64,000 nt of DNA from Micromonospora sp. NBC_01796. GTDB taxonomy: Bacteria; Actinomycetota; Actinomycetes; Mycobacteriales; Micromonosporaceae. The translations under genes and the position numbers were made by a program. Below the pieces are notes generated by a model, which was not told where the DNA came from, did no database searches, and worked only from the letters and a program-made list of their open reading frames with translations. Shown in pieces: positions 1-64,000 of the stretch; the first letter of the stretch is position 1, and every line of letters starts with the position of its first letter. The stretch is taken from contig NZ_CP109078.1 of assembly GCF_035917455.1 (NCBI RefSeq), forward strand, positions 6,990,001 to 7,054,000. Reading direction: 5' to 3'.

Positions 1-25
1 CCTCACGTGTGGGTGCGGGTGGGGG

Positions 26-2422
26 CTACTGGCAGGCGTCGCAGGACTCGGGGTTCTCCAGCGAGCAGGCGACCGCGTCGGTGTCGACGGCGACCGGGCG
101 GTTGATGGCGACGGTGGCCTGCTGGATCCGGGTCGCGGGTCGGGACCGCAGGTAGTAGGTGGTCTTCAGCCCCGACTTCCAGGCGTACAGGTACATCGAG
201 GAGAGCTTGCCGATGTTCGGTGCGCTCATGAACAGGTTCAGCGACTGGCTCTGGTCGATGTACGGGGAACGGGCGGCGGCGAGGTCGATCAACGCCCGCT
301 GGGGCAGCTCCCACGCGGTCCGGAACAGCTCCCGTACGTCCGCCGGTAGCGACTCGATGCCCTGGACCGAACCTTCCGCCCGCCGGATCTCGGTACGGAC
401 CTGCTCGGTCCACCGGCCGAGCGCCTTGAGCTCCCGGACCAGGGCGGTGTTGATCTGGAGGAACTCCCCGGACAGGGTCTCCCGCTTGAACAGGTTGGAC
501 ACCTGCGGCTCGATGCACTCGTAACAGCCGGCGATGGAGGCGATGGTCGCCGTCGGGGCGATCGCGACCAGCAGCGAGTTGCGCAGACCGTGTGCCGCGA
601 TCCGCTGCCGTACCGCGTCCCAGCGCTGCGCCTGCGTCGGGGTCACGCCCCACAGGTCGGGCTGGAGCTGACCACGGGCCGCCCGGGTCTGCGCGTACGC
701 AGGATGCGGGCCGAACCGTTCGGCCAGGTCGGCGGAGGTTTCCAGGGCGGTCAGGTAGATCTCTTCGGAGATCCTGGTGGACAGCTCCAGCGCCGGCGCC
801 GAGTCGAACGGCATCCGGAGCGCGAAGAAGGCGTCCTGCAGGCCCATCAGGCCGAGCCCGACCGGGCGCCAGCGGGGGTTGCTCGCCGCCGCCTCGACGC
901 TCGGGTAGTAGTTGATGTCGATCACCCGGTCGAGGAAGAGCACGGCCGTACGCACCGTTTCGCGCAGTCGCTCCCAGTCGATGTCGTCGCCCGCGACGTG
1001 CGCGGCCAGGTTGATCGAGCCGAGGTTGCAGACCGCCGTCTCGCCGTCGCTGGAGACCTCGACGATCTCGGTGCAGAGGTTCGACAGGTGCACCACGTTG
1101 CCGGGCTCGGCGGTCTGGTTGCACAGCCGGTTCGACGGGTCCTTGAACGTCATCCACCCGTTGCCGGTCTGGGCCAGGGTCCGCATCATCCGCCCGTACA
1201 GGTCACGGGCCTTGACCTGGCGGACGAACCGGCCGGCGGCCTCGGCGGACCGGTAGGCGGCGTCGAACTCGTCCCCCCACAGGTCGGGCAGCTCGGGCAC
1301 CTCGGCCGGGTCGAACAGCGACCACGTCTCGTCGGCCTCGACCCGGCGCATGAACTCGTCCGGGATCCAGTTGGCCAGGTTGAGGTTGTGCGTACGCCGG
1401 GCGTCCTCACCGGTGTTGTCCCGCAGCTCGAGGAACTCCTCGATGTCCGGGTGCCACGGTTCCAGGTAGACACAGGCCGCGCCCTTGCGCCTGCCTCCCT
1501 GGTTGACCGCCGCCACGCTCGCGTCCAGCGTCCGCAGCCACGGCACGATCCCGTTCGACAGCCCGTTCGTGCCACGGATCAGCGCACCCCGGGAACGCAC
1601 CCGCGACCAGGCGATCCCGATCCCGCCGGCGAACTTCGACAGCTTCGCCACCTGGGCGTACCGGTCGTAGATCGAGTCGAGTTCGTCGCGGGGCGAGTCG
1701 ACCAGGAAGCAGGACGACATCTGGGTGTGCGCGGTGCCGGAGTTGAACAGCGTCGGGGAACTCGGCAGGTAGGCGAGAGACGACATCAGCCGGTAGAACC
1801 CGATCGCCTCACCCGGCGTACGGGACAGGCCGCAGGCGACCCGCAGCAGCCAGTACTGCGGTGTCTCCAGCACCAGCCGGCCGGTCGGGTGCCGCAGCAG
1901 ATAGCGGTCGTGGACCGTACGCAGTCCGAAGTACTCGAACCGCAGGTCGGCGGTGGGGTCGATGGCGTCGTCGAGCTTGCGGGCGTTGACCGCGACGAAC
2001 TGCGCCGTGTCGTCGCCGATCAGCCCGAGTTCGTGGCCGAGGCGGATCGCCTGGCTGAACGACGCGATGCCCTGGCCGCGTACCTCCTTGTCGACGTATC
2101 CGGCCAGGAGTCGGGCCGCGAGCCGGGAGTACTGGGGTTCCTCGCCGATCATCTCGGCGGCGGTCTGGATCGACAACCGGTCCAGTTCGGCCGTGGTCGC
2201 CCCGTCGTAGAGTCCGCTGATCGTCCGGGTCGCCACCCGCAGCGGGTCGATGTCGTCGAGGTCGTCCGCCCAGCGCTCCACCGCCCGGACGATCTTGTTC
2301 ACGTCGACCGGCTCGAGCGCGCCGTTGCGCTTGCGCACCTGCATCTGCGTACGCCGCTGTCCCGGCGCGGGCGGATCGCCGTCCGCCGTCGTGCCGTCCG
2401 GCATCAACTCTGTGACCGTCAC
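26..2422 (-). CDS. nrdA: Class I ribonucleoside-diphosphate reductase, alpha subunit
   Basis: Reduces ribonucleotides to deoxyribonucleotides together with a diiron beta subunit, expected just beyond the left edge. The 798-residue protein begins with an ATP-cone (QVRKRNGALEPVDVNKIV), the allosteric activity domain. The redox and radical cysteines are visible: C238 (SSCFLVDS), C450 in NLCTE, which also holds the catalytic Asn and Glu, and C465 (CNLGSIN). The Tyr pair of the radical path is in KTTYYLRSR, and the tail ends in the CDAC dithiol used for re-reduction. I chose the GTG at 2422 because GAGGAG lies seven bases ahead; an in-frame extension to 2542 would run towards the riboswitch and lacks family features. 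The upstream riboswitch and NrdR-type boxes mark it as the B12-independent enzyme, shut off when B12 is present. Family and reaction are certain; the exact subclass is not. Confidence 0.96.
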   Translation of the reverse strand: MTVTELMPDGTTADGDPPAPGQRRTQMQVRKRNGALEPVDVNKIVRAVERWADDLDDIDPLRVATRTISGLYDGATTAELDRLSIQTAAEMIGEEPQYSRLAARLLAGYVDKEVRGQGIASFSQAIRLGHELGLIGDDTAQFVAVNARKLDDAIDPTADLRFEYFGLRTVHDRYLLRHPTGRLVLETPQYWLLRVACGLSRTPGEAIGFYRLMSSLAYLPSSPTLFNSGTAHTQMSSCFLVDSPRDELDSIYDRYAQVAKLSKFAGGIGIAWSRVRSRGALIRGTNGLSNGIVPWLRTLDASVAAVNQGGRRKGAACVYLEPWHPDIEEFLELRDNTGEDARRTHNLNLANWIPDEFMRRVEADETWSLFDPAEVPELPDLWGDEFDAAYRSAEAAGRFVRQVKARDLYGRMMRTLAQTGNGWMTFKDPSNRLCNQTAEPGNVVHLSNLCTEIVEVSSDGETAVCNLGSINLAAHVAGDDIDWERLRETVRTAVLFLDRVIDINYYPSVEAAASNPRWRPVGLGLMGLQDAFFALRMPFDSAPALELSTRISEEIYLTALETSADLAERFGPHPAYAQTRAARGQLQPDLWGVTPTQAQRWDAVRQRIAAHGLRNSLLVAIAPTATIASIAGCYECIEPQVSNLFKRETLSGEFLQINTALVRELKALGRWTEQVRTEIRRAEGSVQGIESLPADVRELFRTAWELPQRALIDLAAARSPYIDQSQSLNLFMSAPNIGKLSSMYLYAWKSGLKTTYYLRSRPATRIQQATVAINRPVAVDTDAVACSLENPESCDACQ

Positions 2423-2559
2423 CTGTCGCTCCTCGTACTCGTCGCCGACGAGGTCCGGAGTGCGCGCAGGCAGGCAGGGACGCACGCGAGGGCGCGCGTC
2501 TGTGCCGTCGGCCGTCCCGCGCGGCCTCGGACCGCCGCGCACGGATGGCCGGCGCGGCG

Positions 2560-2770
2560 CGGCTGGCAGGTCTTCGGACTCATGGGCGCGGCCCCGGGAA
2601 ATCCCGTGACCCCCTACTGACCGTCGCTTCCCAGGCCACCCGGCAGAGGCCGGTTGTCTCCCAGTGCTGTGTGACGGCTGTCGTTCCCACTCACCGCTGC
2701 GGGGCAGTCCCGGACTTCCACCGGGTTCCCTCTTGCCTCAGCCGGGTTGGATGCCCGGCTGAACCAGTCG
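2560..2770 (-). promoter_or_regulatory. Cobalamin (B12) riboswitch in the nrdA leader
   Basis: Read on the minus strand, this stretch has the conserved cobalamin riboswitch elements in order: AAGAGGGAACCCGGTGGAAG, then the core GGGACTGCCCCGCAGCGGTG, an AGCACTGGGAGA-like segment matching AGCCACTG, the TGGCCTGGGAAG segment, and the 3' element GAGTCCGAAGACCTGCC. It ends about 140 bases before the nrdA start. In Streptomyces a riboswitch of this class represses class I nrdAB when B12 can support the class II enzyme; the same logic is inferred here. Boundaries are approximate. Confidence 0.93.
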
Positions 2771-2776
2771 CGGCCC

Positions 2777-2823
2777 AGACTATATATGGGGGAGGGCTGG
2801 ATACCGAACACCAGATGTCGTGT
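2777..2823 (-). promoter_or_regulatory. NrdR-box pair and nrdA promoter
   Basis: Two 16-base near-palindromes sit 31 bp apart. The distal one (2808-2823) reads ACACGACATCTGGTGT on the minus strand. The proximal one (2777-2792) reads CCCCCATATATAGTCT. Both resemble the NrdR consensus acaCwAtATaTwGtgt, and about three helical turns is the usual spacing of NrdR-box pairs. The proximal box holds the only strongly AT-rich run here (TATATAGT), a likely -10 element, so bound NrdR would block the promoter. The pair lies immediately upstream of the riboswitch. The nrdR gene itself is not in the window. Confidence 0.72.
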
Positions 2824-2971
2824 CGGTGTGTTGGTAAGTGCGGACCCGGCACCCTCCATCGAGGTTGGTCGTCCGGGGTCGGCGTACACCCGCCGCACCG
2901 TCCGTAATGGTCCCTGCCGGCACGCCGCGGCCCGGGCAGGGACCCCGGCGTACGTCACTGAGCGCTACCGG

Positions 2972-3889
2972 TCAGAGCGGGAAGGAGACGCCGGTGAGGC
3001 GTTCGCTGTCGGCCCACAGTCGCCTGCCCTCGGCGGGGTCGTCGGCGCCGCGCGGCAGGGCCACCGGTTTCGGCGTGCCGGCGGTCTGGTTGCGGGAGGC
3101 GGGGCCGATGAACGCGCCGGCGTGGACGTCGGGGCTGGTCGCGGCGTAGAGGCTGGGCCACGCGGCGCCCTCCGGCGAGCCCATCAGGAACCTCTCCATC
3201 ACCCCGCTGAGTGCCCGGAGGAGCGCACCTCGGGTGTGCTGTTGGAGGTTGGTCATGGCGGCGCCGGGGTGGATCACGACGGGGGTGATGGTCGTCCCGG
3301 TGAGGCGGCGGGCGAGTTCCCGGGTGAAGACGACGTTGGCGCGTTTGGACTTCGCGTACGCGGCCATCGGGCGGTAGCGTTCCTCGCTCATCAGGTCGGT
3401 CAGTGCCCCGCTGCGCCAGGTCGCGGCGATCGCGCTGACCGTCACGATCCGGGCCGCGGGGGAGCGCCGTAGGGCGGGCAGCACCTGGGCGGTGAGCGCG
3501 AAGTGGCCGAGGTGGTTGGTGCCGAAGGTCAGCTCGAACCCGTCCGTGGTGGTCCGGCGTTCCGGGATGTTCATCACCCCGGCGTTGTTGACCAGCAGGT
3601 CGAGGGTCTCGGTCGCGGCGATCCGCTCGGCCGCCTCCCTGACCGAGGCCAGGTCACCCAGGTCCAGGACCAGGGTTTCCAGGTCCGCCTGCGGCACCTC
3701 GGCGCGCAGCGTACGGACCGCCTCGTCGAGCCGTGCCCGGCTCCGCCCGGCCAGGATCACCCGGGTTCCGTGCCGGGCGAGGACCCGTGCCGTTTCCAGC
3801 CCGATTCCGCTGTTCGCGCCCGTGATGAGGGCGGTACGCCCGGTCTGGTCGGGGATCGCCTCGGGTGTCCAGTGAGCGTGGTTCGGCAT
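2972..3889 (-). CDS. Short-chain dehydrogenase/reductase
   Basis: A 305-residue NAD(P)-dependent oxidoreductase with a Rossmann fold. The cofactor loop TGANSGIG lies near the N terminus, followed by LVNNAG, a Ser in the VSAIAA segment and the catalytic Tyr-Lys pair in YAKSK. Overall it resembles the retinol dehydrogenase/WW-oxidoreductase-like SDRs common in actinomycetes; the substrate cannot be read. I chose the ATG at 3889 because GGAG lies upstream and the SDR fold begins soon after. It is divergent from a TetR gene 98 bases away, with operator-like palindromes between them, so it is probably that regulator's target. Confidence 0.9.
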   Translation of the reverse strand: MPNHAHWTPEAIPDQTGRTALITGANSGIGLETARVLARHGTRVILAGRSRARLDEAVRTLRAEVPQADLETLVLDLGDLASVREAAERIAATETLDLLVNNAGVMNIPERRTTTDGFELTFGTNHLGHFALTAQVLPALRRSPAARIVTVSAIAATWRSGALTDLMSEERYRPMAAYAKSKRANVVFTRELARRLTGTTITPVVIHPGAAMTNLQQHTRGALLRALSGVMERFLMGSPEGAAWPSLYAATSPDVHAGAFIGPASRNQTAGTPKPVALPRGADDPAEGRRLWADSERLTGVSFPL

Positions 3890-3907
3890 CACACCACTCC
3901 TTCGTAG

Positions 3908-3981
3908 TGAACATTCATTCAGTAAGGCGACGATATCCACGGTCGAGGCGGCTTGTCAAATGAATGTTCAGTAGGCAAGCT
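3908..3981. promoter_or_regulatory. Divergent SDR/tetR promoters with TetR-type operators
   Basis: Two copies of the same palindrome flank the region: TGAACATTCATTCA (3908-3921) and TGAATGTTCA (3961-3970). On the minus strand TTGACA (3954-3959) and TATCGT (3930-3935), 18 bases apart, form a promoter for the SDR. On the plus strand TTGTCA (3953-3958) and CAAGCT (3976-3981), 17 apart, form one for the regulator. The -35 boxes overlap, one operator lies between -35 and -10 of the regulator, and the other lies just downstream of the SDR start site. This suits autorepression plus repression of the SDR. Confidence 0.66.
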
Positions 3982-3987
3982 GGGAGC

Positions 3988-4554
3988 ATGAGTACCCGTG
4001 ACCCGGAGACCAAACGTCAGCGCCTGCTGGAGGCGGCCCTGTCGGAGTTCGCCGCGTACGGCCTGGCCGGGGCGCGGGTCGACCGGCTCGCCAAGCGGGC
4101 GGGGATCAGCGCCGGCCTCGTCTACTCGTTCTACGAGAACAAGGAGGGCCTGTTCGAGGCGGTTTTCGACGCGATCGTCGAGCAGGTGGTCGCGGGGGTC
4201 CCGATGGACGCCGACGACCTGGGCGAGTACGCCGCACGCCTCTACGACGGCGGGCTGGCCCACCCCGAGGTGATGCGGTTCGTGGCCTGGTACGAGCTGG
4301 AGCGCGGCGACTCGGCCGGCCGGCGCGCGTCCACCTCCACCGCGATGAAGCAGAAGGTCGACGCGGTGGCGGAGGCCCAGCGTCGGGGCGTCGTCACCGA
4401 CCGGTTCACCGCCGGGCAGATCCTGGCCCTGGTGCAGAACCTCGCCAACATGTGGCAGATGCAGGGCGCCGACTTCCTGGAACTCGTACCCGAGCAGACC
4501 CGGCGTACGACGATCGTGGACGCCGTACGCCGTTTGGTCGCTCCCGCCCGCTGA
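3988..4554 (+). CDS. TetR/AcrR family transcriptional regulator
   Basis: A 188-residue regulator with the TetR helix-turn-helix at about residues 8-55. The typical pattern is LLEAALSEFAAYG followed by RVDRLAKRAGISAGLVYSFY and ENKEGLFEAVF. The remainder is a helical ligand-binding and dimer domain whose ligand is unknown. The ATG at 3988 fits MSTRDPETK. The predicted -10 ends only six bases earlier, so the mRNA may be leaderless. It probably represses itself and the divergent SDR through the TGAATGTTCA palindromes. Confidence 0.9.
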   Translation: MSTRDPETKRQRLLEAALSEFAAYGLAGARVDRLAKRAGISAGLVYSFYENKEGLFEAVFDAIVEQVVAGVPMDADDLGEYAARLYDGGLAHPEVMRFVAWYELERGDSAGRRASTSTAMKQKVDAVAEAQRRGVVTDRFTAGQILALVQNLANMWQMQGADFLELVPEQTRRTTIVDAVRRLVAPAR

Positions 4555-4712
4555 CGGCTCCCGGCGGGCTCGCAGGACCGTTCGTCACCGGATTCCGGGA
4601 TCGGTGCCGTCGCCCTGTGGTACGACTGGCTGCGACGACGGATCGGTACGGGGCCGGTTGTCGCCCGAACCGGCAGCCCGGAGGCGGGCGGGAGCGTGGG
4701 AACGGGCGGCGC

Positions 4713-5873
4713 ATGACAACGGGTAGAGGCTCCACGCTGATCCGCGACCCGAGCCAACCGCAGCGGGCCACGTACGTGGAGCTCTTCTACGACCTGGTTT
4801 TCGTGTTCACCCTCGCCCGGCTCGCCGAGGCGCTGATCGAGGACCTGCACCCGCTCGGTGCGTACGAGGCGCTGATCCTCCTGCTCGCGACCTGGTGGGT
4901 GTGGTCGTACACCAACCTGGCCACGGACACGCTGGACTCGCAGCGGCCCGCCGTCCAGTTGCTGGTCATCGCGATCATGTTCGGCAGCCTGGTGATGTCG
5001 ACCGCGATACCCGACGCGTTCGACGGTCGGGGACCGCTCTTCGCCTCCGCGTACGTCGGAATCCACCTCGGCCGCAGCGTGGTGCTCGCGTTCATCCTGC
5101 GCCACCACCGGCTGCGCAACCGGCCGCTGCGCGGCATCTTCTGGTTCGGCGTCTCCGGCGTGCTCTGGTTCGTCGGCGCCTTCGTCACCGGCGGGCTGCG
5201 GGTGCTGTTCTGGACGGTGGCGCTCGCCGTGGACTACCTCGTGCCGGTGTTGCGCTGGCCCACGCCGAAGCTGGGCCGGTCACCGGCCTGGGAGTGGAAC
5301 ATGGCCGGGGAGCACCTCGCCGAGCGGTACCGGCAGTTCATGATCATCGCGCTCGGCGAGACCATCGTGATCACCGCCCGGACCTTCCGGAGCAGCGACT
5401 ACGGGTCCCAGCGCGTCTTCGCCTTCGTGACCGCGTTCGCCACCACGGTCCTGCTCTGGTGGATCTACTTCTACCGGACGAGGGAGAAGCTCGGCAGTGC
5501 CATCACCGGCTCGGCCGACCCGGGCCGGGAGACCAAGTGGGCCGGGTACGCACACCTGGTCATGGTGGCCGGCGTCGTACTCACCACGGTCGGCGACGAG
5601 CTGATCATCAGGCACCCGTACGGCCCGATGGAGGGGAGCTGGGTCGCGGTCATCATCGGCGGCCCGGTGCTGTTCCTCGTCGGTCGCACCATGCTGGGGC
5701 ACGAGGTCTTCGTGCACGTGGCCCATCCCTGGCTGGTCGGGCTCGTGGTCCTGGTCGCCATGGCACCGGCGATGATCTTCCTGGCGCCGGTCGCCGTTGC
5801 CGGCACCGTGGTGGCGGTCCTGTTCGGGATCGTGCTCACCGACGCCCTCAGCGTCCGGGAGCGGCGGAGCTGA
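4713..5873 (+). CDS. ltrA: Low temperature requirement protein A (LtrA) family membrane protein
   Basis: A 386-residue integral membrane protein with about ten hydrophobic segments. The family hallmark follows a short polar N terminus: ATYVELFYDLVFVFTLARLAE. Further family stretches are LATWWVWSYTNLATDTLD, FILRHHRLRN and ERYRQFMIIALGETIV. LtrA was named from a cold-sensitive Listeria mutant; its biochemical role is unknown, so the name should not be read as function. The ATG at 4713 places the conserved ELFYDLVF block near residue 30, as usual in the family. It follows the TetR gene on the same strand after about 160 bases and is probably separate from it. Confidence 0.88.
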   Translation: MTTGRGSTLIRDPSQPQRATYVELFYDLVFVFTLARLAEALIEDLHPLGAYEALILLLATWWVWSYTNLATDTLDSQRPAVQLLVIAIMFGSLVMSTAIPDAFDGRGPLFASAYVGIHLGRSVVLAFILRHHRLRNRPLRGIFWFGVSGVLWFVGAFVTGGLRVLFWTVALAVDYLVPVLRWPTPKLGRSPAWEWNMAGEHLAERYRQFMIIALGETIVITARTFRSSDYGSQRVFAFVTAFATTVLLWWIYFYRTREKLGSAITGSADPGRETKWAGYAHLVMVAGVVLTTVGDELIIRHPYGPMEGSWVAVIIGGPVLFLVGRTMLGHEVFVHVAHPWLVGLVVLVAMAPAMIFLAPVAVAGTVVAVLFGIVLTDALSVRERRS

Positions 5874-5929
5874 CGGACGAGCGGGACGGCCGGCTGCCGA
5901 GCGGGGTACGGCCCGGTCCCGGCCCATCC

Positions 5930-7144
5930 TCAGCCGGGCCCCGGTCGGACCGGTACGGGTTCCTGACCGTTCGACGCGTCGCGTACGAGGTTCCGTGCGT
6001 CGCTGCGGCTGATGCTGGTGGCCCGGAGCAGGTCGACGACGGCACTGCGGATCTGCCCGATCACCACCGTGCCCGACAGGTCGACCCCCTCGGCCCTGGC
6101 CCGGCCCGCGTCGCTGACCGCCCGCAGGGCCGCCCGACGCGCCTCCCGTGGCTCCCAGCCCCGGGTGAACTCGTAGTTCAGCAGGCGGATGGCCTCGCTG
6201 AGGTTCTTCACCGCCGGTGGCAGGCTGGCCGGAACCGGCTCGTTGTCCTCGATCAGGACCACGGCTCGCCGGATCAGTCCTCGGCTGTTCCACACGGCGC
6301 GGTCCATCTGCTCGACCCCGACCTGGAACTGCATCAGGGCACGGCGTCGATGCCATCGCGCGGGTGCCAGGTTGACCACCTCCTTCGCGCCCGCCAGGGC
6401 GTCGCGCAGCCGCTCCAGGTCGGTCCCGATCTCGCGCAGCCGGTCCAGTGCCGCCTCGGCGCGACCGGCGTCCCGTTCCGCCAGCGCCCGGGCGGTGCGG
6501 GACAACTGCTCGGCGAGCTCGTCCAGGGCCGGATTGGCGGCCCGTTCGACCAAACGCAGGGGACTGATCGGCAGGAGCACCACCACGACGATCAGCCCGA
6601 CCGCGCCACCGATGACCGCGTCGAGGAACCGGGGCCCCTCCAGGTCCGGCGACGACGGGGTCAGGGCGGCGATGAAAACGGCCGTACCACCGGCCTGGCT
6701 GACCAGGGTCCCGTGTCCGCTGATCACGATCGCCGTGATGATCGCGAGGGTCACCGTAAGCCCGATCTGCCACGGCCCGGTGCCGATCGCGGCGATCAGT
6801 CCGTCGCCGATGGCAATGCCCACCGCCACCCCGAGGATCAGCTCGACGGATCGCCCCAGGCGCTGCCCGATGGAGGAGGCGATGGTGCCGACCGCCGCGG
6901 CCGGGGCGAAGATCGGCGCCGGGTCACCCGCCAGTTCGTGGGCCACCAACCACGACAGGGCTGCCGCGACGCCGGCCTGGACGGCAAGGATCAGCTTGGT
7001 CTGGAGCTGACGGTAGCGGTCCCGTCCGGTCGACTCGCCCCGCCGTCGTACCTCGTCGAGCGCCCGATCGAGCCGCTGCCCCTCGGCGTCGAGGGGCAGC
7101 GTCAGCTTCCGCCCGAGGCTCCGCCTCCACCAGGTGGCGACCAT
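5930..7144 (-). CDS. FUSC-like / aromatic acid exporter family membrane protein
   Basis: A 404-residue protein with an N-terminal membrane region and a long helical cytoplasmic tail. After a basic start, about six hydrophobic segments run from roughly residue 50 to 190, including the family-like pattern AVQAGVAAALSWLVAHEL and SIGQRLGRSVELILGVAVGIAIGD. This is followed by Leu- and Arg-rich helices with coiled-coil character (ERLRDALAGAKEVV and onward). It resembles the FUSC/ArAE superfamily, of which some members are implicated in efflux of aromatic acids; no substrate can be assigned. I chose the ATG at 7144; a TTG 14 codons upstream is an alternative. It lies downstream of the chitinase on the same strand. 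Confidence 0.75.
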   Translation of the reverse strand: MVATWWRRSLGRKLTLPLDAEGQRLDRALDEVRRRGESTGRDRYRQLQTKLILAVQAGVAAALSWLVAHELAGDPAPIFAPAAAVGTIASSIGQRLGRSVELILGVAVGIAIGDGLIAAIGTGPWQIGLTVTLAIITAIVISGHGTLVSQAGGTAVFIAALTPSSPDLEGPRFLDAVIGGAVGLIVVVVLLPISPLRLVERAANPALDELAEQLSRTARALAERDAGRAEAALDRLREIGTDLERLRDALAGAKEVVNLAPARWHRRRALMQFQVGVEQMDRAVWNSRGLIRRAVVLIEDNEPVPASLPPAVKNLSEAIRLLNYEFTRGWEPREARRAALRAVSDAGRARAEGVDLSGTVVIGQIRSAVVDLLRATSISRSDARNLVRDASNGQEPVPVRPGPG

Positions 7145-7225
7145 CGGCCTGCCTAACCCGCTGCGGGGCGGCGAACCGTCGACCAACCGATACCACGCGT
7201 TCGCGTGGGGTGGTGGGCGTCGCCG

Positions 7226-8617
7226 TCAGCGGCCCTGGAGGGCCTTCACGTTGTCGCCGAACGTCCAGTTCTTCGCGCCGTCCCAGTTGATGGACCAGGT
7301 CATCAGCCCCTTGAGGCTGCCCTGGTAGCTGTTCCAGGCCTGCGACACCAGCGCGGGGGACATGTGGCCACCGCCGGCGCCCGGTTGGGCGGGCAGTCCG
7401 GGCACCTGCTTGTCGTACGGCACCCTGATGGTGGTGCCCTGGATGACCAGTCCGGTGTTCAGGCAGTTGGTCTGAGCGGTGAAGCCCTGGACCGTACCGG
7501 CGGCGTAGGAGTCACCGGAGCAGCCGTACATGCTGCCGTTGTAGTACTGCATGTTCAGCCACCACAGCCGGCCGTTGTCGGCGTACTTCTTCACGATCGG
7601 CAGGTAGGAACCCCAGATCGACCCGTACGTGACGCTGCCACCGGTGACGTACGCCGTCTCGGGCGCCATCGTGAGACCGAAGTTGGACGGCATCTGGGCG
7701 AGCACCCCGTCGATGATGCGGATGAGGTTCGCCTGCGAGGTGGAGAGCTGGTTGATGTTGCCGCTGCCGGTGAGCCCGGTCTCGATGTCGATGTCGATCC
7801 CGTCGAAGTTGTACCTCTTCAGGAGCGGTACCACGGTCGCGACGAACCGGTCGGCGACGGCGGTCGAGCTGAGGTCGATGCCGGCGGTGGCGCCACCGAT
7901 CGACATCAGGATGGTCAGGCCCGCCGCCTTGGCCTGGCACATCTCGGCCGGGGTCGCGACCTTCACGGTGGCGTCCATGCCGTCTTCCCAGAGGACCGTG
8001 CCGTCGGAGCGGATCACCGGGAACGCCGCGTTGATCACGTTGTAGCCGTGCGCCCGGATGCGGGAGTCGGTGATCGGGATCCAGCCGAGCGGCGGGTGCA
8101 CCCCGTTCGAGGCACCGTCCCAGTTCTCCCAGTACCCGTGCAGCACCTTGCCCGCCGGCCTCGACTTGACCGCACACGTTCCCGGTCCCGACGTCACCGA
8201 CGGCGTCGGCGTCGGGGTGGCCGTACGGGTCGGCGTCGGCGTCGGCGTGGTGGTGCGGGTCGGCGTCGGTGAGGGAGTCGGCGTACGGGTGGGTGTCGGC
8301 GAGGGTGTCGGGGTGCCGCCGTCGCAGGCGCCGAGATCGTGCCACAACGAGGCAGCGGCGACGGGATTCCACCCCGCACCCGCCGGTGGGGTGTGGGTCA
8401 CCAGGGACTCGTACAGGCGGCCGTTGTAGGTGACCCGGCTACCTGCCGGATAGGTGACGCCCTCCGCCCATGCCGGCGCGGAGCAGACCACGAGCACCAC
8501 GTTCGCGGGACTGCCGTCCACCTCTGCGGCGAGGCCGTTCGGCGCCGGCGCGAACCCGGTCACGATGGCTACCGCTGCGCCCGCTACCAGGGCGGTTACC
8601 TCACGTCGGAGTCTCAT
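7226..8617 (-). CDS. Secreted GH18 chitinase with CBM5/12-type chitin-binding domain
   Basis: Hydrolyses beta-1,4-N-acetylglucosamine polymers outside the cell. A 463-residue precursor: a signal peptide ending near residue 30, a carbohydrate-binding module of the CBM5/12 type at about 48-97 (WAEGVTYPAGSRVTYNGRLY, later LWHDLGAC), a Pro-Thr-Ser linker at about 99-145, and a GH18 barrel to the end. The catalytic signature DGIDIDIE is present, with the proton donor at E279. Substrate-site stretches MSIGGATAG and MTWSINWD also match bacterial ChiD/ChiC-like enzymes. The linker is built of TPTP repeats, so its DNA is locally repetitive (8200-8320). An AT-rich palindrome-like element lies 38 bases ahead of the start. 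Domain order with an N-terminal binding module is common in Streptomyces chitinases. Confidence 0.96.
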   Translation of the reverse strand: MRLRREVTALVAGAAVAIVTGFAPAPNGLAAEVDGSPANVVLVVCSAPAWAEGVTYPAGSRVTYNGRLYESLVTHTPPAGAGWNPVAAASLWHDLGACDGGTPTPSPTPTRTPTPSPTPTRTTTPTPTPTRTATPTPTPSVTSGPGTCAVKSRPAGKVLHGYWENWDGASNGVHPPLGWIPITDSRIRAHGYNVINAAFPVIRSDGTVLWEDGMDATVKVATPAEMCQAKAAGLTILMSIGGATAGIDLSSTAVADRFVATVVPLLKRYNFDGIDIDIETGLTGSGNINQLSTSQANLIRIIDGVLAQMPSNFGLTMAPETAYVTGGSVTYGSIWGSYLPIVKKYADNGRLWWLNMQYYNGSMYGCSGDSYAAGTVQGFTAQTNCLNTGLVIQGTTIRVPYDKQVPGLPAQPGAGGGHMSPALVSQAWNSYQGSLKGLMTWSINWDGAKNWTFGDNVKALQGR

Positions 8618-8654
8618 GGCACCCCACCTCGTCGATGGGCAGGAAGCCTATCAG

Positions 8655-8668
8655 TTAAGTTTCTTCAA
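8655..8668 (-). promoter_or_regulatory. AT-rich imperfect palindrome upstream of the chitinase
   Basis: TTGAAGAAACTTAA on the minus strand, an imperfect inverted repeat in otherwise GC-rich DNA, lies 38 bases before the chitinase ATG. Its GAAACTT core recalls the AT-rich operators found ahead of secreted glycoside hydrolases in actinomycetes, but I cannot name the regulator. Confidence 0.4.
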
Positions 8669-8778
8669 TGTAACTGTCTCGATGTCGTGGTGGGGTCGTA
8701 CGCGTCGGTGCGGCGGTCGGGCGCCGAGCTGCCGGTGGACAGCGCGGGCCCGACCGCCGCCGGCCGGCTCCGGTTCTG

Positions 8779-9837
8779 TCAGTCGACGACGGCCGGCGCC
8801 GTCTTCGCCGCGGCGGCCAGGGCCGCGGCCTCGCTCGCGTACGGGTTGTAGGTGTACGCACGCGACAGGCTGCCCGGCACCGTGAAGTACTCGACGGAAA
8901 GCTTCGCCGGGTCGGTGGCGATCTGGCCCCTGCCCGGCAGGTCGTCGCCGTCGTCCCAGCCCCACGGCGCGTTCGCCGAGTTGGTCGAGCAGCCGAAGGT
9001 GCCCGAGCCGCAGTTGTCGGAGGTGTCACCGGCAAAGGTGCCGAGGTTCGCGAAGAGACTGGCGTTCGCCCGCTGCGCCCACAGACCACCGGCGGCGAAC
9101 ATGTCGACGAGCTGGTAGCGCACGTCCCGGTCGTTGCCGTCGCTCGGCGTCTCCGCGACCGTGGAGGGGTAGTACACGATCCCGTCGCCGTTGATGTTGT
9201 ACTGCGGATACGCCTTCAGGCCGTGGCCCTGGGCCTCCTGCGCCGTCACCGGGTGCTGGAACGAGTCGTGCGGCGAGGACTGGAGCTGCAGCGTCCCGTC
9301 GACGTTCTCCCGCCCGCCGGACCAGGTGCTACCGGCCGGCGTGTACGAGTAGAAGCTGCTGTGCGCCACGGTCACCGCCGAGCGCAGCACCCCGTACGTG
9401 GACCCGTCCCGCTCGATCGCGAACAGCACACCCTCGCCGTCGTTCTCGTGCTCGGTCTCGAAGAACGGGTGGTCCGTCCAGTCCCGTGGGTGGAAGAAGA
9501 GGTAGGTGATGTACCAGTGCGTGGTGGTCTCGACCACGGAGTAGTAGCCGTGCGCGGCGAACGAGACCCCGGCCTGGCCCGCGCGGTCCCAGTTGTTGCG
9601 CCCGTTGAGGTCGCCGTCGAAGTCGACCTTCGTGATGTAGTCGGACCGGCCGCCGAGCGCGTGGCTCCCGGTGGCGTCGACGTCCTGGTAGTGGATCGGC
9701 GCCCAGCGCAGCGCCAGTTCCGCCCGGCTGACCGCCGCGCTCGCCGGGGCGGGTGCCGTGAACCCGATGGTCGCGAGCGTCGCCGCCAGGGTGGCCGCCA
9801 CCAGGGATCTCCCGGCGATCCTGCTTCTGTTGAGCAT
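8779..9837 (-). CDS. Secreted protein of unknown function
   Basis: A 352-residue precursor with a clear signal peptide: basic MLNRSRIAGR, an Ala-rich hydrophobic core and a likely cleavage after the APASA stretch. The mature part is acidic and aromatic. Notable segments are RWAPIHYQDVDATG, HGYYSVVETTTHWYITYLFF, HPRDWTD and HENDGEGVLFAIERDG, which suggest a beta-rich fold with clustered His/Asp/Glu that might bind metal. Four Cys occur close together (DNCGSGTFGCS is the visible pair region), consistent with export. I do not recognise the family with confidence; the HENDxEG segment loosely recalls Vps62/DUF946-type proteins. Start chosen at 9837 because GGGAGA precedes it; longer readings lack a signal peptide at their N terminus. 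It lies just upstream of the chitinase but has its own 160-base gap. Confidence 0.8.
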   Translation of the reverse strand: MLNRSRIAGRSLVAATLAATLATIGFTAPAPASAAVSRAELALRWAPIHYQDVDATGSHALGGRSDYITKVDFDGDLNGRNNWDRAGQAGVSFAAHGYYSVVETTTHWYITYLFFHPRDWTDHPFFETEHENDGEGVLFAIERDGSTYGVLRSAVTVAHSSFYSYTPAGSTWSGGRENVDGTLQLQSSPHDSFQHPVTAQEAQGHGLKAYPQYNINGDGIVYYPSTVAETPSDGNDRDVRYQLVDMFAAGGLWAQRANASLFANLGTFAGDTSDNCGSGTFGCSTNSANAPWGWDDGDDLPGRGQIATDPAKLSVEYFTVPGSLSRAYTYNPYASEAAALAAAAKTAPAVVD

Positions 9838-10103
9838 GTGTGCTCTCCCACGTCCGGTATGGATAGACCGATGGGAATCTATGTGATCCATGGCGGCCGG
9901 GGCGTGTCCGGTGGGCGAATGCTGAGTTGATGACGGTCGACGGTTGTCGTCCGGGCTCGGTGGCCACCCTCGGGGAGCCGGGCGGGGACAGGGCCGGCGG
10001 AATCGGGCGGCCGTGCGTGGCGGCGGTGGGGAGGACACGTGGAGCCCGTCGCCCCCGTCCGGTGCATTTCCGGTTTTGGATCGTGGCACCGACACTGGCT
10101 GCC

Positions 10104-11018
10104 ATGAGCGTGAGGACAGCCGGCGTTGCGGCGGACCCGGCCGGTGCCCCGGATCGGGATGCCGGCCGTGGTCCGGTGCTCGGCGGGCTGGCCATCATGA
10201 CCGCCAGCGCCGCCAGCAACCAGGTCGGCGCTGCCGTCGGCGCCCATGCCTTCACCACGATCGGGCCGGTCGGCGTGGTGGCGGTACGTCAGTTGGTCGC
10301 CGCCGCTGTCCTCCTGCCGGTGGCCCGGCCGAACGTACGCCGTTTCACCTGGGGGCAGTGGTGGCCGACGCTCCTGCTCGGGCTGGTCTTCGCCACCATG
10401 AACCTGAGCCTGTACACCGCCATCGACCGGATCGGGCTCGGCCTGGCCGTCACCCTGGAGGTGCTCGGCCCGCTCGGGGTCGCGCTGGCCGGCTCCCGTA
10501 CCCGTCGGGACATCCTCTGCGTCGCCGCCGCCGCACTCGGTGTCTACGTCCTCGTGCTGCCCGGCCCGAGCAGCGACTACCTCGGCGTCGGCCTCGGCCT
10601 GCTGGCCGCCGCCTGCTGGGCGGCCTACATCCTGCTCAACCGATTGCTCGGCGGCCGGCTGCCCGGTCTGCAGGCACCGGCGACCGCCACCGCGGTCTCG
10701 GCCCTGCTCTACCTGCCGGTCGCGGCGTTTCTGGTCGCCCAGGGACGGCTGCACGGCACCGCCCTGCTCTACGCCGTCGTCGCCGGTGTGCTCAGCTCGG
10801 TGGTGCCCTACGCCGCCGACCTGATCGCACTGCGCCGGGTACCGGCCCGCTTCTTCGGCGTTGTCATGAGCGTCCACCCGGTGCTGGCCGCCCTCGCCGG
10901 CCTCCTCATCCTCCGGCAGGCGCTGGACCTCCACGTTTGGGCCGGCATCCTGCTCGTCGTCACCGCCAACGTGCTCGCCGTCGCCACGACCCGGACCCGG
11001 TCGCGGGCCACCGGCTGA
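10104..11018 (+). CDS. EamA/RhtA-type drug-metabolite transporter
   Basis: A 304-residue inner-membrane protein with ten predicted helices in two EamA repeats. The first half includes VRQLVAAAVLLPVA and FATMNLSLYTAIDRIGLGLAVTLE, the pattern typical of the RhtA threonine/homoserine exporter subgroup. The second half ends with VHPVLAALAGLLILRQ. It probably exports amino acids or related metabolites by proton exchange; the substrate is not known. The ATG at 10104 gives a short polar N terminus before the first helix; earlier in-frame starts would add a region without transporter features. Divergent from the secreted protein gene, with 266 bases between. Confidence 0.85.
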   Translation: MSVRTAGVAADPAGAPDRDAGRGPVLGGLAIMTASAASNQVGAAVGAHAFTTIGPVGVVAVRQLVAAAVLLPVARPNVRRFTWGQWWPTLLLGLVFATMNLSLYTAIDRIGLGLAVTLEVLGPLGVALAGSRTRRDILCVAAAALGVYVLVLPGPSSDYLGVGLGLLAAACWAAYILLNRLLGGRLPGLQAPATATAVSALLYLPVAAFLVAQGRLHGTALLYAVVAGVLSSVVPYAADLIALRRVPARFFGVVMSVHPVLAALAGLLILRQALDLHVWAGILLVVTANVLAVATTRTRSRATG

Positions 11019-11153
11019 CCCCCGCCCCCGACCTCCCGGCGCGGGCCGGGACGGCGGGTGCGGCGCCGACCGGGTACGCGTCCCGCGCGCCGGCCCGACG
11101 GGACCCGTCAATCAGCCCGCGCGACCGCCGGGGCCGTGGCTAGGCTGGCCGGA

Positions 11154-12131
11154 GTGAGCACCGAGGCGGCAACGGCGGACGACAGCGGGGTCCCCGTGCT
11201 GGGCCTGGTGGTCCATCCCACCCGGGCGGTGGACGAATCCGTGTCCACGATCCTGAGCTGGGCCCGGACCCACGCGGTCCGGGTCGTCGCCCGGGACCGG
11301 GACCGCGACCGGATCACCGGGAAGATCGACACGCTGCCCGATCCGCGGTTCGTCGCCCAGCTCAAAGGGCTGGTCGCGCTCGGCGGCGACGGGACCATGC
11401 TCGGGGCGATGCGGCTGGTCGCCGAACGGCCCGTACCGGTGCTCGGCGTCAACCACGGCAGCCTGGGCTTCCTCGTCGAAGTCACGCCCGACACCCTGGA
11501 AACGGCGCTTGCCCGACTCGTGGACGGCGACTTCACGATCGAGTGCCACGGCTGCCTGGTCGTCGCCTGCGGCAGTGGCCGGCCGTTCCGGACCGACACC
11601 GGCTTCAACGACATCGTGCTGGCCCGGCGCAGCCGGACGGGCGCCATCTCGCTCGATCTCACCGTCAACGACCAGCAGTACGGCTACTACCGGTGCGACG
11701 CGCTCGTACTCGCCACGCCCAGCGGCTCCACCGCGTACAACTACGCCGCGGGCGGACCCATCGTGTCGCCGTCGGCGGCGGCGATCGTGATCACGCCGGT
11801 GGCGGCGATGTCGGGCATCGGCCGGGCCATCGTGCTCGGCGCCGGAGACCGGGTGTCGCTGCACATCGACCCCGACAGTGCGCCGGTGTACCTCGACGTG
11901 GACGGCACCCCGTCGGCCGAACTCGAACCCGGCGACGTGCTCACCGCGCACCTGCGCGAGGACGCCGGCCAGGTCGTACGCCTGTCCGCCGGCACGCACG
12001 CCCGGCGGAGCCGGATCAAGCTGAGCCTGCTCGACCTCCCGTTGCGCCGCGACCAACTCCTCGAACTCATCCCCGAGAAGCTCCGCATGCACGGCGAGGC
12101 GATCCAGGATCCGGAACTGGGGGATGGCTGA
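11154..12131 (+). CDS. nadK: NAD(+) kinase
   Basis: Phosphorylates NAD to NADP in the cytoplasm. The 325-residue protein carries the family signature GGDGT at residues 77-81, the second motif NHGSLGFL, and the conserved NDIVLAR and TPSGSTAYNYAAGGPIV blocks that bind NAD. The C-terminal half is the usual beta-sandwich. GTG at 11154 is the most likely start because the Rossmann-like domain (VLGLVVHPTR) begins about 17 residues later. Such proteins often occur next to recN or TlyA in actinomycetes; here it is not in that context, so it may be a second paralogue. It is the first of two plus-strand genes; the next starts 68 bases downstream. Confidence 0.93.
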   Translation: MSTEAATADDSGVPVLGLVVHPTRAVDESVSTILSWARTHAVRVVARDRDRDRITGKIDTLPDPRFVAQLKGLVALGGDGTMLGAMRLVAERPVPVLGVNHGSLGFLVEVTPDTLETALARLVDGDFTIECHGCLVVACGSGRPFRTDTGFNDIVLARRSRTGAISLDLTVNDQQYGYYRCDALVLATPSGSTAYNYAAGGPIVSPSAAAIVITPVAAMSGIGRAIVLGAGDRVSLHIDPDSAPVYLDVDGTPSAELEPGDVLTAHLREDAGQVVRLSAGTHARRSRIKLSLLDLPLRRDQLLELIPEKLRMHGEAIQDPELGDG

Positions 12132-12199
12132 TCGCCACCAGGCCGCGGATGGGGTCATAGCCGACACATCGACGTGATCAGCGGCCGTACGCTGAGCGG

Positions 12200-14578
12200 G
12201 TGGCCCTGATCGGACGCCGCCGCGAGCTCGCCGCGGTGGCACAGTTGCTCGACCGGGCCGTAACGGGAACGGGCGGGCACCTCGTTGTCACCGGGCCGAC
12301 CGGAGCGGGCAGGACGGCGCTGGTCGACGCTGCCGCGACCCTGGCCCGTACCCGTGGTCTGCCGGTGTTCCGGGTGAGCGGGACCGGCCTCGACGCCGGC
12401 CTGCTGATCTGGGACCAACTGCTCCGCGATCTCGGAGCGGGTGAACTGCCGTCCGACGCCAGGCTCGGAGACCTCGACCGGATCGCCCGCGCGGCGGCCG
12501 ACGGTGGACCGCGCCTGCTCCTGGTCGACAACATCGGCCGGGCCGGTACGCCGGCCGTGGAGTTCCTGACCCTGCTCGCGTCCCGGCTCGGCTCGGGCGC
12601 GACGGCGTTGCTCGCGACGGCGGAGGAACCCCTCGGCCTGACGCCGGAGCTACGCCTGCCCGGCCTGACCGAACCGGAACTGGCCGACCTGACCGACGGC
12701 CTGCCCACCGGGCCGCTTCCCGACGGGACGCTGCACGCCGTGTGGCTGGCCTCGGCCGGGCGACCCGGAGCCGCCATCCGCCTCGCCGGTGAACTGGCCG
12801 GTCTCGACATCACCGCCGACGCCGTCATCCACCTGGCACTCACGACGCCGTCGAGGGCGGAGTTCCTCGATCTCGACGCGGGCCTGATCCGCCTCTTGGA
12901 GGTCGCGGCCGCCCGGCCGTTGCCCGCGCCGGTCCGGGCCCGGGTGCTGACCCGGCTGGCCCGCGAGCTGCTGGGTGACCCGTCGGCCGGAGCCCGCCGG
13001 CGTGAGCTGGTCGAGGAGGCGGTTGCCCTGGCCCGGAGCACCGGCGATCCCGGCATCGTCGCCGAGGTCCTCGACGGCCGGCTGCACGCCCTGTGGGACC
13101 CGGCCGCCGCCCGGGAACGCCTGGCCACCGCGACGGAGATCGTGGAGCAGGCGCGCCGGGCCGGGGATGCGACGGTCGAGCGACGCGGACTGTTCTGGCG
13201 CTTCACCGCATGGGCGGAACTGGGAGACCTGGTGGCGGCCGAGGCGGCGCTGACGGCGTACGCCCGCGCCGCCGACCTGGCCGGCGACGCCGAGGCGGCG
13301 GTGATGGTGCTGGCCCGCCAGGCGATGCTGGCGACGATCCGGGGCCGATTCGAGGAGGCCGTGGCGCTCGCCGGCGACGTGGCGGAACAGGGCCGTCGGG
13401 CCGGACTCGTCGACACGGACCGCCTGGTCGCCTCGCTGTACGGCCGCCTCGCCCTGATGCGCGGCGAGGCCGAGCCGCAGGTGGAGACCCTGCATGGGCT
13501 CGCCCGGCGGTTGCCCGGTCACTTCTTCGAGGCGACCGCGGCCCGGACACTCGCCGAATGCGGCCGAGACACCGAGGCGCTCCTCGAACTCGAACGGGTC
13601 CTGCCGGCCGTGCTCGCCGGATCCGGGCCGCGCTGGGTGGGAGCCCTCGCCGACCTGGCGATCGTGGCCGCGCGCGGCGGTGAACCCACCTCCGCGCAGG
13701 CCCTGTACGACGCCCTGCTTCCGTACGGTGGGCGGCTGGTCGTCTGGGGTGGCGCCAACACGATCACCGGACCGGTGGACGACTACCTGGGCCGGCTCGC
13801 CACCCGGCTGGGTCGACCCGACCAGGCGCTGCAGCACCTGGACAGCGCGGTCGAGTTGGAACAGCGGATCGGCGCTCTGCCGTGGCTGGCGTACACGCTG
13901 GCCGCGCGGGCCGGCGCGCTGTCCGTACGCGGCGCCGAGGGGGACCGGGGTCGGGCCGGTGACGACCTCGGGCGGGCCCGGTCGCTGGCGCAGCGGCTCG
14001 GCATGGGTGGGCTGCTCGGCACCCTCGCCCCACCGGCGGACGAGTGGCGGCTGAGCCGCGACGGGGACGGCTGGCGGCTCGACGCCGGTGCCGAGACGGT
14101 CCGGCTGCGCGACGGTCGCGGGATGGGGTACCTGCGGGCGCTGTTGGCCGCACCCGGTCAGGAGATCGCCGCACTGGATCTCGTCGCCGGGGGCGCCGGC
14201 CTGCGGGTCCCCGAGGGCGCCCCGATCCTCGACGACGTCGGCCGTGCCGCCTACCGGAGCCGGTTGCGGGCGCTGGACGAGCAACTCGACGTGGCGGACC
14301 GGGCGGGGGACGTCGAGCGTGCGGCGGCGGCCCAGGTCGAACGTACCGCGCTGCTGGCGGAGCTGAGGCGGGCCAGCGGGCTGGGCGGGCGGCCGAGGGC
14401 CCAGGCGGGCGAGACCGAACGGGCGAGGGTCAACGCGACCCGGGCGTTGTGGGCGGCCGTCGAACGGGTCGAGTCGGCCGCGCCGCTGGCCGGGGCGCAC
14501 CTGCGGGCATCACTGCACACCGGCCGGGTGCTCCGGTACCAGCCGGCGCCGGGCGGCCCGACCCGCTGGCGGGTGTGA
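12200..14578 (+). CDS. AAA ATPase with helical-repeat region, no LuxR domain
   Basis: A 792-residue protein resembling LAL-type regulators at its N terminus: LIGRRREL start, Walker A GPTGAGRT near residue 31 and Walker B-like LLLVDN. A long helical TPR-like middle follows (about 230-610). Instead of a LuxR helix-turn-helix it ends in a module beginning WRLSRDGDGWRLDAG and VRLRDGRGMGYLRALLAAPG, then a charged helical stretch and the tail LRYQPAPGGPTRW. I have seen this tail on other actinomycete ATPases but know no function for it. Walker A has Arg-Thr instead of Lys-Thr after the glycines (GAGRT), so ATP hydrolysis may be impaired. GTG start at 12200. Possibly a signalling scaffold rather than a transcription factor. 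Confidence 0.72.
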   Translation: MALIGRRRELAAVAQLLDRAVTGTGGHLVVTGPTGAGRTALVDAAATLARTRGLPVFRVSGTGLDAGLLIWDQLLRDLGAGELPSDARLGDLDRIARAAADGGPRLLLVDNIGRAGTPAVEFLTLLASRLGSGATALLATAEEPLGLTPELRLPGLTEPELADLTDGLPTGPLPDGTLHAVWLASAGRPGAAIRLAGELAGLDITADAVIHLALTTPSRAEFLDLDAGLIRLLEVAAARPLPAPVRARVLTRLARELLGDPSAGARRRELVEEAVALARSTGDPGIVAEVLDGRLHALWDPAAARERLATATEIVEQARRAGDATVERRGLFWRFTAWAELGDLVAAEAALTAYARAADLAGDAEAAVMVLARQAMLATIRGRFEEAVALAGDVAEQGRRAGLVDTDRLVASLYGRLALMRGEAEPQVETLHGLARRLPGHFFEATAARTLAECGRDTEALLELERVLPAVLAGSGPRWVGALADLAIVAARGGEPTSAQALYDALLPYGGRLVVWGGANTITGPVDDYLGRLATRLGRPDQALQHLDSAVELEQRIGALPWLAYTLAARAGALSVRGAEGDRGRAGDDLGRARSLAQRLGMGGLLGTLAPPADEWRLSRDGDGWRLDAGAETVRLRDGRGMGYLRALLAAPGQEIAALDLVAGGAGLRVPEGAPILDDVGRAAYRSRLRALDEQLDVADRAGDVERAAAAQVERTALLAELRRASGLGGRPRAQAGETERARVNATRALWAAVERVESAAPLAGAHLRASLHTGRVLRYQPAPGGPTRWRV

Positions 14579-14594
14579 CCCCTGTTTCCGCAGG

Positions 14595-14714
14595 TAAAAG
14601 GCTCACGGGAGCCCCTTTTGCATCGTTCCGCACGGATGTCGGGTCAAGCGCGCCGCCCCCGCTGGCACCTCGCCACCGAGCCAGAAAGCGCGGGGAGTTG
14701 GCTCGGTGGCGAGG
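14595..14714. terminator. Terminator hairpins between convergent genes
   Basis: Two hairpins lie between the convergent ends at 14578 and 14734. The first (14595-14619) pairs AAAAGGCTC with GAGCCCCTTTT, with a two-base bulge, and ends in T's. The second is a perfect 16-bp inverted repeat, CCTCGCCACCGAGCCA (14668-14683) with its complement at 14699-14714, with a 15-base loop, followed by TTT. Both suit rho-independent termination, the second possibly in both directions. Confidence 0.72.
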
Positions 14715-14733
14715 TTTGCCGTTGTGCGTCTCG

Positions 14734-15612
14734 TCAGCGGCCGGCGAGTTCGGCGAAGATCTCCACCAGTTCGGGTCGGTCAAACGGTCCGACGTGGGGT
14801 GCCGCGACGCTTCGTACGTCGGTCGGGTTGTCCGGGGTGAGGCGGTCGGCCTCGGCGATGAACCGATCCTGTAGCGCGGGTGGGATCAGCCGGTCGTGGG
14901 TGAAGCGCACGTACGTCCGGGGAATCCGGCCCCAGGTTCCCGCTTCGCCGCGCGCGTCGGCCAGGGGGATGCTGACGGGCTCGTCAGGTTCGAGCATGTT
15001 GAGCAGCCGACTCACCGCCTCGTCGGTGAAATCGCCGGCGAGGCACTGCCTGATGCCGTCGAATACCGACGGGTCGGCCGAGCGCCAGTTGATCCGGGCC
15101 ACGCCGAGGATCGCCGGATCGGCGACCACTGCCTGGGTCACCAGGGGAAGCAGGCTGTCGCTGTTCTCGGGTGTGGCGAGATATGCGGCCACGTTCGGGA
15201 GGTCGACGCAGCAGTACGCCGCCATGTAGACGACCCGATCGAGCAGTTCGGGGATCGCGTTGCCGACCCTGCTCACGGTGACGCCGCCCTGGCTGGCGCC
15301 GGCCAGGATCACAGGCCCGTGGCGACGAGCGCGGCGCACCACGTCCACGACACGCTCGACATAGTCGTCGATGGTGATCTTGGCAAGCGGAGACGGCTCG
15401 GTTGCCAGCCCGTCGAGGTCCTGCGGGGCCTGGTACGAGCGGGGAAAGAAGCCTTCAGCGCCGTGTCCCGGAAGGTCGACGGCCACGCACCGGTGCCCCC
15501 GCAGGGTGAGTTCGGTGATCAGTCCCGAGCAGAAATGCGACGAGGAGTTGGTGCCGTGCACAAAGACCAGGGTCGGCGGTCGGCGGTCGGTGGTGATGTC
15601 TTTTGTCGTCAT
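14734..15612 (-). CDS. Alpha/beta hydrolase
   Basis: A 292-residue cytoplasmic hydrolase. The oxyanion segment FVHGTNSSSH lies near residue 20, the nucleophile elbow is GASQGG (Ser near residue 105), and a late His in VAAPHVGPF can complete the triad. The fold resembles the pheromone/esterase-like alpha/beta hydrolases of actinomycetes; the substrate is unknown. The start at 15612 overlaps the stop of the upstream acetyltransferase in ATGA, so the two are co-translated, and GGGAGA precedes it. Longer readings to 15876 would overlap the acetyltransferase without hydrolase features. Confidence 0.87.
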   Translation of the reverse strand: MTTKDITTDRRPPTLVFVHGTNSSSHFCSGLITELTLRGHRCVAVDLPGHGAEGFFPRSYQAPQDLDGLATEPSPLAKITIDDYVERVVDVVRRARRHGPVILAGASQGGVTVSRVGNAIPELLDRVVYMAAYCCVDLPNVAAYLATPENSDSLLPLVTQAVVADPAILGVARINWRSADPSVFDGIRQCLAGDFTDEAVSRLLNMLEPDEPVSIPLADARGEAGTWGRIPRTYVRFTHDRLIPPALQDRFIAEADRLTPDNPTDVRSVAAPHVGPFDRPELVEIFAELAGR

Positions 15613-16262
15613 CGAGGTTCTCCCTTGTGGTGGTGCAATTGGTGGGATGGTCGACGGCGCGGTTGGCGCCACATCGGCCACAGGAGTGGGCTGTCCGCCA
15701 CGCGAACCGGTTCGCCGAGATCCTCGAAGCCGTACCGCAGGTAGAGGGCTCGGCTCCGGGGTGAACTCGCCTCCAGGTAGGCGGCGATTCCGTCGGCGTC
15801 CGCTCGTTCCAACCGGTGGCGCAACATGGCCGAGCCGAGTCCGGCGCCCTGCCGCCCGCCCACCACCCCCATGCACGAGAGGTAGAGGTGCGGTTCACGA
15901 CGGGGATGCCGCTCGGCCAGCGCCTGCCCGAGGGTCCGCAACCGTGCGCCGTTCTCGCCGAAGATCGATTTCTGGTCCACGTCGGGCGCGTCCGGAGGTT
16001 CCTCCTCGGGTGCCTGGCCCGCAGCCAACGCCAGCCACACCGAGGCGCCCTCACCGCGACCGACCAGGTATGCCTCGGCGGTGCCTCGATCCAGCAGGTG
16101 GCCGTAGAAGTGCGACTGGAGACGGCGGCGCTCACCCGACGCGGGGAAGAGCCAACAGGCGACCGGATCGTCCATGAACGCCTCGGTGAGGATGCCCGAC
16201 ACCGCCTGCCGGTCTGCGACATCCGCCCGCCACACCGGTGCGTACGGTGTATCGTTTGTCAT
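15609..16262 (-). CDS. GNAT family N-acetyltransferase
   Basis: A 217-residue acetyl-CoA-dependent acetyltransferase. The acetyl-CoA loop appears as VVGGRQGAGLGSAML, an R/Q-x-x-G-x-G variant, followed by YLEASSPRSRALYLRYGFE, the usual C-terminal motif of small-molecule acetylating GNATs. The substrate is unknown. It is the promoter-proximal gene of a two-gene unit: its TGA overlaps the ATG of the downstream hydrolase. It is divergent from the GntR-TetR hybrid regulator 137 bases away, which probably controls it. The C-terminal tail is rich in His and Arg. Confidence 0.87.
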   Translation of the reverse strand: MTNDTPYAPVWRADVADRQAVSGILTEAFMDDPVACWLFPASGERRRLQSHFYGHLLDRGTAEAYLVGRGEGASVWLALAAGQAPEEEPPDAPDVDQKSIFGENGARLRTLGQALAERHPRREPHLYLSCMGVVGGRQGAGLGSAMLRHRLERADADGIAAYLEASSPRSRALYLRYGFEDLGEPVRVADSPLLWPMWRQPRRRPSHQLHHHKGEPR

Positions 16263-16344
16263 GCGTACAACGTATCGGCGCGCCTGGCGAAATCGACCCA
16301 GTGCAGGTCGGCGACCTCGATAAGTGTGCTAATCAGAGGAAAAG

Positions 16345-16356
16345 TGTCCTAGTACA
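16345..16356. promoter_or_regulatory. GntR-type operator candidate
   Basis: TGTCCTAGTACA is a near-perfect palindrome centred on CTAG, 44 bases before the GntR-TetR gene and between it and the divergent acetyltransferase. TGTnCTAGnACA-like sites are typical of GntR regulators of the YtrA/HutC groups. A direct repeat, CGTACGGTGTATCG (16241-16254) and CGTACAACGTATCG (16264-16277), lies over the acetyltransferase start and could be a second site. Confidence 0.45.
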
Positions 16357-16399
16357 ATCCGGTCGGACGACAACCTCACCAGAAGATCGGAGGGCGGCC

Positions 16400-17365
16400 A
16401 TGTCCGCGCCGATGCCCCGCCCGGATCCGCCGTATCGGCGCATCGTCGAGGAGATCCGCGGCCGAATTCTGGCCGGCGACCTACGGCCGGGGGACCGGGT
16501 ACCCTCGGTCCGGCAAATCGCCCAGCGATGGGGCGTCGCGGTCGCGACCGCGACCAGAGCGATGGCGACTCTCCGCGACGACGGGCTGGTCGAGGCGACG
16601 GTCGGTTCCGGCACGGTGGTCAGCAACCACACCCGCCGCAGGTACCCGGTCAGCCCGGCCGCGTCGCAACGGCCGCGGCAGGCCGGCACGCTCAAGCAGC
16701 CCCTGGGCCGGATGCATGTTCTTCGCGCCGCCATCGCGATCGCTGACGTCGAGGGACTCGACGCAGTGTCCATGCGGCGTCTCGCGGTCGACCTCGGCGT
16801 CGGCCCGATGTCGCTCTACCGGCACGTGGCGAACAAGGACGAACTGGTGACGCAGATGGCCGACGAGGTCTTCGGCGAAGCCGAACTGCCCGACCCGGGA
16901 CCGCCCGGGTGGCGGGCGAAGCTCGAACTGGTCGCCCGCCGGCAGTGGGAGCTGTGCCAGCGACACCTCTGGCTGCCCAGAGCCGTCTCGTTCACCCGTC
17001 CGGCGCTTACGCCCAACATGATGGCGCACACGGAGTGGATCCTGCACGCGCTCGACGGACTCGGGCTGTCCATGACGACCCGGATCCGCGAGGCGCTCAC
17101 GCTTCACGGACTGGTCGCCACCGTCGCGCTGTCCATGGCGGCCGAGTTCGAATCGGAGCAGGAAGCCGGAATCACGCTCGACGGGTGGTGGTCGGCACAG
17201 CAGAAGCGAGCCGATCAGACGCTCGACAGTGGACGATTTCCACTGCTGGCGACGATCCCGACGGAGACGGTGTCGGACCTCAACGGACTGTTCGAGTACG
17301 GCCTCGAGCGCCATCTCGACGGGTTCGCCGCCCTGGTGGAGGATCCTGCCCGAATGTGGTCATGA
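16400..17365 (+). CDS. GntR-TetR hybrid transcriptional regulator
   Basis: A 321-residue regulator with two DNA-binding domains. Residues 8-80 form a GntR winged helix: YRRIVEEIRGRILAGDLRPG, then VPSVRQIAQRWGVAVATATRAM and GTVVSNHT. From about residue 105 a complete TetR helix-turn-helix follows (AAIAIADVEGLDAVSMRRLA, then VGPMSLYRHVANKDEL), with a TetR-type ligand domain to the end. The ATG at 16400 has GGAGGG upstream. The architecture recurs in actinomycetes, but which domain binds the operator is not established. It is divergent from the acetyltransferase-hydrolase pair and likely controls it and itself. Confidence 0.88.
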   Translation: MSAPMPRPDPPYRRIVEEIRGRILAGDLRPGDRVPSVRQIAQRWGVAVATATRAMATLRDDGLVEATVGSGTVVSNHTRRRYPVSPAASQRPRQAGTLKQPLGRMHVLRAAIAIADVEGLDAVSMRRLAVDLGVGPMSLYRHVANKDELVTQMADEVFGEAELPDPGPPGWRAKLELVARRQWELCQRHLWLPRAVSFTRPALTPNMMAHTEWILHALDGLGLSMTTRIREALTLHGLVATVALSMAAEFESEQEAGITLDGWWSAQQKRADQTLDSGRFPLLATIPTETVSDLNGLFEYGLERHLDGFAALVEDPARMWS

Positions 17366-17534
17366 GGGCGCGACGGACCGTCCGGGACAGCACCGTACGT
17401 AGCATCTGGGTGGTTTGTCGCCTTGACGACTTCGAAGGAACACTCTCAGCTCACGGTGTGAGCCACGCCACGTACGGGTTGTGCGCAGCCGAGTTACGCC
17501 TTGTCGGTGAAGGTAGAGCGACGGGAGAGACGAC

Positions 17535-18323
17535 ATGGACGACGCACCTCGGCGGTACTTCGGTGATCTTGCGGCGGGCAGCTACGGCACCGGAGACGAC
17601 CGGCCACCGCTGGTCCTGCTGCACGGCATGAGCTACGACCGGCGCCAGTGGGGGCCGGTACTGCGCGAGTTGGCGGTCGTCGACCCGGGGCGGCGGGTGG
17701 TGGCGTTCGACCTGCCCGGCCACGGGGACTCGCCCCGGCGGAACTCCTACCACTCCGACGAGGTCGCAGCGGTCATCCACCGGGCCGTGACCGACGCCGG
17801 ACTCGAGGCTCCGGTGCTGGTGGGGCACTCCCTCGGCGGGGTGCTGGCGACGATCTACGCGGCGACGTACCCGGCGCGCGGGGTGGTCAACGTGGACCAG
17901 CCGCTGCTGGTCGGCAACTTCGGGAAGGCACTGCGCCGGGCCGAACCGGTGCTGCGCAGCGCGGCCCACGGCGAGGTCTGGGACTCCATGCTCGCCCGGA
18001 TGCACATCGATCTGCTGCCACCGGACGCGCGGGAACTGGTCCGTACGGCCACGACTCCCCGGCAGGACCTCCTCCTCGGATACTGGAACGAGATCCTGGT
18101 GACGCCCGCCGACGAGCTCGGCGAGCGCCGGATGCGGGACCTGGACACCATCCGGTCGAGCGGCATCCCGTACCACTACGTGACCGGGGCGGAGCCGGAT
18201 CCGGCGTACCGGCGGTGGTTGGAGGCCGCACTGCCCGACGCCGTGGTCGACGTCCTGCCGGGCAGCGGCCACTTCCCGCACCTGGCGCACCCGGACCGAC
18301 TCGCCCGGATCATGGCAGGGTGA
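17535..18323 (+). CDS. Alpha/beta hydrolase
   Basis: A 262-residue hydrolase with the oxyanion segment LLHGMSYDRRQWGPV, strand VVAFDLPGHGDS, nucleophile elbow GHSLGG and a C-terminal GSGHFPHLAHP that supplies the catalytic His. This is the classic pattern of the epoxide hydrolase/haloperoxidase-like group; the substrate is not readable. A GGAGAG-type ribosome site lies just ahead of the ATG. It overlaps the end of the convergent response regulator gene by 14 bases, so it has no separate terminator there. It lies 170 bases after the GntR-TetR gene on the same strand. Confidence 0.9.
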   Translation: MDDAPRRYFGDLAAGSYGTGDDRPPLVLLHGMSYDRRQWGPVLRELAVVDPGRRVVAFDLPGHGDSPRRNSYHSDEVAAVIHRAVTDAGLEAPVLVGHSLGGVLATIYAATYPARGVVNVDQPLLVGNFGKALRRAEPVLRSAAHGEVWDSMLARMHIDLLPPDARELVRTATTPRQDLLLGYWNEILVTPADELGERRMRDLDTIRSSGIPYHYVTGAEPDPAYRRWLEAALPDAVVDVLPGSGHFPHLAHPDRLARIMAG

Positions 18324-18963
18324 GGCCGGACTGGACGGCGAAGACGACCAGTTGGGCGCGGTCGCGGGCGTGCAGCTTCACCATCGCCCGGCCCACATGG
18401 GTACGTATCGTCGCCGGGCTGACCACCAGTTCGGCGGCGATCTCGTCGTTGGAACGGCCGGTTGCCACCCAGGCCACGATCTCCCGTTCCCGGTCGGTGA
18501 GCCGTTCCAGCTCGGGCCGGGGAGCGCCGGACGGTGTGCCGGCGCTGAACCGCTGGATGACCCGACGGGTCACCGACGGTGAGAGCAGCGACGCGCCGTC
18601 GGCGACCACCCGTACCGCGCGGAGCAGCTCGTCCGGCGGGGAGTCCTTGAGGACAAAGCCGCTGGCGCCGTCGCGCAACGCGCCGAAGACGTACTCGTCC
18701 AGCTCGAACGTCGTGAGCATCACGATCCGGACCCCGGTCAGCGCCGGATCCGAGGTGATCTCACGCAGTGCGGCCAGCCCGTCCATCAGTGGCATCCGGA
18801 TGTCCATCAGCACCACGTCGGGGCGGGTCCGGCGGACGAGTTCCACCCCGGCCCGACCGTCGGCGGCCTCGCCCACCAGTTCGGTGTCGTCCTCGCTGTC
18901 CAGCAAAGTGCGGAGCCCCATCCGGACCAGGGCCTGGTCGTCGACGACCGCGACGCGAATCAT
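18310..18963 (-). CDS. NarL/FixJ-type response regulator
   Basis: A 217-residue two-component response regulator. The receiver domain has the acidic pair VVDDQ, the phosphate-accepting D54 in VLMDIRMP, the Thr in MLTTFE and the Lys in LKDSPP. The C-terminal LuxR-type helix-turn-helix (LTDREREIVAWVATGRSNDE, then ATIRTHVGRAMVKLHARDRA) binds DNA. Its ATG overlaps the TGA of the sensor kinase gene in ATGA, so the two are co-translated. The divergent ABC-2 exporter nearby is the likely target, by analogy with many actinomycete kinase/ABC pairs. Confidence 0.96.
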   Translation of the reverse strand: MIRVAVVDDQALVRMGLRTLLDSEDDTELVGEAADGRAGVELVRRTRPDVVLMDIRMPLMDGLAALREITSDPALTGVRIVMLTTFELDEYVFGALRDGASGFVLKDSPPDELLRAVRVVADGASLLSPSVTRRVIQRFSAGTPSGAPRPELERLTDREREIVAWVATGRSNDEIAAELVVSPATIRTHVGRAMVKLHARDRAQLVVFAVQSGLTLP

Positions 18964-20180
18964 GCCGCCGATCCTGACACGTCGGGAGGGTTCGGCCGAC
19001 CCGTCAGCGGCAGCCGCGCCCGGACCACGAATCCCCGTCCGGGCGCCGGGCCGGCCTCGAGTTCGCCGCCGAGGGCCTCCGCCCGCGCCCGCATACCGGC
19101 TATCCCGCTCCCGATGCGTCCGCCGGCATCCCGGTGCGTGGAGGCGCCGCCCGCCGGGCCGTCGTCGCTGACCTCCAGCGTCAGGTCGTCGCCCACCCGC
19201 GCGGCCCGTACCCGGGCGACCGTCGTTCCGGCGTGACGCAGGACGTTGGTCAGTGACTCCTGCAGGATGCGGTACGCGACGAGGTCGACCTCCGGTGGCA
19301 GGTCGCCGGCCCGGAACTCGGCCGTGATGCCGAGTCCACCCGCGCGGATCCGATCGAGCAGCACACCGGCCTCGGCCAGACCGGGCGCCGGCCGCCGGGG
19401 GGCGTCGTTGTTGGCGGGGGTACGCAACACGTCGAGCTGGACCCGCATCTCACGCAGCGACTCCCGACTCGTGGCCTGGATCGCCTCCAACGACTCCCGC
19501 ACCTTGTCCGGGTTGCGCGCTAGGACGTGCAGCGCGACCCCGGCCTGCATGGCGATCACCGCGAGCCCGTGTCCCACGGAGTCGTGCAGTTCCTGGGCCA
19601 TCCGCAGCCGCTCCTCCGAGACCGCGTGCCGGGCCTGCGCCGTACGCACCCTGGCCTCGGACTCCCGTCGGATCCGGACCGCCGCGCCGATGGCGGTGGG
19701 CACGGCAACCGCCGCGAACGCGAGCGCCAGCCACTCCAGGAGGAGCATGCCGTCGCCCGCCGCCGGTCCGTCCGTCCCGAACCGGACAGCCCCTGCCACC
19801 TGCACCGCCAGACCCAGACCGACGTTGCCGAGCAACGCCCGGCGCAGCGGCCACGCCACTGCCACACCGCCGGCCGCGACGGGTACGGCGATCAGGATCG
19901 GTCCGACCGGGTAACCGACCGCCAGATAGGTCACCACCGCAACCCCGCAGCCGGCGAACGTCACGCCCGGCTGCCGGCGCAGTACGCCCGCGGTGAGCGC
20001 CGCGCACACCACCAGCGCGTACGCGACCAGGTCCGGTTCCCGGCTCCAGCCGAGCTCGCCCTCGCCGGCCCCGGGCGTACCGAGCAGCCCCGGGATCAGG
20101 ATCAGCGCGACCGGCCAGGTGTCCTCCCAGTAGCGCCTCAGGGCTCCGGCCCGGCGACGTGCCCGGTCGGGGGAACGCAT
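18960..20180 (-). CDS. Sensor histidine kinase (HisKA_3 type)
   Basis: A 406-residue membrane kinase. The N-terminal third holds about five or six hydrophobic segments with very short loops, suggesting sensing within the membrane. The dimerisation/phosphoacceptor region is ERLRMAQELHDSVGHG, with the phosphorylated His at H199. The ATPase domain follows, with the N-box-like VAYRILQESLTNVLRHA and the glycine-rich GGRIGSGIAGMRARAEALGG. It phosphorylates the co-translated NarL-type regulator. Its start is 224 bases from the divergent ABC transporter ATPase. Confidence 0.95.
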   Translation of the reverse strand: MRSPDRARRRAGALRRYWEDTWPVALILIPGLLGTPGAGEGELGWSREPDLVAYALVVCAALTAGVLRRQPGVTFAGCGVAVVTYLAVGYPVGPILIAVPVAAGGVAVAWPLRRALLGNVGLGLAVQVAGAVRFGTDGPAAGDGMLLLEWLALAFAAVAVPTAIGAAVRIRRESEARVRTAQARHAVSEERLRMAQELHDSVGHGLAVIAMQAGVALHVLARNPDKVRESLEAIQATSRESLREMRVQLDVLRTPANNDAPRRPAPGLAEAGVLLDRIRAGGLGITAEFRAGDLPPEVDLVAYRILQESLTNVLRHAGTTVARVRAARVGDDLTLEVSDDGPAGGASTHRDAGGRIGSGIAGMRARAEALGGELEAGPAPGRGFVVRARLPLTGRPNPPDVSGSAA

Positions 20181-20403
20181 CCTCGCCCACCCCCTGTCCC
20201 CGACAAACCGTTGACCGGATCCCGCTTCGCCACCGCATCCGCTCCGGCGACCAGGCGCGACCCTGCGCGTCGTCCCGAGGATAGGCGCCCCTGCTGCCGC
20301 CCCGCATCGACGCGCCCGCGTAGCTCGCGTACGTCAATCTGCGTACCCGGAAGCTGTTTGCCGGCTGATGTGGCGTGGCCCCGCTGGCTGCGACGCTGCC
20401 GGT

Positions 20404-21342
20404 GTGAACGAGACAGTCGTGACCACCAGTGGACTGACCAAACGGTACGGCAGGCACACCGCCGTCGACAGCGTCGACCTCACCGTCCGGAGGGGAGAGG
20501 TGTACGGCTTCCTCGGGGCCAACGGTGCGGGCAAGACCACCACTTTGCGGATGCTCCTCGGACTGGTGCGGCCGACCAGCGGGGGAGCGCGGGTGCTGGG
20601 TCACCGGCCCGGTGACCCGGCGGCGATGGCCCGTACCGGTGCGCTGATCGAGGGTCCGGGGTTCTACCCGTACCTCTGCGGGCGGGACAACCTGCGGGTG
20701 ATGGCCCGCTACCGGGGGCTCGGGGACGCACAGGTCGACGCGGTCCTCGACCGGGTGGGCCTGAGCGGACCCGGCCGGGAGGCGTTCCGCTCCTACTCGC
20801 TGGGCATGAAACAGCGCCTGGGCGTGGCGGCCGCGCTGCTGGGCGATCCGGATCTGCTCGTGCTCGACGAGCCGACCAACGGGCTGGACCCCTCGGGCAT
20901 GGCGGACATGCGGCAACTGCTGGGCGAGCTGGCCCGGCAGGGCAGGACCGTGGTGCTCTCCAGTCACCTGCTCGGCGAGGTGCAGGAGGTCTGCGACCGG
21001 GTCGGGGTGATCTCCGCCGGTCGGTTGATCACGGAGAGCACGGTCGCCGAGCTACGGGGCGTCAGCTCGCTGTACGTCCGGGCCGACCCGATCGAGCGTG
21101 CCCTGGCCGTCGCGGTGCGGATCGCCGGTCACCAGGCGGTCGAACGGAGCGGGGAAGGCATCCGGCTCGCCGTGGACGCCGCACTCGCTCCCGAGATCGC
21201 GCGGGCCCTGGTCGAGTCGGGTGTTCTCCTCCACGAACTCCGTGTCTCCGAACGTTCGCTGGAGGAGGTCTTCTTCCAGCTCACCACCGCGGCGGAAACC
21301 CTCGTGTCCGACCGGGCACAGCAGAGATTGGCGAAATCGTGA
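20404..21342 (+). CDS. ABC-2 type exporter, ATP-binding subunit
   Basis: A 312-residue ATPase with Walker A GANGAGKTT, a signature motif in YSLGMKQRLG, Walker B LLVLDEPTNGLDP and switch His in LSSHLL. The YSLGMKQ form is typical of DrrA/CcmA/BcrA-like exporters for antibiotics or lipids. A regulatory C-terminal region of about 90 residues follows. GTG at 20404 is preferred since the fold begins ten residues later. The stop overlaps the GTG of the permease gene (GTGA). It is divergent from the two-component system that probably regulates it. Confidence 0.94.
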   Translation: MNETVVTTSGLTKRYGRHTAVDSVDLTVRRGEVYGFLGANGAGKTTTLRMLLGLVRPTSGGARVLGHRPGDPAAMARTGALIEGPGFYPYLCGRDNLRVMARYRGLGDAQVDAVLDRVGLSGPGREAFRSYSLGMKQRLGVAAALLGDPDLLVLDEPTNGLDPSGMADMRQLLGELARQGRTVVLSSHLLGEVQEVCDRVGVISAGRLITESTVAELRGVSSLYVRADPIERALAVAVRIAGHQAVERSGEGIRLAVDAALAPEIARALVESGVLLHELRVSERSLEEVFFQLTTAAETLVSDRAQQRLAKS

Positions 21343-22211
21343 GCTCTTTCCGTGGACCGGCGTCGGTACTGTCCAGCACCCGCGCGGAACTGCTCCGGCT
21401 GGGCAGGTGGCCGGCGCTGTGGGTGATGTTGGGGGCGGGACTGCTGCTCAACATCCTGTTCGGCTACGTCTTCGACTACGTCGGCTACCGCACCGGCGGC
21501 GGTTCGGAGGTCAGCGAGGGCCTACCGCCCGAGCTGCTGCTGGGCCGTCTGCTGCCGGGCGGCGTACCGGAGATCACCCTGCAGGGGACGCCCATGTTCG
21601 GCGGGGCGATCCTGCTGATCCTGGGCGCGCTCGTGATCGGTGGCGGCTACGGCTGGGGGACGTGGAAGACCGTACTGACCCAGGGACCGACCCGGGCGGC
21701 GGCCTACGGCGGTACGCTGACCGCCCTCGCCGTGGTGGTCCTCGCCCTCGTCACGGCGACGATCCTGGTCAACTTCGGTATCGCCGCGCTGATCTCCGGT
21801 GTCGAGTCCCGGCCGGCGGGGTGGCCACCGGTGTCCGAGGTCGTGCGGGCGTTCGGCGGCGCGGCACTGATCTACGCGATGTGGACCGCCGCGGGCGTGC
21901 TGGTCGGCACCCTGGCCCGCAGCCCGGCGCTCGCCGTGGGCCTGGGCCTGGTGTGGGCGCTGGTGGTGGAGAACCTGATGCGGGCGGTGGCGAACGCGCT
22001 CGACGGACTGGCGGCGGTGACCGACCTGCTGCCCGGTACGGCGGCCGGCTCCCTTGCCGGCGCGCTCGGCGCGACCACCTTCGGCGACGAGGGCACGCCC
22101 GGGGTGCTCGACATCCTCGACGGTGGACCGGCCGTGTTGCTGCTCGTCGCCTACACGGCCGTGTTCGCGGTGGCCGCCGGGCTGCTGATCACCCGGCGGG
22201 ACGTCTTCTGA
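21339..22211 (+). CDS. ABC-2 type exporter, permease subunit
   Basis: A 290-residue membrane protein with about six hydrophobic segments, starting with LWVMLGAGLLLNILFGYVFDYV. A periplasmic loop follows, with helices near GAILLILGALVIGGGYGWG, LTALAVVVLALVTATILV and AVGLGLVWALVVENLMRAV, and a last one before ITRRDVF. The pattern WGTWKTVLTQGPTR after the second helix is the amphipathic element seen in ABC-2 permeases that pair with BcrA-like ATPases. It is translated from GTG at 21339 overlapping the ATPase stop. The exported substrate is unknown; peptides or drugs are typical. Confidence 0.88.
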   Translation: MSSFRGPASVLSSTRAELLRLGRWPALWVMLGAGLLLNILFGYVFDYVGYRTGGGSEVSEGLPPELLLGRLLPGGVPEITLQGTPMFGGAILLILGALVIGGGYGWGTWKTVLTQGPTRAAAYGGTLTALAVVVLALVTATILVNFGIAALISGVESRPAGWPPVSEVVRAFGGAALIYAMWTAAGVLVGTLARSPALAVGLGLVWALVVENLMRAVANALDGLAAVTDLLPGTAAGSLAGALGATTFGDEGTPGVLDILDGGPAVLLLVAYTAVFAVAAGLLITRRDVF

Positions 22212-22305
22212 CCGGCCCCGGCCGTGCCCGACGGCGGGCCGTGCCCGATAACGGGCCGACCCGGCCGGCCGTACCCGACGGCCGGCCGGGGTGGGGCCCG
22301 CTCGG

Positions 22306-22962
22306 CTAACGGAGCCGCCGCTCCAGCCACCGCGACAGCATGGTGAGCGGCAGGCAGATGACGAAGAAGACGACGAGGACGGCCCCGAGGATGGGCACCG
22401 CATGGGTGTCGCCCCCGGTGAGGGTGAGCCGCTCGATCGATCGTTGGGACGCCTCCAGGATGTCGAGCAGGCCGATCACGGCGGCCAGCGAGGTCTGCTG
22501 GGTGAGGTTGACGACCAGGCCGACGAGTGGCGGCAGGGCACGTCGGGTGGCCTGCGGCAGGATGACGTACCGCATCCGGCTGGGCCACGGAAAACCCAGC
22601 GCGGCCCCGGCTTCGGCCTGTCCGCGCGGCACCGACTGCACCGCCCCGCGGACGACCTCCGCCATGTTGGCGCTGCCCCACAGGCTCAGCCCGATCGCCG
22701 CGGCGGTGAAGGTGTCGACGGTCAGACCGACGACCGGCAGGACGAAGAAGATGAAGAACAGGATGATGATGATCGGCAGCCCCCGCCAGATCTCGACGTA
22801 GGCCCGGATCACGGCCCGTACGAGCCGACTCGGCAGGGTCAGCAGGGTGCCGAGCACCACCCCCACCGCGATGCTCGCCAGGACGCTGGTCAAGGCGAGC
22901 AACGCGGTGGTACGGAGTCCGGTGGCCAGGTAACTCGCGACCGGCCCGACCCATACGGGCAT
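22306..22962 (-). CDS. Polar amino acid ABC importer, permease 2
   Basis: A 218-residue inner-membrane permease of the His/Glu/Gln/Arg type. Five hydrophobic segments are visible. The coupling-helix (EAA) region reads GQAEAGAALGFPWPSRMRYVILPQA, the canonical pattern. The ATG at 22962 overlaps the TGA of the preceding permease gene by one base (TGATG), which decided the start. It is the last gene of a four-gene importer operon (ATPase, binding protein, permease, permease). The gene is followed by a GC-rich stretch containing repeated GGCCGGCCG-type elements near 22215-22300. Confidence 0.93.
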   Translation of the reverse strand: MPVWVGPVASYLATGLRTTALLALTSVLASIAVGVVLGTLLTLPSRLVRAVIRAYVEIWRGLPIIIILFFIFFVLPVVGLTVDTFTAAAIGLSLWGSANMAEVVRGAVQSVPRGQAEAGAALGFPWPSRMRYVILPQATRRALPPLVGLVVNLTQQTSLAAVIGLLDILEASQRSIERLTLTGGDTHAVPILGAVLVVFFVICLPLTMLSRWLERRLR

Positions 22963-23642
22963 CAGTGTCCTCCTGGGATCGCGAAACGACGCTCGACGGC
23001 CCGGGTACCGATCGACATGAGCCACACCAGTCCCAGATAGATGACACCGATCGCGAGGAACATCTCGAACACCCGGAAGGAGACGGCGACGATGTTCACC
23101 GCCGTCTCGGTCAGTTCCGGATAGCTGATCGCGATCATGAACGACGAGTTCTTGAACACCGATATCTGGGTGTTGGTGACCGACGGCAGCGCGATCCGCC
23201 AGCCGAGTGGGAACCCGACCTGGCCGAAGGCGGCCAGCCGGGAGAATCCCAGGGCCCGGCAGGCTTCGACGTAACCGGCCTCCACCGCCTCGAATCCGGC
23301 CCGGAAGTTCTCCACGTTGTACGCCCCGCCCCAGAGCAGCAGGGACAACCAGCCGACCGTGAAGGCGTCGAGCCGCAGCCCGACCTCCGGCAGGGCGAAG
23401 TAGAGGAAGAAGATCTGCACCAGCAACGGGGTGTTGCGGAACACCTCCACGTACACCCGGACGAGCTGGCGTGCCACCGGGACCCGGAAGGCCGAGACCG
23501 CGCCGAGCAGGGCGCCGACCACGAGCGCCCCGGCCATGCCGATGGCGCTGATCTCGACCGTACGGACCAGACCGCCGCCCAACTCGCCGAGGTGGTCGAC
23601 GAGAAAGCCCGGATCGAATCGGTAACCATCGGCGTTGATCAT
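22962..23642 (-). CDS. Polar amino acid ABC importer, permease 1
   Basis: A 226-residue permease with the N-terminal family element GLVRTVEISAIGMAGALVVG and the EAA coupling region EAGYVEACRALGFSRLAAFG, followed by FPLGWRIALPSVTNTQIS. It pairs with the following permease as a heterodimer, as in GluC/GluD of corynebacteria. It starts five bases after the stop of the substrate-binding protein gene, so it is tightly co-transcribed. The segment VEVFRNTPLLVQIFFLYFAL is the typical third helix. Confidence 0.94.
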   Translation of the reverse strand: MINADGYRFDPGFLVDHLGELGGGLVRTVEISAIGMAGALVVGALLGAVSAFRVPVARQLVRVYVEVFRNTPLLVQIFFLYFALPEVGLRLDAFTVGWLSLLLWGGAYNVENFRAGFEAVEAGYVEACRALGFSRLAAFGQVGFPLGWRIALPSVTNTQISVFKNSSFMIAISYPELTETAVNIVAVSFRVFEMFLAIGVIYLGLVWLMSIGTRAVERRFAIPGGH

Positions 23643-23646
23643 GTTG

Positions 23647-24552
23647 TCAGCAGACCAGCGTGGGTCCGGTGGGGTAGCTCAGGTCGTTCCCCGGCCTCGG
23701 CACGAACTTGGCGAACTGCTCCTGGAGGCTGGTGTCGGTCACCGTCTTCTGGAACTCGGTCCAGAAGAACTCCTCGGCCTGCATCTTCTTCAGCGCGGCG
23801 TTGACCCAGTCCAGCATCGCGGTGTCGCCCTTGCGGACGCCCATTCCCCACGGGCTGCCCGCCTTGCTGTCGCCGACCACCTTCAGGTCGGGGTTCTTCG
23901 AGGCGAGGTCGAGCAGCAGGGTGTCGTCCTGGGCCAGGGCGTCGCCCCGGTCCTGCTTCAGCGCGGTCAGCGCCTCGCTCGTCTGGCCGAAGAGCACCTG
24001 CTTGACGTCCTTCATGCACTGGGTCAGCCAGAGGCTCGCGGTGGCGCCGTTCGTGCTGATCACCGACTTGCCGGCGACGTCCGCGAACGAGGCGATCGGC
24101 GAGTCCTTCGGCACCAGCAGCTTCACCCCGCTGGAGAAGTACGGCGTGGTGAAGTCGATGGTCTTGGCGCGTTCCTCGGTGTAGTTCATCGTCGCGATGA
24201 TGAGGTCGATGCGGTTGGTGGTCAGGAACGAGACGCGGTTCGCCCCGGTGACGCAGGTCAGCTCGACGTCGTTGCCGTCGCCGAAGGCGTACGACGCCAG
24301 CTTGCGGGCGACGTCGATCTCGAAGCCGGCGTTCTTGGCCGCCTCGTCGATGTAACCGAACGGCGGGTAGTCGCACTTGACGCCGATCGCGAGCTTGCCC
24401 TTGTCCTGGACGTTGCCCGGCAGCGGCGCGCCCACGTCGACCGGGGCGCCGGCCGGACCGCTGTCCGTCCCACCGTCACCGCCGCTGTCCGAGCAACCGG
24501 CGGTGAGGGCCAGCGCCACGGCGAGCACTACCAGGCCGATTCGCGATTTCAT
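23647..24552 (-). CDS. Polar amino acid ABC importer, substrate-binding lipoprotein
   Basis: A 301-residue extracytoplasmic binding protein with a lipoprotein signal: basic MKSRIG, hydrophobic core and lipobox LTAGCS, the Cys being the lipid anchor. A Gly/Asp-rich spacer precedes the two-lobe family 3 domain (GVKCDYPPFGYIDEAAKNAG, FLTTNRIDLIIATMNYTEER, later DALAQDDTLLLDLA). This matches GluB-like glutamate/aspartate binders, though cystine or others cannot be excluded. Two Cys (VKCDYP and ELTCVTG) may form a disulfide, as may others near QCMKDV. AGAGGA lies ahead of the ATG. It is second in the operon, after the ATPase. Confidence 0.94.
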   Translation of the reverse strand: MKSRIGLVVLAVALALTAGCSDSGGDGGTDSGPAGAPVDVGAPLPGNVQDKGKLAIGVKCDYPPFGYIDEAAKNAGFEIDVARKLASYAFGDGNDVELTCVTGANRVSFLTTNRIDLIIATMNYTEERAKTIDFTTPYFSSGVKLLVPKDSPIASFADVAGKSVISTNGATASLWLTQCMKDVKQVLFGQTSEALTALKQDRGDALAQDDTLLLDLASKNPDLKVVGDSKAGSPWGMGVRKGDTAMLDWVNAALKKMQAEEFFWTEFQKTVTDTSLQEQFAKFVPRPGNDLSYPTGPTLVC

Positions 24553-24580
24553 CCGAATTCCTCTCGTCCACGTACGTGGG

Positions 24581-25318
24581 TCATCTCAGTACCTTGCGGA
24601 GAAACTGCTGGGTACGGTCGTGTTGCGGGTGGTCCAGCACGTCCGCCGGCGGTCCCTGCTCGGCGATGACGCCGCCGTCCACGAACACCAGACGGTCGCC
24701 GAGTTCGCGGGCGAAGCCCATTTCGTGGGTGACGCACAGCATCGTCATGCCGGATCGGGCGAGGTCGCGCATCACGTCGAGGACCTCGCTGACCAGTTCC
24801 GGGTCCAGGGCGGAGGTCACCTCGTCGAAGAGCATCACGTGCGGGTCCATCATCAGGGCCCGGGCGATGGCGACCCGTTGCTGCTGACCGCCGGAGAGCT
24901 GCCTCGGGTACGCCTTCGCCTTGTCCGACAGCCCGACCCGGTGCAGGAGCGTACGGGCGCGTTCCTCGGCCTCGGCCCGTGGCGTCCGGAGCAGTTTCCG
25001 GGGCGCCAGGGTGAGGTTGTCGAGCGCGTTCAGGTGCGGGAAGAGGTTGAACTGTTGGAAGACCATGCCGATGCGGCGACGTACCCGGTTGAGGTCGACG
25101 CCGGCTGCGGTCAGGTCCTCGCCTTCCAGGAGGACCTGACCGGCGGTGACCGGTTCGAGCAGGTTGACGCAGCGCAGCAGGGTGCTCTTGCCGCCGCCCG
25201 AGGGGCCGACGATGGCCACCACCTCACCGGGGGCCACGGTGAGGTCGACTCCCCTGAGGACCTCGAGGTCGCCGAACGACTTTCGTACGCCGCGCAGCTC
25301 GACCATGACAGCGGCCAC
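24581..25318 (-). CDS. Polar amino acid ABC importer, ATP-binding subunit
   Basis: A 245-residue ATPase that drives the importer. Walker A is GPSGGGKST, the Q-loop [12 protein letters not shown], the signature [15 protein letters not shown] and Walker [15 protein letters not shown], all typical of GlnQ/GluA. The second Walker B residue is Val in DEVTSALD instead of Pro, a common variant in this family. I chose GTG at 25318 because GAGGAG lies six bases ahead; ATG at 25306 is the alternative. It is the first gene of the operon, which begins about 90 bases from the metallopeptidase terminator. Confidence 0.95.
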
Positions 25319-25362
25319 CAAAGCCTCCTCTACAGATTGGTCTAGCGGGTTTTTGGCGGGCA

Positions 25363-25390
25363 GGGCGGGGCCGGTGTAACGGCCCCGCCC
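25363..25390. terminator. Terminator hairpin after the M14 metallopeptidase
   Basis: A perfect 11-bp stem, GGGCGGGGCCG (25363-25373) and its complement (25380-25390), with a six-base loop. It lies 18 bases beyond the stop of the minus-strand metallopeptidase gene and upstream of the importer operon, so it separates the two transcripts. On the plus strand TTTTT precedes it; there is no T-run on the exit side. Confidence 0.72.
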
Positions 25391-25408
25391 CACCCGGTCG
25401 GAGAGGTG

Positions 25409-28075
25409 TTACCGACCCAGGCGTTCGAACTGGTCCGGCGTGAGCTTCTGCGCCGGCCCGTGGTACATCGCGTTGAAGATCATCTTCTCTTCGGCCCGGT
25501 TCCAGGTCCGGAACGCGATCTCGCTGGCGAACGTCACCACGGAGCCGCTGCCGACGCTCCAGGACAGGCCGTTCACCGCGCCGTTGAGGTACTCGCCGCC
25601 GATCAACCAACCGCTCTGCAACTGCTCCCCGCTGGCCGGGTACTTCGACACCACCTGCACCGGGTACTTGTTCGGGTCGGTGAGCTCGTACGCCCGGTCC
25701 CCGTCGAACCAGGTCGGGTTGCGCGGGTCCATGCCCCAGGCGACCGGGTTGTTGGTGTCGATCTCCTGGCTGAGCAGGGCGCCGGGGCAGTAGAAGACCG
25801 ACTCGTCACCGGGCAGGATCGACCGCAGCGGCAGCTCGAACAGTTGCTGGGCCGTGTTCGCCCCGCTGCCGAAGGCGACCAGGGTTCCGCCGCCGGTCAC
25901 GAAGTCACGCAGCTTCGCCCAGCCGTCCTCGCCGACACCGAAGGCCCAGCTCCACTCCTCCGGGTAGTTGTTCCGGTTCAGCCCGTTGGTGATGGAACTC
26001 TTGCTCACCCCCTGCGGCATGACGATGGCGTCGAACTTCCCGGCCAGGTTCTTGTAGTCCTGGGCCTTCACGACCGAGTAGTTCACCCCGTACTGGTCGA
26101 AGATCCACATCAGCCAGCCGGACTGCAGGTTGTTCGCCGGCTTCAGCATCCCGATCCGGGTGCCGGGCTTGAGCTGCACACCCTCGATCCGGGGAACGGC
26201 CGAGATGGCGGAGACCGGGATGCCGGTGTTGCGGGACTGGTTCTGCAGGATCTGCCGGGCCGCGTCGGTCGGCGGCACGACGAAGGTGCCCGGCGGGAAG
26301 GTGCGGCCACCGTCGACGAACTGCGCGGCGGCGCGGAAGGTCGGGATGCCCTGGCGCTGCAACCGGGACACGATCTGGAAGACGCCGTACGACTCGGGAC
26401 CGATGACGTACGCGCCGGTGCTGGGCGGCGCCGCCGGCATGGTCACCGCCGGCGGCTTGATCTCGGTGAGCCGCTTGGTGGTGACCGAGAACGAGCCCGT
26501 GACGAGGTTGGCCTTGAAACCGAGCAGCATCGGCAGGGTCTGCGCGGTCACGTCGTACGGTCGCTGCGGCGGCCCGCCGGGGTACTCCAGCAGGTGCGGG
26601 TACTCCTGCACCTCGAGCAGGGTCTTGGCGAACCCGCCGTAGGGCTGGTTCAGGTAGACGACGTACGACCCGGCCGGGTACTGCTGACCGCCGGCGGAGA
26701 ACGCCGCCTGCGCCTGGTGGACCTCGACCGCGCCCTTGAACAGGATGTCCAGAGTGTCCCGGACCGCCTGCGGGTCGCGCTGACCGGCCGGGATGACGTA
26801 CGCGCGGGGGCTGGTCCGGGTGACCGCCTTCACCCCTACCCGGTAGAAGTTGAACAGCCAGTTGTACCGGTCGTAGGCCACCGCCTCGATGCCGGAGTAG
26901 AAGGCCTGGGAGACGTAGTCGACGATCTGCCGCAGCGTCCAGGTGTTCTGGTCGTACGGCTCGATGAAGCTGATCGTCGACTCCTGGCTGCCGATCGGCC
27001 CGGAGCTGACCTGCGGGTACGCCAGGTTCGAGCAGCTCGCCGCCTCGGTGAGGATGCGTACCGAGTTGTGGTAGACGCAGTACTGCCGCGACGGCGTCCA
27101 GTAGTCGTACGTCATGCCCCAACCGACGCCCTTCATGCCGGCGGCGGTCATGCCCCGCTGCATCGCCAGGCCGAGCGCGTCGGTCTGCTGCACCGTGATC
27201 GCGTCGATGTTCGGGTCGTACGGCGACAGGTACGGCGGGGTGAACATCCGGGGGGCGCCCGACCCGGCCTGGTGCGAGTCCTGGAGCACCTGCGGGTGGT
27301 ACTTGTTCTGGATCTGGGTGGCGAAGTTGCTCTCGATCTGGGTCAGCATGAACCAGTCGCGGTTGTCGTCGTGCCCGGTGTACTTCTGGTACAGGTCCGG
27401 GTAGGTACGCGAGTAGTTGGTCCCCGACGTCGCGACGAAGTAGTCGTTGACCTTGACCAGTCCGTCCGGGTTCTGGCAGGGCACGAGCAGGATCACCAGG
27501 TCGTCGAGGATCCGGTCGATGTACTCGGACTGCTCGGAGGCGAGGCGGTACGCCCACTCGATGGTGGCCTGGGAGTTGCCGACCTCGGTCGAGTGGATGC
27601 CGGCGTACACGAAGTAGAACGGCTTGCCGGTGCGGGCCAGTTCCTCGGCCTCGGTCGGCGACAACCCGCGCGGATCGGCCAGCCGGTTGTTGATCTCGAT
27701 CAGCCTGTCCAGGTTGTTCAGGTTGTTCGGCGAGCTGATCGTGAGCAGCGCGTACGGGTTGCCCTCGGTGGTCCTGCCGACCTCCTCGTACGTCACCCGG
27801 TCGCTCTGCTCGGCGATGAGCTGGAAGTACGGGACCATCTTGTCCCAGGTCGCGAGCTTGCCGTCGGATCCGATCCGGAAGCCGAAGTACTGCTCCGGGG
27901 TGGGGATGGCGGCGGCCCTCGCGGCGGCAAGCGCGTCGTAGGGCCGGGTCGCGACCGGTTGGGCCGAGGCCGCGTCGGGGTGGATCACGGTCGCCGCGGC
28001 GGCTGCGGCACCGGCCGCGGCCGTGGACCGGAGCAGCATGCGGCGGGACAGTCCCGGGGTCTCACTGATCGTCAT
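25409..28075 (-). CDS. Tat-exported M14 zinc metallopeptidase
   Basis: An 888-residue precursor. The N terminus has a twin-arginine signal (SRRMLLRSTAAAG, then an Ala-rich core ending near the ASA at residue 37). The peptidase M14 (carboxypeptidase A-like) domain follows: the zinc site has H161 and E164 in HSTEVG and H268 in DSHQAG, plus NPDG and NRDWF substrate segments. The large C-terminal half contains a probable Rossmann-like/GATase-like region (QDYKNLAGKFDAIVMPQG) ending in LVAFGSGAN. It would cleave extracellular peptides or cell-wall peptides. ATG at 28075 has GGAAGG upstream; a longer reading to 28396 runs through the structured leader. A paralogue with the same domain order lies at 49967-52420. 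Confidence 0.9.
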   Translation of the reverse strand: MTISETPGLSRRMLLRSTAAAGAAAAAATVIHPDAASAQPVATRPYDALAAARAAAIPTPEQYFGFRIGSDGKLATWDKMVPYFQLIAEQSDRVTYEEVGRTTEGNPYALLTISSPNNLNNLDRLIEINNRLADPRGLSPTEAEELARTGKPFYFVYAGIHSTEVGNSQATIEWAYRLASEQSEYIDRILDDLVILLVPCQNPDGLVKVNDYFVATSGTNYSRTYPDLYQKYTGHDDNRDWFMLTQIESNFATQIQNKYHPQVLQDSHQAGSGAPRMFTPPYLSPYDPNIDAITVQQTDALGLAMQRGMTAAGMKGVGWGMTYDYWTPSRQYCVYHNSVRILTEAASCSNLAYPQVSSGPIGSQESTISFIEPYDQNTWTLRQIVDYVSQAFYSGIEAVAYDRYNWLFNFYRVGVKAVTRTSPRAYVIPAGQRDPQAVRDTLDILFKGAVEVHQAQAAFSAGGQQYPAGSYVVYLNQPYGGFAKTLLEVQEYPHLLEYPGGPPQRPYDVTAQTLPMLLGFKANLVTGSFSVTTKRLTEIKPPAVTMPAAPPSTGAYVIGPESYGVFQIVSRLQRQGIPTFRAAAQFVDGGRTFPPGTFVVPPTDAARQILQNQSRNTGIPVSAISAVPRIEGVQLKPGTRIGMLKPANNLQSGWLMWIFDQYGVNYSVVKAQDYKNLAGKFDAIVMPQGVSKSSITNGLNRNNYPEEWSWAFGVGEDGWAKLRDFVTGGGTLVAFGSGANTAQQLFELPLRSILPGDESVFYCPGALLSQEIDTNNPVAWGMDPRNPTWFDGDRAYELTDPNKYPVQVVSKYPASGEQLQSGWLIGGEYLNGAVNGLSWSVGSGSVVTFASEIAFRTWNRAEEKMIFNAMYHGPAQKLTPDQFERLGR

Positions 28076-28140
28076 CTGGTTTCGCCTTCCGTGGCCGGTC
28101 TGCCGGCCGGCCGTCATCTGGCACGGAGACAGCGTCTTCC

Positions 28141-28350
28141 GCGCCGCTAGCGGTAGGTCCTTCCTGGTGGACCCGTGGCGTGGTCCCCCGTTTGGCGGGA
28201 GGACCGGGTCGTGACGCCCCGGATTCCGGATGCTCCCGTGCCCGCCGGACAGCGACAGGTGAGCACAGCCATCAGCCCCGATGCAGCAGGCCGCGGTCCG
28301 GGGGAGCGCGACCACGCTCCTCGGTGGAGGGACCGACCTCCGGTCCCGTA
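28141..28350 (-). ncRNA. Structured 5' leader of the M14 metallopeptidase mRNA
   Basis: The 463 bases between this gene and the next hold no credible reading frame but many hairpins. Read on the minus strand, complementary segments alternate: a GGTCC-type segment (28197-28205), GGGGGACC (28182-28189), GGGTCC (28169-28174) and GGACC (28156-28160), so neighbouring hairpins could exclude one another. Further stems are GGGACCG/CGGTCCC (28329-28347) and GGAGCG/CGCTCC around 28303-28320. The AAACGGGGGACCAC stretch recalls part of the c-di-AMP (ydaO) riboswitch, but I could not align the 3' half, so the class is unassigned. Confidence 0.42.
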
Positions 28351-28420
28351 TGGATGATCGGCGTTTGGAGCTGGCGTGTCGGCCAAGGGGCAGCAACGAT
28401 CATCGCGACCTCCCCGGCCG

Positions 28421-28487
28421 TTTGTTGATCAGCTTCCCCCATTGAGTACCAGTCCGGGGGACGCGGTAGCAATAGAGATCAACAGAT
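28421..28487. promoter_or_regulatory. Paired GATCAACA elements upstream of the M14 metallopeptidase
   Basis: GATCAACAGAT on the plus strand (28477-28487) and CTGATCAACAAA on the minus strand (28421-28432) face each other in AT-richer DNA. The same GATCAACAGAT occurs upstream of the second M14 gene (49708-49718). This may be a shared operator or part of promoters; nothing else was found in this part of the gap. Confidence 0.35.
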
Positions 28488-28538
28488 TTAACGGCTGGGC
28501 AACGGTTGTGATGATCTTGACTTGGGGCGCCGGGCCGG

Positions 28539-29684
28539 TCAGCGTACGGCGGCGGCCATCCGGCGTACGGCCTCGGCGAGCAGGTCCGGGGAGGTCGCGA
28601 GGTTGAGCCGGACGTGGCCCTCGCCGCCGGGACCGAAATCGGGGCCGGGCAGCAACGCGACCCGCCCCCGCTCCAGGAACACCCGGGCCGGATCGTCCGG
28701 CAGACCCAGTGCCCGGCAGTCCAGCCAGGCCAGGTAGGTGCCCTCCGGCAGCCGGTAACGGACCTGCGGAAGCTGGTCGGCGAGCAGTTCCCCGAGGAGT
28801 CGACGGTTGCCGTCCAGGCCCGCCAGGAGGCTGTCCAGCCACGGACCACCGGCGCGCAACGCGGCACTGTGCCCGATCACCCCGAGGTGGCTCGGCCCGT
28901 CGCCGACCTCCGGCGGCATCCGGTCCAGGTCCGCGACCGCGTCCGCCCCGGCCACCGCCACCGCAGCCTTCACCCCGGCCAGGTTCCACGCCTTCGACGC
29001 GGAGAGCAGCGAGAAGCCGCGGCCGGTGCCGGGCAGCGACAGGTACGGCAGGAAGGTCTTGCCGGCGTACACGAGCGGGGCGTGGATCTCGTCCACGACG
29101 ACCCGTACACCGTGCCGTTCGGTCAGGTCGGCGACCGCGGACAGTTCCTCGCGGGTGTGCACCGTCCCGGTGGGATTGTGTGGACTGCACAGCAGGTAGG
29201 CGACCCGCCGCCCGCCCGCGACGGCGCGCTCGAACGCCCGGTCGAGGGCGTCGGGATCGAGCCGGTGCCGGTCGTCCAGCGGCACCTCCACCACCCGGCG
29301 GCCCATGCTGGTGAGGAACTGGTAGAACGGCGGATAGACCGGCGGATTGATGACCACGGCGTCACCGTGGCCGGTGACCAGCCTGAGCACCTCGACGATG
29401 CCCATCATCACGTCGGGCACGAGCCGCGTCTGCGCCGACTCCAGCGTCCAACCCCACCGGTCGCGAGCGAACCCGGCGAGCGCGTCGGCATAGGTGGTGC
29501 CCGTCGGATAACCGGTGTCGCCCAGCGCGATCGCCTCGGTCAGGGCCCGGACAACCGGCTCCGCGAGCGGTACGTCCATCTCGGCGACCCAGAGCGGAAG
29601 GACGTCCGACGGGTACCGCCGCCACTTCTCGCTCGTCCGGCGACGGAGATCGTCCAGCGACAGTCTCTGTAAGGGGCTGGTCAC
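28539..29684 (-). CDS. MalY/PatB family PLP-dependent C-S lyase or aminotransferase
   Basis: A 381-residue fold-type I PLP enzyme. The family signature [13 protein letters not shown] near residue 35 distinguishes MalY/PatB cystathionine beta-lyases from ordinary aminotransferases. Other features are [18 protein letters not shown], the Asp-Glu-His of [12 protein letters not shown], and the PLP lysine in [12 protein letters not shown]. It probably cleaves cystathionine or similar thioethers to a thiol, pyruvate and ammonia. GTG start at 29684. It is divergent from the SigE-type sigma gene. Its sulfur role would fit the cysteine-related block at 52-64 kb, but the two are far apart. Confidence 0.9.
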
Positions 29685-29816
29685 GGCCGCCTACGTTACC
29701 GCAGGTGTGATCGACCGGCCCGCTGTCGGGCTTCGATCAAGACCGAACGCAACCGGTGCCGTGGCCGGCACGTGTTACCGACGTCCTCGGGCAGGGGCCC
29801 GGACGGGGAGGAACGA

Positions 29817-30380
29817 GTGACGGTGACGACAGAACCGGGCGTCGACGCTTCACCACCGGGCTCGGTGGCCGGTGACACACGGCCGAACAAGCCCGGGAAG
29901 GTGGAGTTCGATGCGTTCTACCACGCGCATTTCCGGTCGATGACCGTGCATCTGTGCGCGTACACGGGGGATCTGGGGCAGGCGCAGGACCTGGTCCAGG
30001 AGGCGTTCTGCCGGGCCTTCGCCCGCTGGGACAAGGTCGTCCGGTACGACGACCCGGTCGCCTGGGTCCGCCGGGTCGCCTGGAACCTCGCCACCAGCCG
30101 GTGGCGACGACTCCGCACCGCGCAGGCGTACCTGCGCCGGCAACGCGAGGAGTACGTCGCCGGCCCGACCCCGGACCGGGTCGCGTTGACCGCCGCCCTG
30201 GCCCTGTTACCACCGAACCACCGACGTGCGGTGGTCCTGCACCACCTCGGTGACATGTCGATCGCCGAGATCGCCCGGCAGGAAGGGGTGGCGGAAGGGA
30301 CCGTGAAGTCCTGGCTGCACCGCGCCCGCGCCGCTCTCGCCGCCGAGCTGACCGACCGCAAGGAGCAGAACAATGGCTGA
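29817..30380 (+). CDS. SigE-family ECF RNA polymerase sigma factor
   Basis: A 187-residue sigma factor. Region 2 (FDAFYHAHFRSMTVHL, then LGQAQDLVQEAFCRAFARWD and AWVRRVAWNLATSRWRR) recognises the -10 element. Region 4 (LLPPNHRRAVVLHHLGDMSI, then GTVKSWLHRARAAL) binds the -35. The pattern matches the SigE-family (ECF41/SigE-like) group frequent in Streptomyces and Micromonospora. GTG at 29817 has GGGGAGG ahead and is preferred over an ATG 15 codons upstream. Its last eight bases overlap the start of the next gene, which probably encodes its membrane partner. Confidence 0.93.
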   Translation: MTVTTEPGVDASPPGSVAGDTRPNKPGKVEFDAFYHAHFRSMTVHLCAYTGDLGQAQDLVQEAFCRAFARWDKVVRYDDPVAWVRRVAWNLATSRWRRLRTAQAYLRRQREEYVAGPTPDRVALTAALALLPPNHRRAVVLHHLGDMSIAEIARQEGVAEGTVKSWLHRARAALAAELTDRKEQNNG

Positions 30381-31575
30381 CACCGACGACCTCGCGTACG
30401 ACGACTTCGCGCTGGACGCCGAGTTCGCCGCCTTCCGTACCGGACTGCTCGACCAGATCACCCCACCCGGCCCGGACGCCGTACGCACCACCGTCCGGCA
30501 CCGCCGACGGGTCGCCACCACCACCGGCCTCGCCCTCGCCCTGGTCCTCGTCATCGGCCCGGTCGCCGCCGTCGCCTCCCTCAACAACACGCCGAACCCG
30601 TCCCCGACGACGGGGACGACGGCGGATCCGACCCCGTCACCGACGGTGACCCCCACGCCGAGTCCGTCCACGGCACCGACCACACCAGCAGCGACGGACG
30701 GCCGGATCTCCCGCACCGACCTGCTCGGCGCCACGGTCGATCTGCCCGCCTGGCGGCCCGGTCCGGGCTGCCCCGACAGTGGCGCGAAGCTGACCGCGAA
30801 GGCGGTCGACGACGGGGACAACGTCCTGGTGACGACCGCCTACGGCGACGTCGACAACGACGGGGCGACCGAGACCGTCGCGCTGGTCCGCTGCATGGTC
30901 GGCCAGGCCGGCCCGTCGCAGGTGGTCGCCTTCGACCGAGACCCCGCAGGGAAGATCATCACCCTCGGTCAGGTCGTCCGGAGCGACCTGAAAACCCCGC
31001 AGTGGCTGCTGGACGTCGAGGTGCGCGCCAACGGCGTGGTACGGGTCCAGGTCGCCGACTACGCACCCGGCGGTGGTTGGGACCTGGACTGGTCGCAGCG
31101 ACAGTGGCGCGGCTACACCTGGAACGGGGAGAGGTTCACCCAGTCGGAAGGGGAGCGCGCCTTCCCCGACAACCCGTACAACGTGAACCTCACCGTCACC
31201 GCGACGGACCTGGTCTACGGCGCGCCCTACGAGGGCGGAACCCGTACCGGCGAGATCACCATCACCATGAACAACGTCGGTACGGTCGCCGCCCCCAGGC
31301 CCCGACTCGACTTCAAGCTGAGCCCCGGCGGTGGCGGGTCCAGCGCCAGCCCCGGCTGGTACGCCTGCCAGGAGCACACGATGGAGGGTGAGCACCTCTA
31401 CTGCGTACTGCCGCCACTCGGGCCGGGTCAGGAACGCAAGCTCACCTTCCACATCGTCACCATGGGTCAGACGCCGACCAGCGGCACACTCGCCCTGCGT
31501 ACCCTCGACACCAAGGGCAAGATCGCGCCCGACTTCGGCGACTGGGACAACCAGATCGACATCAGGATCAGGTGA
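30373..31575 (+). CDS. Single-pass membrane protein co-translated with the sigma factor
   Basis: A 400-residue protein with an acidic cytoplasmic N terminus of about 50 residues, one membrane helix (TTGLALALVLVIGPVAAVASL), a Pro-Thr-Ser linker (TPSPTVTPTPSPS) and an extracytoplasmic domain of about 270 residues. That domain contains VDNDGATETVALVRC, a VCBS/FG-GAP-like calcium-site pattern, and two or three Cys. The start lies eight bases inside the sigma gene. Position and topology suggest an anti-sigma factor or an accessory sensor, though no zinc-binding HxxxCxxC motif is present in the N terminus, so this remains inference. Confidence 0.72.
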   Translation: MADTDDLAYDDFALDAEFAAFRTGLLDQITPPGPDAVRTTVRHRRRVATTTGLALALVLVIGPVAAVASLNNTPNPSPTTGTTADPTPSPTVTPTPSPSTAPTTPAATDGRISRTDLLGATVDLPAWRPGPGCPDSGAKLTAKAVDDGDNVLVTTAYGDVDNDGATETVALVRCMVGQAGPSQVVAFDRDPAGKIITLGQVVRSDLKTPQWLLDVEVRANGVVRVQVADYAPGGGWDLDWSQRQWRGYTWNGERFTQSEGERAFPDNPYNVNLTVTATDLVYGAPYEGGTRTGEITITMNNVGTVAAPRPRLDFKLSPGGGGSSASPGWYACQEHTMEGEHLYCVLPPLGPGQERKLTFHIVTMGQTPTSGTLALRTLDTKGKIAPDFGDWDNQIDIRIR

Positions 31576-31650
31576 TCGTGCGGGATGCGCCCGGGTGGAT
31601 CGCCATCCGGGTGGGCACGGCACACCGGGCGGGACGGTCGCCGCCCGCGT

Positions 31651-32784
31651 TCACCCCATGGGCGCGGGCGGCGGCGGGTCGGTCGGGTCGCCGCCCGAGG
31701 GGACCAGGCGTACCAACATGCCTTCGTCGGGACGGTCCGGGGACGCGCCGTACTTGTCCTGGAATCGTCGGCGGACCAGGCTCAGCGGCGTCGGATCCTC
31801 CTCGCGGACCTCGACCAGGGTGAACTCGCCCGGCCCCGACCCGTTGGCCCGGGGCGGCAGAGGCGTCCTGACCGTGAGCGTGCCGATCGAGTCCCGGGTC
31901 AGGTGGAACGTCCGGCAGTCGACGTAGACCTGCCCGTCCACCAGGGCGTACGGGACCCGGTTCTTGGCCATGTCCGAGTCGGCGTGCCGCAGCGTCATCG
32001 GCGCCGCCCAGTACCTCTCCAGGTTCAGGGTCGCCTGGTGGTGCCCCCACAACTCCTCGAACCGGGCGTGCACGAACTCCCCCCACGGGCTGGCCATGTC
32101 CACTTCCAACTGCGGCACGTTGAACGACAGCTTGCCGATCGGGAAGAAGGAGATGAGGGCCTGTCCGTCCCACTGGTAGAGCTGGATGGACGGTGACGCG
32201 TCGTAGATGTGGATCTGTAGCCGGGACCGGAGGTGGCCTTCGAGGGAGGCCCAGAAGGAGTACAGGTGGCGCAGGTTCTCCTTGATCCGTCGGGGGACGT
32301 TGACGTGCTGCTTCTCCAACTCCTCGGTACGCTGCTGGGCCGCCGCGCAGTCCGGGTCGAGCAGTAGCACCTGGATCAGGGCACCCTGTTCCAGCGCCGC
32401 GCGTACGGCTCGCAACGTCTGCTCGCGGTGGCCCAGTTCGAGCAGGATCGTCCAGGTGTCGAGGATGCGTACCCGCCGGCCGGTGCGGGCGAGCACGTCG
32501 ATGAACGCCTTCTGGTCGAAGCTGACATGCTCCTGCACCCGCGCCTTGCGGGCCTCCTCGAACAGCGGGTCGAAGATGACGTACGAGATGGCGGCCAACA
32601 CGACGCTCGCGCCGAGGTTGAGCAGCAGATCGCTGGCGAATCCCCGGGTACGCCAGGCCCCGAGGAGCATCGCCGCCGAGACGAGCAGGAGCAGGCCGCC
32701 ACGGGTGTAGGCCCGCCGCTGCCGCCGTACCCGATCGCCGACCCGCCACCACACACGCGCCCGGTCCACCCCGTCTCCCTCCAC
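31651..32784 (-). CDS. Membrane-anchored PLD-like (DUF5919-type) protein, function unknown
   Basis: A 377-residue protein. Two closely spaced hydrophobic segments (GGLLLLVSAAMLLGAW and LLLNLGASVVLAAISYVIFD) anchor it after a basic N terminus. The soluble part resembles phospholipase-D-like repeats: RRVRILDTWTILLELGH, ALEQGALIQVLLLDPDC, RLQIHIYDASPSIQLYQWDG, and EFVHARFEELWGHH. No HKD catalytic motif is visible, so it is probably not a nuclease or lipase in the usual way. The arrangement recalls DUF5919 domains. It is convergent with the membrane protein before it (75-base gap). A Pro-rich tail ends the chain. Confidence 0.6.
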   Translation of the reverse strand: MEGDGVDRARVWWRVGDRVRRQRRAYTRGGLLLLVSAAMLLGAWRTRGFASDLLLNLGASVVLAAISYVIFDPLFEEARKARVQEHVSFDQKAFIDVLARTGRRVRILDTWTILLELGHREQTLRAVRAALEQGALIQVLLLDPDCAAAQQRTEELEKQHVNVPRRIKENLRHLYSFWASLEGHLRSRLQIHIYDASPSIQLYQWDGQALISFFPIGKLSFNVPQLEVDMASPWGEFVHARFEELWGHHQATLNLERYWAAPMTLRHADSDMAKNRVPYALVDGQVYVDCRTFHLTRDSIGTLTVRTPLPPRANGSGPGEFTLVEVREEDPTPLSLVRRRFQDKYGASPDRPDEGMLVRLVPSGGDPTDPPPPAPMG

Positions 32785-32970
32785 CGGAAGGAGCAGGATA
32801 TCCGCCGATCACGAGCACGTAGTACCTGTTCCGGCCGCGCCGACGGGGCACGACGCGGTGACCACCACCGGCGGCGTCCGCCCGGCACTCGGGCCGACGC
32901 CGCCAGTGGTCCGCCCGCCGCCGTGGCAACGTACCCGGCTCAACTCAGGTGAACCGGGAGTGCACCCCGG

Positions 32971-33762
32971 TCAGGCGTCGACGTCGCCGGGTACGCCGAT
33001 CGGCAACCACCGGACGCTGCGCCGGACGTCGTCGGGTGCCGCCGCGAACTCGGCCTCCATCGCGTCGCGGCCCTGTTGGAAGTGTTTCCACCCCTCGTAG
33101 TGCACCGGGATCGCCGTGTGCGGGCGGACTTCCCGGCACAGGTCGACGGCCTTGCGCGCGGTCATCGAGTACCGCACCGGGCCGGTCACCGGGAACTTCA
33201 CGCCACCGAGATGCAGCAGCGCCGTACCGACGGTGAACCGCTCGGCGACCTGACGCACCCCGCCGTAGAGCACGGTGTCACCGGAGACCCAGAACACCCC
33301 GTGCCGCTGGCCCTCCCAGGCCAGGGCGAAGCCGATGACGTCACCGACGATCGGCCCGCTCAGTGGCGGGCCGTGCCGGCACGGCGTCGCGGTGACCTCG
33401 ATCGTCGGTTTGCCCGGAGCGCTGAGCGTGGTGGCGGCCCAGGGCCGTAGCCCCTGGGCGTTGCCGCCCAGCCGCCCCGCACCGGACTCCGTCGTGATCA
33501 CGGTGCCGACCGCCGGCAGCAGGGCGCGGCCGGCGTCGTCGAGGTTGTCCCCGTGGTGGTCGTGCGTGAGCAGTACCGCGTCGACCGGACCGAGGTCCGC
33601 CACGGCGATCGCCGGCCCGGCCGTCTTGCGTGACGACGTGCCCCAGCCGAAGGCGTACCGGCGGCCGGGGGCGTCGAACGTCGGGTCGGTCAGCAGCCGC
33701 CAACCACCGACCTCGACGAGGGTGGTCGGCCCGCCGATGTGCGTGATCCGTACGTCGGTCAT
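32971..33762 (-). CDS. MBL-fold metallohydrolase (UlaG-like)
   Basis: A 263-residue beta-lactamase-fold hydrolase. It starts with DVRITHIGGPTTLVEVGGWR and LLTDPTFDAPG, as in UlaG-type lactonases. The metal motif is LTHDHHGDNLDD, an HxHxGD variant of HxHxDH. Further ligands are the His in TPCRHGPP, the Asp in WVSGDTVLYGG and the His in IPVHYEGWKHF. Substrate unknown. The ATG at 33762 overlaps the stop of the upstream alpha/beta hydrolase (ATGA), so both are translated together. Confidence 0.88.
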   Translation of the reverse strand: MTDVRITHIGGPTTLVEVGGWRLLTDPTFDAPGRRYAFGWGTSSRKTAGPAIAVADLGPVDAVLLTHDHHGDNLDDAGRALLPAVGTVITTESGAGRLGGNAQGLRPWAATTLSAPGKPTIEVTATPCRHGPPLSGPIVGDVIGFALAWEGQRHGVFWVSGDTVLYGGVRQVAERFTVGTALLHLGGVKFPVTGPVRYSMTARKAVDLCREVRPHTAIPVHYEGWKHFQQGRDAMEAEFAAAPDDVRRSVRWLPIGVPGDVDA

Positions 33763-34574
33763 CCGGCGCTCGGTGCGGCCTTGGCGTGACGCAGCGCCCA
33801 GTCCAGCACGTAGTCGGCGATCTCCTCCCAGCCCTCCTGGGCGGGCAGGAGGTGCGCGTAGCCCTCGTACTCCTTGACTTCGGTGACCGTGTCGGACTTG
33901 TAGTGCTTGGCGTTCGACTGCTGGATCGCCGGCGGCATGATGTGGTCCTCGGAACCGGAGACGAACAGCAGCGGCGCCCGGTTGTCGTTGCTGTAGTCGA
34001 CCCAGGTGTCCTGGTGCCCCGGCTGGAAGTTGGCCAGCACGCTGCCCCACAGGATCCCGCCGTTGGCCGGGATGTGGTAACGCTCGTACAGCGCCCGGGA
34101 GTCTTCCTCGCTGAAGGTGTTGGTGAAGGCGTACTTCCACTCGTCGAAGCTGAGTCCCACCGTCTTGTGCCGGTTGGCGGGGCTCTTGAGCACCGGGAAC
34201 GTCGACTTCACCTGGGACAGCGGTACGACCCGGACACCCTCGGTCGGGGCCGAGTTCAGCGCGACACCGGCGGCACCGTACCCGTGGTCGAGCAGGATCT
34301 GGGTGAACGCCCCACCGGCGGAGTGCCCCATGATGATCGGCGGGGTCGGCAGCTCCCGGACGATCGACTCGATGTGCTCGATGATCTGCGGCACCGTCAC
34401 CGCCAGGATCGGCGCGGGGTCGGCGTTGAGCGCCTCGACCTCCACCTCGAAGCCCGGGTATCCGGGCGCGATGACCCGGTAACCCTTCTGCTCGTAGTGC
34501 GCGATCCAGTTCTCCCAGCTTCTGGGGGTCACCCAGAAACCGTGAACCAGCACGATCGTGTCCGGAGTACTCAT
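33759..34574 (-). CDS. Alpha/beta hydrolase
   Basis: A 271-residue hydrolase with the oxyanion segment LVHGFWVTPRSWENW, strand VIAPGYPGFE, nucleophile elbow MGHSAGGAF and the late GSEDHIMPP (Asp) and GYAHLLPAQ (His) segments of the triad. The pattern matches a lysophospholipase/esterase-like group common in actinomycetes; substrate unknown. It is the first gene of a pair with the MBL hydrolase and is divergent from the LAL regulator, with a pair of ACGTAGTC elements between them. Confidence 0.9.
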   Translation of the reverse strand: MSTPDTIVLVHGFWVTPRSWENWIAHYEQKGYRVIAPGYPGFEVEVEALNADPAPILAVTVPQIIEHIESIVRELPTPPIIMGHSAGGAFTQILLDHGYGAAGVALNSAPTEGVRVVPLSQVKSTFPVLKSPANRHKTVGLSFDEWKYAFTNTFSEEDSRALYERYHIPANGGILWGSVLANFQPGHQDTWVDYSNDNRAPLLFVSGSEDHIMPPAIQQSNAKHYKSDTVTEVKEYEGYAHLLPAQEGWEEIADYVLDWALRHAKAAPSAG

Positions 34575-34663
34575 GTCAGGTCCCTATCGGTCGAGAGCGC
34601 GGGAAGCCGGAACCCGGCTGTTCCTGTGACCCTCCGGGGACCGACATCGCCCTCGAATCACGA

Positions 34664-34709
34664 GACTACGTAGTCATGGGCTTCGAATGACGTGAACCAC
34701 GTAGTCGTG
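34664..34709. promoter_or_regulatory. Palindrome pair between hydrolase and LAL regulator
   Basis: GACTACGTAGTC (34664-34675) is a perfect 12-base palindrome. CACGTAGTCGTG (34698-34709) repeats its ACGTAGTC half 31 bases later, on the same DNA face. The pair sits between divergent starts at 34574 and 34757, so one regulator could act on both genes. The LAL protein is the obvious candidate. Confidence 0.52.
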
Positions 34710-34756
34710 TCCACCGGGGGTCGGCGCAAACCCGCGTTTCGCGTACCCTCTGTGCG

Positions 34757-37552
34757 ATGTCGAGCACCACGTACGGCGGCGCGTCGGTGGAGGGCGCCCG
34801 AGGCCGTGACCCCGCCGTATTGGTGGGACGCGATGTCGAGCGGGCCCGTCTGGACGAACTCGTCGAGGCAGCCAAGGCCGGCCTGAGCGGCGTACTGGTG
34901 CTGCGCGGCGAGGCCGGTGTGGGCAAGACGACACTGCTCGACCGGGTCGCCGCGACGGAGGACCTCACGGTCGTACGGGTCGTCGGGGTGGAGGCCGAGT
35001 CGGAGTTCCCGTTCGCCGGCCTGCACCGGCTGCTGGTGCCGTTCCTGCGTACGGACCATCCGTTGCCCGCGTCGCAGCGAAGGGCGCTGCATGTCGCCTG
35101 CGGCCTGGCCGACGGACCACCCGCCGACCGGTTCCTGGTGAGCCTGGCAGCCCTGTCACTGCTCTCCGAGGTCGCCGCGCAGAGCCCGCTGCTGTGCTGC
35201 GTCGACGACACCCAGTGGCTGGACCAGGAGTCGCTGCACGCGTTGGCCTTCGTCGCCCGCCGGATCCACGCCGACGGCATCGGTCTGGTCTTCACCGTCC
35301 GTACCGGTACCGAGATGGCCGCGCTGGACGGGTTGCCCACCATCGACCTGGCCGGTTTGGCCGGGAACGACGCGATCGAACTCCTGCACACGGTCATCGG
35401 CGCACCGCTCGACGCCCAGGTCGCCGAACACATCGTGACGCAGACCGGTGGGAACCCGCTCGCACTGACCGACCTCGCCACCGAACTGGCGAGCGACCCG
35501 CTGATCGGCGGCACGCTCCTGCTCGAGCCGCTGCCGCTCGGCGCCCGGCTGGAGGCCCACTACCTGCAACGGGTGCGGTCGCTGCCGGACGCGACCCAAC
35601 GGTGGATGCTGCTCGCCGCGGTCGAGCAGGCCGGCGATCTGCACTACGTGACGAACGCCGCCGCGATGTTGGGGATCACGCCGGACGCCGCCGACCCGGC
35701 CGAGTCCGCGCGCCTGATCGAAATGCGGCCCGACATCAGGTTCCGGCACCCCCTGGTCCGATCCGCGGTCTACGGCGGGGCGCTCGGCGTACAGCGGCGG
35801 GCTGCCCACGGCGCGCTCGCCGCCGCGACGACCCGGTCCGGTGACGCCGACCGGCGGGCCTGGCACCTTGCCGCCGCGTCGACCGGCCCGGACGAGACCG
35901 TCGCCGCCGAACTGGAGCGGGCGGCCGAACGCGCCGGTGCCCGCGGCGGTTATGCGGCCCGCGCCACGTTCCTCGCCCGTGCTGCGGAGCTGACCCCCGA
36001 CGAGTCGATCCGGGCCGGCCGCCTCCTCGCGGCCGCCGAGGCCGCGCTGAACGCCGGAGCGGCGGTACGCGCCCAGTCCCTGCTCGACGGGATAGACGTC
36101 GCTCTGATCGACCACCTGGCCCGGGGTCGGATGCTCATGGTGCGCAGCGAGGCGGTCGCCCACGCGGGGGCCCAGGCAAGGGTGGCCGCCATCTTCCTCA
36201 CCGCCTCGGCCGAGTTCCGCCAGGACGCGCCGGAACTCTCCCGCCACGCGCTCCTGCGCGCGTTCGACCACGCCATGGCGGCGGCGGGTTGCATCGTCGA
36301 CACCACCATCGCCGAGATCGCCGCCTTCGCGCACGACCAGATCGACGCCTCGAAGGCGGTCACGCTCGGCGACTACCAACTCCTCGCGCTCACCACCCTG
36401 GTGGCCGGTGACTACGCGGCGGCGGTGCCCCTGCTGCGCCAGGCGAACGCCCTGCTGCTGGCGCCCGAGACCTCCGACGAGGAGGTGCTGTCCCGATATC
36501 TCGTCGGTGTTTCCTTCTGCACCATCATCTGGGACGACGAGACCCGGATCGGCATTCTCCGGCGGGCGGCCGACGTCGCCCGGAGGGCCGGGGCGCTGCA
36601 CGAACTCGACATCGTACTGTTCGCCTGGTCACTGCACGAGGTCGTGGTCGGTAACCTCGCCGAGGCTGACGCGCTGCTGGTCGACGTACACCAGCTGCGC
36701 TCGGCGCTGGGGGTGACACCGGAGCAGTGGCAGGTCTACCGGATGCCCGAGATCGTCGCCTGGCGGGCCGAAGGCGACGATTCGCAGATCCGGGACCAGA
36801 TCCAGCGCACCCTGGATGTATCACTTCAGATCGGGATGGGTGCCAGCGCCGACACCGCCCGGATCGCGCACATGATCTACGCGATCGCGCGGGGCAGCTA
36901 TGCCGAGGCGGCCTCGATCGCCCGGGAACTCGTCGACGCCGATCCGACCCACCTACACGGCCGGGTACTGCCCGACCTGGTCGAGGCGGCCGTCCGCGCC
37001 GACGACCGGGCGTTGGCCGAGCGGACCCTGGCCGAGCTGGAGACGCGGGCCACGGTCAGCGGCACCCCTTCGGCGAACGGTATCCTGGCCCGGTCGCAGG
37101 CGTTGCTCGCGTCGCCCGCCGAGGCGGACGGCCTCTACCGGGAGGCCATCAACCGGCTGGAGTCGACCCAGTTGCGGTCCGACCTGGCCAGGGCCCACCT
37201 GCTGTACGGCGAGTGGCTCCGCCGGCAGAAACGTCGCCGCGACGCCCGCCACGAGCTCCGTACGGCGCTCGGCATGTTCGAGGAGATGGGTGCGAACGCG
37301 TTCGCCGACCGGGCCCGGCAGGAACTGGTCGCCACCGGTGAACGTGCCCGGCAGCGGTCGGTGGAGCTCGCGAACGAACTCACCCCGCAGGAGCTGACCA
37401 TCGCGAGGCTGGCCAGGGCCGGAGCCACCAACCCGGAGATCGCCACCCATCTCTTCCTGAGCGCCAACACCGTCGACTACCACCTGCGGAAGGTCTTCCG
37501 CAAGCTCGGCATCACCTCGCGCCGCCACCTCGGTCAGTCACTGCCCGACTGA
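34757..37552 (+). CDS. LAL-type LuxR family ATPase transcriptional regulator
   Basis: A 931-residue regulator of the MalT/LAL class. It opens with LVGRDVERARLDELVEAA and Walker A GEAGVGKTT near residue 51; Walker B-like LLCCVDDTQWLDQES follows. A long helical TPR-like region runs from about 340 to 850. The C-terminal LuxR helix-turn-helix reads ELTPQELTIARLARAGATNP, then FLSANTVDYHLRKVFRKLGI. It binds ATP and an unknown inducer, then activates nearby promoters. Such regulators often sit beside secondary metabolite genes; the NRPS pair begins 2.4 kb downstream. Its last 15 bases overlap the convergent YchJ-like gene. Confidence 0.95.
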   Translation: MSSTTYGGASVEGARGRDPAVLVGRDVERARLDELVEAAKAGLSGVLVLRGEAGVGKTTLLDRVAATEDLTVVRVVGVEAESEFPFAGLHRLLVPFLRTDHPLPASQRRALHVACGLADGPPADRFLVSLAALSLLSEVAAQSPLLCCVDDTQWLDQESLHALAFVARRIHADGIGLVFTVRTGTEMAALDGLPTIDLAGLAGNDAIELLHTVIGAPLDAQVAEHIVTQTGGNPLALTDLATELASDPLIGGTLLLEPLPLGARLEAHYLQRVRSLPDATQRWMLLAAVEQAGDLHYVTNAAAMLGITPDAADPAESARLIEMRPDIRFRHPLVRSAVYGGALGVQRRAAHGALAAATTRSGDADRRAWHLAAASTGPDETVAAELERAAERAGARGGYAARATFLARAAELTPDESIRAGRLLAAAEAALNAGAAVRAQSLLDGIDVALIDHLARGRMLMVRSEAVAHAGAQARVAAIFLTASAEFRQDAPELSRHALLRAFDHAMAAAGCIVDTTIAEIAAFAHDQIDASKAVTLGDYQLLALTTLVAGDYAAAVPLLRQANALLLAPETSDEEVLSRYLVGVSFCTIIWDDETRIGILRRAADVARRAGALHELDIVLFAWSLHEVVVGNLAEADALLVDVHQLRSALGVTPEQWQVYRMPEIVAWRAEGDDSQIRDQIQRTLDVSLQIGMGASADTARIAHMIYAIARGSYAEAASIARELVDADPTHLHGRVLPDLVEAAVRADDRALAERTLAELETRATVSGTPSANGILARSQALLASPAEADGLYREAINRLESTQLRSDLARAHLLYGEWLRRQKRRRDARHELRTALGMFEEMGANAFADRARQELVATGERARQRSVELANELTPQELTIARLARAGATNPEIATHLFLSANTVDYHLRKVFRKLGITSRRHLGQSLPD

Positions 37553-37972
37553 CCGGGGCGTCTCGCCGTCGAGGTAGACCCACTGCCCGTCGTCGCGGAC
37601 AAAACGACTGCGCTCGTGCATCGTGTCGGGCTGTCCCGACTCCTGGTAGTGGGCGCGGAACTCGACCGTACCCGCAGTGTCGAACAGGCCGCCCCGATCG
37701 GTGTCGACGACATCGAGGCGCGTCCACCGCTGCCGAGGGTCGAGGGTCAGTCGAGCAGGGCGGGTGGTGGGGTGCCAGGTCCGTAGCAGGTAGGCGGTGT
37801 CGCCGACGGAGAAGGCGCTGAACCGGGACCGCATGAGCTGCTCGGCGGTCGCCGCGGTCGTCTCTCCCCGGTGCAGCGGGCGGCAGCAGTCACCGTACGT
37901 CCGGGTCGAGCCGCAGGGGCAGGGTCGGGTCGAGTTGTCGACCGCCTTCCGGGCAGCACCGCGTTTCACCAC
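37538..37972 (-). CDS. YchJ-like SEC-C motif protein (UPF0225)
   Basis: A 144-residue protein. The N terminus holds the zinc-binding SEC-C pattern CPCGSTRTYGDCCRPLH. A YchJ domain follows (AEQLMRSRFSAFSVGDTAYL, then EFRAHYQESG), with an NTF2-like fold. Function is unknown; UPF0225 members are widespread single-copy proteins. GTG start at 37972. It overlaps the LAL regulator end by 15 bases, in convergent orientation. Confidence 0.92.
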   Translation of the reverse strand: MVKRGAARKAVDNSTRPCPCGSTRTYGDCCRPLHRGETTAATAEQLMRSRFSAFSVGDTAYLLRTWHPTTRPARLTLDPRQRWTRLDVVDTDRGGLFDTAGTVEFRAHYQESGQPDTMHERSRFVRDDGQWVYLDGETPRSVGQ

Positions 37973-38083
37973 CGGCTCATTGTGACGGACAGTACCGGCT
38001 GGTCGTGACCGGACCCGGACGGGCGGTCGCCGGGGAGTCGAGCCGGACGCTTTCGGAAGGCGGGTTCGGGGGCGGTCCCGTGC

Positions 38084-39469
38084 TCAAGCCCGGGCGCTCA
38101 CGGACCGGGGAAGGTGGATCCGGTTGCCGGTCGCCGCGATGTCGTCGGCGGGACAGCGGCCCGGCGCGACGTACCGGTCGACGAAGTCGCTCACGGCTGC
38201 CTGGACCCGAGCCGAGACGCCGAGCCGGGGCAGGGCGTCGGCCGCGGCGGTGAAGCAGGTGAGGGCGGCGGAGCGCAGCGCCGGGTTGCCCAGGCCCTCG
38301 CGTGCCGACGTCAGCCAGGCCCGCTGCGGGCGTAGGTAGCCGAGCTGTGCGGTCGCCTCGGCCGCGGCGTGTGCGGCGGTCGGGTCGTCCAGCAGCGCGG
38401 TGGTCACGGCCGCCGGCACGACCCAGCCGTCACCCGGCTGCTGGTCGATCATGCGGAATTCGAGGTACCCCCGGGGGCGTACCGGCGGTACCAGGGTGGC
38501 GAGGTGCCGCTCCAGGTCGTCGAGGGTGACCGGTCGGGGGCCGTGACCGGCCAGCCAGTCCCGCATGGTCAGGCCGCCCGCCGGTACGAGCCACGGCAGC
38601 GGGTCGGGTCGGGCGATCACCGCCACCCGCGCGTCGAGGGCGTAACGAGCCCAGGCGGTACGGGGATCGGCGGCGGCACGGGGTGCCCGGGTACGGCTCG
38701 CGTCGGTGCCGAACCGCAGCGCCTGCCGGTACGACACCCAGCGGGTGCCCGAGGCGCCGACGTACGGCGAGTTGGCGAACGCGGCGAGCAGCACCGGACC
38801 GATCGCGTTGGCGAGCCGCCACCGGCGGCGGTACCCGCGCCACCCTGCGGACTCGTCCCCCGCGTCGAGACACACCTGCACCGACGCGGTGTTGCACATC
38901 ACGGTCCGGCCGGCCGCACCCGTACGGTCGTGGTACGCCGCCAGGGCGAGGTAACGGGGGTGTTCGGTGACGAGCCGGGGCTTCCGTCCGGTGTCCAGCC
39001 CGGTCGGGTCGAGCCGGAGCCCGTCCGCGCCCAGAGCGGCCCGGACCAGGGCGAGGTCGTCGGCGACTGCGTCGACGCAGTCCTGCAGCCCCGCGCCGAC
39101 GGCCGAGGACAGCTCGAGCTGGCCACCGGGCTCGACGCTGATCCGGCAGCCGCCGGGCAGCGGGTCACCGAGGTGGGCGAGTGCGGCGTACAGGCGGGCC
39201 GTCGGTGGGCGGTCGAGCGGGTACGCAGGGTCCCGCACGACGTACTCCAGTTCGACGCCGACGCGACCGACGGGGCCGACCCGGTAGCCGGCGGCGGCGA
39301 CGTAGGCGGTGGCTGTCGCCTCCGTGAGGACAGCAGCGTCCACGGCGGACTCCGATGGGTGCAGGGTCCCGGTGTCCGGCCGCGCGCAGCCGCAGGACAC
39401 GAAGGTACGGGTGGAGGGGAGGTTGCCCCTCGCCGGGCCGGGCACCCGGTGGCTGGAGGCGATCTCCAT
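38084..39469 (-). CDS. egtA: Glutamate-cysteine ligase, EgtA-like
   Basis: Probably joins glutamate to cysteine, giving gamma-glutamylcysteine, the sulfur donor for ergothioneine in actinomycetes. The 461-residue protein matches GCS2/EgtA-type ligases: GVELEYVVRDP (the Glu-rich Mg/ATP region), GGCRISVEPGGQLELSS, MCNTASVQVCLDAG, LAAFANSPYVGASGTRWVSYRQ and YLEFRMIDQQPGDGW. ATG at 39469 is chosen; an upstream in-frame start at 39589 would add 40 residues of Arg/Pro-rich sequence. Normally egtA lies with egtB, egtC and egtD; none of these is within the window, so it is either an orphan or another gamma-glutamyl ligase. The 475-base gap upstream, shared with the NRPS, contains no other gene that I can support. 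Confidence 0.8.
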   Translation of the reverse strand: MEIASSHRVPGPARGNLPSTRTFVSCGCARPDTGTLHPSESAVDAAVLTEATATAYVAAAGYRVGPVGRVGVELEYVVRDPAYPLDRPPTARLYAALAHLGDPLPGGCRISVEPGGQLELSSAVGAGLQDCVDAVADDLALVRAALGADGLRLDPTGLDTGRKPRLVTEHPRYLALAAYHDRTGAAGRTVMCNTASVQVCLDAGDESAGWRGYRRRWRLANAIGPVLLAAFANSPYVGASGTRWVSYRQALRFGTDASRTRAPRAAADPRTAWARYALDARVAVIARPDPLPWLVPAGGLTMRDWLAGHGPRPVTLDDLERHLATLVPPVRPRGYLEFRMIDQQPGDGWVVPAAVTTALLDDPTAAHAAAEATAQLGYLRPQRAWLTSAREGLGNPALRSAALTCFTAAADALPRLGVSARVQAAVSDFVDRYVAPGRCPADDIAATGNRIHLPRSVSARA

Positions 39470-39944
39470 TAGCGGGCTGCGCCGCTCGGGTGTCCAGGCT
39501 GCCGCGGACCAACTGCCGGTGAACAGTCGGTTCGCGCGGGTGAACGGCGGAACCCGGCGTGCCGCCTGGCCCGTTCGGGCACGAGGCACCCACTTCGGAG
39601 GTCGCCCCGTCGGCGACGAGACTCATCCTGGTCCATCGACCGGCGCTCGGGATCGGCCAAATGGTCATCGGAATGCGCTTTCTCGAAGGATGGTCCGAGC
39701 CGGTACCGGCAAACAGATACTTGTCGAAGTGCGCCGGGTTCCTTGGCAGTAGCCAGAACGGCCACCGTCGACAATGGAATGGAGAGGCCTGTGCCGGTAT
39801 GCGCCCGTATGGCACCGGCGCCCACTCCGTCGACTGCGCTCATCACGCTCGAACACCCTCCGACCGGGGCGGCTCGTGGAGCCCGCCCCGGCCGTGGTGT
39901 GCCGGGCGTGTGTCTGACGGATCGAATGGGGAGTGTGGCGAACC

Positions 39945-42900
39945 ATGATTGAGCTACCGCTGTCGCCTGCGCAGGAACGGCTGTGGTTCCTCGACCGGTT
40001 CGATCCGGGACAGCCGAACAACGTCACCTACGCCAGCCGGCTGCGGGGAAAGGTCGACGCCGACCTGCTGGCCCGGGCCTTCGCCGCCGTGACCGTCCGG
40101 CACGAGGCGCTGCGCGCCACCATCCTCGACCGCGCCGGTGTCCCGGTGCAGGTGATCGCCGATCCCGGCCCGTTCGACCTCGAACGCGTCGACCTGACCG
40201 CGGAGCCGGAGTCGCTGCGGGAGAACCGGGCCCGCGAGATCGGGCGGCAGGTCTTCGACACCAGCTTCGACCTGGCCCGTGGACCGCTGATCCGGGCGGT
40301 GCTGCTGACCCTCGGCCAGGACGACCACGTGTTGCTGGTGGTCGTCCACCACGTGATCTTCGATGGCAGCTCGGTGACGATCCTCATGGCCGACCTGCGT
40401 ACGGCCTACGGCGCCCTGGTCGACGGTGGCGTACCGGACCTGCCGGCGCTGGCGGTCGGTTGGGCGGACTACGTACGTGAGCAGGCGGACCAGCCGGCGG
40501 GGAAGGTGGAGCAGGATCTCGCGTACTGGCGGGAACGGCTCGCCGGCGCACCCACCCTGGCACTGCCGACCGACCTGCCCCGCCCGCTGTTCAAGACCTC
40601 GCGCACGGCGCAGGTACGACACCAGTTCGACGGTGACCTCACCGCCCGGCTGCAACGGCTGGCGCAGAGCCAGCGGTGCACCCTGTTCATGGTGATGCTC
40701 GCCGGCTACCAGGCGCTGCTGGGCCGGCACGCCGGTCAGGACGACGTCTGTGTCGGTACGGCCAGCGCCGGGCGCTCCCGCGCCGAGCTGGAGTCCCTCG
40801 TCGGCTGCCTGATCCAGACCCTGGTGTTGCGCGGTGACCTCTCCGGCGACCCCACCGTACGGGAGCTGCTCCGGCGAACCCGTGACACCGCCCTGGACGC
40901 GTACGGACACCAGGAGGTGTTGTTCGAGCGGTTGGTCAGCGAGCTGGACGTGACCCGCGACGTGAGTCGTACGCCGTTGTTCGAGACCATGTTCGTCCTG
41001 CACACCCAGGGCCAGCCGGGACTGGACGTGCTACCCGGAGTGCAGGGCGCACCGTTCACCGTCGGCGTGGTGCAGACCCTGTTCGACCTGGTGGTGGACG
41101 CCTGGATGACCCCTAACGGGCTGGCCATGACGGCCAGGTACGACACCGCGCTGTTCACCCCGGAGACGGTCAGCGCGATGTTGCGTCGGTTCGAGGTGTT
41201 GTTGCGGGCGTGTACGGAGGATGTGGATCGGCGGGTGTCGGAGCTGCCGATGGATGACGCGGTCGGATTGCGGTCGGTGCTGGCGCGGGGTCAGGGTCCG
41301 CGTCGGCCGTACTCGGGGACGGTTGGGTCGTTGTTCGGGACGCGGGTCGCGGCTGCGCCGGACGCGCTCGCGGTGGGTTCCCTCAGCTATCGGGGGCTGG
41401 ACGAGCGGGCGAATCGGATCGCCCGGTATCTGCGGCGGTCGGGGGTGGCGCCGGGTTCGGTGGTGGGGGTGTGTCTGGACCGGACGCCCGACCTGGTGGC
41501 GACGTTGCTGGCGGTGTGGCGGTGTGGCGCGGCGTACCTGCCGTTGGATCCGGGGTTGCCGCCGGCCAGGATGTCGTGGCTGCGTTCGGACTCCGGCGCG
41601 GGGCATCTCGTGACACAGGAGAGCCTGGCGACGACAACCGGTGACGGCGGGTCGCAGCGGATTCTCTGGTTGGACCGGGATGCGGTGGAGATCGAGGCGG
41701 AGTCCGCCGAGCCCTTTGCGGAGTCGGTTGATCCGGGTGCGTTGGCGTATTTGTTGTATACGTCGGGGTCGACGGGGTGGCCGAAGGGTGTGGGGGTGCC
41801 GCATTCGGCGTTGACGAACCTGTTGTTGTCGATGCGGGACGCGTTGGGTTCTGGTTCGTCGGATGTGTGGTTGGGGTTGACGTCGTTGTCGTTTGACATC
41901 AGTGGGTTGGAGTTGTTCCTTCCGTTGGTGGTCGGTGCCCGTCTGGTGTTGGTCCCGGAGGAGCGGGTGAAGGATGGTGCGGCGATTGTGCGGTTGGTGC
42001 GGGCGGAGGGGGTGTCGTTTGTGCAGGCGACGCCGTCGGGGTGGCGGATGTTGCTCGATGCGGGGTTCGATTTCCCGTCGGTGGTGGGGTTGACCGGTGG
42101 TGAGGAGTTGCCGGTGGGGTTGGGTCGGGAGTTGCGGTCGCGGGTGTCGCGGTTGGTGAATGTGTACGGGCCGACGGAGACGACGATCTGGTCCACCCTT
42201 GCCGAGGTGCCGGTGGGTGTGGGGTCGGTGTCGTTGGGTGCGCCGATCGGTAACACGCAGGTGTATGTGGTGGATCGGGGGTTGCGGCCGGTGCCGGTCG
42301 GGGTGCCGGGTGAGTTGGTCATTGGTGGGGCGGGTGTGGCGTGGGGGTACGTGGGGCGGGCGGGTTTGACCGCTGGTCGGTTCGTTCCTGATCCGTACGG
42401 GGCGCCGGGTGGGCGGTTGTATCGGACGGGGGACCGGGTCCGGTGGTTGCGGGGTGGGGGGTTGGAGTTCCTGGGTCGGGTGGACCATCAGGTGAAGGTG
42501 CGGGGGTACCGGATCGAGTTGGGTGAGGTCGAGGCCCGTCTCGTGGAGCATCCCCTCGTCGGTCAGGCGGCGGTGGTGGTGGCGGGCAAGGGAGAGGATG
42601 CCCGTCTGGTGGGTTACGTGTCACCTGCGGGGTCGGGTGAGGTGCCGTCGGGGCGGCAGTTGCGGTCGTATCTGGCGGAGGCATTGCCGGGGTACATGGT
42701 TCCGGGGCAGGTGATGGTGTTGGACGCGTTGCCGTTGAACACCGCCGGCAAAATCGACCGACGCAACCTACCCACCGAACTCCCCGACTCCGACGCCCGC
42801 GAGCACGTCCCACCCTCCACCGAAGTCGAGGAACTGGTGGCGGCCACCTGGGGTGAGGTGCTCGGACGGGAACGGGTCGGGGCGCTGGACGACTTCTTCG

Positions 42901-43106
42901 ACCTCGGCGGCCACTCCCTGCTCGCCACCCGAGCCGTCGCCCGACTCGGCGCCGCACTCGAAATGGAAATACCGATCCGGACACTGTTCGTCCACTCCAC
43001 CGTCGAAGCCTTTGCGGCCGTGCTCGAGGAACTCCTCGTCACCGACCTCGAACAGCTCTCCGACGACGAGGTCGTCCGGCTGCTCGACGGGGATGTGAAC
43101 CCGTGA
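39945..43106 (+). CDS. Non-ribosomal peptide synthetase, module C-A-T
   Basis: A 1053-residue single module. The condensation domain (about 1-430) has the catalytic HHVIFDG at H135-G141. The adenylation domain (about 455-950) has YTSGSTGWPKG, VYGPTETTIW, YRTGDRVRW, the hinge GRVDHQVKVRGYRIE and the Lys of NTAGKIDRRN. The carrier domain has the phosphopantetheine Ser S991 in DLGGHSLLA. The hand-read specificity code is D-I-L-Q-L-G-V-I-W-K, one change from the glycine code I recall. No epimerisation, methylation or docking domain is visible. The N-terminal C domain implies an upstream donor or starter acyl group not encoded here. ATG at 39945 is preferred over GTG at 39933. Codon use changes sharply in the A domain (see findings). 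Confidence 0.96.
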   Translation: MIELPLSPAQERLWFLDRFDPGQPNNVTYASRLRGKVDADLLARAFAAVTVRHEALRATILDRAGVPVQVIADPGPFDLERVDLTAEPESLRENRAREIGRQVFDTSFDLARGPLIRAVLLTLGQDDHVLLVVVHHVIFDGSSVTILMADLRTAYGALVDGGVPDLPALAVGWADYVREQADQPAGKVEQDLAYWRERLAGAPTLALPTDLPRPLFKTSRTAQVRHQFDGDLTARLQRLAQSQRCTLFMVMLAGYQALLGRHAGQDDVCVGTASAGRSRAELESLVGCLIQTLVLRGDLSGDPTVRELLRRTRDTALDAYGHQEVLFERLVSELDVTRDVSRTPLFETMFVLHTQGQPGLDVLPGVQGAPFTVGVVQTLFDLVVDAWMTPNGLAMTARYDTALFTPETVSAMLRRFEVLLRACTEDVDRRVSELPMDDAVGLRSVLARGQGPRRPYSGTVGSLFGTRVAAAPDALAVGSLSYRGLDERANRIARYLRRSGVAPGSVVGVCLDRTPDLVATLLAVWRCGAAYLPLDPGLPPARMSWLRSDSGAGHLVTQESLATTTGDGGSQRILWLDRDAVEIEAESAEPFAESVDPGALAYLLYTSGSTGWPKGVGVPHSALTNLLLSMRDALGSGSSDVWLGLTSLSFDISGLELFLPLVVGARLVLVPEERVKDGAAIVRLVRAEGVSFVQATPSGWRMLLDAGFDFPSVVGLTGGEELPVGLGRELRSRVSRLVNVYGPTETTIWSTLAEVPVGVGSVSLGAPIGNTQVYVVDRGLRPVPVGVPGELVIGGAGVAWGYVGRAGLTAGRFVPDPYGAPGGRLYRTGDRVRWLRGGGLEFLGRVDHQVKVRGYRIELGEVEARLVEHPLVGQAAVVVAGKGEDARLVGYVSPAGSGEVPSGRQLRSYLAEALPGYMVPGQVMVLDALPLNTAGKIDRRNLPTELPDSDAREHVPPSTEVEELVAATWGEVLGRERVGALDDFFDLGGHSLLATRAVARLGAALEMEIPIRTLFVHSTVEAFAAVLEELLVTDLEQLSDDEVVRLLDGDVNP

Positions 43107-46100
43107 CCGACCTCGAGAACCAGGTGGACAGCGACTCCGCGCCGGTGCTGGCGCCGGCCGCGCGGGCGCGTACGGAGCGGCTGTCGGAGCAACGTCGGGC
43201 CCTGCTCGCCCAGCGGCTACGCAAGGGAGCCGGGGCGGCGGTACGGGCACCGGAGATCCCGCGACTGCCGGACGGTGTGGAGCCGCCCATCTCGTTCGGG
43301 CAGGAACGCCTCTGGTTCATGGAACAGCTCGAACCCGGCACGGACGCGTACGTGATGCGCGGCGCGGTACGGCTGCGCGGACGGCTGCACCTCGACGCCC
43401 TCCGTAGTGCGCTGGAAGACGTCGTCGGGCGCCACGACACGCTCCGTACCCGGTTCCCGGTGGACGAGAGCGGGCGGGTGTCGGCTGTCGTGGTCGAACG
43501 CGTGGAGGTGCCGTTCCGCGTCGTACCGGTGGACCCGGAGGCAGGCGCGGACCCGCTCGACCAGGCGCAGACCCTGACCACCCGCGACTGCGGACCGTTC
43601 GACCTGACCGTGGCGCCGCTGCTGCGGGCGATGGTGGTGCAACTCGACCCGGACGACCACGTGGTGCACGTCGCGATGCACCACATCGTCGGCGACGGGT
43701 GGTCCTGGCCGGTGTTCTTCGCCGACTGGGCCGCGCTCTACGCCGCCCGGCTCGACCAGGCGCCGGCCCCCGCACCCATGCCGATCCAGTACGGCGACTA
43801 CGCGGCCTGGCAGCGGGAACGGCTCGCCGGCCCGGCGGCGGAACGCGACCTGGCGTACTGGCGGCAGGCGCTGCACGGAGTGCCGCCGCTGGACCTACCC
43901 GTCGACCGTCCCCGCCCGGCGCAGCCGGGGTGGCGCGGCGACGGTCACCAGGTCCGGTTCCCGGACGACCTGGTCGAGGGGCTCAGGTCGCTCGGCCGCG
44001 AACACGGGGCGACCCTGTTCATGACGTTGCTCGCCGGACTGCACGTGCTCCTGCACCGGTTGAGCGGGCAGCGGGACTTCGCCGTCGGTTCACCGGTCGC
44101 CGGTCGGGTCCGCCCCGAACTGGAGCGGCTGGTCGGGCCGTTCGTCAACATGCTGCCGCTACGGGCCGATCTCCGTACCGAGCTGACGTTCGCGCAGCTC
44201 CTGACCCAGACCCGGGACCGGGTCCTGGAGGCGCTGAGCCACCAGGAGCTGCCGTTCGAACGGCTCGTGCAGGACCTGAACGTCGAACGGGACACCAGCC
44301 GGTCGCCGATCTTCCAGGTGCTCTTCGGGATGCACAACACCGGCGGGTCGGCGGGGGAGTGGCCCGACGGACTGGAACGGCTCCCGTTCGGTAGCCCGGT
44401 CACCACGACCAAGCACGACCTGTCGCTGTACGTGGACGAGCATCCCGACGGCGTACGCGGATCCTTCGGTTACCGCAGTGAACTGTTCGACGCCGACACA
44501 GTCGCCCGGTTCGCCGAGCACTACCGCCGGCTGCTCGCCGCGGCGGTCGCCCGGCCGGACACCCCCCTGGCCGACCTGGACCTGATGACGGAGGCGGAAC
44601 GGTCGGCCGTACTCGGTCTGGGGACCGGAGCGCCCGCACCGCAACCGGCCGACGGCACCCTCGCGGACGTGATCGCCCCGCACGTCCTCGCGACCCCGGA
44701 CGCACCCGCGATCGTCCACGACGGTGTCGCCACCAGCTACCGCGACCTCGATGCCGGGGCAAACCGGATGGCGGCCTGGCTGCGCGGTCACGGCGTGACC
44801 CGAGGATCGCTGGTCGGGGTCTGCCTGGAGCAGTCGGCCGAACTGGCGATGGCGTTGCTGGGCGTGCTGCGGGCCGGCGCCGCGTACGTACCGCTGGATC
44901 CGGAACAGCCCCCGGCCCGGCTGGGCACGATCATGGCCGACGCCCGACCGGCGCTGGTGCTGACCACGTCCGACCTGGCGGACCGGTTCGAGTCCGTCGC
45001 CACCGTCCGGTTGGACGAGGTACGCGACGAGATCGCCGGGCACAGTCCGCTCGCGCCGGAACCGGTCGCGGCGCCGGACGACCTCGCCTACGTGATCTTC
45101 ACGTCGGGTTCGACCGGGCGGCCGAAGGGCGTGGCGGTGGCCCACCGGCAGGTGCGCAACTACCTCGACGGGGTCACCGCGCAGATCGGGGTGGTGCCGG
45201 CGGCCCGCTGGGCGCTGCTCCAGTCGCTGTCCTTCGACTTCGCGGTCACCGTCTTCTACCTCGGCCTGGCCAGCGGCGGCGCGGTGCACCTGGTGCCCCG
45301 TCGGTGCACCGGCGACGAACTCGCCGACTACCTGCGCGAACAGCGCATCGACTACCTCAAGATGACGCCCTCGCACCTCGCCGCGTTGGCGGTCGAGGTC
45401 CCGTCCGAGCGGCTGGTGCCGGCGAAGGCGCTGCTCCTCGGCGGGGAGGCGTCCCGGCTGGACTGGGCCGCCGGCCTGGCCGCCGGTCCGGCTGCGGTGA
45501 TCAACCACTACGGCCCGACCGAAGCGACCGTCGGTGTCACCACCTACCGGGTCGAGGCGTCCGACACCGGCACCGGCACCACACCGATCGGCAAACCGCT
45601 GCCGCACGCCCGGGTGTACGTGCTCGACGAACGAATGCGGCCGGTGCCGGTCGGCGTGCCGGGCGAGCTGTACCTCGGCGGGGACCGGCTGGCCCGGGGC
45701 TACCTCGGGCAGCCGGGTCTGACCGCGGAGCGGTTCCGGCCCGATCCGTACGCGACCGAGCCCGGTGCGCGGATGTACGGCACCGGCGACCTGGCCCGGT
45801 GGCGCCCGGACGGGCAGTTGGAGTTCCTCGGCCGGCGCGACGGGCAGGTCAAGCTGCGCGGCTACCGGGTCGAGTTGGGCGAGGTCGAGGCGGCACTGGT
45901 CGACTGCCCGGGGGTGAGCGCGGCGGTCGCGATGCTGCGCGGTGACCGGCTGGTCGGCTACCTGCAACGCGAGGCCGCCGACGACGGGTCGGCCCCGACC
46001 GACCCGGATCCGGGTACGCTGCGCCGGCTGCTCGCCGGCACCCTGCCCGAGTACATGATCCCGAACCAGTTCGTCTGGCTGGACCGGCTGCCGTTGCAGG

Positions 46101-48658
46101 ACCACGGCAAGGTCGACCGGCGGGCGCTGCCCGAACCGGTGGCCGCGACCGCCGCCTCCGGGCTCGAACACGTCCCGCCGGACGGGCCGGTCGAGACCGC
46201 CATCGCCCAGGTGTGGCAGGAGGTCCTGGAGGTCGAGCGGGTCGGCGCGCTGGACGACTTCTTCGACCTCGGCGGGCACTCGCTGCTCGCCACCCAGGTG
46301 GTGGCCCGGCTGCGTCGTACGCTCACCACCGAGCGGCCGATCAGCGTGATGGACCTGTTCCGGTGTCGTACGGTGCGCGAACTCGCCCTGCTCGCCACCG
46401 GTGAGTCCGGGCAACCGGCCGACCGGCTGCTGCACGAGCTGAGCCGACCCCCGAGCGGGACCCGGAAACGCTCGTACGTCTGCGTCCCGTACGGCGGCGC
46501 GAACGCGGTCGTGTACCAGCCGTTGGCCGACGCCCTCCCGGACGGCCACAGCCTGTACGCGGTCGCCGTACCCGGACACGACATCGGACTGGCCGAGGAG
46601 ATCGAGCCGATCGAGGTGACCGCACAGCGGCTCACCGAGGAGATCCTGAACACGATCACCGGACCCCTGGTCGTGTACGGACACTGCGGCCCCGGTGGGG
46701 CGCTCGCGGTGGAGGTCGCCCGCCGGCTGGAAGAGGCCGGTCGGGAGCTGGACGCGCTCTACCTCGGCGGGATCTTCCCCTTCGCCCGACCGGTCGGTGG
46801 GGTGCTCGGCCGGCTCACCCGGCTCCGCCTCGGCGAACGGCTGCGCGGCGACCGGGTCTACGCCAACTGGCTCCAGGGCATGGGGGCCGACCTCGGCGCG
46901 CTCGACACCGAGCAGCAGCGGTTCCTGATCCGGGCGATGCGCCACGACGGTGAGGCCGCCGAGAACTACTTCACCGAGCTGCTCCACCAGCACGCCACCC
47001 CGCTGCGTACGCCGATCATCAGCATTGTCGGCGACCGCGACCCCGGTACGGAGTACCACCAGGAGCGGTACCGGGAATGGCACTTCCTCAGCGACACCAC
47101 CGCCCTGGTGGTGTTGCAGGAGGCGGGGCACTACTTCGCCAAGTTCCGCGCCGACGAGGTCGCCGACATCATCACCGCCGTCGACCGGGAACTCGAACAG
47201 CCCGTTCCCGCGTACAACCCGGACCTGTCGTGGCAGGTCACCGCGGTCTCCCGGGGGGCCGAGCCGACGGCTGCGGTAACCACGGAACAGCCGGGGATGG
47301 GCCGCTTCCTGACCGTCGCCGCCGGGCAGCTCATCTCCGGGATCGGGTCGGCGCTGACCACCTTCGCGGTGCCGCTCTGGACCTACCTCGAGACCGGGTC
47401 CCTGATCCGGTTCGCGCTGTTCGCGGTGCTGGGTCAGGTGCCGGGCATCCTGGCCGCCCCGGTCGCCGGTGCGATCATCGACCGCAGTGACCGTCGCCGC
47501 GCGATGCTCGCCGGTGACTTCGCCGCGCTGACCGCCATCGCCTCGTTCGCCGCCCTCTACTGGACCGACCAGCTCCAACCGTGGCACATCTACACCTTCG
47601 TCGGGTGGCTGTCGGTCGCGTTGACCTTCCAACGACTGGCGTACATGTCCGCGGTGCCGCAGCTCGTACCCAAGCGCTATCTCGGCCACGCCAACGGGAT
47701 GGTCCAACTCGGCGGCGGTGTCGCCCAGTTCCTCGTACCGCTGGTCGCGGTCGGCCTGATCGCCACCATCGGTCTGGGCGGCATCCTCCTCATCGACCTG
47801 GGCAGCTACCTGTTCGCGATCACGGTGCTGGTGCTGGTCAAGTTCCCCCGCGCGATGGCCCGCCGACGCCGGGAGAGCCTGCTCGCCGAGATCACCGGCG
47901 GCCTGCGGTACACCGTGCAGCACCGCAGCTTCCGGGCCATGGTGCTCTTCTTCGCCGCGTTCAACCTCTTCCTCGCACCGCTGTTCCTGTTGCTCTCCCC
48001 GCTGGTCCTGGCGTTCGCCCCGCTGGAGTCGGTGGCGCAGGTGTCGCTGGCGGGCGGGGTCGGCGCGGTCGTCGGCGGTCTGATCATGACCGCCTGGGGT
48101 GGCCCCCGGCACCGGCGGATGCGCGGCATGCTGCTGCTCACGTTCGCGTTCGCCGCCGGTGGCCTGGTAACCGGGCTGCGCCCCAGCGTCGCGGTTGTCG
48201 CCGCGGGCGCACTCGGGATGTCGCTGTCGCTGTCGGTCATCAACGGGATCTGGCTGACCATCATCCAGACCAAGGTCCCGCAGCGACTGCACGCCCGGGT
48301 CATCGCCCTGAACATGGTCATCGCCCTGTCGACCATGCCGCTCGGTCAGGCGGTCATCGCCCCACTGCTGGTGCCGCGCTTCGAGCCGCTGCTGCTGCCC
48401 GGTGGTTCGCTCGCCGACTCCGTCGGACAGGTGATCGGGGTCGGGCCGGGGCGGGGCACCGGGCTGCTCTACATCCTGCTCGCCGTCTGCGTCGCCGTGG
48501 TGGTCGCGGTGTCGCTGCGGGTGCGTACCCTGGCCCGGTTCGACGACGACGTACCCGACGCGCCGCCGGACGACCTCGTCGGGCTGAGCAACTGGACCGC
48601 CCGCGTGCAGTCCCGTACGGCCGCCGGCTCCCACCAGGGCAGCGGGAGCGGCGGCTGA
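43103..48658 (+). CDS. NRPS (C-A-T-TE) fused to an MFS exporter
   Basis: An 1851-residue chain. C domain about 45-480 with HHIVGDG at H193. A domain about 520-1000 with FTSGSTGRPKG, HYGPTEATVG, YGTGDLARW and the Lys of DHGKVDRRA. Carrier S1060 in DLGGHSLLA. Thioesterase about 1110-1380 with GHCGPGG, where C1195 takes the usual Ser place, an Asp in GDRD and His in EAGHYF. From about 1398 a full MFS transporter (EntS/MFS_3-like) follows with motif A GAIIDRSDRRRAML and about 12 helices to 1830. The specificity code reads D-F-T-K-L-G-H-V-G-K, nearest Asp/Asn codes. GTG at 43103 overlaps the previous stop (GTGA). It probably adds the last residue, releases and exports the peptide. No MbtH-like gene is present. 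Confidence 0.95.
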   Translation: MTDLENQVDSDSAPVLAPAARARTERLSEQRRALLAQRLRKGAGAAVRAPEIPRLPDGVEPPISFGQERLWFMEQLEPGTDAYVMRGAVRLRGRLHLDALRSALEDVVGRHDTLRTRFPVDESGRVSAVVVERVEVPFRVVPVDPEAGADPLDQAQTLTTRDCGPFDLTVAPLLRAMVVQLDPDDHVVHVAMHHIVGDGWSWPVFFADWAALYAARLDQAPAPAPMPIQYGDYAAWQRERLAGPAAERDLAYWRQALHGVPPLDLPVDRPRPAQPGWRGDGHQVRFPDDLVEGLRSLGREHGATLFMTLLAGLHVLLHRLSGQRDFAVGSPVAGRVRPELERLVGPFVNMLPLRADLRTELTFAQLLTQTRDRVLEALSHQELPFERLVQDLNVERDTSRSPIFQVLFGMHNTGGSAGEWPDGLERLPFGSPVTTTKHDLSLYVDEHPDGVRGSFGYRSELFDADTVARFAEHYRRLLAAAVARPDTPLADLDLMTEAERSAVLGLGTGAPAPQPADGTLADVIAPHVLATPDAPAIVHDGVATSYRDLDAGANRMAAWLRGHGVTRGSLVGVCLEQSAELAMALLGVLRAGAAYVPLDPEQPPARLGTIMADARPALVLTTSDLADRFESVATVRLDEVRDEIAGHSPLAPEPVAAPDDLAYVIFTSGSTGRPKGVAVAHRQVRNYLDGVTAQIGVVPAARWALLQSLSFDFAVTVFYLGLASGGAVHLVPRRCTGDELADYLREQRIDYLKMTPSHLAALAVEVPSERLVPAKALLLGGEASRLDWAAGLAAGPAAVINHYGPTEATVGVTTYRVEASDTGTGTTPIGKPLPHARVYVLDERMRPVPVGVPGELYLGGDRLARGYLGQPGLTAERFRPDPYATEPGARMYGTGDLARWRPDGQLEFLGRRDGQVKLRGYRVELGEVEAALVDCPGVSAAVAMLRGDRLVGYLQREAADDGSAPTDPDPGTLRRLLAGTLPEYMIPNQFVWLDRLPLQDHGKVDRRALPEPVAATAASGLEHVPPDGPVETAIAQVWQEVLEVERVGALDDFFDLGGHSLLATQVVARLRRTLTTERPISVMDLFRCRTVRELALLATGESGQPADRLLHELSRPPSGTRKRSYVCVPYGGANAVVYQPLADALPDGHSLYAVAVPGHDIGLAEEIEPIEVTAQRLTEEILNTITGPLVVYGHCGPGGALAVEVARRLEEAGRELDALYLGGIFPFARPVGGVLGRLTRLRLGERLRGDRVYANWLQGMGADLGALDTEQQRFLIRAMRHDGEAAENYFTELLHQHATPLRTPIISIVGDRDPGTEYHQERYREWHFLSDTTALVVLQEAGHYFAKFRADEVADIITAVDRELEQPVPAYNPDLSWQVTAVSRGAEPTAAVTTEQPGMGRFLTVAAGQLISGIGSALTTFAVPLWTYLETGSLIRFALFAVLGQVPGILAAPVAGAIIDRSDRRRAMLAGDFAALTAIASFAALYWTDQLQPWHIYTFVGWLSVALTFQRLAYMSAVPQLVPKRYLGHANGMVQLGGGVAQFLVPLVAVGLIATIGLGGILLIDLGSYLFAITVLVLVKFPRAMARRRRESLLAEITGGLRYTVQHRSFRAMVLFFAAFNLFLAPLFLLLSPLVLAFAPLESVAQVSLAGGVGAVVGGLIMTAWGGPRHRRMRGMLLLTFAFAAGGLVTGLRPSVAVVAAGALGMSLSLSVINGIWLTIIQTKVPQRLHARVIALNMVIALSTMPLGQAVIAPLLVPRFEPLLLPGGSLADSVGQVIGVGPGRGTGLLYILLAVCVAVVVAVSLRVRTLARFDDDVPDAPPDDLVGLSNWTARVQSRTAAGSHQGSGSGG

Positions 48659-48662
48659 CGGG

Positions 48663-49607
48663 TCACCAGTCGAGGGGCCTGGTCGCGAGCGTTGCCTCGT
48701 ACCAGGCCCGGATGGCCTCGAAGGTCTCCGGCGGCAGCGGCGTGCCGGCGGCGGCGATGCTGCTGTGCAACTGGGCCAGGGACTTGGTGCCGGGGATGAC
48801 GGTCGACACCGCGTCGTAGCCGAGCAGGAACCGCAGCGCGCCGTCGAGCAGGCTCACCCCGTCGGGCAGCAGCGCCCGGAACTCGTCCACCAGCCCCGCG
48901 CGCAGCGCCACGTCGGCGCGGGTCCAGCGCTCGCGTACGTCGGTGAAGACGCTCTCCGCGTGGTACCTGCCGGAGAGCCAGCCGGACTCCAGCGGCACCT
49001 TGACCAGGGTCCCGACACCCCGGTCGCGGGCCCGCCCCATCGCCTGCCACGGTTCCTGGTAGAGGGCGGACATCCGCACCTCGAGGGCGTCCGAGGCGCT
49101 GGTGGTCAACACGGTGTCGACGTCGGCGCCCCAGTCGATCGACGCCCCGTACGCCCGGATCGTGCCCTTGTCCTTGAGCTGTTGCAGGACGCGGTAGTGG
49201 TCGCACCGGCTGCCGTCGATGATCTCCTTCGGTGGGCTGTGCAGTACGACGATGTCGACGTGGTCGACGTTCATCCGGCGGGCACTGCCCTCGATCGACG
49301 CCTCAATGGCGTCGGGCGCCCAGTTGGGGCTGCCGTCGGGGTGGTAGCCGACCTTGGTGCAGATCAGCACCTCGTCGCGGTGTCGGCCGGTCAGCGCCCG
49401 GCCGATGTTCGACTCGCTGCGCCCGTCGGCGTAACCGGGCGCGGTGTCGATGAGGTTGACACCGGCGTCGAGCGCGGCGTGCACGATCCGGACGGCCTCC
49501 GCCGGCTCGGGTCCGTCGGGCCACTGGGCCGAGCGCCCGAGCTGCCACGCGCCCAGCCCGATGGCGCTGACCCGCAGGCCGGTGGTGCCGAAATCCCTGA
49601 TCTGCAT
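48663..49607 (-). CDS. Aldo/keto reductase
   Basis: A 314-residue NADPH-dependent (beta/alpha)8-barrel reductase. Family features: LRVSAIGLGAWQLG, NLIDTAPGYADGRSESNIGRAL (Asp and Tyr of the tetrad), TKVGYH (Lys) and VVLHSPPKE (His), then STVIPGTKSLAQL near the cofactor site. The substrate is unknown. It ends four bases from the convergent NRPS-MFS gene. A tailoring role in the NRPS pathway is possible from position only; the opposite strand argues for a separate transcription unit. Confidence 0.93.
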   Translation of the reverse strand: MQIRDFGTTGLRVSAIGLGAWQLGRSAQWPDGPEPAEAVRIVHAALDAGVNLIDTAPGYADGRSESNIGRALTGRHRDEVLICTKVGYHPDGSPNWAPDAIEASIEGSARRMNVDHVDIVVLHSPPKEIIDGSRCDHYRVLQQLKDKGTIRAYGASIDWGADVDTVLTTSASDALEVRMSALYQEPWQAMGRARDRGVGTLVKVPLESGWLSGRYHAESVFTDVRERWTRADVALRAGLVDEFRALLPDGVSLLDGALRFLLGYDAVSTVIPGTKSLAQLHSSIAAAGTPLPPETFEAIRAWYEATLATRPLDW

Positions 49608-49707
49608 GCCGATATCCCCCCTGGTCGACCGCCGGATGGCGGTGCTGCCAGCGTATCGACGGACGCTGTCGCCCGCCGTCCCGGTTGGGTCCGTCCCGTT
49701 ACAGACT

Positions 49708-49759
49708 GATCAACAGATGGGCACCTTTGGTTGACAGCGGATCATGACTCAACGAAGAT
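49708..49759 (+). promoter_or_regulatory. Promoter region of the second M14 metallopeptidase
   Basis: TTGACA (49731-49736) is followed after 17 bases by GAAGAT (49754-49759), a weak -10. GATCAACAGAT (49708-49718), also found upstream of the first M14 gene, lies just ahead. The leader to the ATG at 49967 is about 200 bases and pyrimidine-rich, with no clear structure. The 359-base gap to the aldo/keto reductase holds nothing else I can support. Confidence 0.45.
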
Positions 49760-49966
49760 CTACTTCGTGCGGAGCGTCTACCTGACTAAGCGGGGTCACA
49801 TCGACCTCCTGCGTGTCGCCAGCGCCGCCTGTCGACGCTCAATCTGACGCCGGGCTTCCCCTTCCCCGCCCGCTGCCGACGTTCTCCCCAATCCCCGTGG
49901 GTCTCCGGCCCTGCGGTGACGTCTGCCCGCGTGCACTGTCCTCTCTCGACAGGAGATCTGTCTTTC

Positions 49967-52420
49967 ATGGTCAGGAAACTCTCGAGGATCGCCGCGGCAA
50001 CGGTTGCCGCGTCGCTCGTCGGCACGATCGCCTGGGCCGGGCCGGTGAACGCGTCCGCGTTGCCGTCCGTGCCTCCGTCCGGCATCGACTTCTGGGGCAT
50101 CACGGGCTTCCCCGTACAGAACGTGCTGCCGGTCTGGGCGGACAACCCGAACGACGCCTCGATCCCGATCGGGGTCACCCCGTACGACGAGATCGCCCCG
50201 AAGCTCAACGCCCTGCAGGCCGCCAGCAACCGGGTGTCCGCCCGGGTCGCCGGCAAGTCCTCCGGCGGATACGACCTGTACGCGGTGACGGTGACCGCGC
50301 CCGAGACCCAGGACGAGGCACGGCGCCAGGAGAACTGGCGGCGGCTGATCGAGAACGAGCCGGCGACGGCGCAGCACGACCGGCGTCTCATCGAGGGCTA
50401 CAAGACCCCGCTGTTCGTCAACGCGAACATCCACGGCAACGAGTGGGAGGGCACCGACGCGGCCCTGCGGGTGATCGAGGAGTTCGCGACCAGCACCGAT
50501 CCCCAGGTCGCGCAGCTTCTGAAGCGCAACCGGCTCGTCTTCAACGTCACCTCCAACCCGGACGGTCGGGTGGCCGGAACCCGGCAAAACGCGGCCGGTT
50601 ACGACCTGAACCGCGACCTGACCATCGTGTCGCAGCCCGAGACCAACCTGATCCGTGAGCTGATCGTCGACACCAAGCCGATCATCACGCTCGACCTGCA
50701 CGGATACGTCAACCCGACGCTGCTGCACCCGAGCACCCCGCCGCACAACGTCAACAATGAGTACGACCTCTACATCAAGCACGGTCTGCCGAACGCGCTC
50801 GCGATCGAGCAGGGACTGAAGGCGCTGGGCTACCCCGAGACGCAGCAGGCGCGGATCCCGTTCCGGGACGACGAGCCCGGCGTCTGGGACGACTTCCCGC
50901 CGATCTACGTACCCTCTTTCGCGATGTTGCAGAGCAGCATCCCGTACACGATCGAGGCACCGCTCAACCCGCGCGGCAACCTCACCCCGGCGGAGAAGCT
51001 TCGCCGGTCGGGCATCAACACCGACGTGCACGAGGTGGCGATCAAGACCTCGCTGCAGTACATCCAGGACCACCGGACCGAGGTGCTGTTCGACCAGGCC
51101 GAGGTCTACCGCCGTGGTGCGGCCGGTGAGCCGCTGCGGGACATCCCGGACGGGTACGTGCCGGGCTGGGGTCCGGAGGACAACTACAACACCGTCTTCC
51201 CGCGCTCGTACGTCATCCCGGCCGGCTCCGGTCAGCACTCCGCGCCGGCCGCGGCCCGTCTCGTCGACCTGCTCATCGGCAGCGGCGGCCGGGTGTGGCG
51301 GGCGAAGACCAACTTCACCGCCAACGGCAAGTCCTACCCCGCCGGCTCGTACGTGATCGACATGCACCAGCCCAAACGTGGCCTGGTCAACTCCCTGCTC
51401 GAACCCGGTGTCGACATCACCGACCGGGTGGACGACCTCTACGCCGGACCGGCCGCCTGGAGCCAGGGGCTGACCTGGGGCGCGACCGTCGACACCCTGT
51501 GGGACCAGTTGCCGGGCGTGGGCCTGGAGCGGGCCTACGACGGCAAGGCCGAGAGTTCGGTGCCGGGCGGTACGCCCGACCTGCGGCTGAACATCCAGGA
51601 CGCGGCCGACCTGCTCGCGGTCAACGCGTTGCTGGACCAGGGGGTCGCGGTCTACCGGCTCGCCGACGGGTCGGTTGTCATCCCGCACACGACCACCAAC
51701 CGCCGGCTCGCCGCCGCCGAGTCCCGTAAGCACGACGTCGCCTTCGAAGCCGCTCCGGCGGGTTGGCAGGGGACCCTGCTGGACAAGGTCGTCGTCGGTT
51801 ACCTGGGTACGGTCGAGGAGCGCGACACCCTGCGCGACATCGGCTTCGAGGCCCGTACGATCACCGCCGCGACCCTGGCCACCACGCTGACCGCCGACGT
51901 CGACGTACTGCTCGTCGGTGCCAACCTCAACCTGGCGAACCTGACGGCGGAGAACCGCGCCGCGCTCGACGCCTTCCTTGCCCGGGGCGGTGGTGTCGTC
52001 GGTCTGGACACCGCCGGGGCGAGCTTCAGCAACGCCGCCGCGCTGCTGAGCGTCACGGCCACCGCGGGTGCCTCCCTGGCCAGTGGTGTGGTCAACATCG
52101 TGAACAGCCAGGGCCCGGTCACCTCCGGTGCGATCCCGCACTCGTTCATCAACCAGCCGGTCTGGTTCACCAACCTCGGTGCCGGCGTCACGGTGGAGCA
52201 GTCCTACACCGCCGACCCGCTGCTGTCCGGCTGGTGGGCGGCGAACGCGGCCGGCACCAACGGTCCGGCCGCCGCGGCCAACCAGGCCAGCATCGTCCGG
52301 GGCGTGACGGCCGCGGGCAACGGTGTCGTGCTCTTCGGTACGGACCCGACGTACCGCACCCACCCCAAGGGGCTGCAACCGCAGCTCGGCCGGGCCATGC
52401 TCTGGGCGGCCCAGCGGTAG
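49967..52420 (+). CDS. Secreted M14 zinc metallopeptidase
   Basis: An 817-residue precursor with a Sec-type signal (MVRKLSRIAAATVAASLVG, cleavage near NASA). The M14 domain has zinc ligands H156 and E159 in HGNEWEG and H245 in DLHG, with NPDGR and YDLNRD substrate segments and a Glu in YTIEAPLNPRG that may be the catalytic base. A second half of about 400 residues resembles that of the paralogue at 25409-28075, including a Rossmann/GATase-like part (DVLLVGANLNLANL). AGGAGA lies ahead of the ATG. It probably trims extracellular peptides or peptidoglycan stems. A strong terminator follows. Confidence 0.9.
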   Translation: MVRKLSRIAAATVAASLVGTIAWAGPVNASALPSVPPSGIDFWGITGFPVQNVLPVWADNPNDASIPIGVTPYDEIAPKLNALQAASNRVSARVAGKSSGGYDLYAVTVTAPETQDEARRQENWRRLIENEPATAQHDRRLIEGYKTPLFVNANIHGNEWEGTDAALRVIEEFATSTDPQVAQLLKRNRLVFNVTSNPDGRVAGTRQNAAGYDLNRDLTIVSQPETNLIRELIVDTKPIITLDLHGYVNPTLLHPSTPPHNVNNEYDLYIKHGLPNALAIEQGLKALGYPETQQARIPFRDDEPGVWDDFPPIYVPSFAMLQSSIPYTIEAPLNPRGNLTPAEKLRRSGINTDVHEVAIKTSLQYIQDHRTEVLFDQAEVYRRGAAGEPLRDIPDGYVPGWGPEDNYNTVFPRSYVIPAGSGQHSAPAAARLVDLLIGSGGRVWRAKTNFTANGKSYPAGSYVIDMHQPKRGLVNSLLEPGVDITDRVDDLYAGPAAWSQGLTWGATVDTLWDQLPGVGLERAYDGKAESSVPGGTPDLRLNIQDAADLLAVNALLDQGVAVYRLADGSVVIPHTTTNRRLAAAESRKHDVAFEAAPAGWQGTLLDKVVVGYLGTVEERDTLRDIGFEARTITAATLATTLTADVDVLLVGANLNLANLTAENRAALDAFLARGGGVVGLDTAGASFSNAAALLSVTATAGASLASGVVNIVNSQGPVTSGAIPHSFINQPVWFTNLGAGVTVEQSYTADPLLSGWWAANAAGTNGPAAAANQASIVRGVTAAGNGVVLFGTDPTYRTHPKGLQPQLGRAMLWAAQR

Positions 52421-52452
52421 TACCGACGGTGCTCCGCTGAGCGGGTGACACA

Positions 52453-52488
52453 GGAGGGCCCGGATGCCGGTCAGCATCCGGGCCCTCC
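52453..52488. terminator. Bidirectional terminator
   Basis: A perfect 15-bp inverted repeat, GGAGGGCCCGGATGC (52453-52467) and its complement (52474-52488), with a six-base loop. It lies between the convergent metallopeptidase (ends 52420) and GST-like gene (ends 52521), so it can serve both. Confidence 0.85.
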
Positions 52489-52520
52489 TCGTCGTACCGA
52501 CCCCGGCCGGGGCCCCCGCT

Positions 52521-53441
52521 TCACGCGGCGGCGCGGACGGCCGGTGCGTGCCAGTCGGGGATCTCCGCCCCGGCGGCGGTGAAGGTGGTGAAGTCGGTGG
52601 TGTCCCGGAACGCGGGCAGGGCGTAGAGGTCCCGGGCGTACGCCCACAGGTGCGGGTACTCGTGCAGGCCGGGGTTGATGGCACGGGTCGCGTTGGGGCC
52701 GACGTCGTAGCGGACCAGGGTCACCCAGAGCCGGATGTCCGCCTCGGTCACCGTCGGTCCGACCAGGTACCGCCGGGTGGCCAACCGTTCGTCGAGTACG
52801 GCGAAGGCGTGGAGCAGCGCTGTCCGGGCCCGTGCGCCGTCGGGGCCCGGCCGGGCGGCGGCACCGACGCCGTGGTTGACCACCGGGTTGAGCCACCCGT
52901 CGAGTTCCTCGATCTCGTCACGGTGGCGCTCCGGATAGGTGTCGACGAGCGGGGTGGCCAGGTGCCGGAAGCTGGTGGCGAAGTCGATTCCGATGGTCTT
53001 GAAGTTGTTGCTGACCACGCCGGCGGTGGCGCGGTCCCAGAGCGTCGGCACCGAGATGTGGCCGTCGAAGCCCTCCTCGGTGGCCTCGTAGGCCTGTCGT
53101 AGCAGGGTGAACCCGTTCACCGGGTCGGGTCCGTACCGTTCGCGGAAGGCCCAGCCCCGGCCGTCCCGGTGGTTGTCCACGTAGGAGACGGTGACGATGT
53201 CTCCCAGTCCGGCGAGGGCGCGGGTGATGGTCACTCGCTGCGACCACGGGCAGAACCACCCCGCGTAGAGGTGGTACCGGCCGGCGCGCGGAGTGAAGCC
53301 GGCGGGGCTGTTGTCGGTGAGGCGGGCCGAGAAGCGGTAGAGGGGTCGTGGGTCGTCGGGCCGGCGGACGATGCGGTACTCGCCGTAGGTGTCGGGATCG
53401 ACGGGCGTGGCCAGCCGGCTGAAGGGTGACAGTCCGGGCAT
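52521..53441 (-). CDS. GST-superfamily protein, hydroquinone reductase-like (YqjG/Xi class)
   Basis: A 306-residue thioredoxin/GST-fold protein. The active-site segment GWFCPWSQRVTITRAL carries the CPW(A/S)xR Cys typical of Xi-class glutathionyl-hydroquinone reductases, and the C-terminal helical domain (YLVGPTVTEADIRLWVTLVR) fits too. Actinomycetes make mycothiol, so the thiol partner may be mycothiol or another thiol rather than glutathione. It is the last gene of the minus-strand block; a sulfur or thiol role would suit its neighbours. A CCTACTC/GGATAGG repeat lies 43 bases upstream. Confidence 0.88.
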   Translation of the reverse strand: MPGLSPFSRLATPVDPDTYGEYRIVRRPDDPRPLYRFSARLTDNSPAGFTPRAGRYHLYAGWFCPWSQRVTITRALAGLGDIVTVSYVDNHRDGRGWAFRERYGPDPVNGFTLLRQAYEATEEGFDGHISVPTLWDRATAGVVSNNFKTIGIDFATSFRHLATPLVDTYPERHRDEIEELDGWLNPVVNHGVGAAARPGPDGARARTALLHAFAVLDERLATRRYLVGPTVTEADIRLWVTLVRYDVGPNATRAINPGLHEYPHLWAYARDLYALPAFRDTTDFTTFTAAGAEIPDWHAPAVRAAA

Positions 53442-53483
53442 GGGATACCTCCGAGGAGTCGGAGCGTTACAACCGGATCAAAT

Positions 53484-53500
53484 CCTACTCACCGGATAGG
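53484..53500 (-). promoter_or_regulatory. Operator candidate upstream of the GST-like gene
   Basis: CCTACTC-ACC-GGATAGG, an imperfect 7-3-7 inverted repeat in AT-richer DNA, lies 43 bases before the start at 53441. The flanks (AAAT and TTTT) suggest that it overlaps a promoter. The regulator is unknown; an Rrf2/CymR-type sulfur regulator would suit the context. Confidence 0.38.
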
Positions 53501-53537
53501 TTTTACGGCCAGGGTCGAGCTGGTCGGCATCGGCGGC

Positions 53538-54050
53538 TCACGGTCGGCCCTCCGAGCCGAACGGCGCCCACGTGGAGTACGGCAACTGGGTCTCGAACGG
53601 CAGGTAGGGCAGGACCGCCCGGTCGGCGTCGAGGTCGTAGCGGGGGTGGTAGCCCAGGTTGAGGTAGAGCGCCTCGGCCTCCGGCTGGCGCGGGCCGGTG
53701 GTCAGCCAGATCCGGCGGTATCCCCGCCGAACCGCCTCGGCCTCCAACTCGCGCATCACCCGGCGGGCCAGTCCCTGGCGGCGGTGCCCCGAATGGGTCC
53801 ACACGCGCTTGATCTCGGCGGTCTCCCGGTCGTACCGGCGGAACGCGCCGCCGGCCACCGCTGACCCGTCGGGCTGGAGCAGCAGCAGGAAGGCGCCGTG
53901 CGGAGGCGCGAACTCCGTCGCCGGGTAGCGGGACATCTCCTCGTTCGGGCCGTACCGGCTCCGGTACTCGTGGGTCAGTTCGTCGAGCAGCGGGCGGGCC
54001 GCCGGGTCGGTCGGGCTGGTGTAGCGGACGGTCAGTTCCCTTGACGCCAT
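53538..54050 (-). CDS. GNAT family N-acetyltransferase
   Basis: A 170-residue acetyltransferase. Motif A is clear: IKRVWTHSGHRRQGLARRVMREL, with the acetyl-CoA loop HRRQGLA, then LTTGPRQPEAEALYLNLGYH. Small GNATs of this kind occur in sulfur-scavenging operons such as Bacillus ytm/snaA, where S-alkylated cysteines are N-acetylated before oxidation. That role is inference from position. It starts 75 bases after the stop of the binding-protein gene, on the same strand. Confidence 0.9.
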   Translation of the reverse strand: MASRELTVRYTSPTDPAARPLLDELTHEYRSRYGPNEEMSRYPATEFAPPHGAFLLLLQPDGSAVAGGAFRRYDRETAEIKRVWTHSGHRRQGLARRVMRELEAEAVRRGYRRIWLTTGPRQPEAEALYLNLGYHPRYDLDADRAVLPYLPFETQLPYSTWAPFGSEGRP

Positions 54051-54125
54051 CGATCAGCTCCGGAGGCTGGACGGGACCGGTTCGGGCGCCGGTCCCGGCG
54101 GTGACACCGGGACCGGCGCGGTGGA

Positions 54126-55106
54126 TCACTTCCGGGGCAGGCCGGGCGGGTTGATCTGGGCGGCGGGGATCGCCTCGCTGCCGAGCCCCCAACGGGACAG
54201 CACCCGGGCGTACGAGCCGTCCTTGATCACCGTGTTGAGTGCGTCGTTGAGCGCCTCGACGAACCCGTTGCCCTTCTTGGTCATCGCCGCGATCTGGGCC
54301 GGCACCTCGCCGCCGCCGGGCACGATTCCGACGATCCTGGTCTTGCCGCTGACCGCGACGTGGTACGCCAGCGCCGGGTTCGGCCCGAAGTACGCGTCGA
54401 TCCGCCCGGAGAGCAGGGCGAGCTGGTAGTCGGCCGGGTTCTGGTAGTAGGTGATGTTGACCGGGGCGAGGCCGGCGGCCTTGTTCTGCGCGTCCCAGCG
54501 CAGCAGCACCTGTTCCTGGTTGGTGCCCGAGCCGACCGACACGTTGAGTCCGGCGATGTCGGCCGGCTTCTCGATCTTGCTGACCTTGCCGTCCGCCTTC
54601 ACCTCCCAGCCGAGCGAGTCGACCCGGTAGGTGGCGAAGTCGTAGATGTCCTTGCGTTCCTCGGTCACGGTGATGTTGGAGAAACCGACATCGTTCTGCC
54701 CGGAGCGCACCACCAGGAACAGGTTCTCCCACGAGGTCGGCTGCAGGTCCAGTTCCAGCCCCAGCACGTCCGCCACCAACTGGGCGATGTCCGCCTCGAC
54801 CCCGATCAGCGTACGGTCGTCGTCGGCGCGGAAGGCCAACGGAGGCGATCCCTCGGCGCTGATACCGACCCTGAGTTTGCCTCCCGCGCCGATCGTCGGC
54901 GGCACCTTGGCCGCGACGGCGTCGACCTTCTGCGCGCGGATCCGTTTCTGGTCCGGGCTGGTGTTGATGACCGCCGCCGCCGAGCCGGACGGATCGGCCG
55001 CCAGCGCGGCGGGTTCGTCGTCGGGCGAGCCGCAGGCGGCCAGGGTCACCAGGGTGGTCAGGGCGAGCACGCTGGCCAGGTGTCGCGATAGCCGGTAACG
55101 CGGCAT
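54126..55106 (-). CDS. Amino acid (cystine-type) ABC importer, substrate-binding lipoprotein
   Basis: A 326-residue extracytoplasmic family 3 binding protein. Lipobox LAACG follows a hydrophobic core; the Cys is the lipid anchor. After a long spacer the two-lobe domain begins (LRVGISAEGSPPLAFRADDD, GVEADIAQLVADVLGLEL, VRSGQNDVGFSNITVTEER and SVGSGTNQEQVLLRW). The combination with an ATPase and one permease and the leader peptide upstream of the operon suggest cystine, S-alkyl-cysteine or a related sulfur compound. It starts 58 bases after the ATPase stop. Confidence 0.92.
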   Translation of the reverse strand: MPRYRLSRHLASVLALTTLVTLAACGSPDDEPAALAADPSGSAAAVINTSPDQKRIRAQKVDAVAAKVPPTIGAGGKLRVGISAEGSPPLAFRADDDRTLIGVEADIAQLVADVLGLELDLQPTSWENLFLVVRSGQNDVGFSNITVTEERKDIYDFATYRVDSLGWEVKADGKVSKIEKPADIAGLNVSVGSGTNQEQVLLRWDAQNKAAGLAPVNITYYQNPADYQLALLSGRIDAYFGPNPALAYHVAVSGKTRIVGIVPGGGEVPAQIAAMTKKGNGFVEALNDALNTVIKDGSYARVLSRWGLGSEAIPAAQINPPGLPRK

Positions 55107-55164
55107 GCGGAACTCCTTCTCTGGGGTGTTCGGGCTGTCGGGAGTACCTGGGGTGGCGGGCGGT

Positions 55165-55938
55165 TCAGAGAACCTTCGCCAGAAACGACCGGGTCCGTTC
55201 GTGCTGCGGCCGGGTGAGCACCTCGTCCGGTGGGCCCTGCTCGACGATCACGCCGTCGTCCATGAACACGACCCGGTCGGCGACCTCGCGCGCGAAGCCG
55301 ATCTCGTGCGTGACGACGATCATCGTGGTGCCCGCCCGGGCAAGGTCCTTCATCACCTCGAGCACCTCACCGACCAGTTCCGGGTCCAGTGCCGAGGTCG
55401 GTTCGTCGAAGAGCAGCACCTTCGGTTCCAGGGCGAGGGCGCGGGCGATCGCGACCCGTTGCTGCTGGCCGCCGGAGAGACGGCGCGGATAGGCGTCCGC
55501 CTTGTCCGCCAGGCCCACCCGGTCGAGCAGCCGGGAGGCGGCCGCCAGCACCTCTCGCCGGGGCCGGCCCTGCGCCGACACCGGTGCCTCGGCCACGTTG
55601 TCCAGCACGGTCAGGTGCGGGAAGAGGTTGAAGTTCTGGAACACGAAACCGATGTGCGTACGCTGCCGCAGGATCTCGCGCTCCTTGAGCTCGCGCAGCC
55701 GGTTGCCGGTACGGCGGTAGCCGATCAGCTCCCCGTCGATGCGTACCGAGCCACGGTTGACCTTCTCCAGGTGGTTGATGCTGCGCAGCAGGGTCGACTT
55801 GCCCGATCCGGACGGGCCGAGGATCACCACCACCTCACCGGTACGCACGCTCAGGTCCACCCCGCGCAGCACCTCCAGCGGCCCGAAGCTCTTGTGGATG
55901 CCGCGCAGCTCCACCATCACCGCGCCGTCGGGGCTCAT
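55165..55938 (-). CDS. Amino acid (cystine-type) ABC importer, ATP-binding subunit
   Basis: A 257-residue ATPase with Walker [11 protein letters not shown]-loop [12 protein letters not shown], signature [15 protein letters not shown] and Walker [15 protein letters not shown], of the GlnQ/TcyC/TcyN class. An extra segment ([20 protein letters not shown]) between Walker A and the Q-loop is typical of TcyN/FliY-associated ATPases. Its ATG at 55938 overlaps the permease stop in ATGA. The much longer in-frame reading to 56763 crosses the permease gene and is not real. Confidence 0.95.
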
Positions 55939-56945
55939 CGGGGCGCCGCCAGGTCGGCCGCGAGCTGGTCCCGTACCGCCTGCCGTTGTCGGCGGGCCGC
56001 CACCACCCGCCCGACCAGTCGGCTCACCCGCTGCAGCGGGGTCGGCGGCAGCGCCCGTACGGCACCGCGGGCGTAGTGCCGCTCGACGTAGTACTGGACT
56101 ATCGACAGGACGGTGGTCAGCAGCAGGTACCAGATGGCGGCCACCAGGAGGAGGGCGATCACCCGTCCATTGCGGGCGTAGATCACCTGGACCTGGTAGA
56201 AGAGTTCGGGGATGGCCATGATGTAGACCACCGAAGTCCCCTTGACCAGGCCGATGATCTCGTTTCCGGCGGTCGGGATGATGGTCCGCATCGCCTGCGG
56301 CAGCAGGATCCGGCGAATCTGCCGGGTGCGGGGGATACCGAGGGCCGCCGCCGCTTCGAGTTGCCCCTGGTCCACCGAGAGAAAGCCGGAGCGGACGATC
56401 TCCGCGCAGTAGGCCGCCTGGTGCAGGGCGAGTCCCAGGGTCGCGGCGGTCATCGGGCCGATCAGGTCCATGGTGCCGACGTCGAAGAACGACGGACCGA
56501 ACGGAATCCCGAAGGAGATCCGGTCGTAGAGCAGCGCCAGGTTGAACCAGAACAGGAGTTGCAGGATCAGCGGCACCGACCGGAACATCCAGACGTAACC
56601 CCAGGCCACCGCCTGGAGCAACGGGCTCGCCGAGAGTCTCATCAGGGCGATCACGGTGCCGAGCAGGAATCCGAGCACGATGCCGAGCACGGTCAGCCGC
56701 AGGGTGACGCCGACCGCCCGGAGCACGGTCTCGTAGAACAGGTACTGGCCGACGAAGTGCCACTCCCAGGCCGGGTTCGTGATCAGCGCGTTGGCCGCCA
56801 TGGCCAGCAGTACCAGCGTCACGGCGGTCGCGGCCCAGCGCCAGGGATGGCGGGCCGGCACCACCTTCAGCGGTTCGTCGACGGGGCCGTCGGGTGCCCG
56901 TGTGGTGGTTGCCAGGGCCGCCGGGGCGGGTGGCGGGGCGGTCAT
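55935..56945 (-). CDS. Amino acid (cystine-type) ABC importer, permease
   Basis: A 336-residue permease, longer than usual because of a Pro/Ala-rich N-terminal tail of about 30 residues and a basic C-terminal tail. The core has [40 protein letters not shown] and the EAA coupling region [20 protein letters not shown], followed by [16 protein letters not shown] single permease gene implies a homodimer. ATG at 56945 has GGAGG ahead. It is the first large gene of the operon, after a leader peptide frame and 153-base spacer. Confidence 0.93.
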
Positions 56946-57057
56946 GGTGACCTCCAGGGATGGCCTGCGGGCGCGTGACCGGGTGGGTGGTCCACGGGGC
57001 GGCGGGCGCCGGATACGGCGGGAGGGAAGACGCGACGGTCCGGTGGATGGCTCAGTC

Positions 57058-57114
57058 GCGGTGGAGCCGAGCGCGGGAGGCTGTGTCGCCGCCACCGCTC
57101 AGCGCGGACACCGC
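57058..57114 (-). promoter_or_regulatory. Attenuator-like alternative pairings
   Basis: On the minus strand GCGGTG (57109-57114) covers the Cys codon TGT region of the leader frame, GCGGTGG (57092-57098) starts right after its stop codon, and CCACCGC (57058-57064) can pair with either. Ribosome stalling at the Cys codon would change which pairing forms. No T-run marks a rho-independent terminator, so translational or rho-dependent control is as likely. Confidence 0.42.
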
Positions 57115-57179
57115 CCGCCCGCGTATCGAACGAGATCGATCACGAGGCGAGCGGTCAGGAGGACCCCGGTGCGCCGCAT
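57099..57179 (-). CDS. Leaderless cysteine leader peptide (26 codons)
   Basis: The frame encodes MRRTGVLLTARLVIDLVR followed by YAGGRCPR. It matches the form of the short leader peptides annotated before sulfur genes in actinomycetes: hydrophobic start, R-x-x-x-DL-x-R core and Cys near the end. The usual His before Asp is Ile here. The predicted -10 ends six bases before the ATG, so transcription would start on the ATG itself and the peptide would be translated without a ribosome site. It probably senses cysteine supply through translation of its single Cys codon. It lies ahead of the amino acid importer operon. Confidence 0.72.
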   Translation of the reverse strand: MRRTGVLLTARLVIDLVRYAGGRCPR

Positions 57180-57185
57180 GTACTG

Positions 57186-57214
57186 ATATTGATCAGTGGA
57201 ATAAGGCATGTCAA
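57186..57214 (-). promoter_or_regulatory. Sigma-70-like promoter of the cystine-type importer operon
   Basis: On the minus strand TTGACA (57209-57214) and CAATAT (57186-57191) are separated by exactly 17 bases, close to the consensus for the main sigma factor. The expected start site falls on the ATG of the leader peptide at 57179. TGATATTGATCA, an imperfect palindrome, covers the -10. An inverted repeat CTGTCT/AGACAG (57243-57258) lies about 30 bases upstream and may be an operator. Confidence 0.75.
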
Positions 57215-57319
57215 CGGCCGTCCACATTGTGGTACGCGTTGTCTGTCTGAGTAGACAGTGAGAGTTGAGCTGGACCAATGCCTGATCATCTCCCACAGAC
57301 TTAATAGGAAATGATGATG

Positions 57320-59005
57320 TTACGAGGGGCTCGCTATTGAGCCCGGTACGGCGGCCTGGTGACCCGGAATGGCCGCGAGAAGCTCGCGGGTGTACGCGTG
57401 GGTCGGGTGGTCGAAGAGTTCCGTTGTGGTGGCGGTCTCGACGATCCGCCCGGCCCGCATCACCGCGACCCGGTGGGCGATCTGGCGGACCACCGCGAGA
57501 TCGTGCGAGATGAACAGGTACGCCACCCCGGTGGACGCCTGCAGCTCGGCGAGGAGTTCCAGCACCTGTGCCTGTACGGACACGTCCAGCGCGGACACCG
57601 GCTCGTCGCAGACCACGAGTTCGGGGGAGAGGGCGAGTGCGCGGGCGATCGCGACCCGTTGCCGCTGACCGCCGGAGAGCTGCGCGGGTCTGCGGTCGAG
57701 CACCGAGACCGGGAGCGCGACCCGTTCGACGAGTTCGCGGGCCCGTGCCCGGCGGGACGCCCGGTCACCGATCCCGAACACCCGCAGCGGCTCGATGATC
57801 ACCTCCCGGATCGAGAACCGGGGGTCGAGTGACGCGTACGGGTTCTGGTACACGAGTTGGGCACGGCGCCGCAGTCGGCGCAGCGCCGCACCGCGAGCCC
57901 CGGTGATGTCGTCACCGTCGAAGAGGATCCGCCCGCCGTCCGGCTCCGCGAGTCGCAGCACCAACCGTGCCGTGGTCGACTTGCCCGAACCGGACTTCCC
58001 GACCAGGGCCAGGGTCTCGCCCCGGTTGATCGTGAAGCTCACCCCGTCCACGGCCCGCAAGCTCCGCCGACCGGCGACCGTCCCCGGCAGGGGGAAGTCC
58101 TTGACCAGGCCCTCGACCGTGACCAGCGGCGCCGCCTGCACCGGTGCGCCCGGAGGCCCGCTGCGGGCCGGTGGCGCCTGACGTGCGGCAGCCAGACTCG
58201 GCGCGCTGCGCAACAGTTGGCGGGTGTACTCGTGGGCGGGGTCCCGCAGGACCTCGCGGGTGGGCCCGGTCTCGACCACGCGTCCCCGTGACATCACCAC
58301 GAGCCGTTGCGCCCGGTCGGCGGCGATACCCAGGTCGTGGGTGACCAGCAGGACAGCCGTGCCGAGTTCCTCGGTCAGACTCTGGATGTGGTCGAGGATC
58401 AGCCGCTGCACGGTGACGTCCAGCGCACTGGTCGGTTCGTCCGCGATGATCAGACGGGGTCGGGCCGCGATCGCGATCGCGATCAGCGCACGTTGGCGCA
58501 TCCCACCGGAGAGTTCGTGCGGATACTGCCGTGCTCTGGTGGCCGGATCGGACAGGCCCGCCCGGTGCAGCAGTTCGACCGCGTCCAGGGCCGCCGACCG
58601 GCGGTTGCCCAGCCCGTGTACGCGCAAAGCCTCCGCGACCTGCTCGCCGATGCGTTTCACCGGGTTGAGCGACACCGCCGGGTCCTGCGGGATGAGGCCG
58701 ATCTGGGCGCCCCGCAACGTTCGCAGTTCCCGCTCGGACAGGCCGGTGAGGTCACGCCCGGCGAACCGGATGGTGCCGCTGTCGACCTGCCCACCGGCCG
58801 GTAGCAGGCCGATGATGGCGTGCGCGGTTGTACTCTTGCCCGAGCCCGACTCGCCGACAACGGCGACCACCTCACCCGGCCGGACGTCGAAGTCGACGCG
58901 CTCGACCGCCCGTACCGGTCCCGACCGCGACTGGTACGAGACGCGGAGTTGCCGGACCTCCAGCAGGTTCCCGCCCCCGTCCGAGGCATCGTGTCGTCCC
59001 GTCAT
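57320..59005 (-). CDS. Dipeptide-type ABC importer, fused double ATPase (DppD-DppF)
   Basis: A 561-residue protein with two complete nucleotide-binding domains. The first has Walker [10 protein letters not shown] near residue 51, signature [15 protein letters not shown] and Walker [15 protein letters not shown]. The second has [24 protein letters not shown] and [14 protein letters not shown]. It replaces the separate DppD and DppF proteins and would drive uptake through the DppB/DppC permeases. ATG at 59005 overlaps the DppC stop (ATGA). The AT-rich region beyond its stop (57180-57319) holds the next operon's promoter. Confidence 0.95.
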
Positions 59006-59931
59006 CGCTGGCTCGCCCACTCCCCGTCGACGGCCCGGGCGATCCGGTTCGTGGCCAGCACCGTCGCCGCGACCGCCAGGCCCGGAAGCGTCGAGAGCCA
59101 CCACGCGTTCGCCAGGTAGTTGCGCCCGGTCGAGATCAACGTTCCCCATTCCGGTGCGGGTGGCGCGGCCCCGTAGCCGAGGAAACTCAGCGACGACACG
59201 GCCAGGATCGCGGTGCCGAAGTCGAGGGTGGCGAGCACCAGCACCGGCCCCATCGCGTTCGGCAGCACGTGCCGCAGCAGGATCGAGTGCCAGCGCGCCC
59301 CCGAGGACCGGGCCGCCTCGACGTAGGTGGCGTGCCGTACGCGCAGCACCTCGGCCCGCATCACCCGGGCGAAGCCGGCGACACTGGCGATGCCGACCGC
59401 CACGGCGACCTTCACCGTGCCGAACCCGAGCGCGGTGACCAGCGCCAGGGAGAGGAACAGGGCGGGGATGGCGAGCAGGACGTCGACGACCCGCATCAGC
59501 ACGTCCTCCACCCAGCCGCCGACGAACCCGGCGACCAGGCCGATCGCCCCGCCGACGACAAACGCCACCGCGACCGCGATCAGGGTCGCCTTCAGCGACA
59601 GCGCCGCTCCGTGGACGACCCGGGCGTACACGTCGCGGCCGATCTCGTCGGTGCCGAACCAGTGCTGACCGCCGGGGCCCTGGAACCTGTCGGTGGGCAC
59701 ACCCAGCAGTGGATCGCGCGCGGTGAACAGCGTCGGCCAGAAGGCCGCCAGCACCACCAGCGTGACAACCACGAGGGAGAGGACGAGCCCGGGACGTCGC
59801 AGCAGGAACCGGCCCAGCCGGCGCAGGTCGAGGCCACGGGCCGCTTCCCGCCCGGTGGGTTCCGACCGGCTCCGGGAGCCCGGCTCCGGCACGATGTTCA
59901 ACGCCGGGTCGCCGACGACTGTCTGACTCAC
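59002..59931 (-). CDS. Dipeptide-type ABC importer, permease (DppC-like)
   Basis: A 309-residue permease. The soluble N terminus is followed by [20 protein letters not shown], the family segment [20 protein letters not shown] and the EAA region [20 protein letters not shown], with [20 protein letters not shown] after it. These are typical of DppC/OppC/NikC. GTG at 59931 overlaps the DppB stop (GTGA). The substrate of this system is not given by the permease; the adjoining monooxygenase suggests an organosulfur compound or peptide. Confidence 0.95.
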
Positions 59932-60890
59932 ACGAAGCTCCTTCGCCGGGTGGCCGAGGCCACGACGATCCGTGGGTCGAAGAGCGGGTAGACCAGGTCG
60001 ACGGCGAGATTCGCCAGAACGAAGACCAGCGCGCCGAACACCACGACGCCCTGGACCACGGGTATGTCCTGAACCGTCACCGCGCTGACGGTCGCCCGGC
60101 CGATGCCGTTGCGGGAGAAGACGGTCTCCACCACCACGGAACCGGCCAGCAGATTGCCCACCAGCAGCCCGACGATGGTGAGCGCGGGCAGGGCGGCGTT
60201 GCGCAGGGCGTGCCGCAGGTGCACCCGCGCCCGTCCCGCTCCCTTGGCCCGCGCGGTCTGCACGTACGGCTCGTCGAGCGCGGTGAACAGGCTCTTCGCC
60301 AGCACCTGGGCCAGCAGCGCGCCGGTCGGCACGGCGAGCGTGACCGCCGGCAGGATCAGGCTGGCGAGGCCGTCGTTGCCGAACGCCGGCAGCAGCCGGA
60401 ACCGGAAGGAGAAGAGCTGGACGAGCATCAGCCCGACCCAGAACGTCGGCAGTGACACACCGAGCGACGGCAGCGACAGCAGCAGTTGCCGCAATGCCCG
60501 CCCGGCGGTGTACGTGGCGGCCAGCGCCAGCCCCGTACCGAACACGACGGCCAGGACCAGGGCGGCACCGGTCAGTACGAGCGTCTGCGGCAGGGCGTCC
60601 CCGATCACCGACGTGACCGGTTGACCGGTCGCGACGGAGTTGCCGAAGTCCCCCTGCACCGCCCGACCGAGATAGTCGGCGTACTGGACCAGCACCGGTT
60701 TGTCGAAGCCGTACTCCCGTTTCAGCGCCTCGAGTTGGGCCGGGTCGACGGAGACCTGGTCGAGGCCGCCACCGGCCATCGCCGACACCGGGTCACCGGG
60801 CAGGAAGTCCAGCACGAGGAAGGACAGGGTGTAGGCCGCCCAGAGCACCACCACGGCCTGTGCGAGTCGGCGGATCACGTAACGACGCAC
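59928..60890 (-). CDS. Dipeptide-type ABC importer, permease (DppB-like)
   Basis: A 320-residue permease with the DppB N-terminal pattern [21 protein letters not shown] and LDFLPGDPV. The EAA region [20 protein letters not shown] is preceded by an extended loop, and the chain ends with the helix near [17 protein letters not shown]. It pairs with DppC. It starts 37 bases after the stop of the binding protein gene in the same transcription unit. Confidence 0.95.
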
Positions 60891-60927
60891 GGTCGGTTCC
60901 CTCCGTCCGCTGGTCCTGTTCGGTGCG

Positions 60928-62559
60928 TCAGCTCTTCCAGGTGTCGTGCAACTGGATCCGGCTCGACGCCTCGAAGTCCAGGTCGTGCACCTTCTTGGAC
61001 ACCCCGAGGGCGGTGGTGAGCTCCACCACCGGGATCACGTGGGCGTTGCGTACGATCAGGTCCTGGGCCTGGTTGACCAGCGCCTGCCGTTTGGCCGGGT
61101 CGACCGTCGCGGCCTGCTCGGTCAGCACCGGATCCAGCGCGCCGGCAGCCAACCGGTACGTGTTGGCCAGGGTGGTCGAGTAGGTGCTGCGCAGGATGTC
61201 CGGGTCGGCTCGGGTGATGTTTCCCCAGAGCGCGTCGAAGTCGCCGGACTGCTGCACCTGGGTGATCTGGGCGATCTGGAGTTCCTTCAGGGTGATCTCG
61301 ACACCCACCGCCTTGAGCTGCTGCTGGATCAGCTCGAGTGTCGGCTGGTTGGTCGCCGCGTTGGCGAACCAGCCGACGGAAAGGCTGAGCCGGGTGCCGT
61401 TGCGGGTCCGGACACCGTCGCCGCCGACCTGCCAGCCGGCCGCGTCGAGCAGCGACTTCGCCTTCGCCGCATCGAAGGTGAGCTGCCCGCTGACATCGCT
61501 GTGGTACGGCGTGGTGTGCGCCAGGATGCTGGTGGCCGGTTTGCTGCCGGTGGGGTAGACGGTGTCGACGATCTGCCGCCGGTCGAGTGCCACCTGGATC
61601 GCCTGCCGTACGGCGACGTCCCGCAGCAGGGGCTTCGAGTTGTTCAGGCCGAGGTTGAACACCACGCCCGGATTCGCCCGTGTCTGGAGGTTGACGGCCC
61701 CGCCGCCCTTCAGCGCGGCCTCGTCGGCGAGGCTGACGCTGCCGATGGCGTCCACCTGCCCCGACACCAGGCTCCCGGTACGCACACCAGCCTCCGGAAC
61801 GACGGTGAACAGCACCTTGTCCAGGTACGCCTCACCCGACTTGCGCCACAGCGACGAACCCCAGTTGTATCCCTTGCGCTTGACCAGCGTGATCGACTGG
61901 TTGGCCACGTACCCGTCGAGGGCGAAGGGGCCGGAGCCGACGACGCCGTCGGTGCACCGCTGGTCCGGTGTCTTCCGTACGCTCGACCCGGCGACCAGGC
62001 CGAGCGAGAAGGTCGAGGTGGCCTGGAGGAACTGGGCGTTGGGCTGTTCGAACGAGACAACCGCGGTGAGGTCGTCCGGCGTTTCGGTGCCGACGTATCC
62101 GCTGAGGTAGCCGGTTGCCAGGCTGGCCTTCGCGCCGAGTTTGCGGGCCGCGTCGAAGTTCTCCCTGACCGCCCGGGCGTTGACCGGTGATCCGTCGCTG
62201 AAGGTGACACCCGGCCGGAGGTGGAAGGTGAAGGTTCTCGCGTCCGCGCTGACCTCCCAGCGTTCCGCGAGCCAGGGCACGATCTTTCCGGTCGAGGGGT
62301 CCTGGTCGGTCAGTGAGTCGACGATCTGGCGCAGGGCGTAGATGGTGTCGTTGCTGGCGACCTGATGGGGGTCGACGCAGCCGGCGTACGAGCCGACGGC
62401 GAAGGTCAGGGTGCCCCCGGATCTGGGGGTGCCGTCCCCGGTCCCACCGTTGCCGGTGGTGTCGCCGTCACCCGAACCGCAGGCGGTCAGTGCGAGGGCG
62501 GCGACGATGGTCAGCACGAGCGACCCGAGGGCGCGCCCCGATCGCGGCAGTGATCTCAC
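60928..62559 (-). CDS. Dipeptide-type ABC importer, substrate-binding lipoprotein
   Basis: A 543-residue family 5 extracytoplasmic binding protein (DppA/OppA/NikA-like). Signal and lipobox LTACGSG anchor it; a Gly/Asp-rich spacer follows. Typical segments are LAERWEVSADARTFTFHLRPGVTFSDG, broken here as ERWEVSADARTFTFHLR and PGVTFSDGSPV, then VGSGPFALDGY and VAVRQAIQVALDRRQIVD. GTG at 62559 has AAGGGA ahead and overlaps the stop of the monooxygenase gene (GTGA), so the two are co-translated. Longer upstream readings cross the monooxygenase and are shadows. Confidence 0.94.
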   Translation of the reverse strand: MRSLPRSGRALGSLVLTIVAALALTACGSGDGDTTGNGGTGDGTPRSGGTLTFAVGSYAGCVDPHQVASNDTIYALRQIVDSLTDQDPSTGKIVPWLAERWEVSADARTFTFHLRPGVTFSDGSPVNARAVRENFDAARKLGAKASLATGYLSGYVGTETPDDLTAVVSFEQPNAQFLQATSTFSLGLVAGSSVRKTPDQRCTDGVVGSGPFALDGYVANQSITLVKRKGYNWGSSLWRKSGEAYLDKVLFTVVPEAGVRTGSLVSGQVDAIGSVSLADEAALKGGGAVNLQTRANPGVVFNLGLNNSKPLLRDVAVRQAIQVALDRRQIVDTVYPTGSKPATSILAHTTPYHSDVSGQLTFDAAKAKSLLDAAGWQVGGDGVRTRNGTRLSLSVGWFANAATNQPTLELIQQQLKAVGVEITLKELQIAQITQVQQSGDFDALWGNITRADPDILRSTYSTTLANTYRLAAGALDPVLTEQAATVDPAKRQALVNQAQDLIVRNAHVIPVVELTTALGVSKKVHDLDFEASSRIQLHDTWKS

Positions 62560-64000
62560 GAGATTCCCTTTTCTGTGGAGGACGGCGTGGAGGTCCGGGC
62601 TCGCGTACCTCCGGACGGCGCCGGTGTGACGGTGGGCAGCGGGGGCAGGTCGAGGTGTTCGCGCAGGGTGCTGCCCTCGTACGCGGTCCGGTAGGCGCCA
62701 CGCTCCTGCAACTCCGGCACGAGTTTGTCGACGATCTCTTCGACCGATCCGGGGATCAACTGCGGGATGATGTTGAACCCGTCGACGGCACGGGTGCGGA
62801 CGTAGCGGACCCACTCGTCGGCGATCCGCCCCGGCGTCCCGACGAACAGGTCGTGTCCGGGTGCGACCTCGATGACCAGGTCGCGGATGGAGAGTTTGCG
62901 CTGCTCGGCCAGCGCACGCCAACGCGCGATGACGGCGAGCTTCCCGGTGCGCAGCTCGATCGGAATCGTGCCGCGGGACGGGTCGAGCTCGTCCGGCGTC
63001 GGGTCGATGTCCGGCAGCGGCCCGTCCGGGTCGTAGCCGGAGAGGTCCTTGCCCCAGTACTGCTCCAGGAAAGCGATCGCTCGGGGCCCGCTGGTCTGCT
63101 CGCGCCTGATCCAGTCCGCCCGCTCCCGTGCCTGCGCCTCGGTGTCGCCGAGGACGACCGACGTGCCGGGCAGGATCCGCAGCGAGTCGGGCGCGCGTCC
63201 GTACCCGGCCAGCCGGGTCCGGAGGTCCCGGGCGTACGCCACTGCCTTGTCGTACGAGGTGTTGGCGGAGAAGACCACGTCGGCGTGGCGTGCCGCCAGG
63301 TCCCGCCCACCGGGCGAGTCCCCGGCCTGGAACAGCACCGGCCGGGTCTGGCGGCTGCGCGGCAGCGTGGCGGTTGCCCGCAGCCGGACCAGATCGGTGT
63401 CCCGCTCGATGCCGGGAGCGCTGCCCGGCCGCAACCACGATCCGTCGTCGCCGTAGGAGGCGATCGCGTCGTCGTCCCAGGACGCCCAGAGTGCCTCGGC
63501 GGCCTCGACGAACTGGCCGGCGCGCTCGTAGCGCCGATCGTGGGCCAGCCACCCGCCGTGCCGGAAGTTCTCGCCGGTCCAGGCGTTGTCGGTGGTGACG
63601 ATGTTCCAACCGGCCCGACCCGCCGAGACGAGATCGAGGCTGGCCAGCCGTCGGGCCAGGTCTGCCGGGTAGTTGTACGTCGTGTTCTGGGTGGCGACCA
63701 GACCGATCCGGGTGGTTGTCGCGGCCAGCGCCGAGAGCTGGGTGATCGCGTCCGGCCGGCCGGCGACGTCGAGGGCGTGCACTCGTCCCCGGTTCTCCCG
63801 TACGCGCAGGCCCTCGCCGAGGAAGAACGCGTCGAACAGCCCGCGTTCGAGGGTCTGTACGACCTTGACGAAGGTGTCGATGTGGGTGTGCGGGGCGGCG
63901 TCCGGATCGGTCCAGACGATCTGGGGGCCGACCCCGGTGTAGAACAGTCCCAGGTGGACGCGGGCTTTCGGGTCGTACCCGAGGGGGTTCGGTTGGCTCA
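62556..64000 (-). CDS. LLM class flavin-dependent monooxygenase, NtaA/SnaA/DszA type (5' end at window edge)
   Basis: A bacterial luciferase-like FMNH2-dependent monooxygenase; at least 480 residues are in the window. The reading frame continues past the ATG at 63782 to the right edge: SQPNPLGYDPKARVHLGLFY and LERGLFDAFFLGEGLRVREN are in frame, and the final bases TG-AGC suggest that the start codon lies only one base outside. Conserved segments NTTYNYPADLARRLASLD, GRAGWNIVTT, VLFQAGDSPGGRDLAARHAD and VVLGDTEAQARERAD match the NtaA/SnaA/SoxA(DszA) subfamily, which oxidises nitrilotriacetate, S-alkyl-cysteines or organosulfur rings. It is co-translated with the binding protein, so it probably acts on the imported compound. 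Confidence 0.93.
   Translation of the reverse strand, partial: SQPNPLGYDPKARVHLGLFYTGVGPQIVWTDPDAAPHTHIDTFVKVVQTLERGLFDAFFLGEGLRVRENRGRVHALDVAGRPDAITQLSALAATTTRIGLVATQNTTYNYPADLARRLASLDLVSAGRAGWNIVTTDNAWTGENFRHGGWLAHDRRYERAGQFVEAAEALWASWDDDAIASYGDDGSWLRPGSAPGIERDTDLVRLRATATLPRSRQTRPVLFQAGDSPGGRDLAARHADVVFSANTSYDKAVAYARDLRTRLAGYGRAPDSLRILPGTSVVLGDTEAQARERADWIRREQTSGPRAIAFLEQYWGKDLSGYDPDGPLPDIDPTPDELDPSRGTIPIELRTGKLAVIARWRALAEQRKLSIRDLVIEVAPGHDLFVGTPGRIADEWVRYVRTRAVDGFNIIPQLIPGSVEEIVDKLVPELQERGAYRTAYEGSTLREHLDLPPLPTVTPAPSGGTRARTSTPSSTEKGIS

Follow-up and report, generated by a model that had tools for sequence, protein, structure and literature searches.

The window analysed here, a 64,000-nt stretch of the Micromonospora sp. 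NBC_01796 genome (contig NZ_CP109078.1, positions 6,990,001 to 7,054,000), carries on its minus strand a 26-codon open reading frame, MRRTGVLLTARLVIDLVRYAGGRCPR* (57099..57179), which probably encodes a leaderless cysteine leader peptide, one that would govern the permease–ATPase–binding protein(–GNAT) operon behind it through ribosome-mediated attenuation. Evident from the DNA are the geometry of a putative promoter, a conserved peptide frame, a fixed place for the cysteine and a position ahead of an importer that appears to be of cystine type, and from these we infer that the frame is translated, that ribosomes stall on it in response to cysteine shortage, and what the importer carries. Transcription would start on the ATG at 57179 and the 26 codons would be translated at once; when cysteine is ample the ribosome would clear the frame and the downstream genes would be damped, and when Cys-tRNA is short it would stall three codons ahead of the stop, its A site occupied by the Cys codon, and expression of the importer operon would be released. 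The relay that we favour over masking of the ribosome-binding site (RBS) is Rho-dependent termination within the C-rich, G-poor interval behind the frame, which a stalled ribosome may block.

The focal peptide has a DLxR core, whose Asp is D15, and nine residues further on a single Cys codon, third from last (TGT, residue 24, 57108..57110, minus strand). Its residues 6–21 match positions 1–16 of the 19 positions of the NCBIfam profile NF042934 (‘putative leader peptide’, cis_reg_atten) with 20.5 bits and an E-value of 2.6e-4, short of the 27 bits that the curated cut-off demands, and in the genome-wide scan the frame is a weak match (18.7 bits, E 0.023). A leave-group-out profile, built without the focal peptide, its counterpart in a genome from another genus of the Micromonosporaceae (G038) and six members of the -RCPR subgroup, nevertheless finds the focal peptide with 28.4 bits, as against a best score of 10.8 in 80 reversed loci, so that homology to the NF042934 family holds independently of the focal subgroup; one peptide kept in the training set (L045) had itself been found via the focal peptide. 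The window genome has 24 NF042934 matches at E ≤10, of which four exceed the cut-off and seven, including the focal one, are credible in our judgement, and 10 of 14 control genomes likewise have matches at E ≤10, none of them over the cut-off. Among 148 genomes of the class, 99 match at E ≤1e-4 and 96 over the cut-off. The family and leave-group-out profiles, together with the frame conserved in G038, bear out the original prediction of a leaderless leader of the actinobacterial DLxR/Cys form. That prediction had also remarked on the loss of a His from the core, and Val does stand in its place (D-2), but this is not unusual: in the 116 peptides considered (118 collected, two without a core by pattern) the residue is His in 77, Val in 20, Ala in 14 and something else in 5. 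The ending -RCPR is common to leaders that mostly precede cysteine dioxygenase genes in the family of the window genome. This kind of cysteine leader peptide is known, and the focal peptide is a divergent form of it, with one Cys and no His in the core.

Ahead of the frame, on the same strand, lie a TTGACA hexamer (57209..57214) and a -10-like CAATAT (57186..57191) separated by 17 nt, with the ATG 35 nt past the first base of TTGACA and a predicted transcription start upon it. The elements are where they had first been described, and their arrangement is beyond chance, since the pattern TTGACA-16..18-NAATAT-5..7-ATG has one match in the 64 kb and none in 100 shuffles. When the leaderless pattern is loosened to TTGACN...NANNNT...RTG, the window yields exactly two matches, at 57214 and 49731, where 0.30 would be expected and at least two were reached in 5 of 100 shuffles. 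Because both of these matches head frames of one and the same DLxR peptide family, there is good evidence that the leaderless geometry is real. Among 65 leaders from importer loci, 39 have TTGA[C/T] 33–39 nt before an in-frame start, a placement seen at 0.4% of random places. A simple promoter scan does not call the 57214–57186 site, the -10 being weak. As far as can be judged from sequence, the predicted geometry fits the leaderless first ORF of polycysteine attenuators. Palindromes over the -10 (57197–57182) and at 57257–57244 were considered as operators and rejected; both strings are absent from the G038 locus (L029).

The conservation of frame and Cys codon on which the original prediction had relied holds in G038, where the leader MHRAAEFLVARLVIDLVRYAGGRCPR stands before an orthologous importer (permease 86% identical to that of the window) behind TTGACA and GAATAT with the identical 17-nt spacer. 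Over codons 10–26 the two leaders differ by five silent changes and zero replacements, and over codons 1–9 by five silent and eight replacement differences. This conservation is narrow, however: among 30 importer loci examined in the family, the window's included, only those of the window genome (G000) and G038 have a leader within 700–800 nt, and the leader before the importer is therefore a local arrangement in the Micromonosporaceae. The importer matches at E ≤1e-80 in 63 of 250 family genomes, with no match at this level in G001 and G002 of the window's own genus. A search of the same 250 genomes found 20 with a leader match at E ≤0.01, again counting the window's, and 14 of these 20 leaders precede cysteine dioxygenase genes as recognized by their first residues, with all three that were tested matching Pfam CDO_I.

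More widely, a same-strand leader was found upstream of the importer in 39 of the best 80 of 470 actinomycete loci, and in 35 of the 39 no gene is called on the opposite strand between the two; four genomes of this set were taken as overlapping the family set, and the reversed sequence of the same 80 loci gave a best leader score of 12.3. Within these best 80 of 470, the leader is present in Streptomyces (24/32), Pseudonocardia (7/8), Planobispora (2/2), Nonomuraea (2/4), Streptosporangium (1/3), Microbispora (1/9) and the single loci of Umezawaea and Terrabacter, and absent from 12 other genera and from all five Micromonosporaceae loci. Some distant leaders among the 39 may belong to other operons; in L121, L147, L154, L155, L182 and L184 no gene is called in the interval, at most 300 nt long, that separates the leader from the permease match. 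One Streptomyces locus (L188) has the order leader, alkanesulfonate-monooxygenase-like protein, GNAT, binding protein and permease, followed further along by a second binding protein and another monooxygenase. Several loci of Streptomyces and Pseudonocardia likewise have GNAT genes, matched by BLAST, after the leader and before the permease.

That the leader heads an importer operon, as first proposed, agrees with the gene order of the window, and the best models make the operon a putative cystine-type importer. The permease (55935..56945, minus strand, as are the following genes) has the cystine ABC transporter permease as its best NCBIfam model (149.9 bits, below the cut-off of 300), the ATPase (55165..55938) L-cystine TcyN (330.3 bits, below 406), and for the substrate-binding lipoprotein (54126..55106) cystine is the best of the substrate-binding models (94.2 bits, below 312). 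Cystine is thus the best substrate-specific model for all three parts, each time under threshold. Against the binding protein, over its C-terminal part, a serine/threonine kinase model outscores cystine; by sequence, those relatives of the binding protein that have a known structure bind glutamine, arginine and other amino acids. A GNAT acetyltransferase gene (53538..54050) adjoins the importer in both the window and G038. The leader, the sub-threshold models and the neighbouring genes point to a sulfur compound, likely cystine or an S-substituted cysteine, and the earlier wording that the leader identifies the substrate as sulfur-related was too strong; a sulfur substrate and cysteine-responsive control are nonetheless well supported, if indirectly. 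A second amino-acid importer of the window genome (G000:C1:8343796, L090) has a leader of its own, WWRRHVDLCRTSTMLCRQYG, and adjoins a gene for a PLP enzyme of Cys/Met metabolism.

Relatives of the focal leader in the window genome head genes for a luciferase-like monooxygenase, a rhodanese-type sulfurtransferase and an M14 peptidase, and another heads flavin reductase and NMT1-type binding protein genes. In the window itself the plus strand carries a second leader of the family, VRSVYLTKRGHIDLLRVASAACRRSI (49767–49847), whose TTGACA lies at 49731 and which is followed by a gene for an M14 carboxypeptidase (ATG 49967); pairs of leader and gene like this one were also seen in G001 (L101), G002 (L108) and G038 (L102). 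Palindromes like TTCCTATC...GATAGGAA cover some leader promoters (among L009, L112, L115 and several of L030–L041), and in some loci of the same set CCTAT...ATAGG lies between the leader and the cysteine dioxygenase gene; these motifs are possibly operators of a sulfur regulator. Near one leader of the window genome with such a motif there is a gene for an Rrf2-family regulator (L088, 12628–13149). In L047 and L044, leaders ending in -RCP head a gene whose protein has the DNA-binding domain Trans_reg_C as its sole Pfam match. The leader at G000:C1:7068074 (L088) and its relative in G002 (L115) precede a gene for a Cons_hypoth698 membrane protein, with a 53-codon frame in between in L088.

The place of the cysteine raises the possibility that the peptide does more than present a codon. 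A profile truncated ahead of the Cys column has 70 matches in the 80 importer loci, all in frames ending within 25 codons, and 61 of them have Cys at D+9, the remainder having three stops, three Gly and three Ser at that position; counted by distinct strings, Cys is at D+9 in 38 of 45. The count is partly circular, because the training peptides had first been found by a profile that included the Cys column, and the loci are related. In Pseudonocardia, three minus-strand leaders (L125, L145, L164) end in DLCRTASAV* and so have their stop codon at D+9; in L125 and L145 the gene that follows encodes a luciferase-like monooxygenase. A fourth peptide (L105) likewise has a stop at this position. By eye, the Streptomyces leaders of L158, L171 and L190 have Gly at D+9 and Cys at D+5, and further downstream L158 and L171 encode a protein resembling luciferase-like monooxygenases. 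Replacements are several-fold rarer than silent changes both in 22 distinct leaders from Streptomyces and one Microbispora (pS 0.27, pN 0.046) and in 10 distinct -RCASARCPR leaders (pS 0.35, pN 0.059).

The family as a whole shares no RNA structure within the frame (92 leaders, mean z 0.07); the in-frame hairpin is strong in the focal frame (z -2.1) and not in G038 (z 0.15). In 15 leaders z falls below -1.5, and 13 of these are of the Streptomyces importer type, whose favoured hairpin has a helix that pairs in 99% of cells. Of 23 Streptomyces-type leaders, 18 had a found gene start; alignment A1 used 17 and alignment A3 used 14, with L173, L191 and L195 excluded for divergence or insertions. 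For the 14 leaders, a structure of one in-frame helix and others past the stop fits 96.6% of cells and includes four pairs in which both partners have changed; it was derived from the same alignment on which it was scored, and no counterpart is shown in the window. Taken together, the spacing, the rarity of replacements and the lack of a family-wide RNA structure favour a putative role for the peptide itself beside the Cys codon. It is possible rather than probable that this role is nascent-peptide arrest, in which the DLxR core in the exit tunnel would stall the ribosome at the D+9 codon and the peptide, and not just starvation, would do the sensing. The stop codons at D+9 in Pseudonocardia would suit such an arrest, whereas the circularity of the D+9 count and the hairpin of the Streptomyces importer leaders, where constraint on the RNA may account for some of the conservation, speak against it. 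Arrest of this kind would be a layer added to attenuation and not a replacement for it.

For the attenuation that we prefer, a relay is needed between the leader and the permease gene, whose start at 56945 lies about 150 nt of untranslated sequence beyond the leader stop. A simple scan of 56900–57330 found no intrinsic terminator, which sets the leader apart from classical terminator attenuators; Rfam gave nothing at gathering threshold in 48000–64000, and there are no tRNA genes in the window. The untranslated interval of 143 nt (56956..57098, minus strand), up to the GGAGGT of the putative permease RBS (56950..56955, minus strand), is rich in C (0.50) and poor in G (0.27). The same bias is found in 50 intervals between leaders and a called gene 60–400 nt downstream, with a mean C-G of 0.186 versus 0.061 in 156 other intergenic stretches. 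Since Rho loading sites likewise are C-rich and G-poor, these intervals are such as Rho would favour; the signal is to be taken as a lead, because the controls are upstream regions not matched for transcription and the loci share ancestry. Alternatively, a stalled ribosome might free the permease RBS from mRNA structure, the mechanism reportedly used by the polycysteine leaders of M. smegmatis; the polycysteine leaderless sORFs of mycobacteria are said to have been studied by Canestrari in 2020. Folding does predict the permease RBS to be mostly paired (unpaired 0.18 in G000 and 0.29 in G038), yet opening the RNA as far as a ribosome on the Cys codon, or on the stop, leaves predicted access unchanged in either genome, and in G000 the pairing is local, because access stays low even when folding begins 34 nt before the permease ATG. 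We therefore regard this relay as doubtful. The pairings of CCACCGC with the Cys codon region or with the sequence just past the stop, which had been proposed as attenuator-like, did not survive folding, with helix probabilities of at most 0.007 and 0.0, respectively. The complementarity exists as letters and no more often than by chance: leader and gap contain 8 perfect 7-nt inverted matches, and shuffles average 5.5, with 23% reaching 8.

The evidence weighing against the attenuation model includes the single Cys codon, the folding results on RBS masking and the CCACCGC pairings, the importers of the family that mostly have no leader, and an NF042934 score under the cut-off. The last two would also suit a chance ORF, with the promoter serving the permease from a long leader RNA. 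We consider this highly improbable, given the leave-group-out match, the selection on the frame and the fact that both matches of the leaderless pattern in the window are leaders of the family. More speculative, and rather unlikely in its full form, is the broad reading that DLxR leaders are widespread cysteine-sensing arrest peptides with D+9 as the decision codon (mostly Cys, a stop in a few), in which the stall shields a C-rich stretch from Rho and the focal leader is a His-less version heading a cystine-type importer. Leader-peptide attenuation would add a cystine-type importer operon of several actinomycete genera to those apparently under cysteine leader-peptide control; leader and importer together yield a testable guess at the substrate, and the near-fixed spacing makes it testable whether the ribosome merely awaits Cys-tRNA or the nascent peptide takes part. 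A literature search on actinobacterial cysteine arrest peptides gave nothing on DLxR leaders by title among the matches listed, and one for the leader motif strings and terms gave unrelated papers only. New here are the nearly fixed Asp-to-Cys spacing, the selection on the peptide without a family-wide RNA structure, and the C-rich, G-poor gap.

The focal peptide resembles the NF042934 family in its core, x-V/I-D-L-x-R, and in a Cys at equal spacing, and differs from it in scoring under the cut-off, in having Val for His and in ending in -RCPR. In three genomes of the same order, the NF042934 profile found leaders that read VSARLE(P/L)MLTKRRAVDLCR(V/I)AG and then have five or six Cys codons, and one of these leaders precedes a rhodanese-type gene; because these polycysteine leaders carry DLxR too, the single-Cys and polycysteine forms share one core. 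Shell et al. (2015; PMC4633059) describe polycysteine leaderless sORFs in mycobacteria, one kind of which lies upstream of cysA2, and translation attenuation by polycysteine leaders is outlined in PMC9031893 and PMC13236596. The focal leader is like the mycobacterial sORFs of PMC4633059 in its predicted leaderless geometry and in the sulfur-type operon that probably follows it, and unlike them in having one Cys codon instead of the contiguous run of polycysteine attenuators and in heading an importer operon. The cysteine leaders of Seliverstov et al. (2005; PMC1262725) also have Cys codons near the stop and no terminator; Rho was suggested as their relay in a prediction that its authors called ‘rather weak’, and for which the C-rich gaps are measurable support. 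Those leaders, in contrast to the focal one, have runs of Cys codons and precede cys/cbs operons of Mycobacterium, Propionibacterium and Bifidobacterium. As for the operon, the yxe (scm) operon of B. subtilis, according to PMC9706529, breaks down S-(2-succino)cysteine, and compared by gene set the Streptomyces L188 operon is like it in combining monooxygenase, GNAT, binding protein and permease, whereas the operon of the window comprises no more than importer and GNAT, and other monooxygenase genes lie close by.
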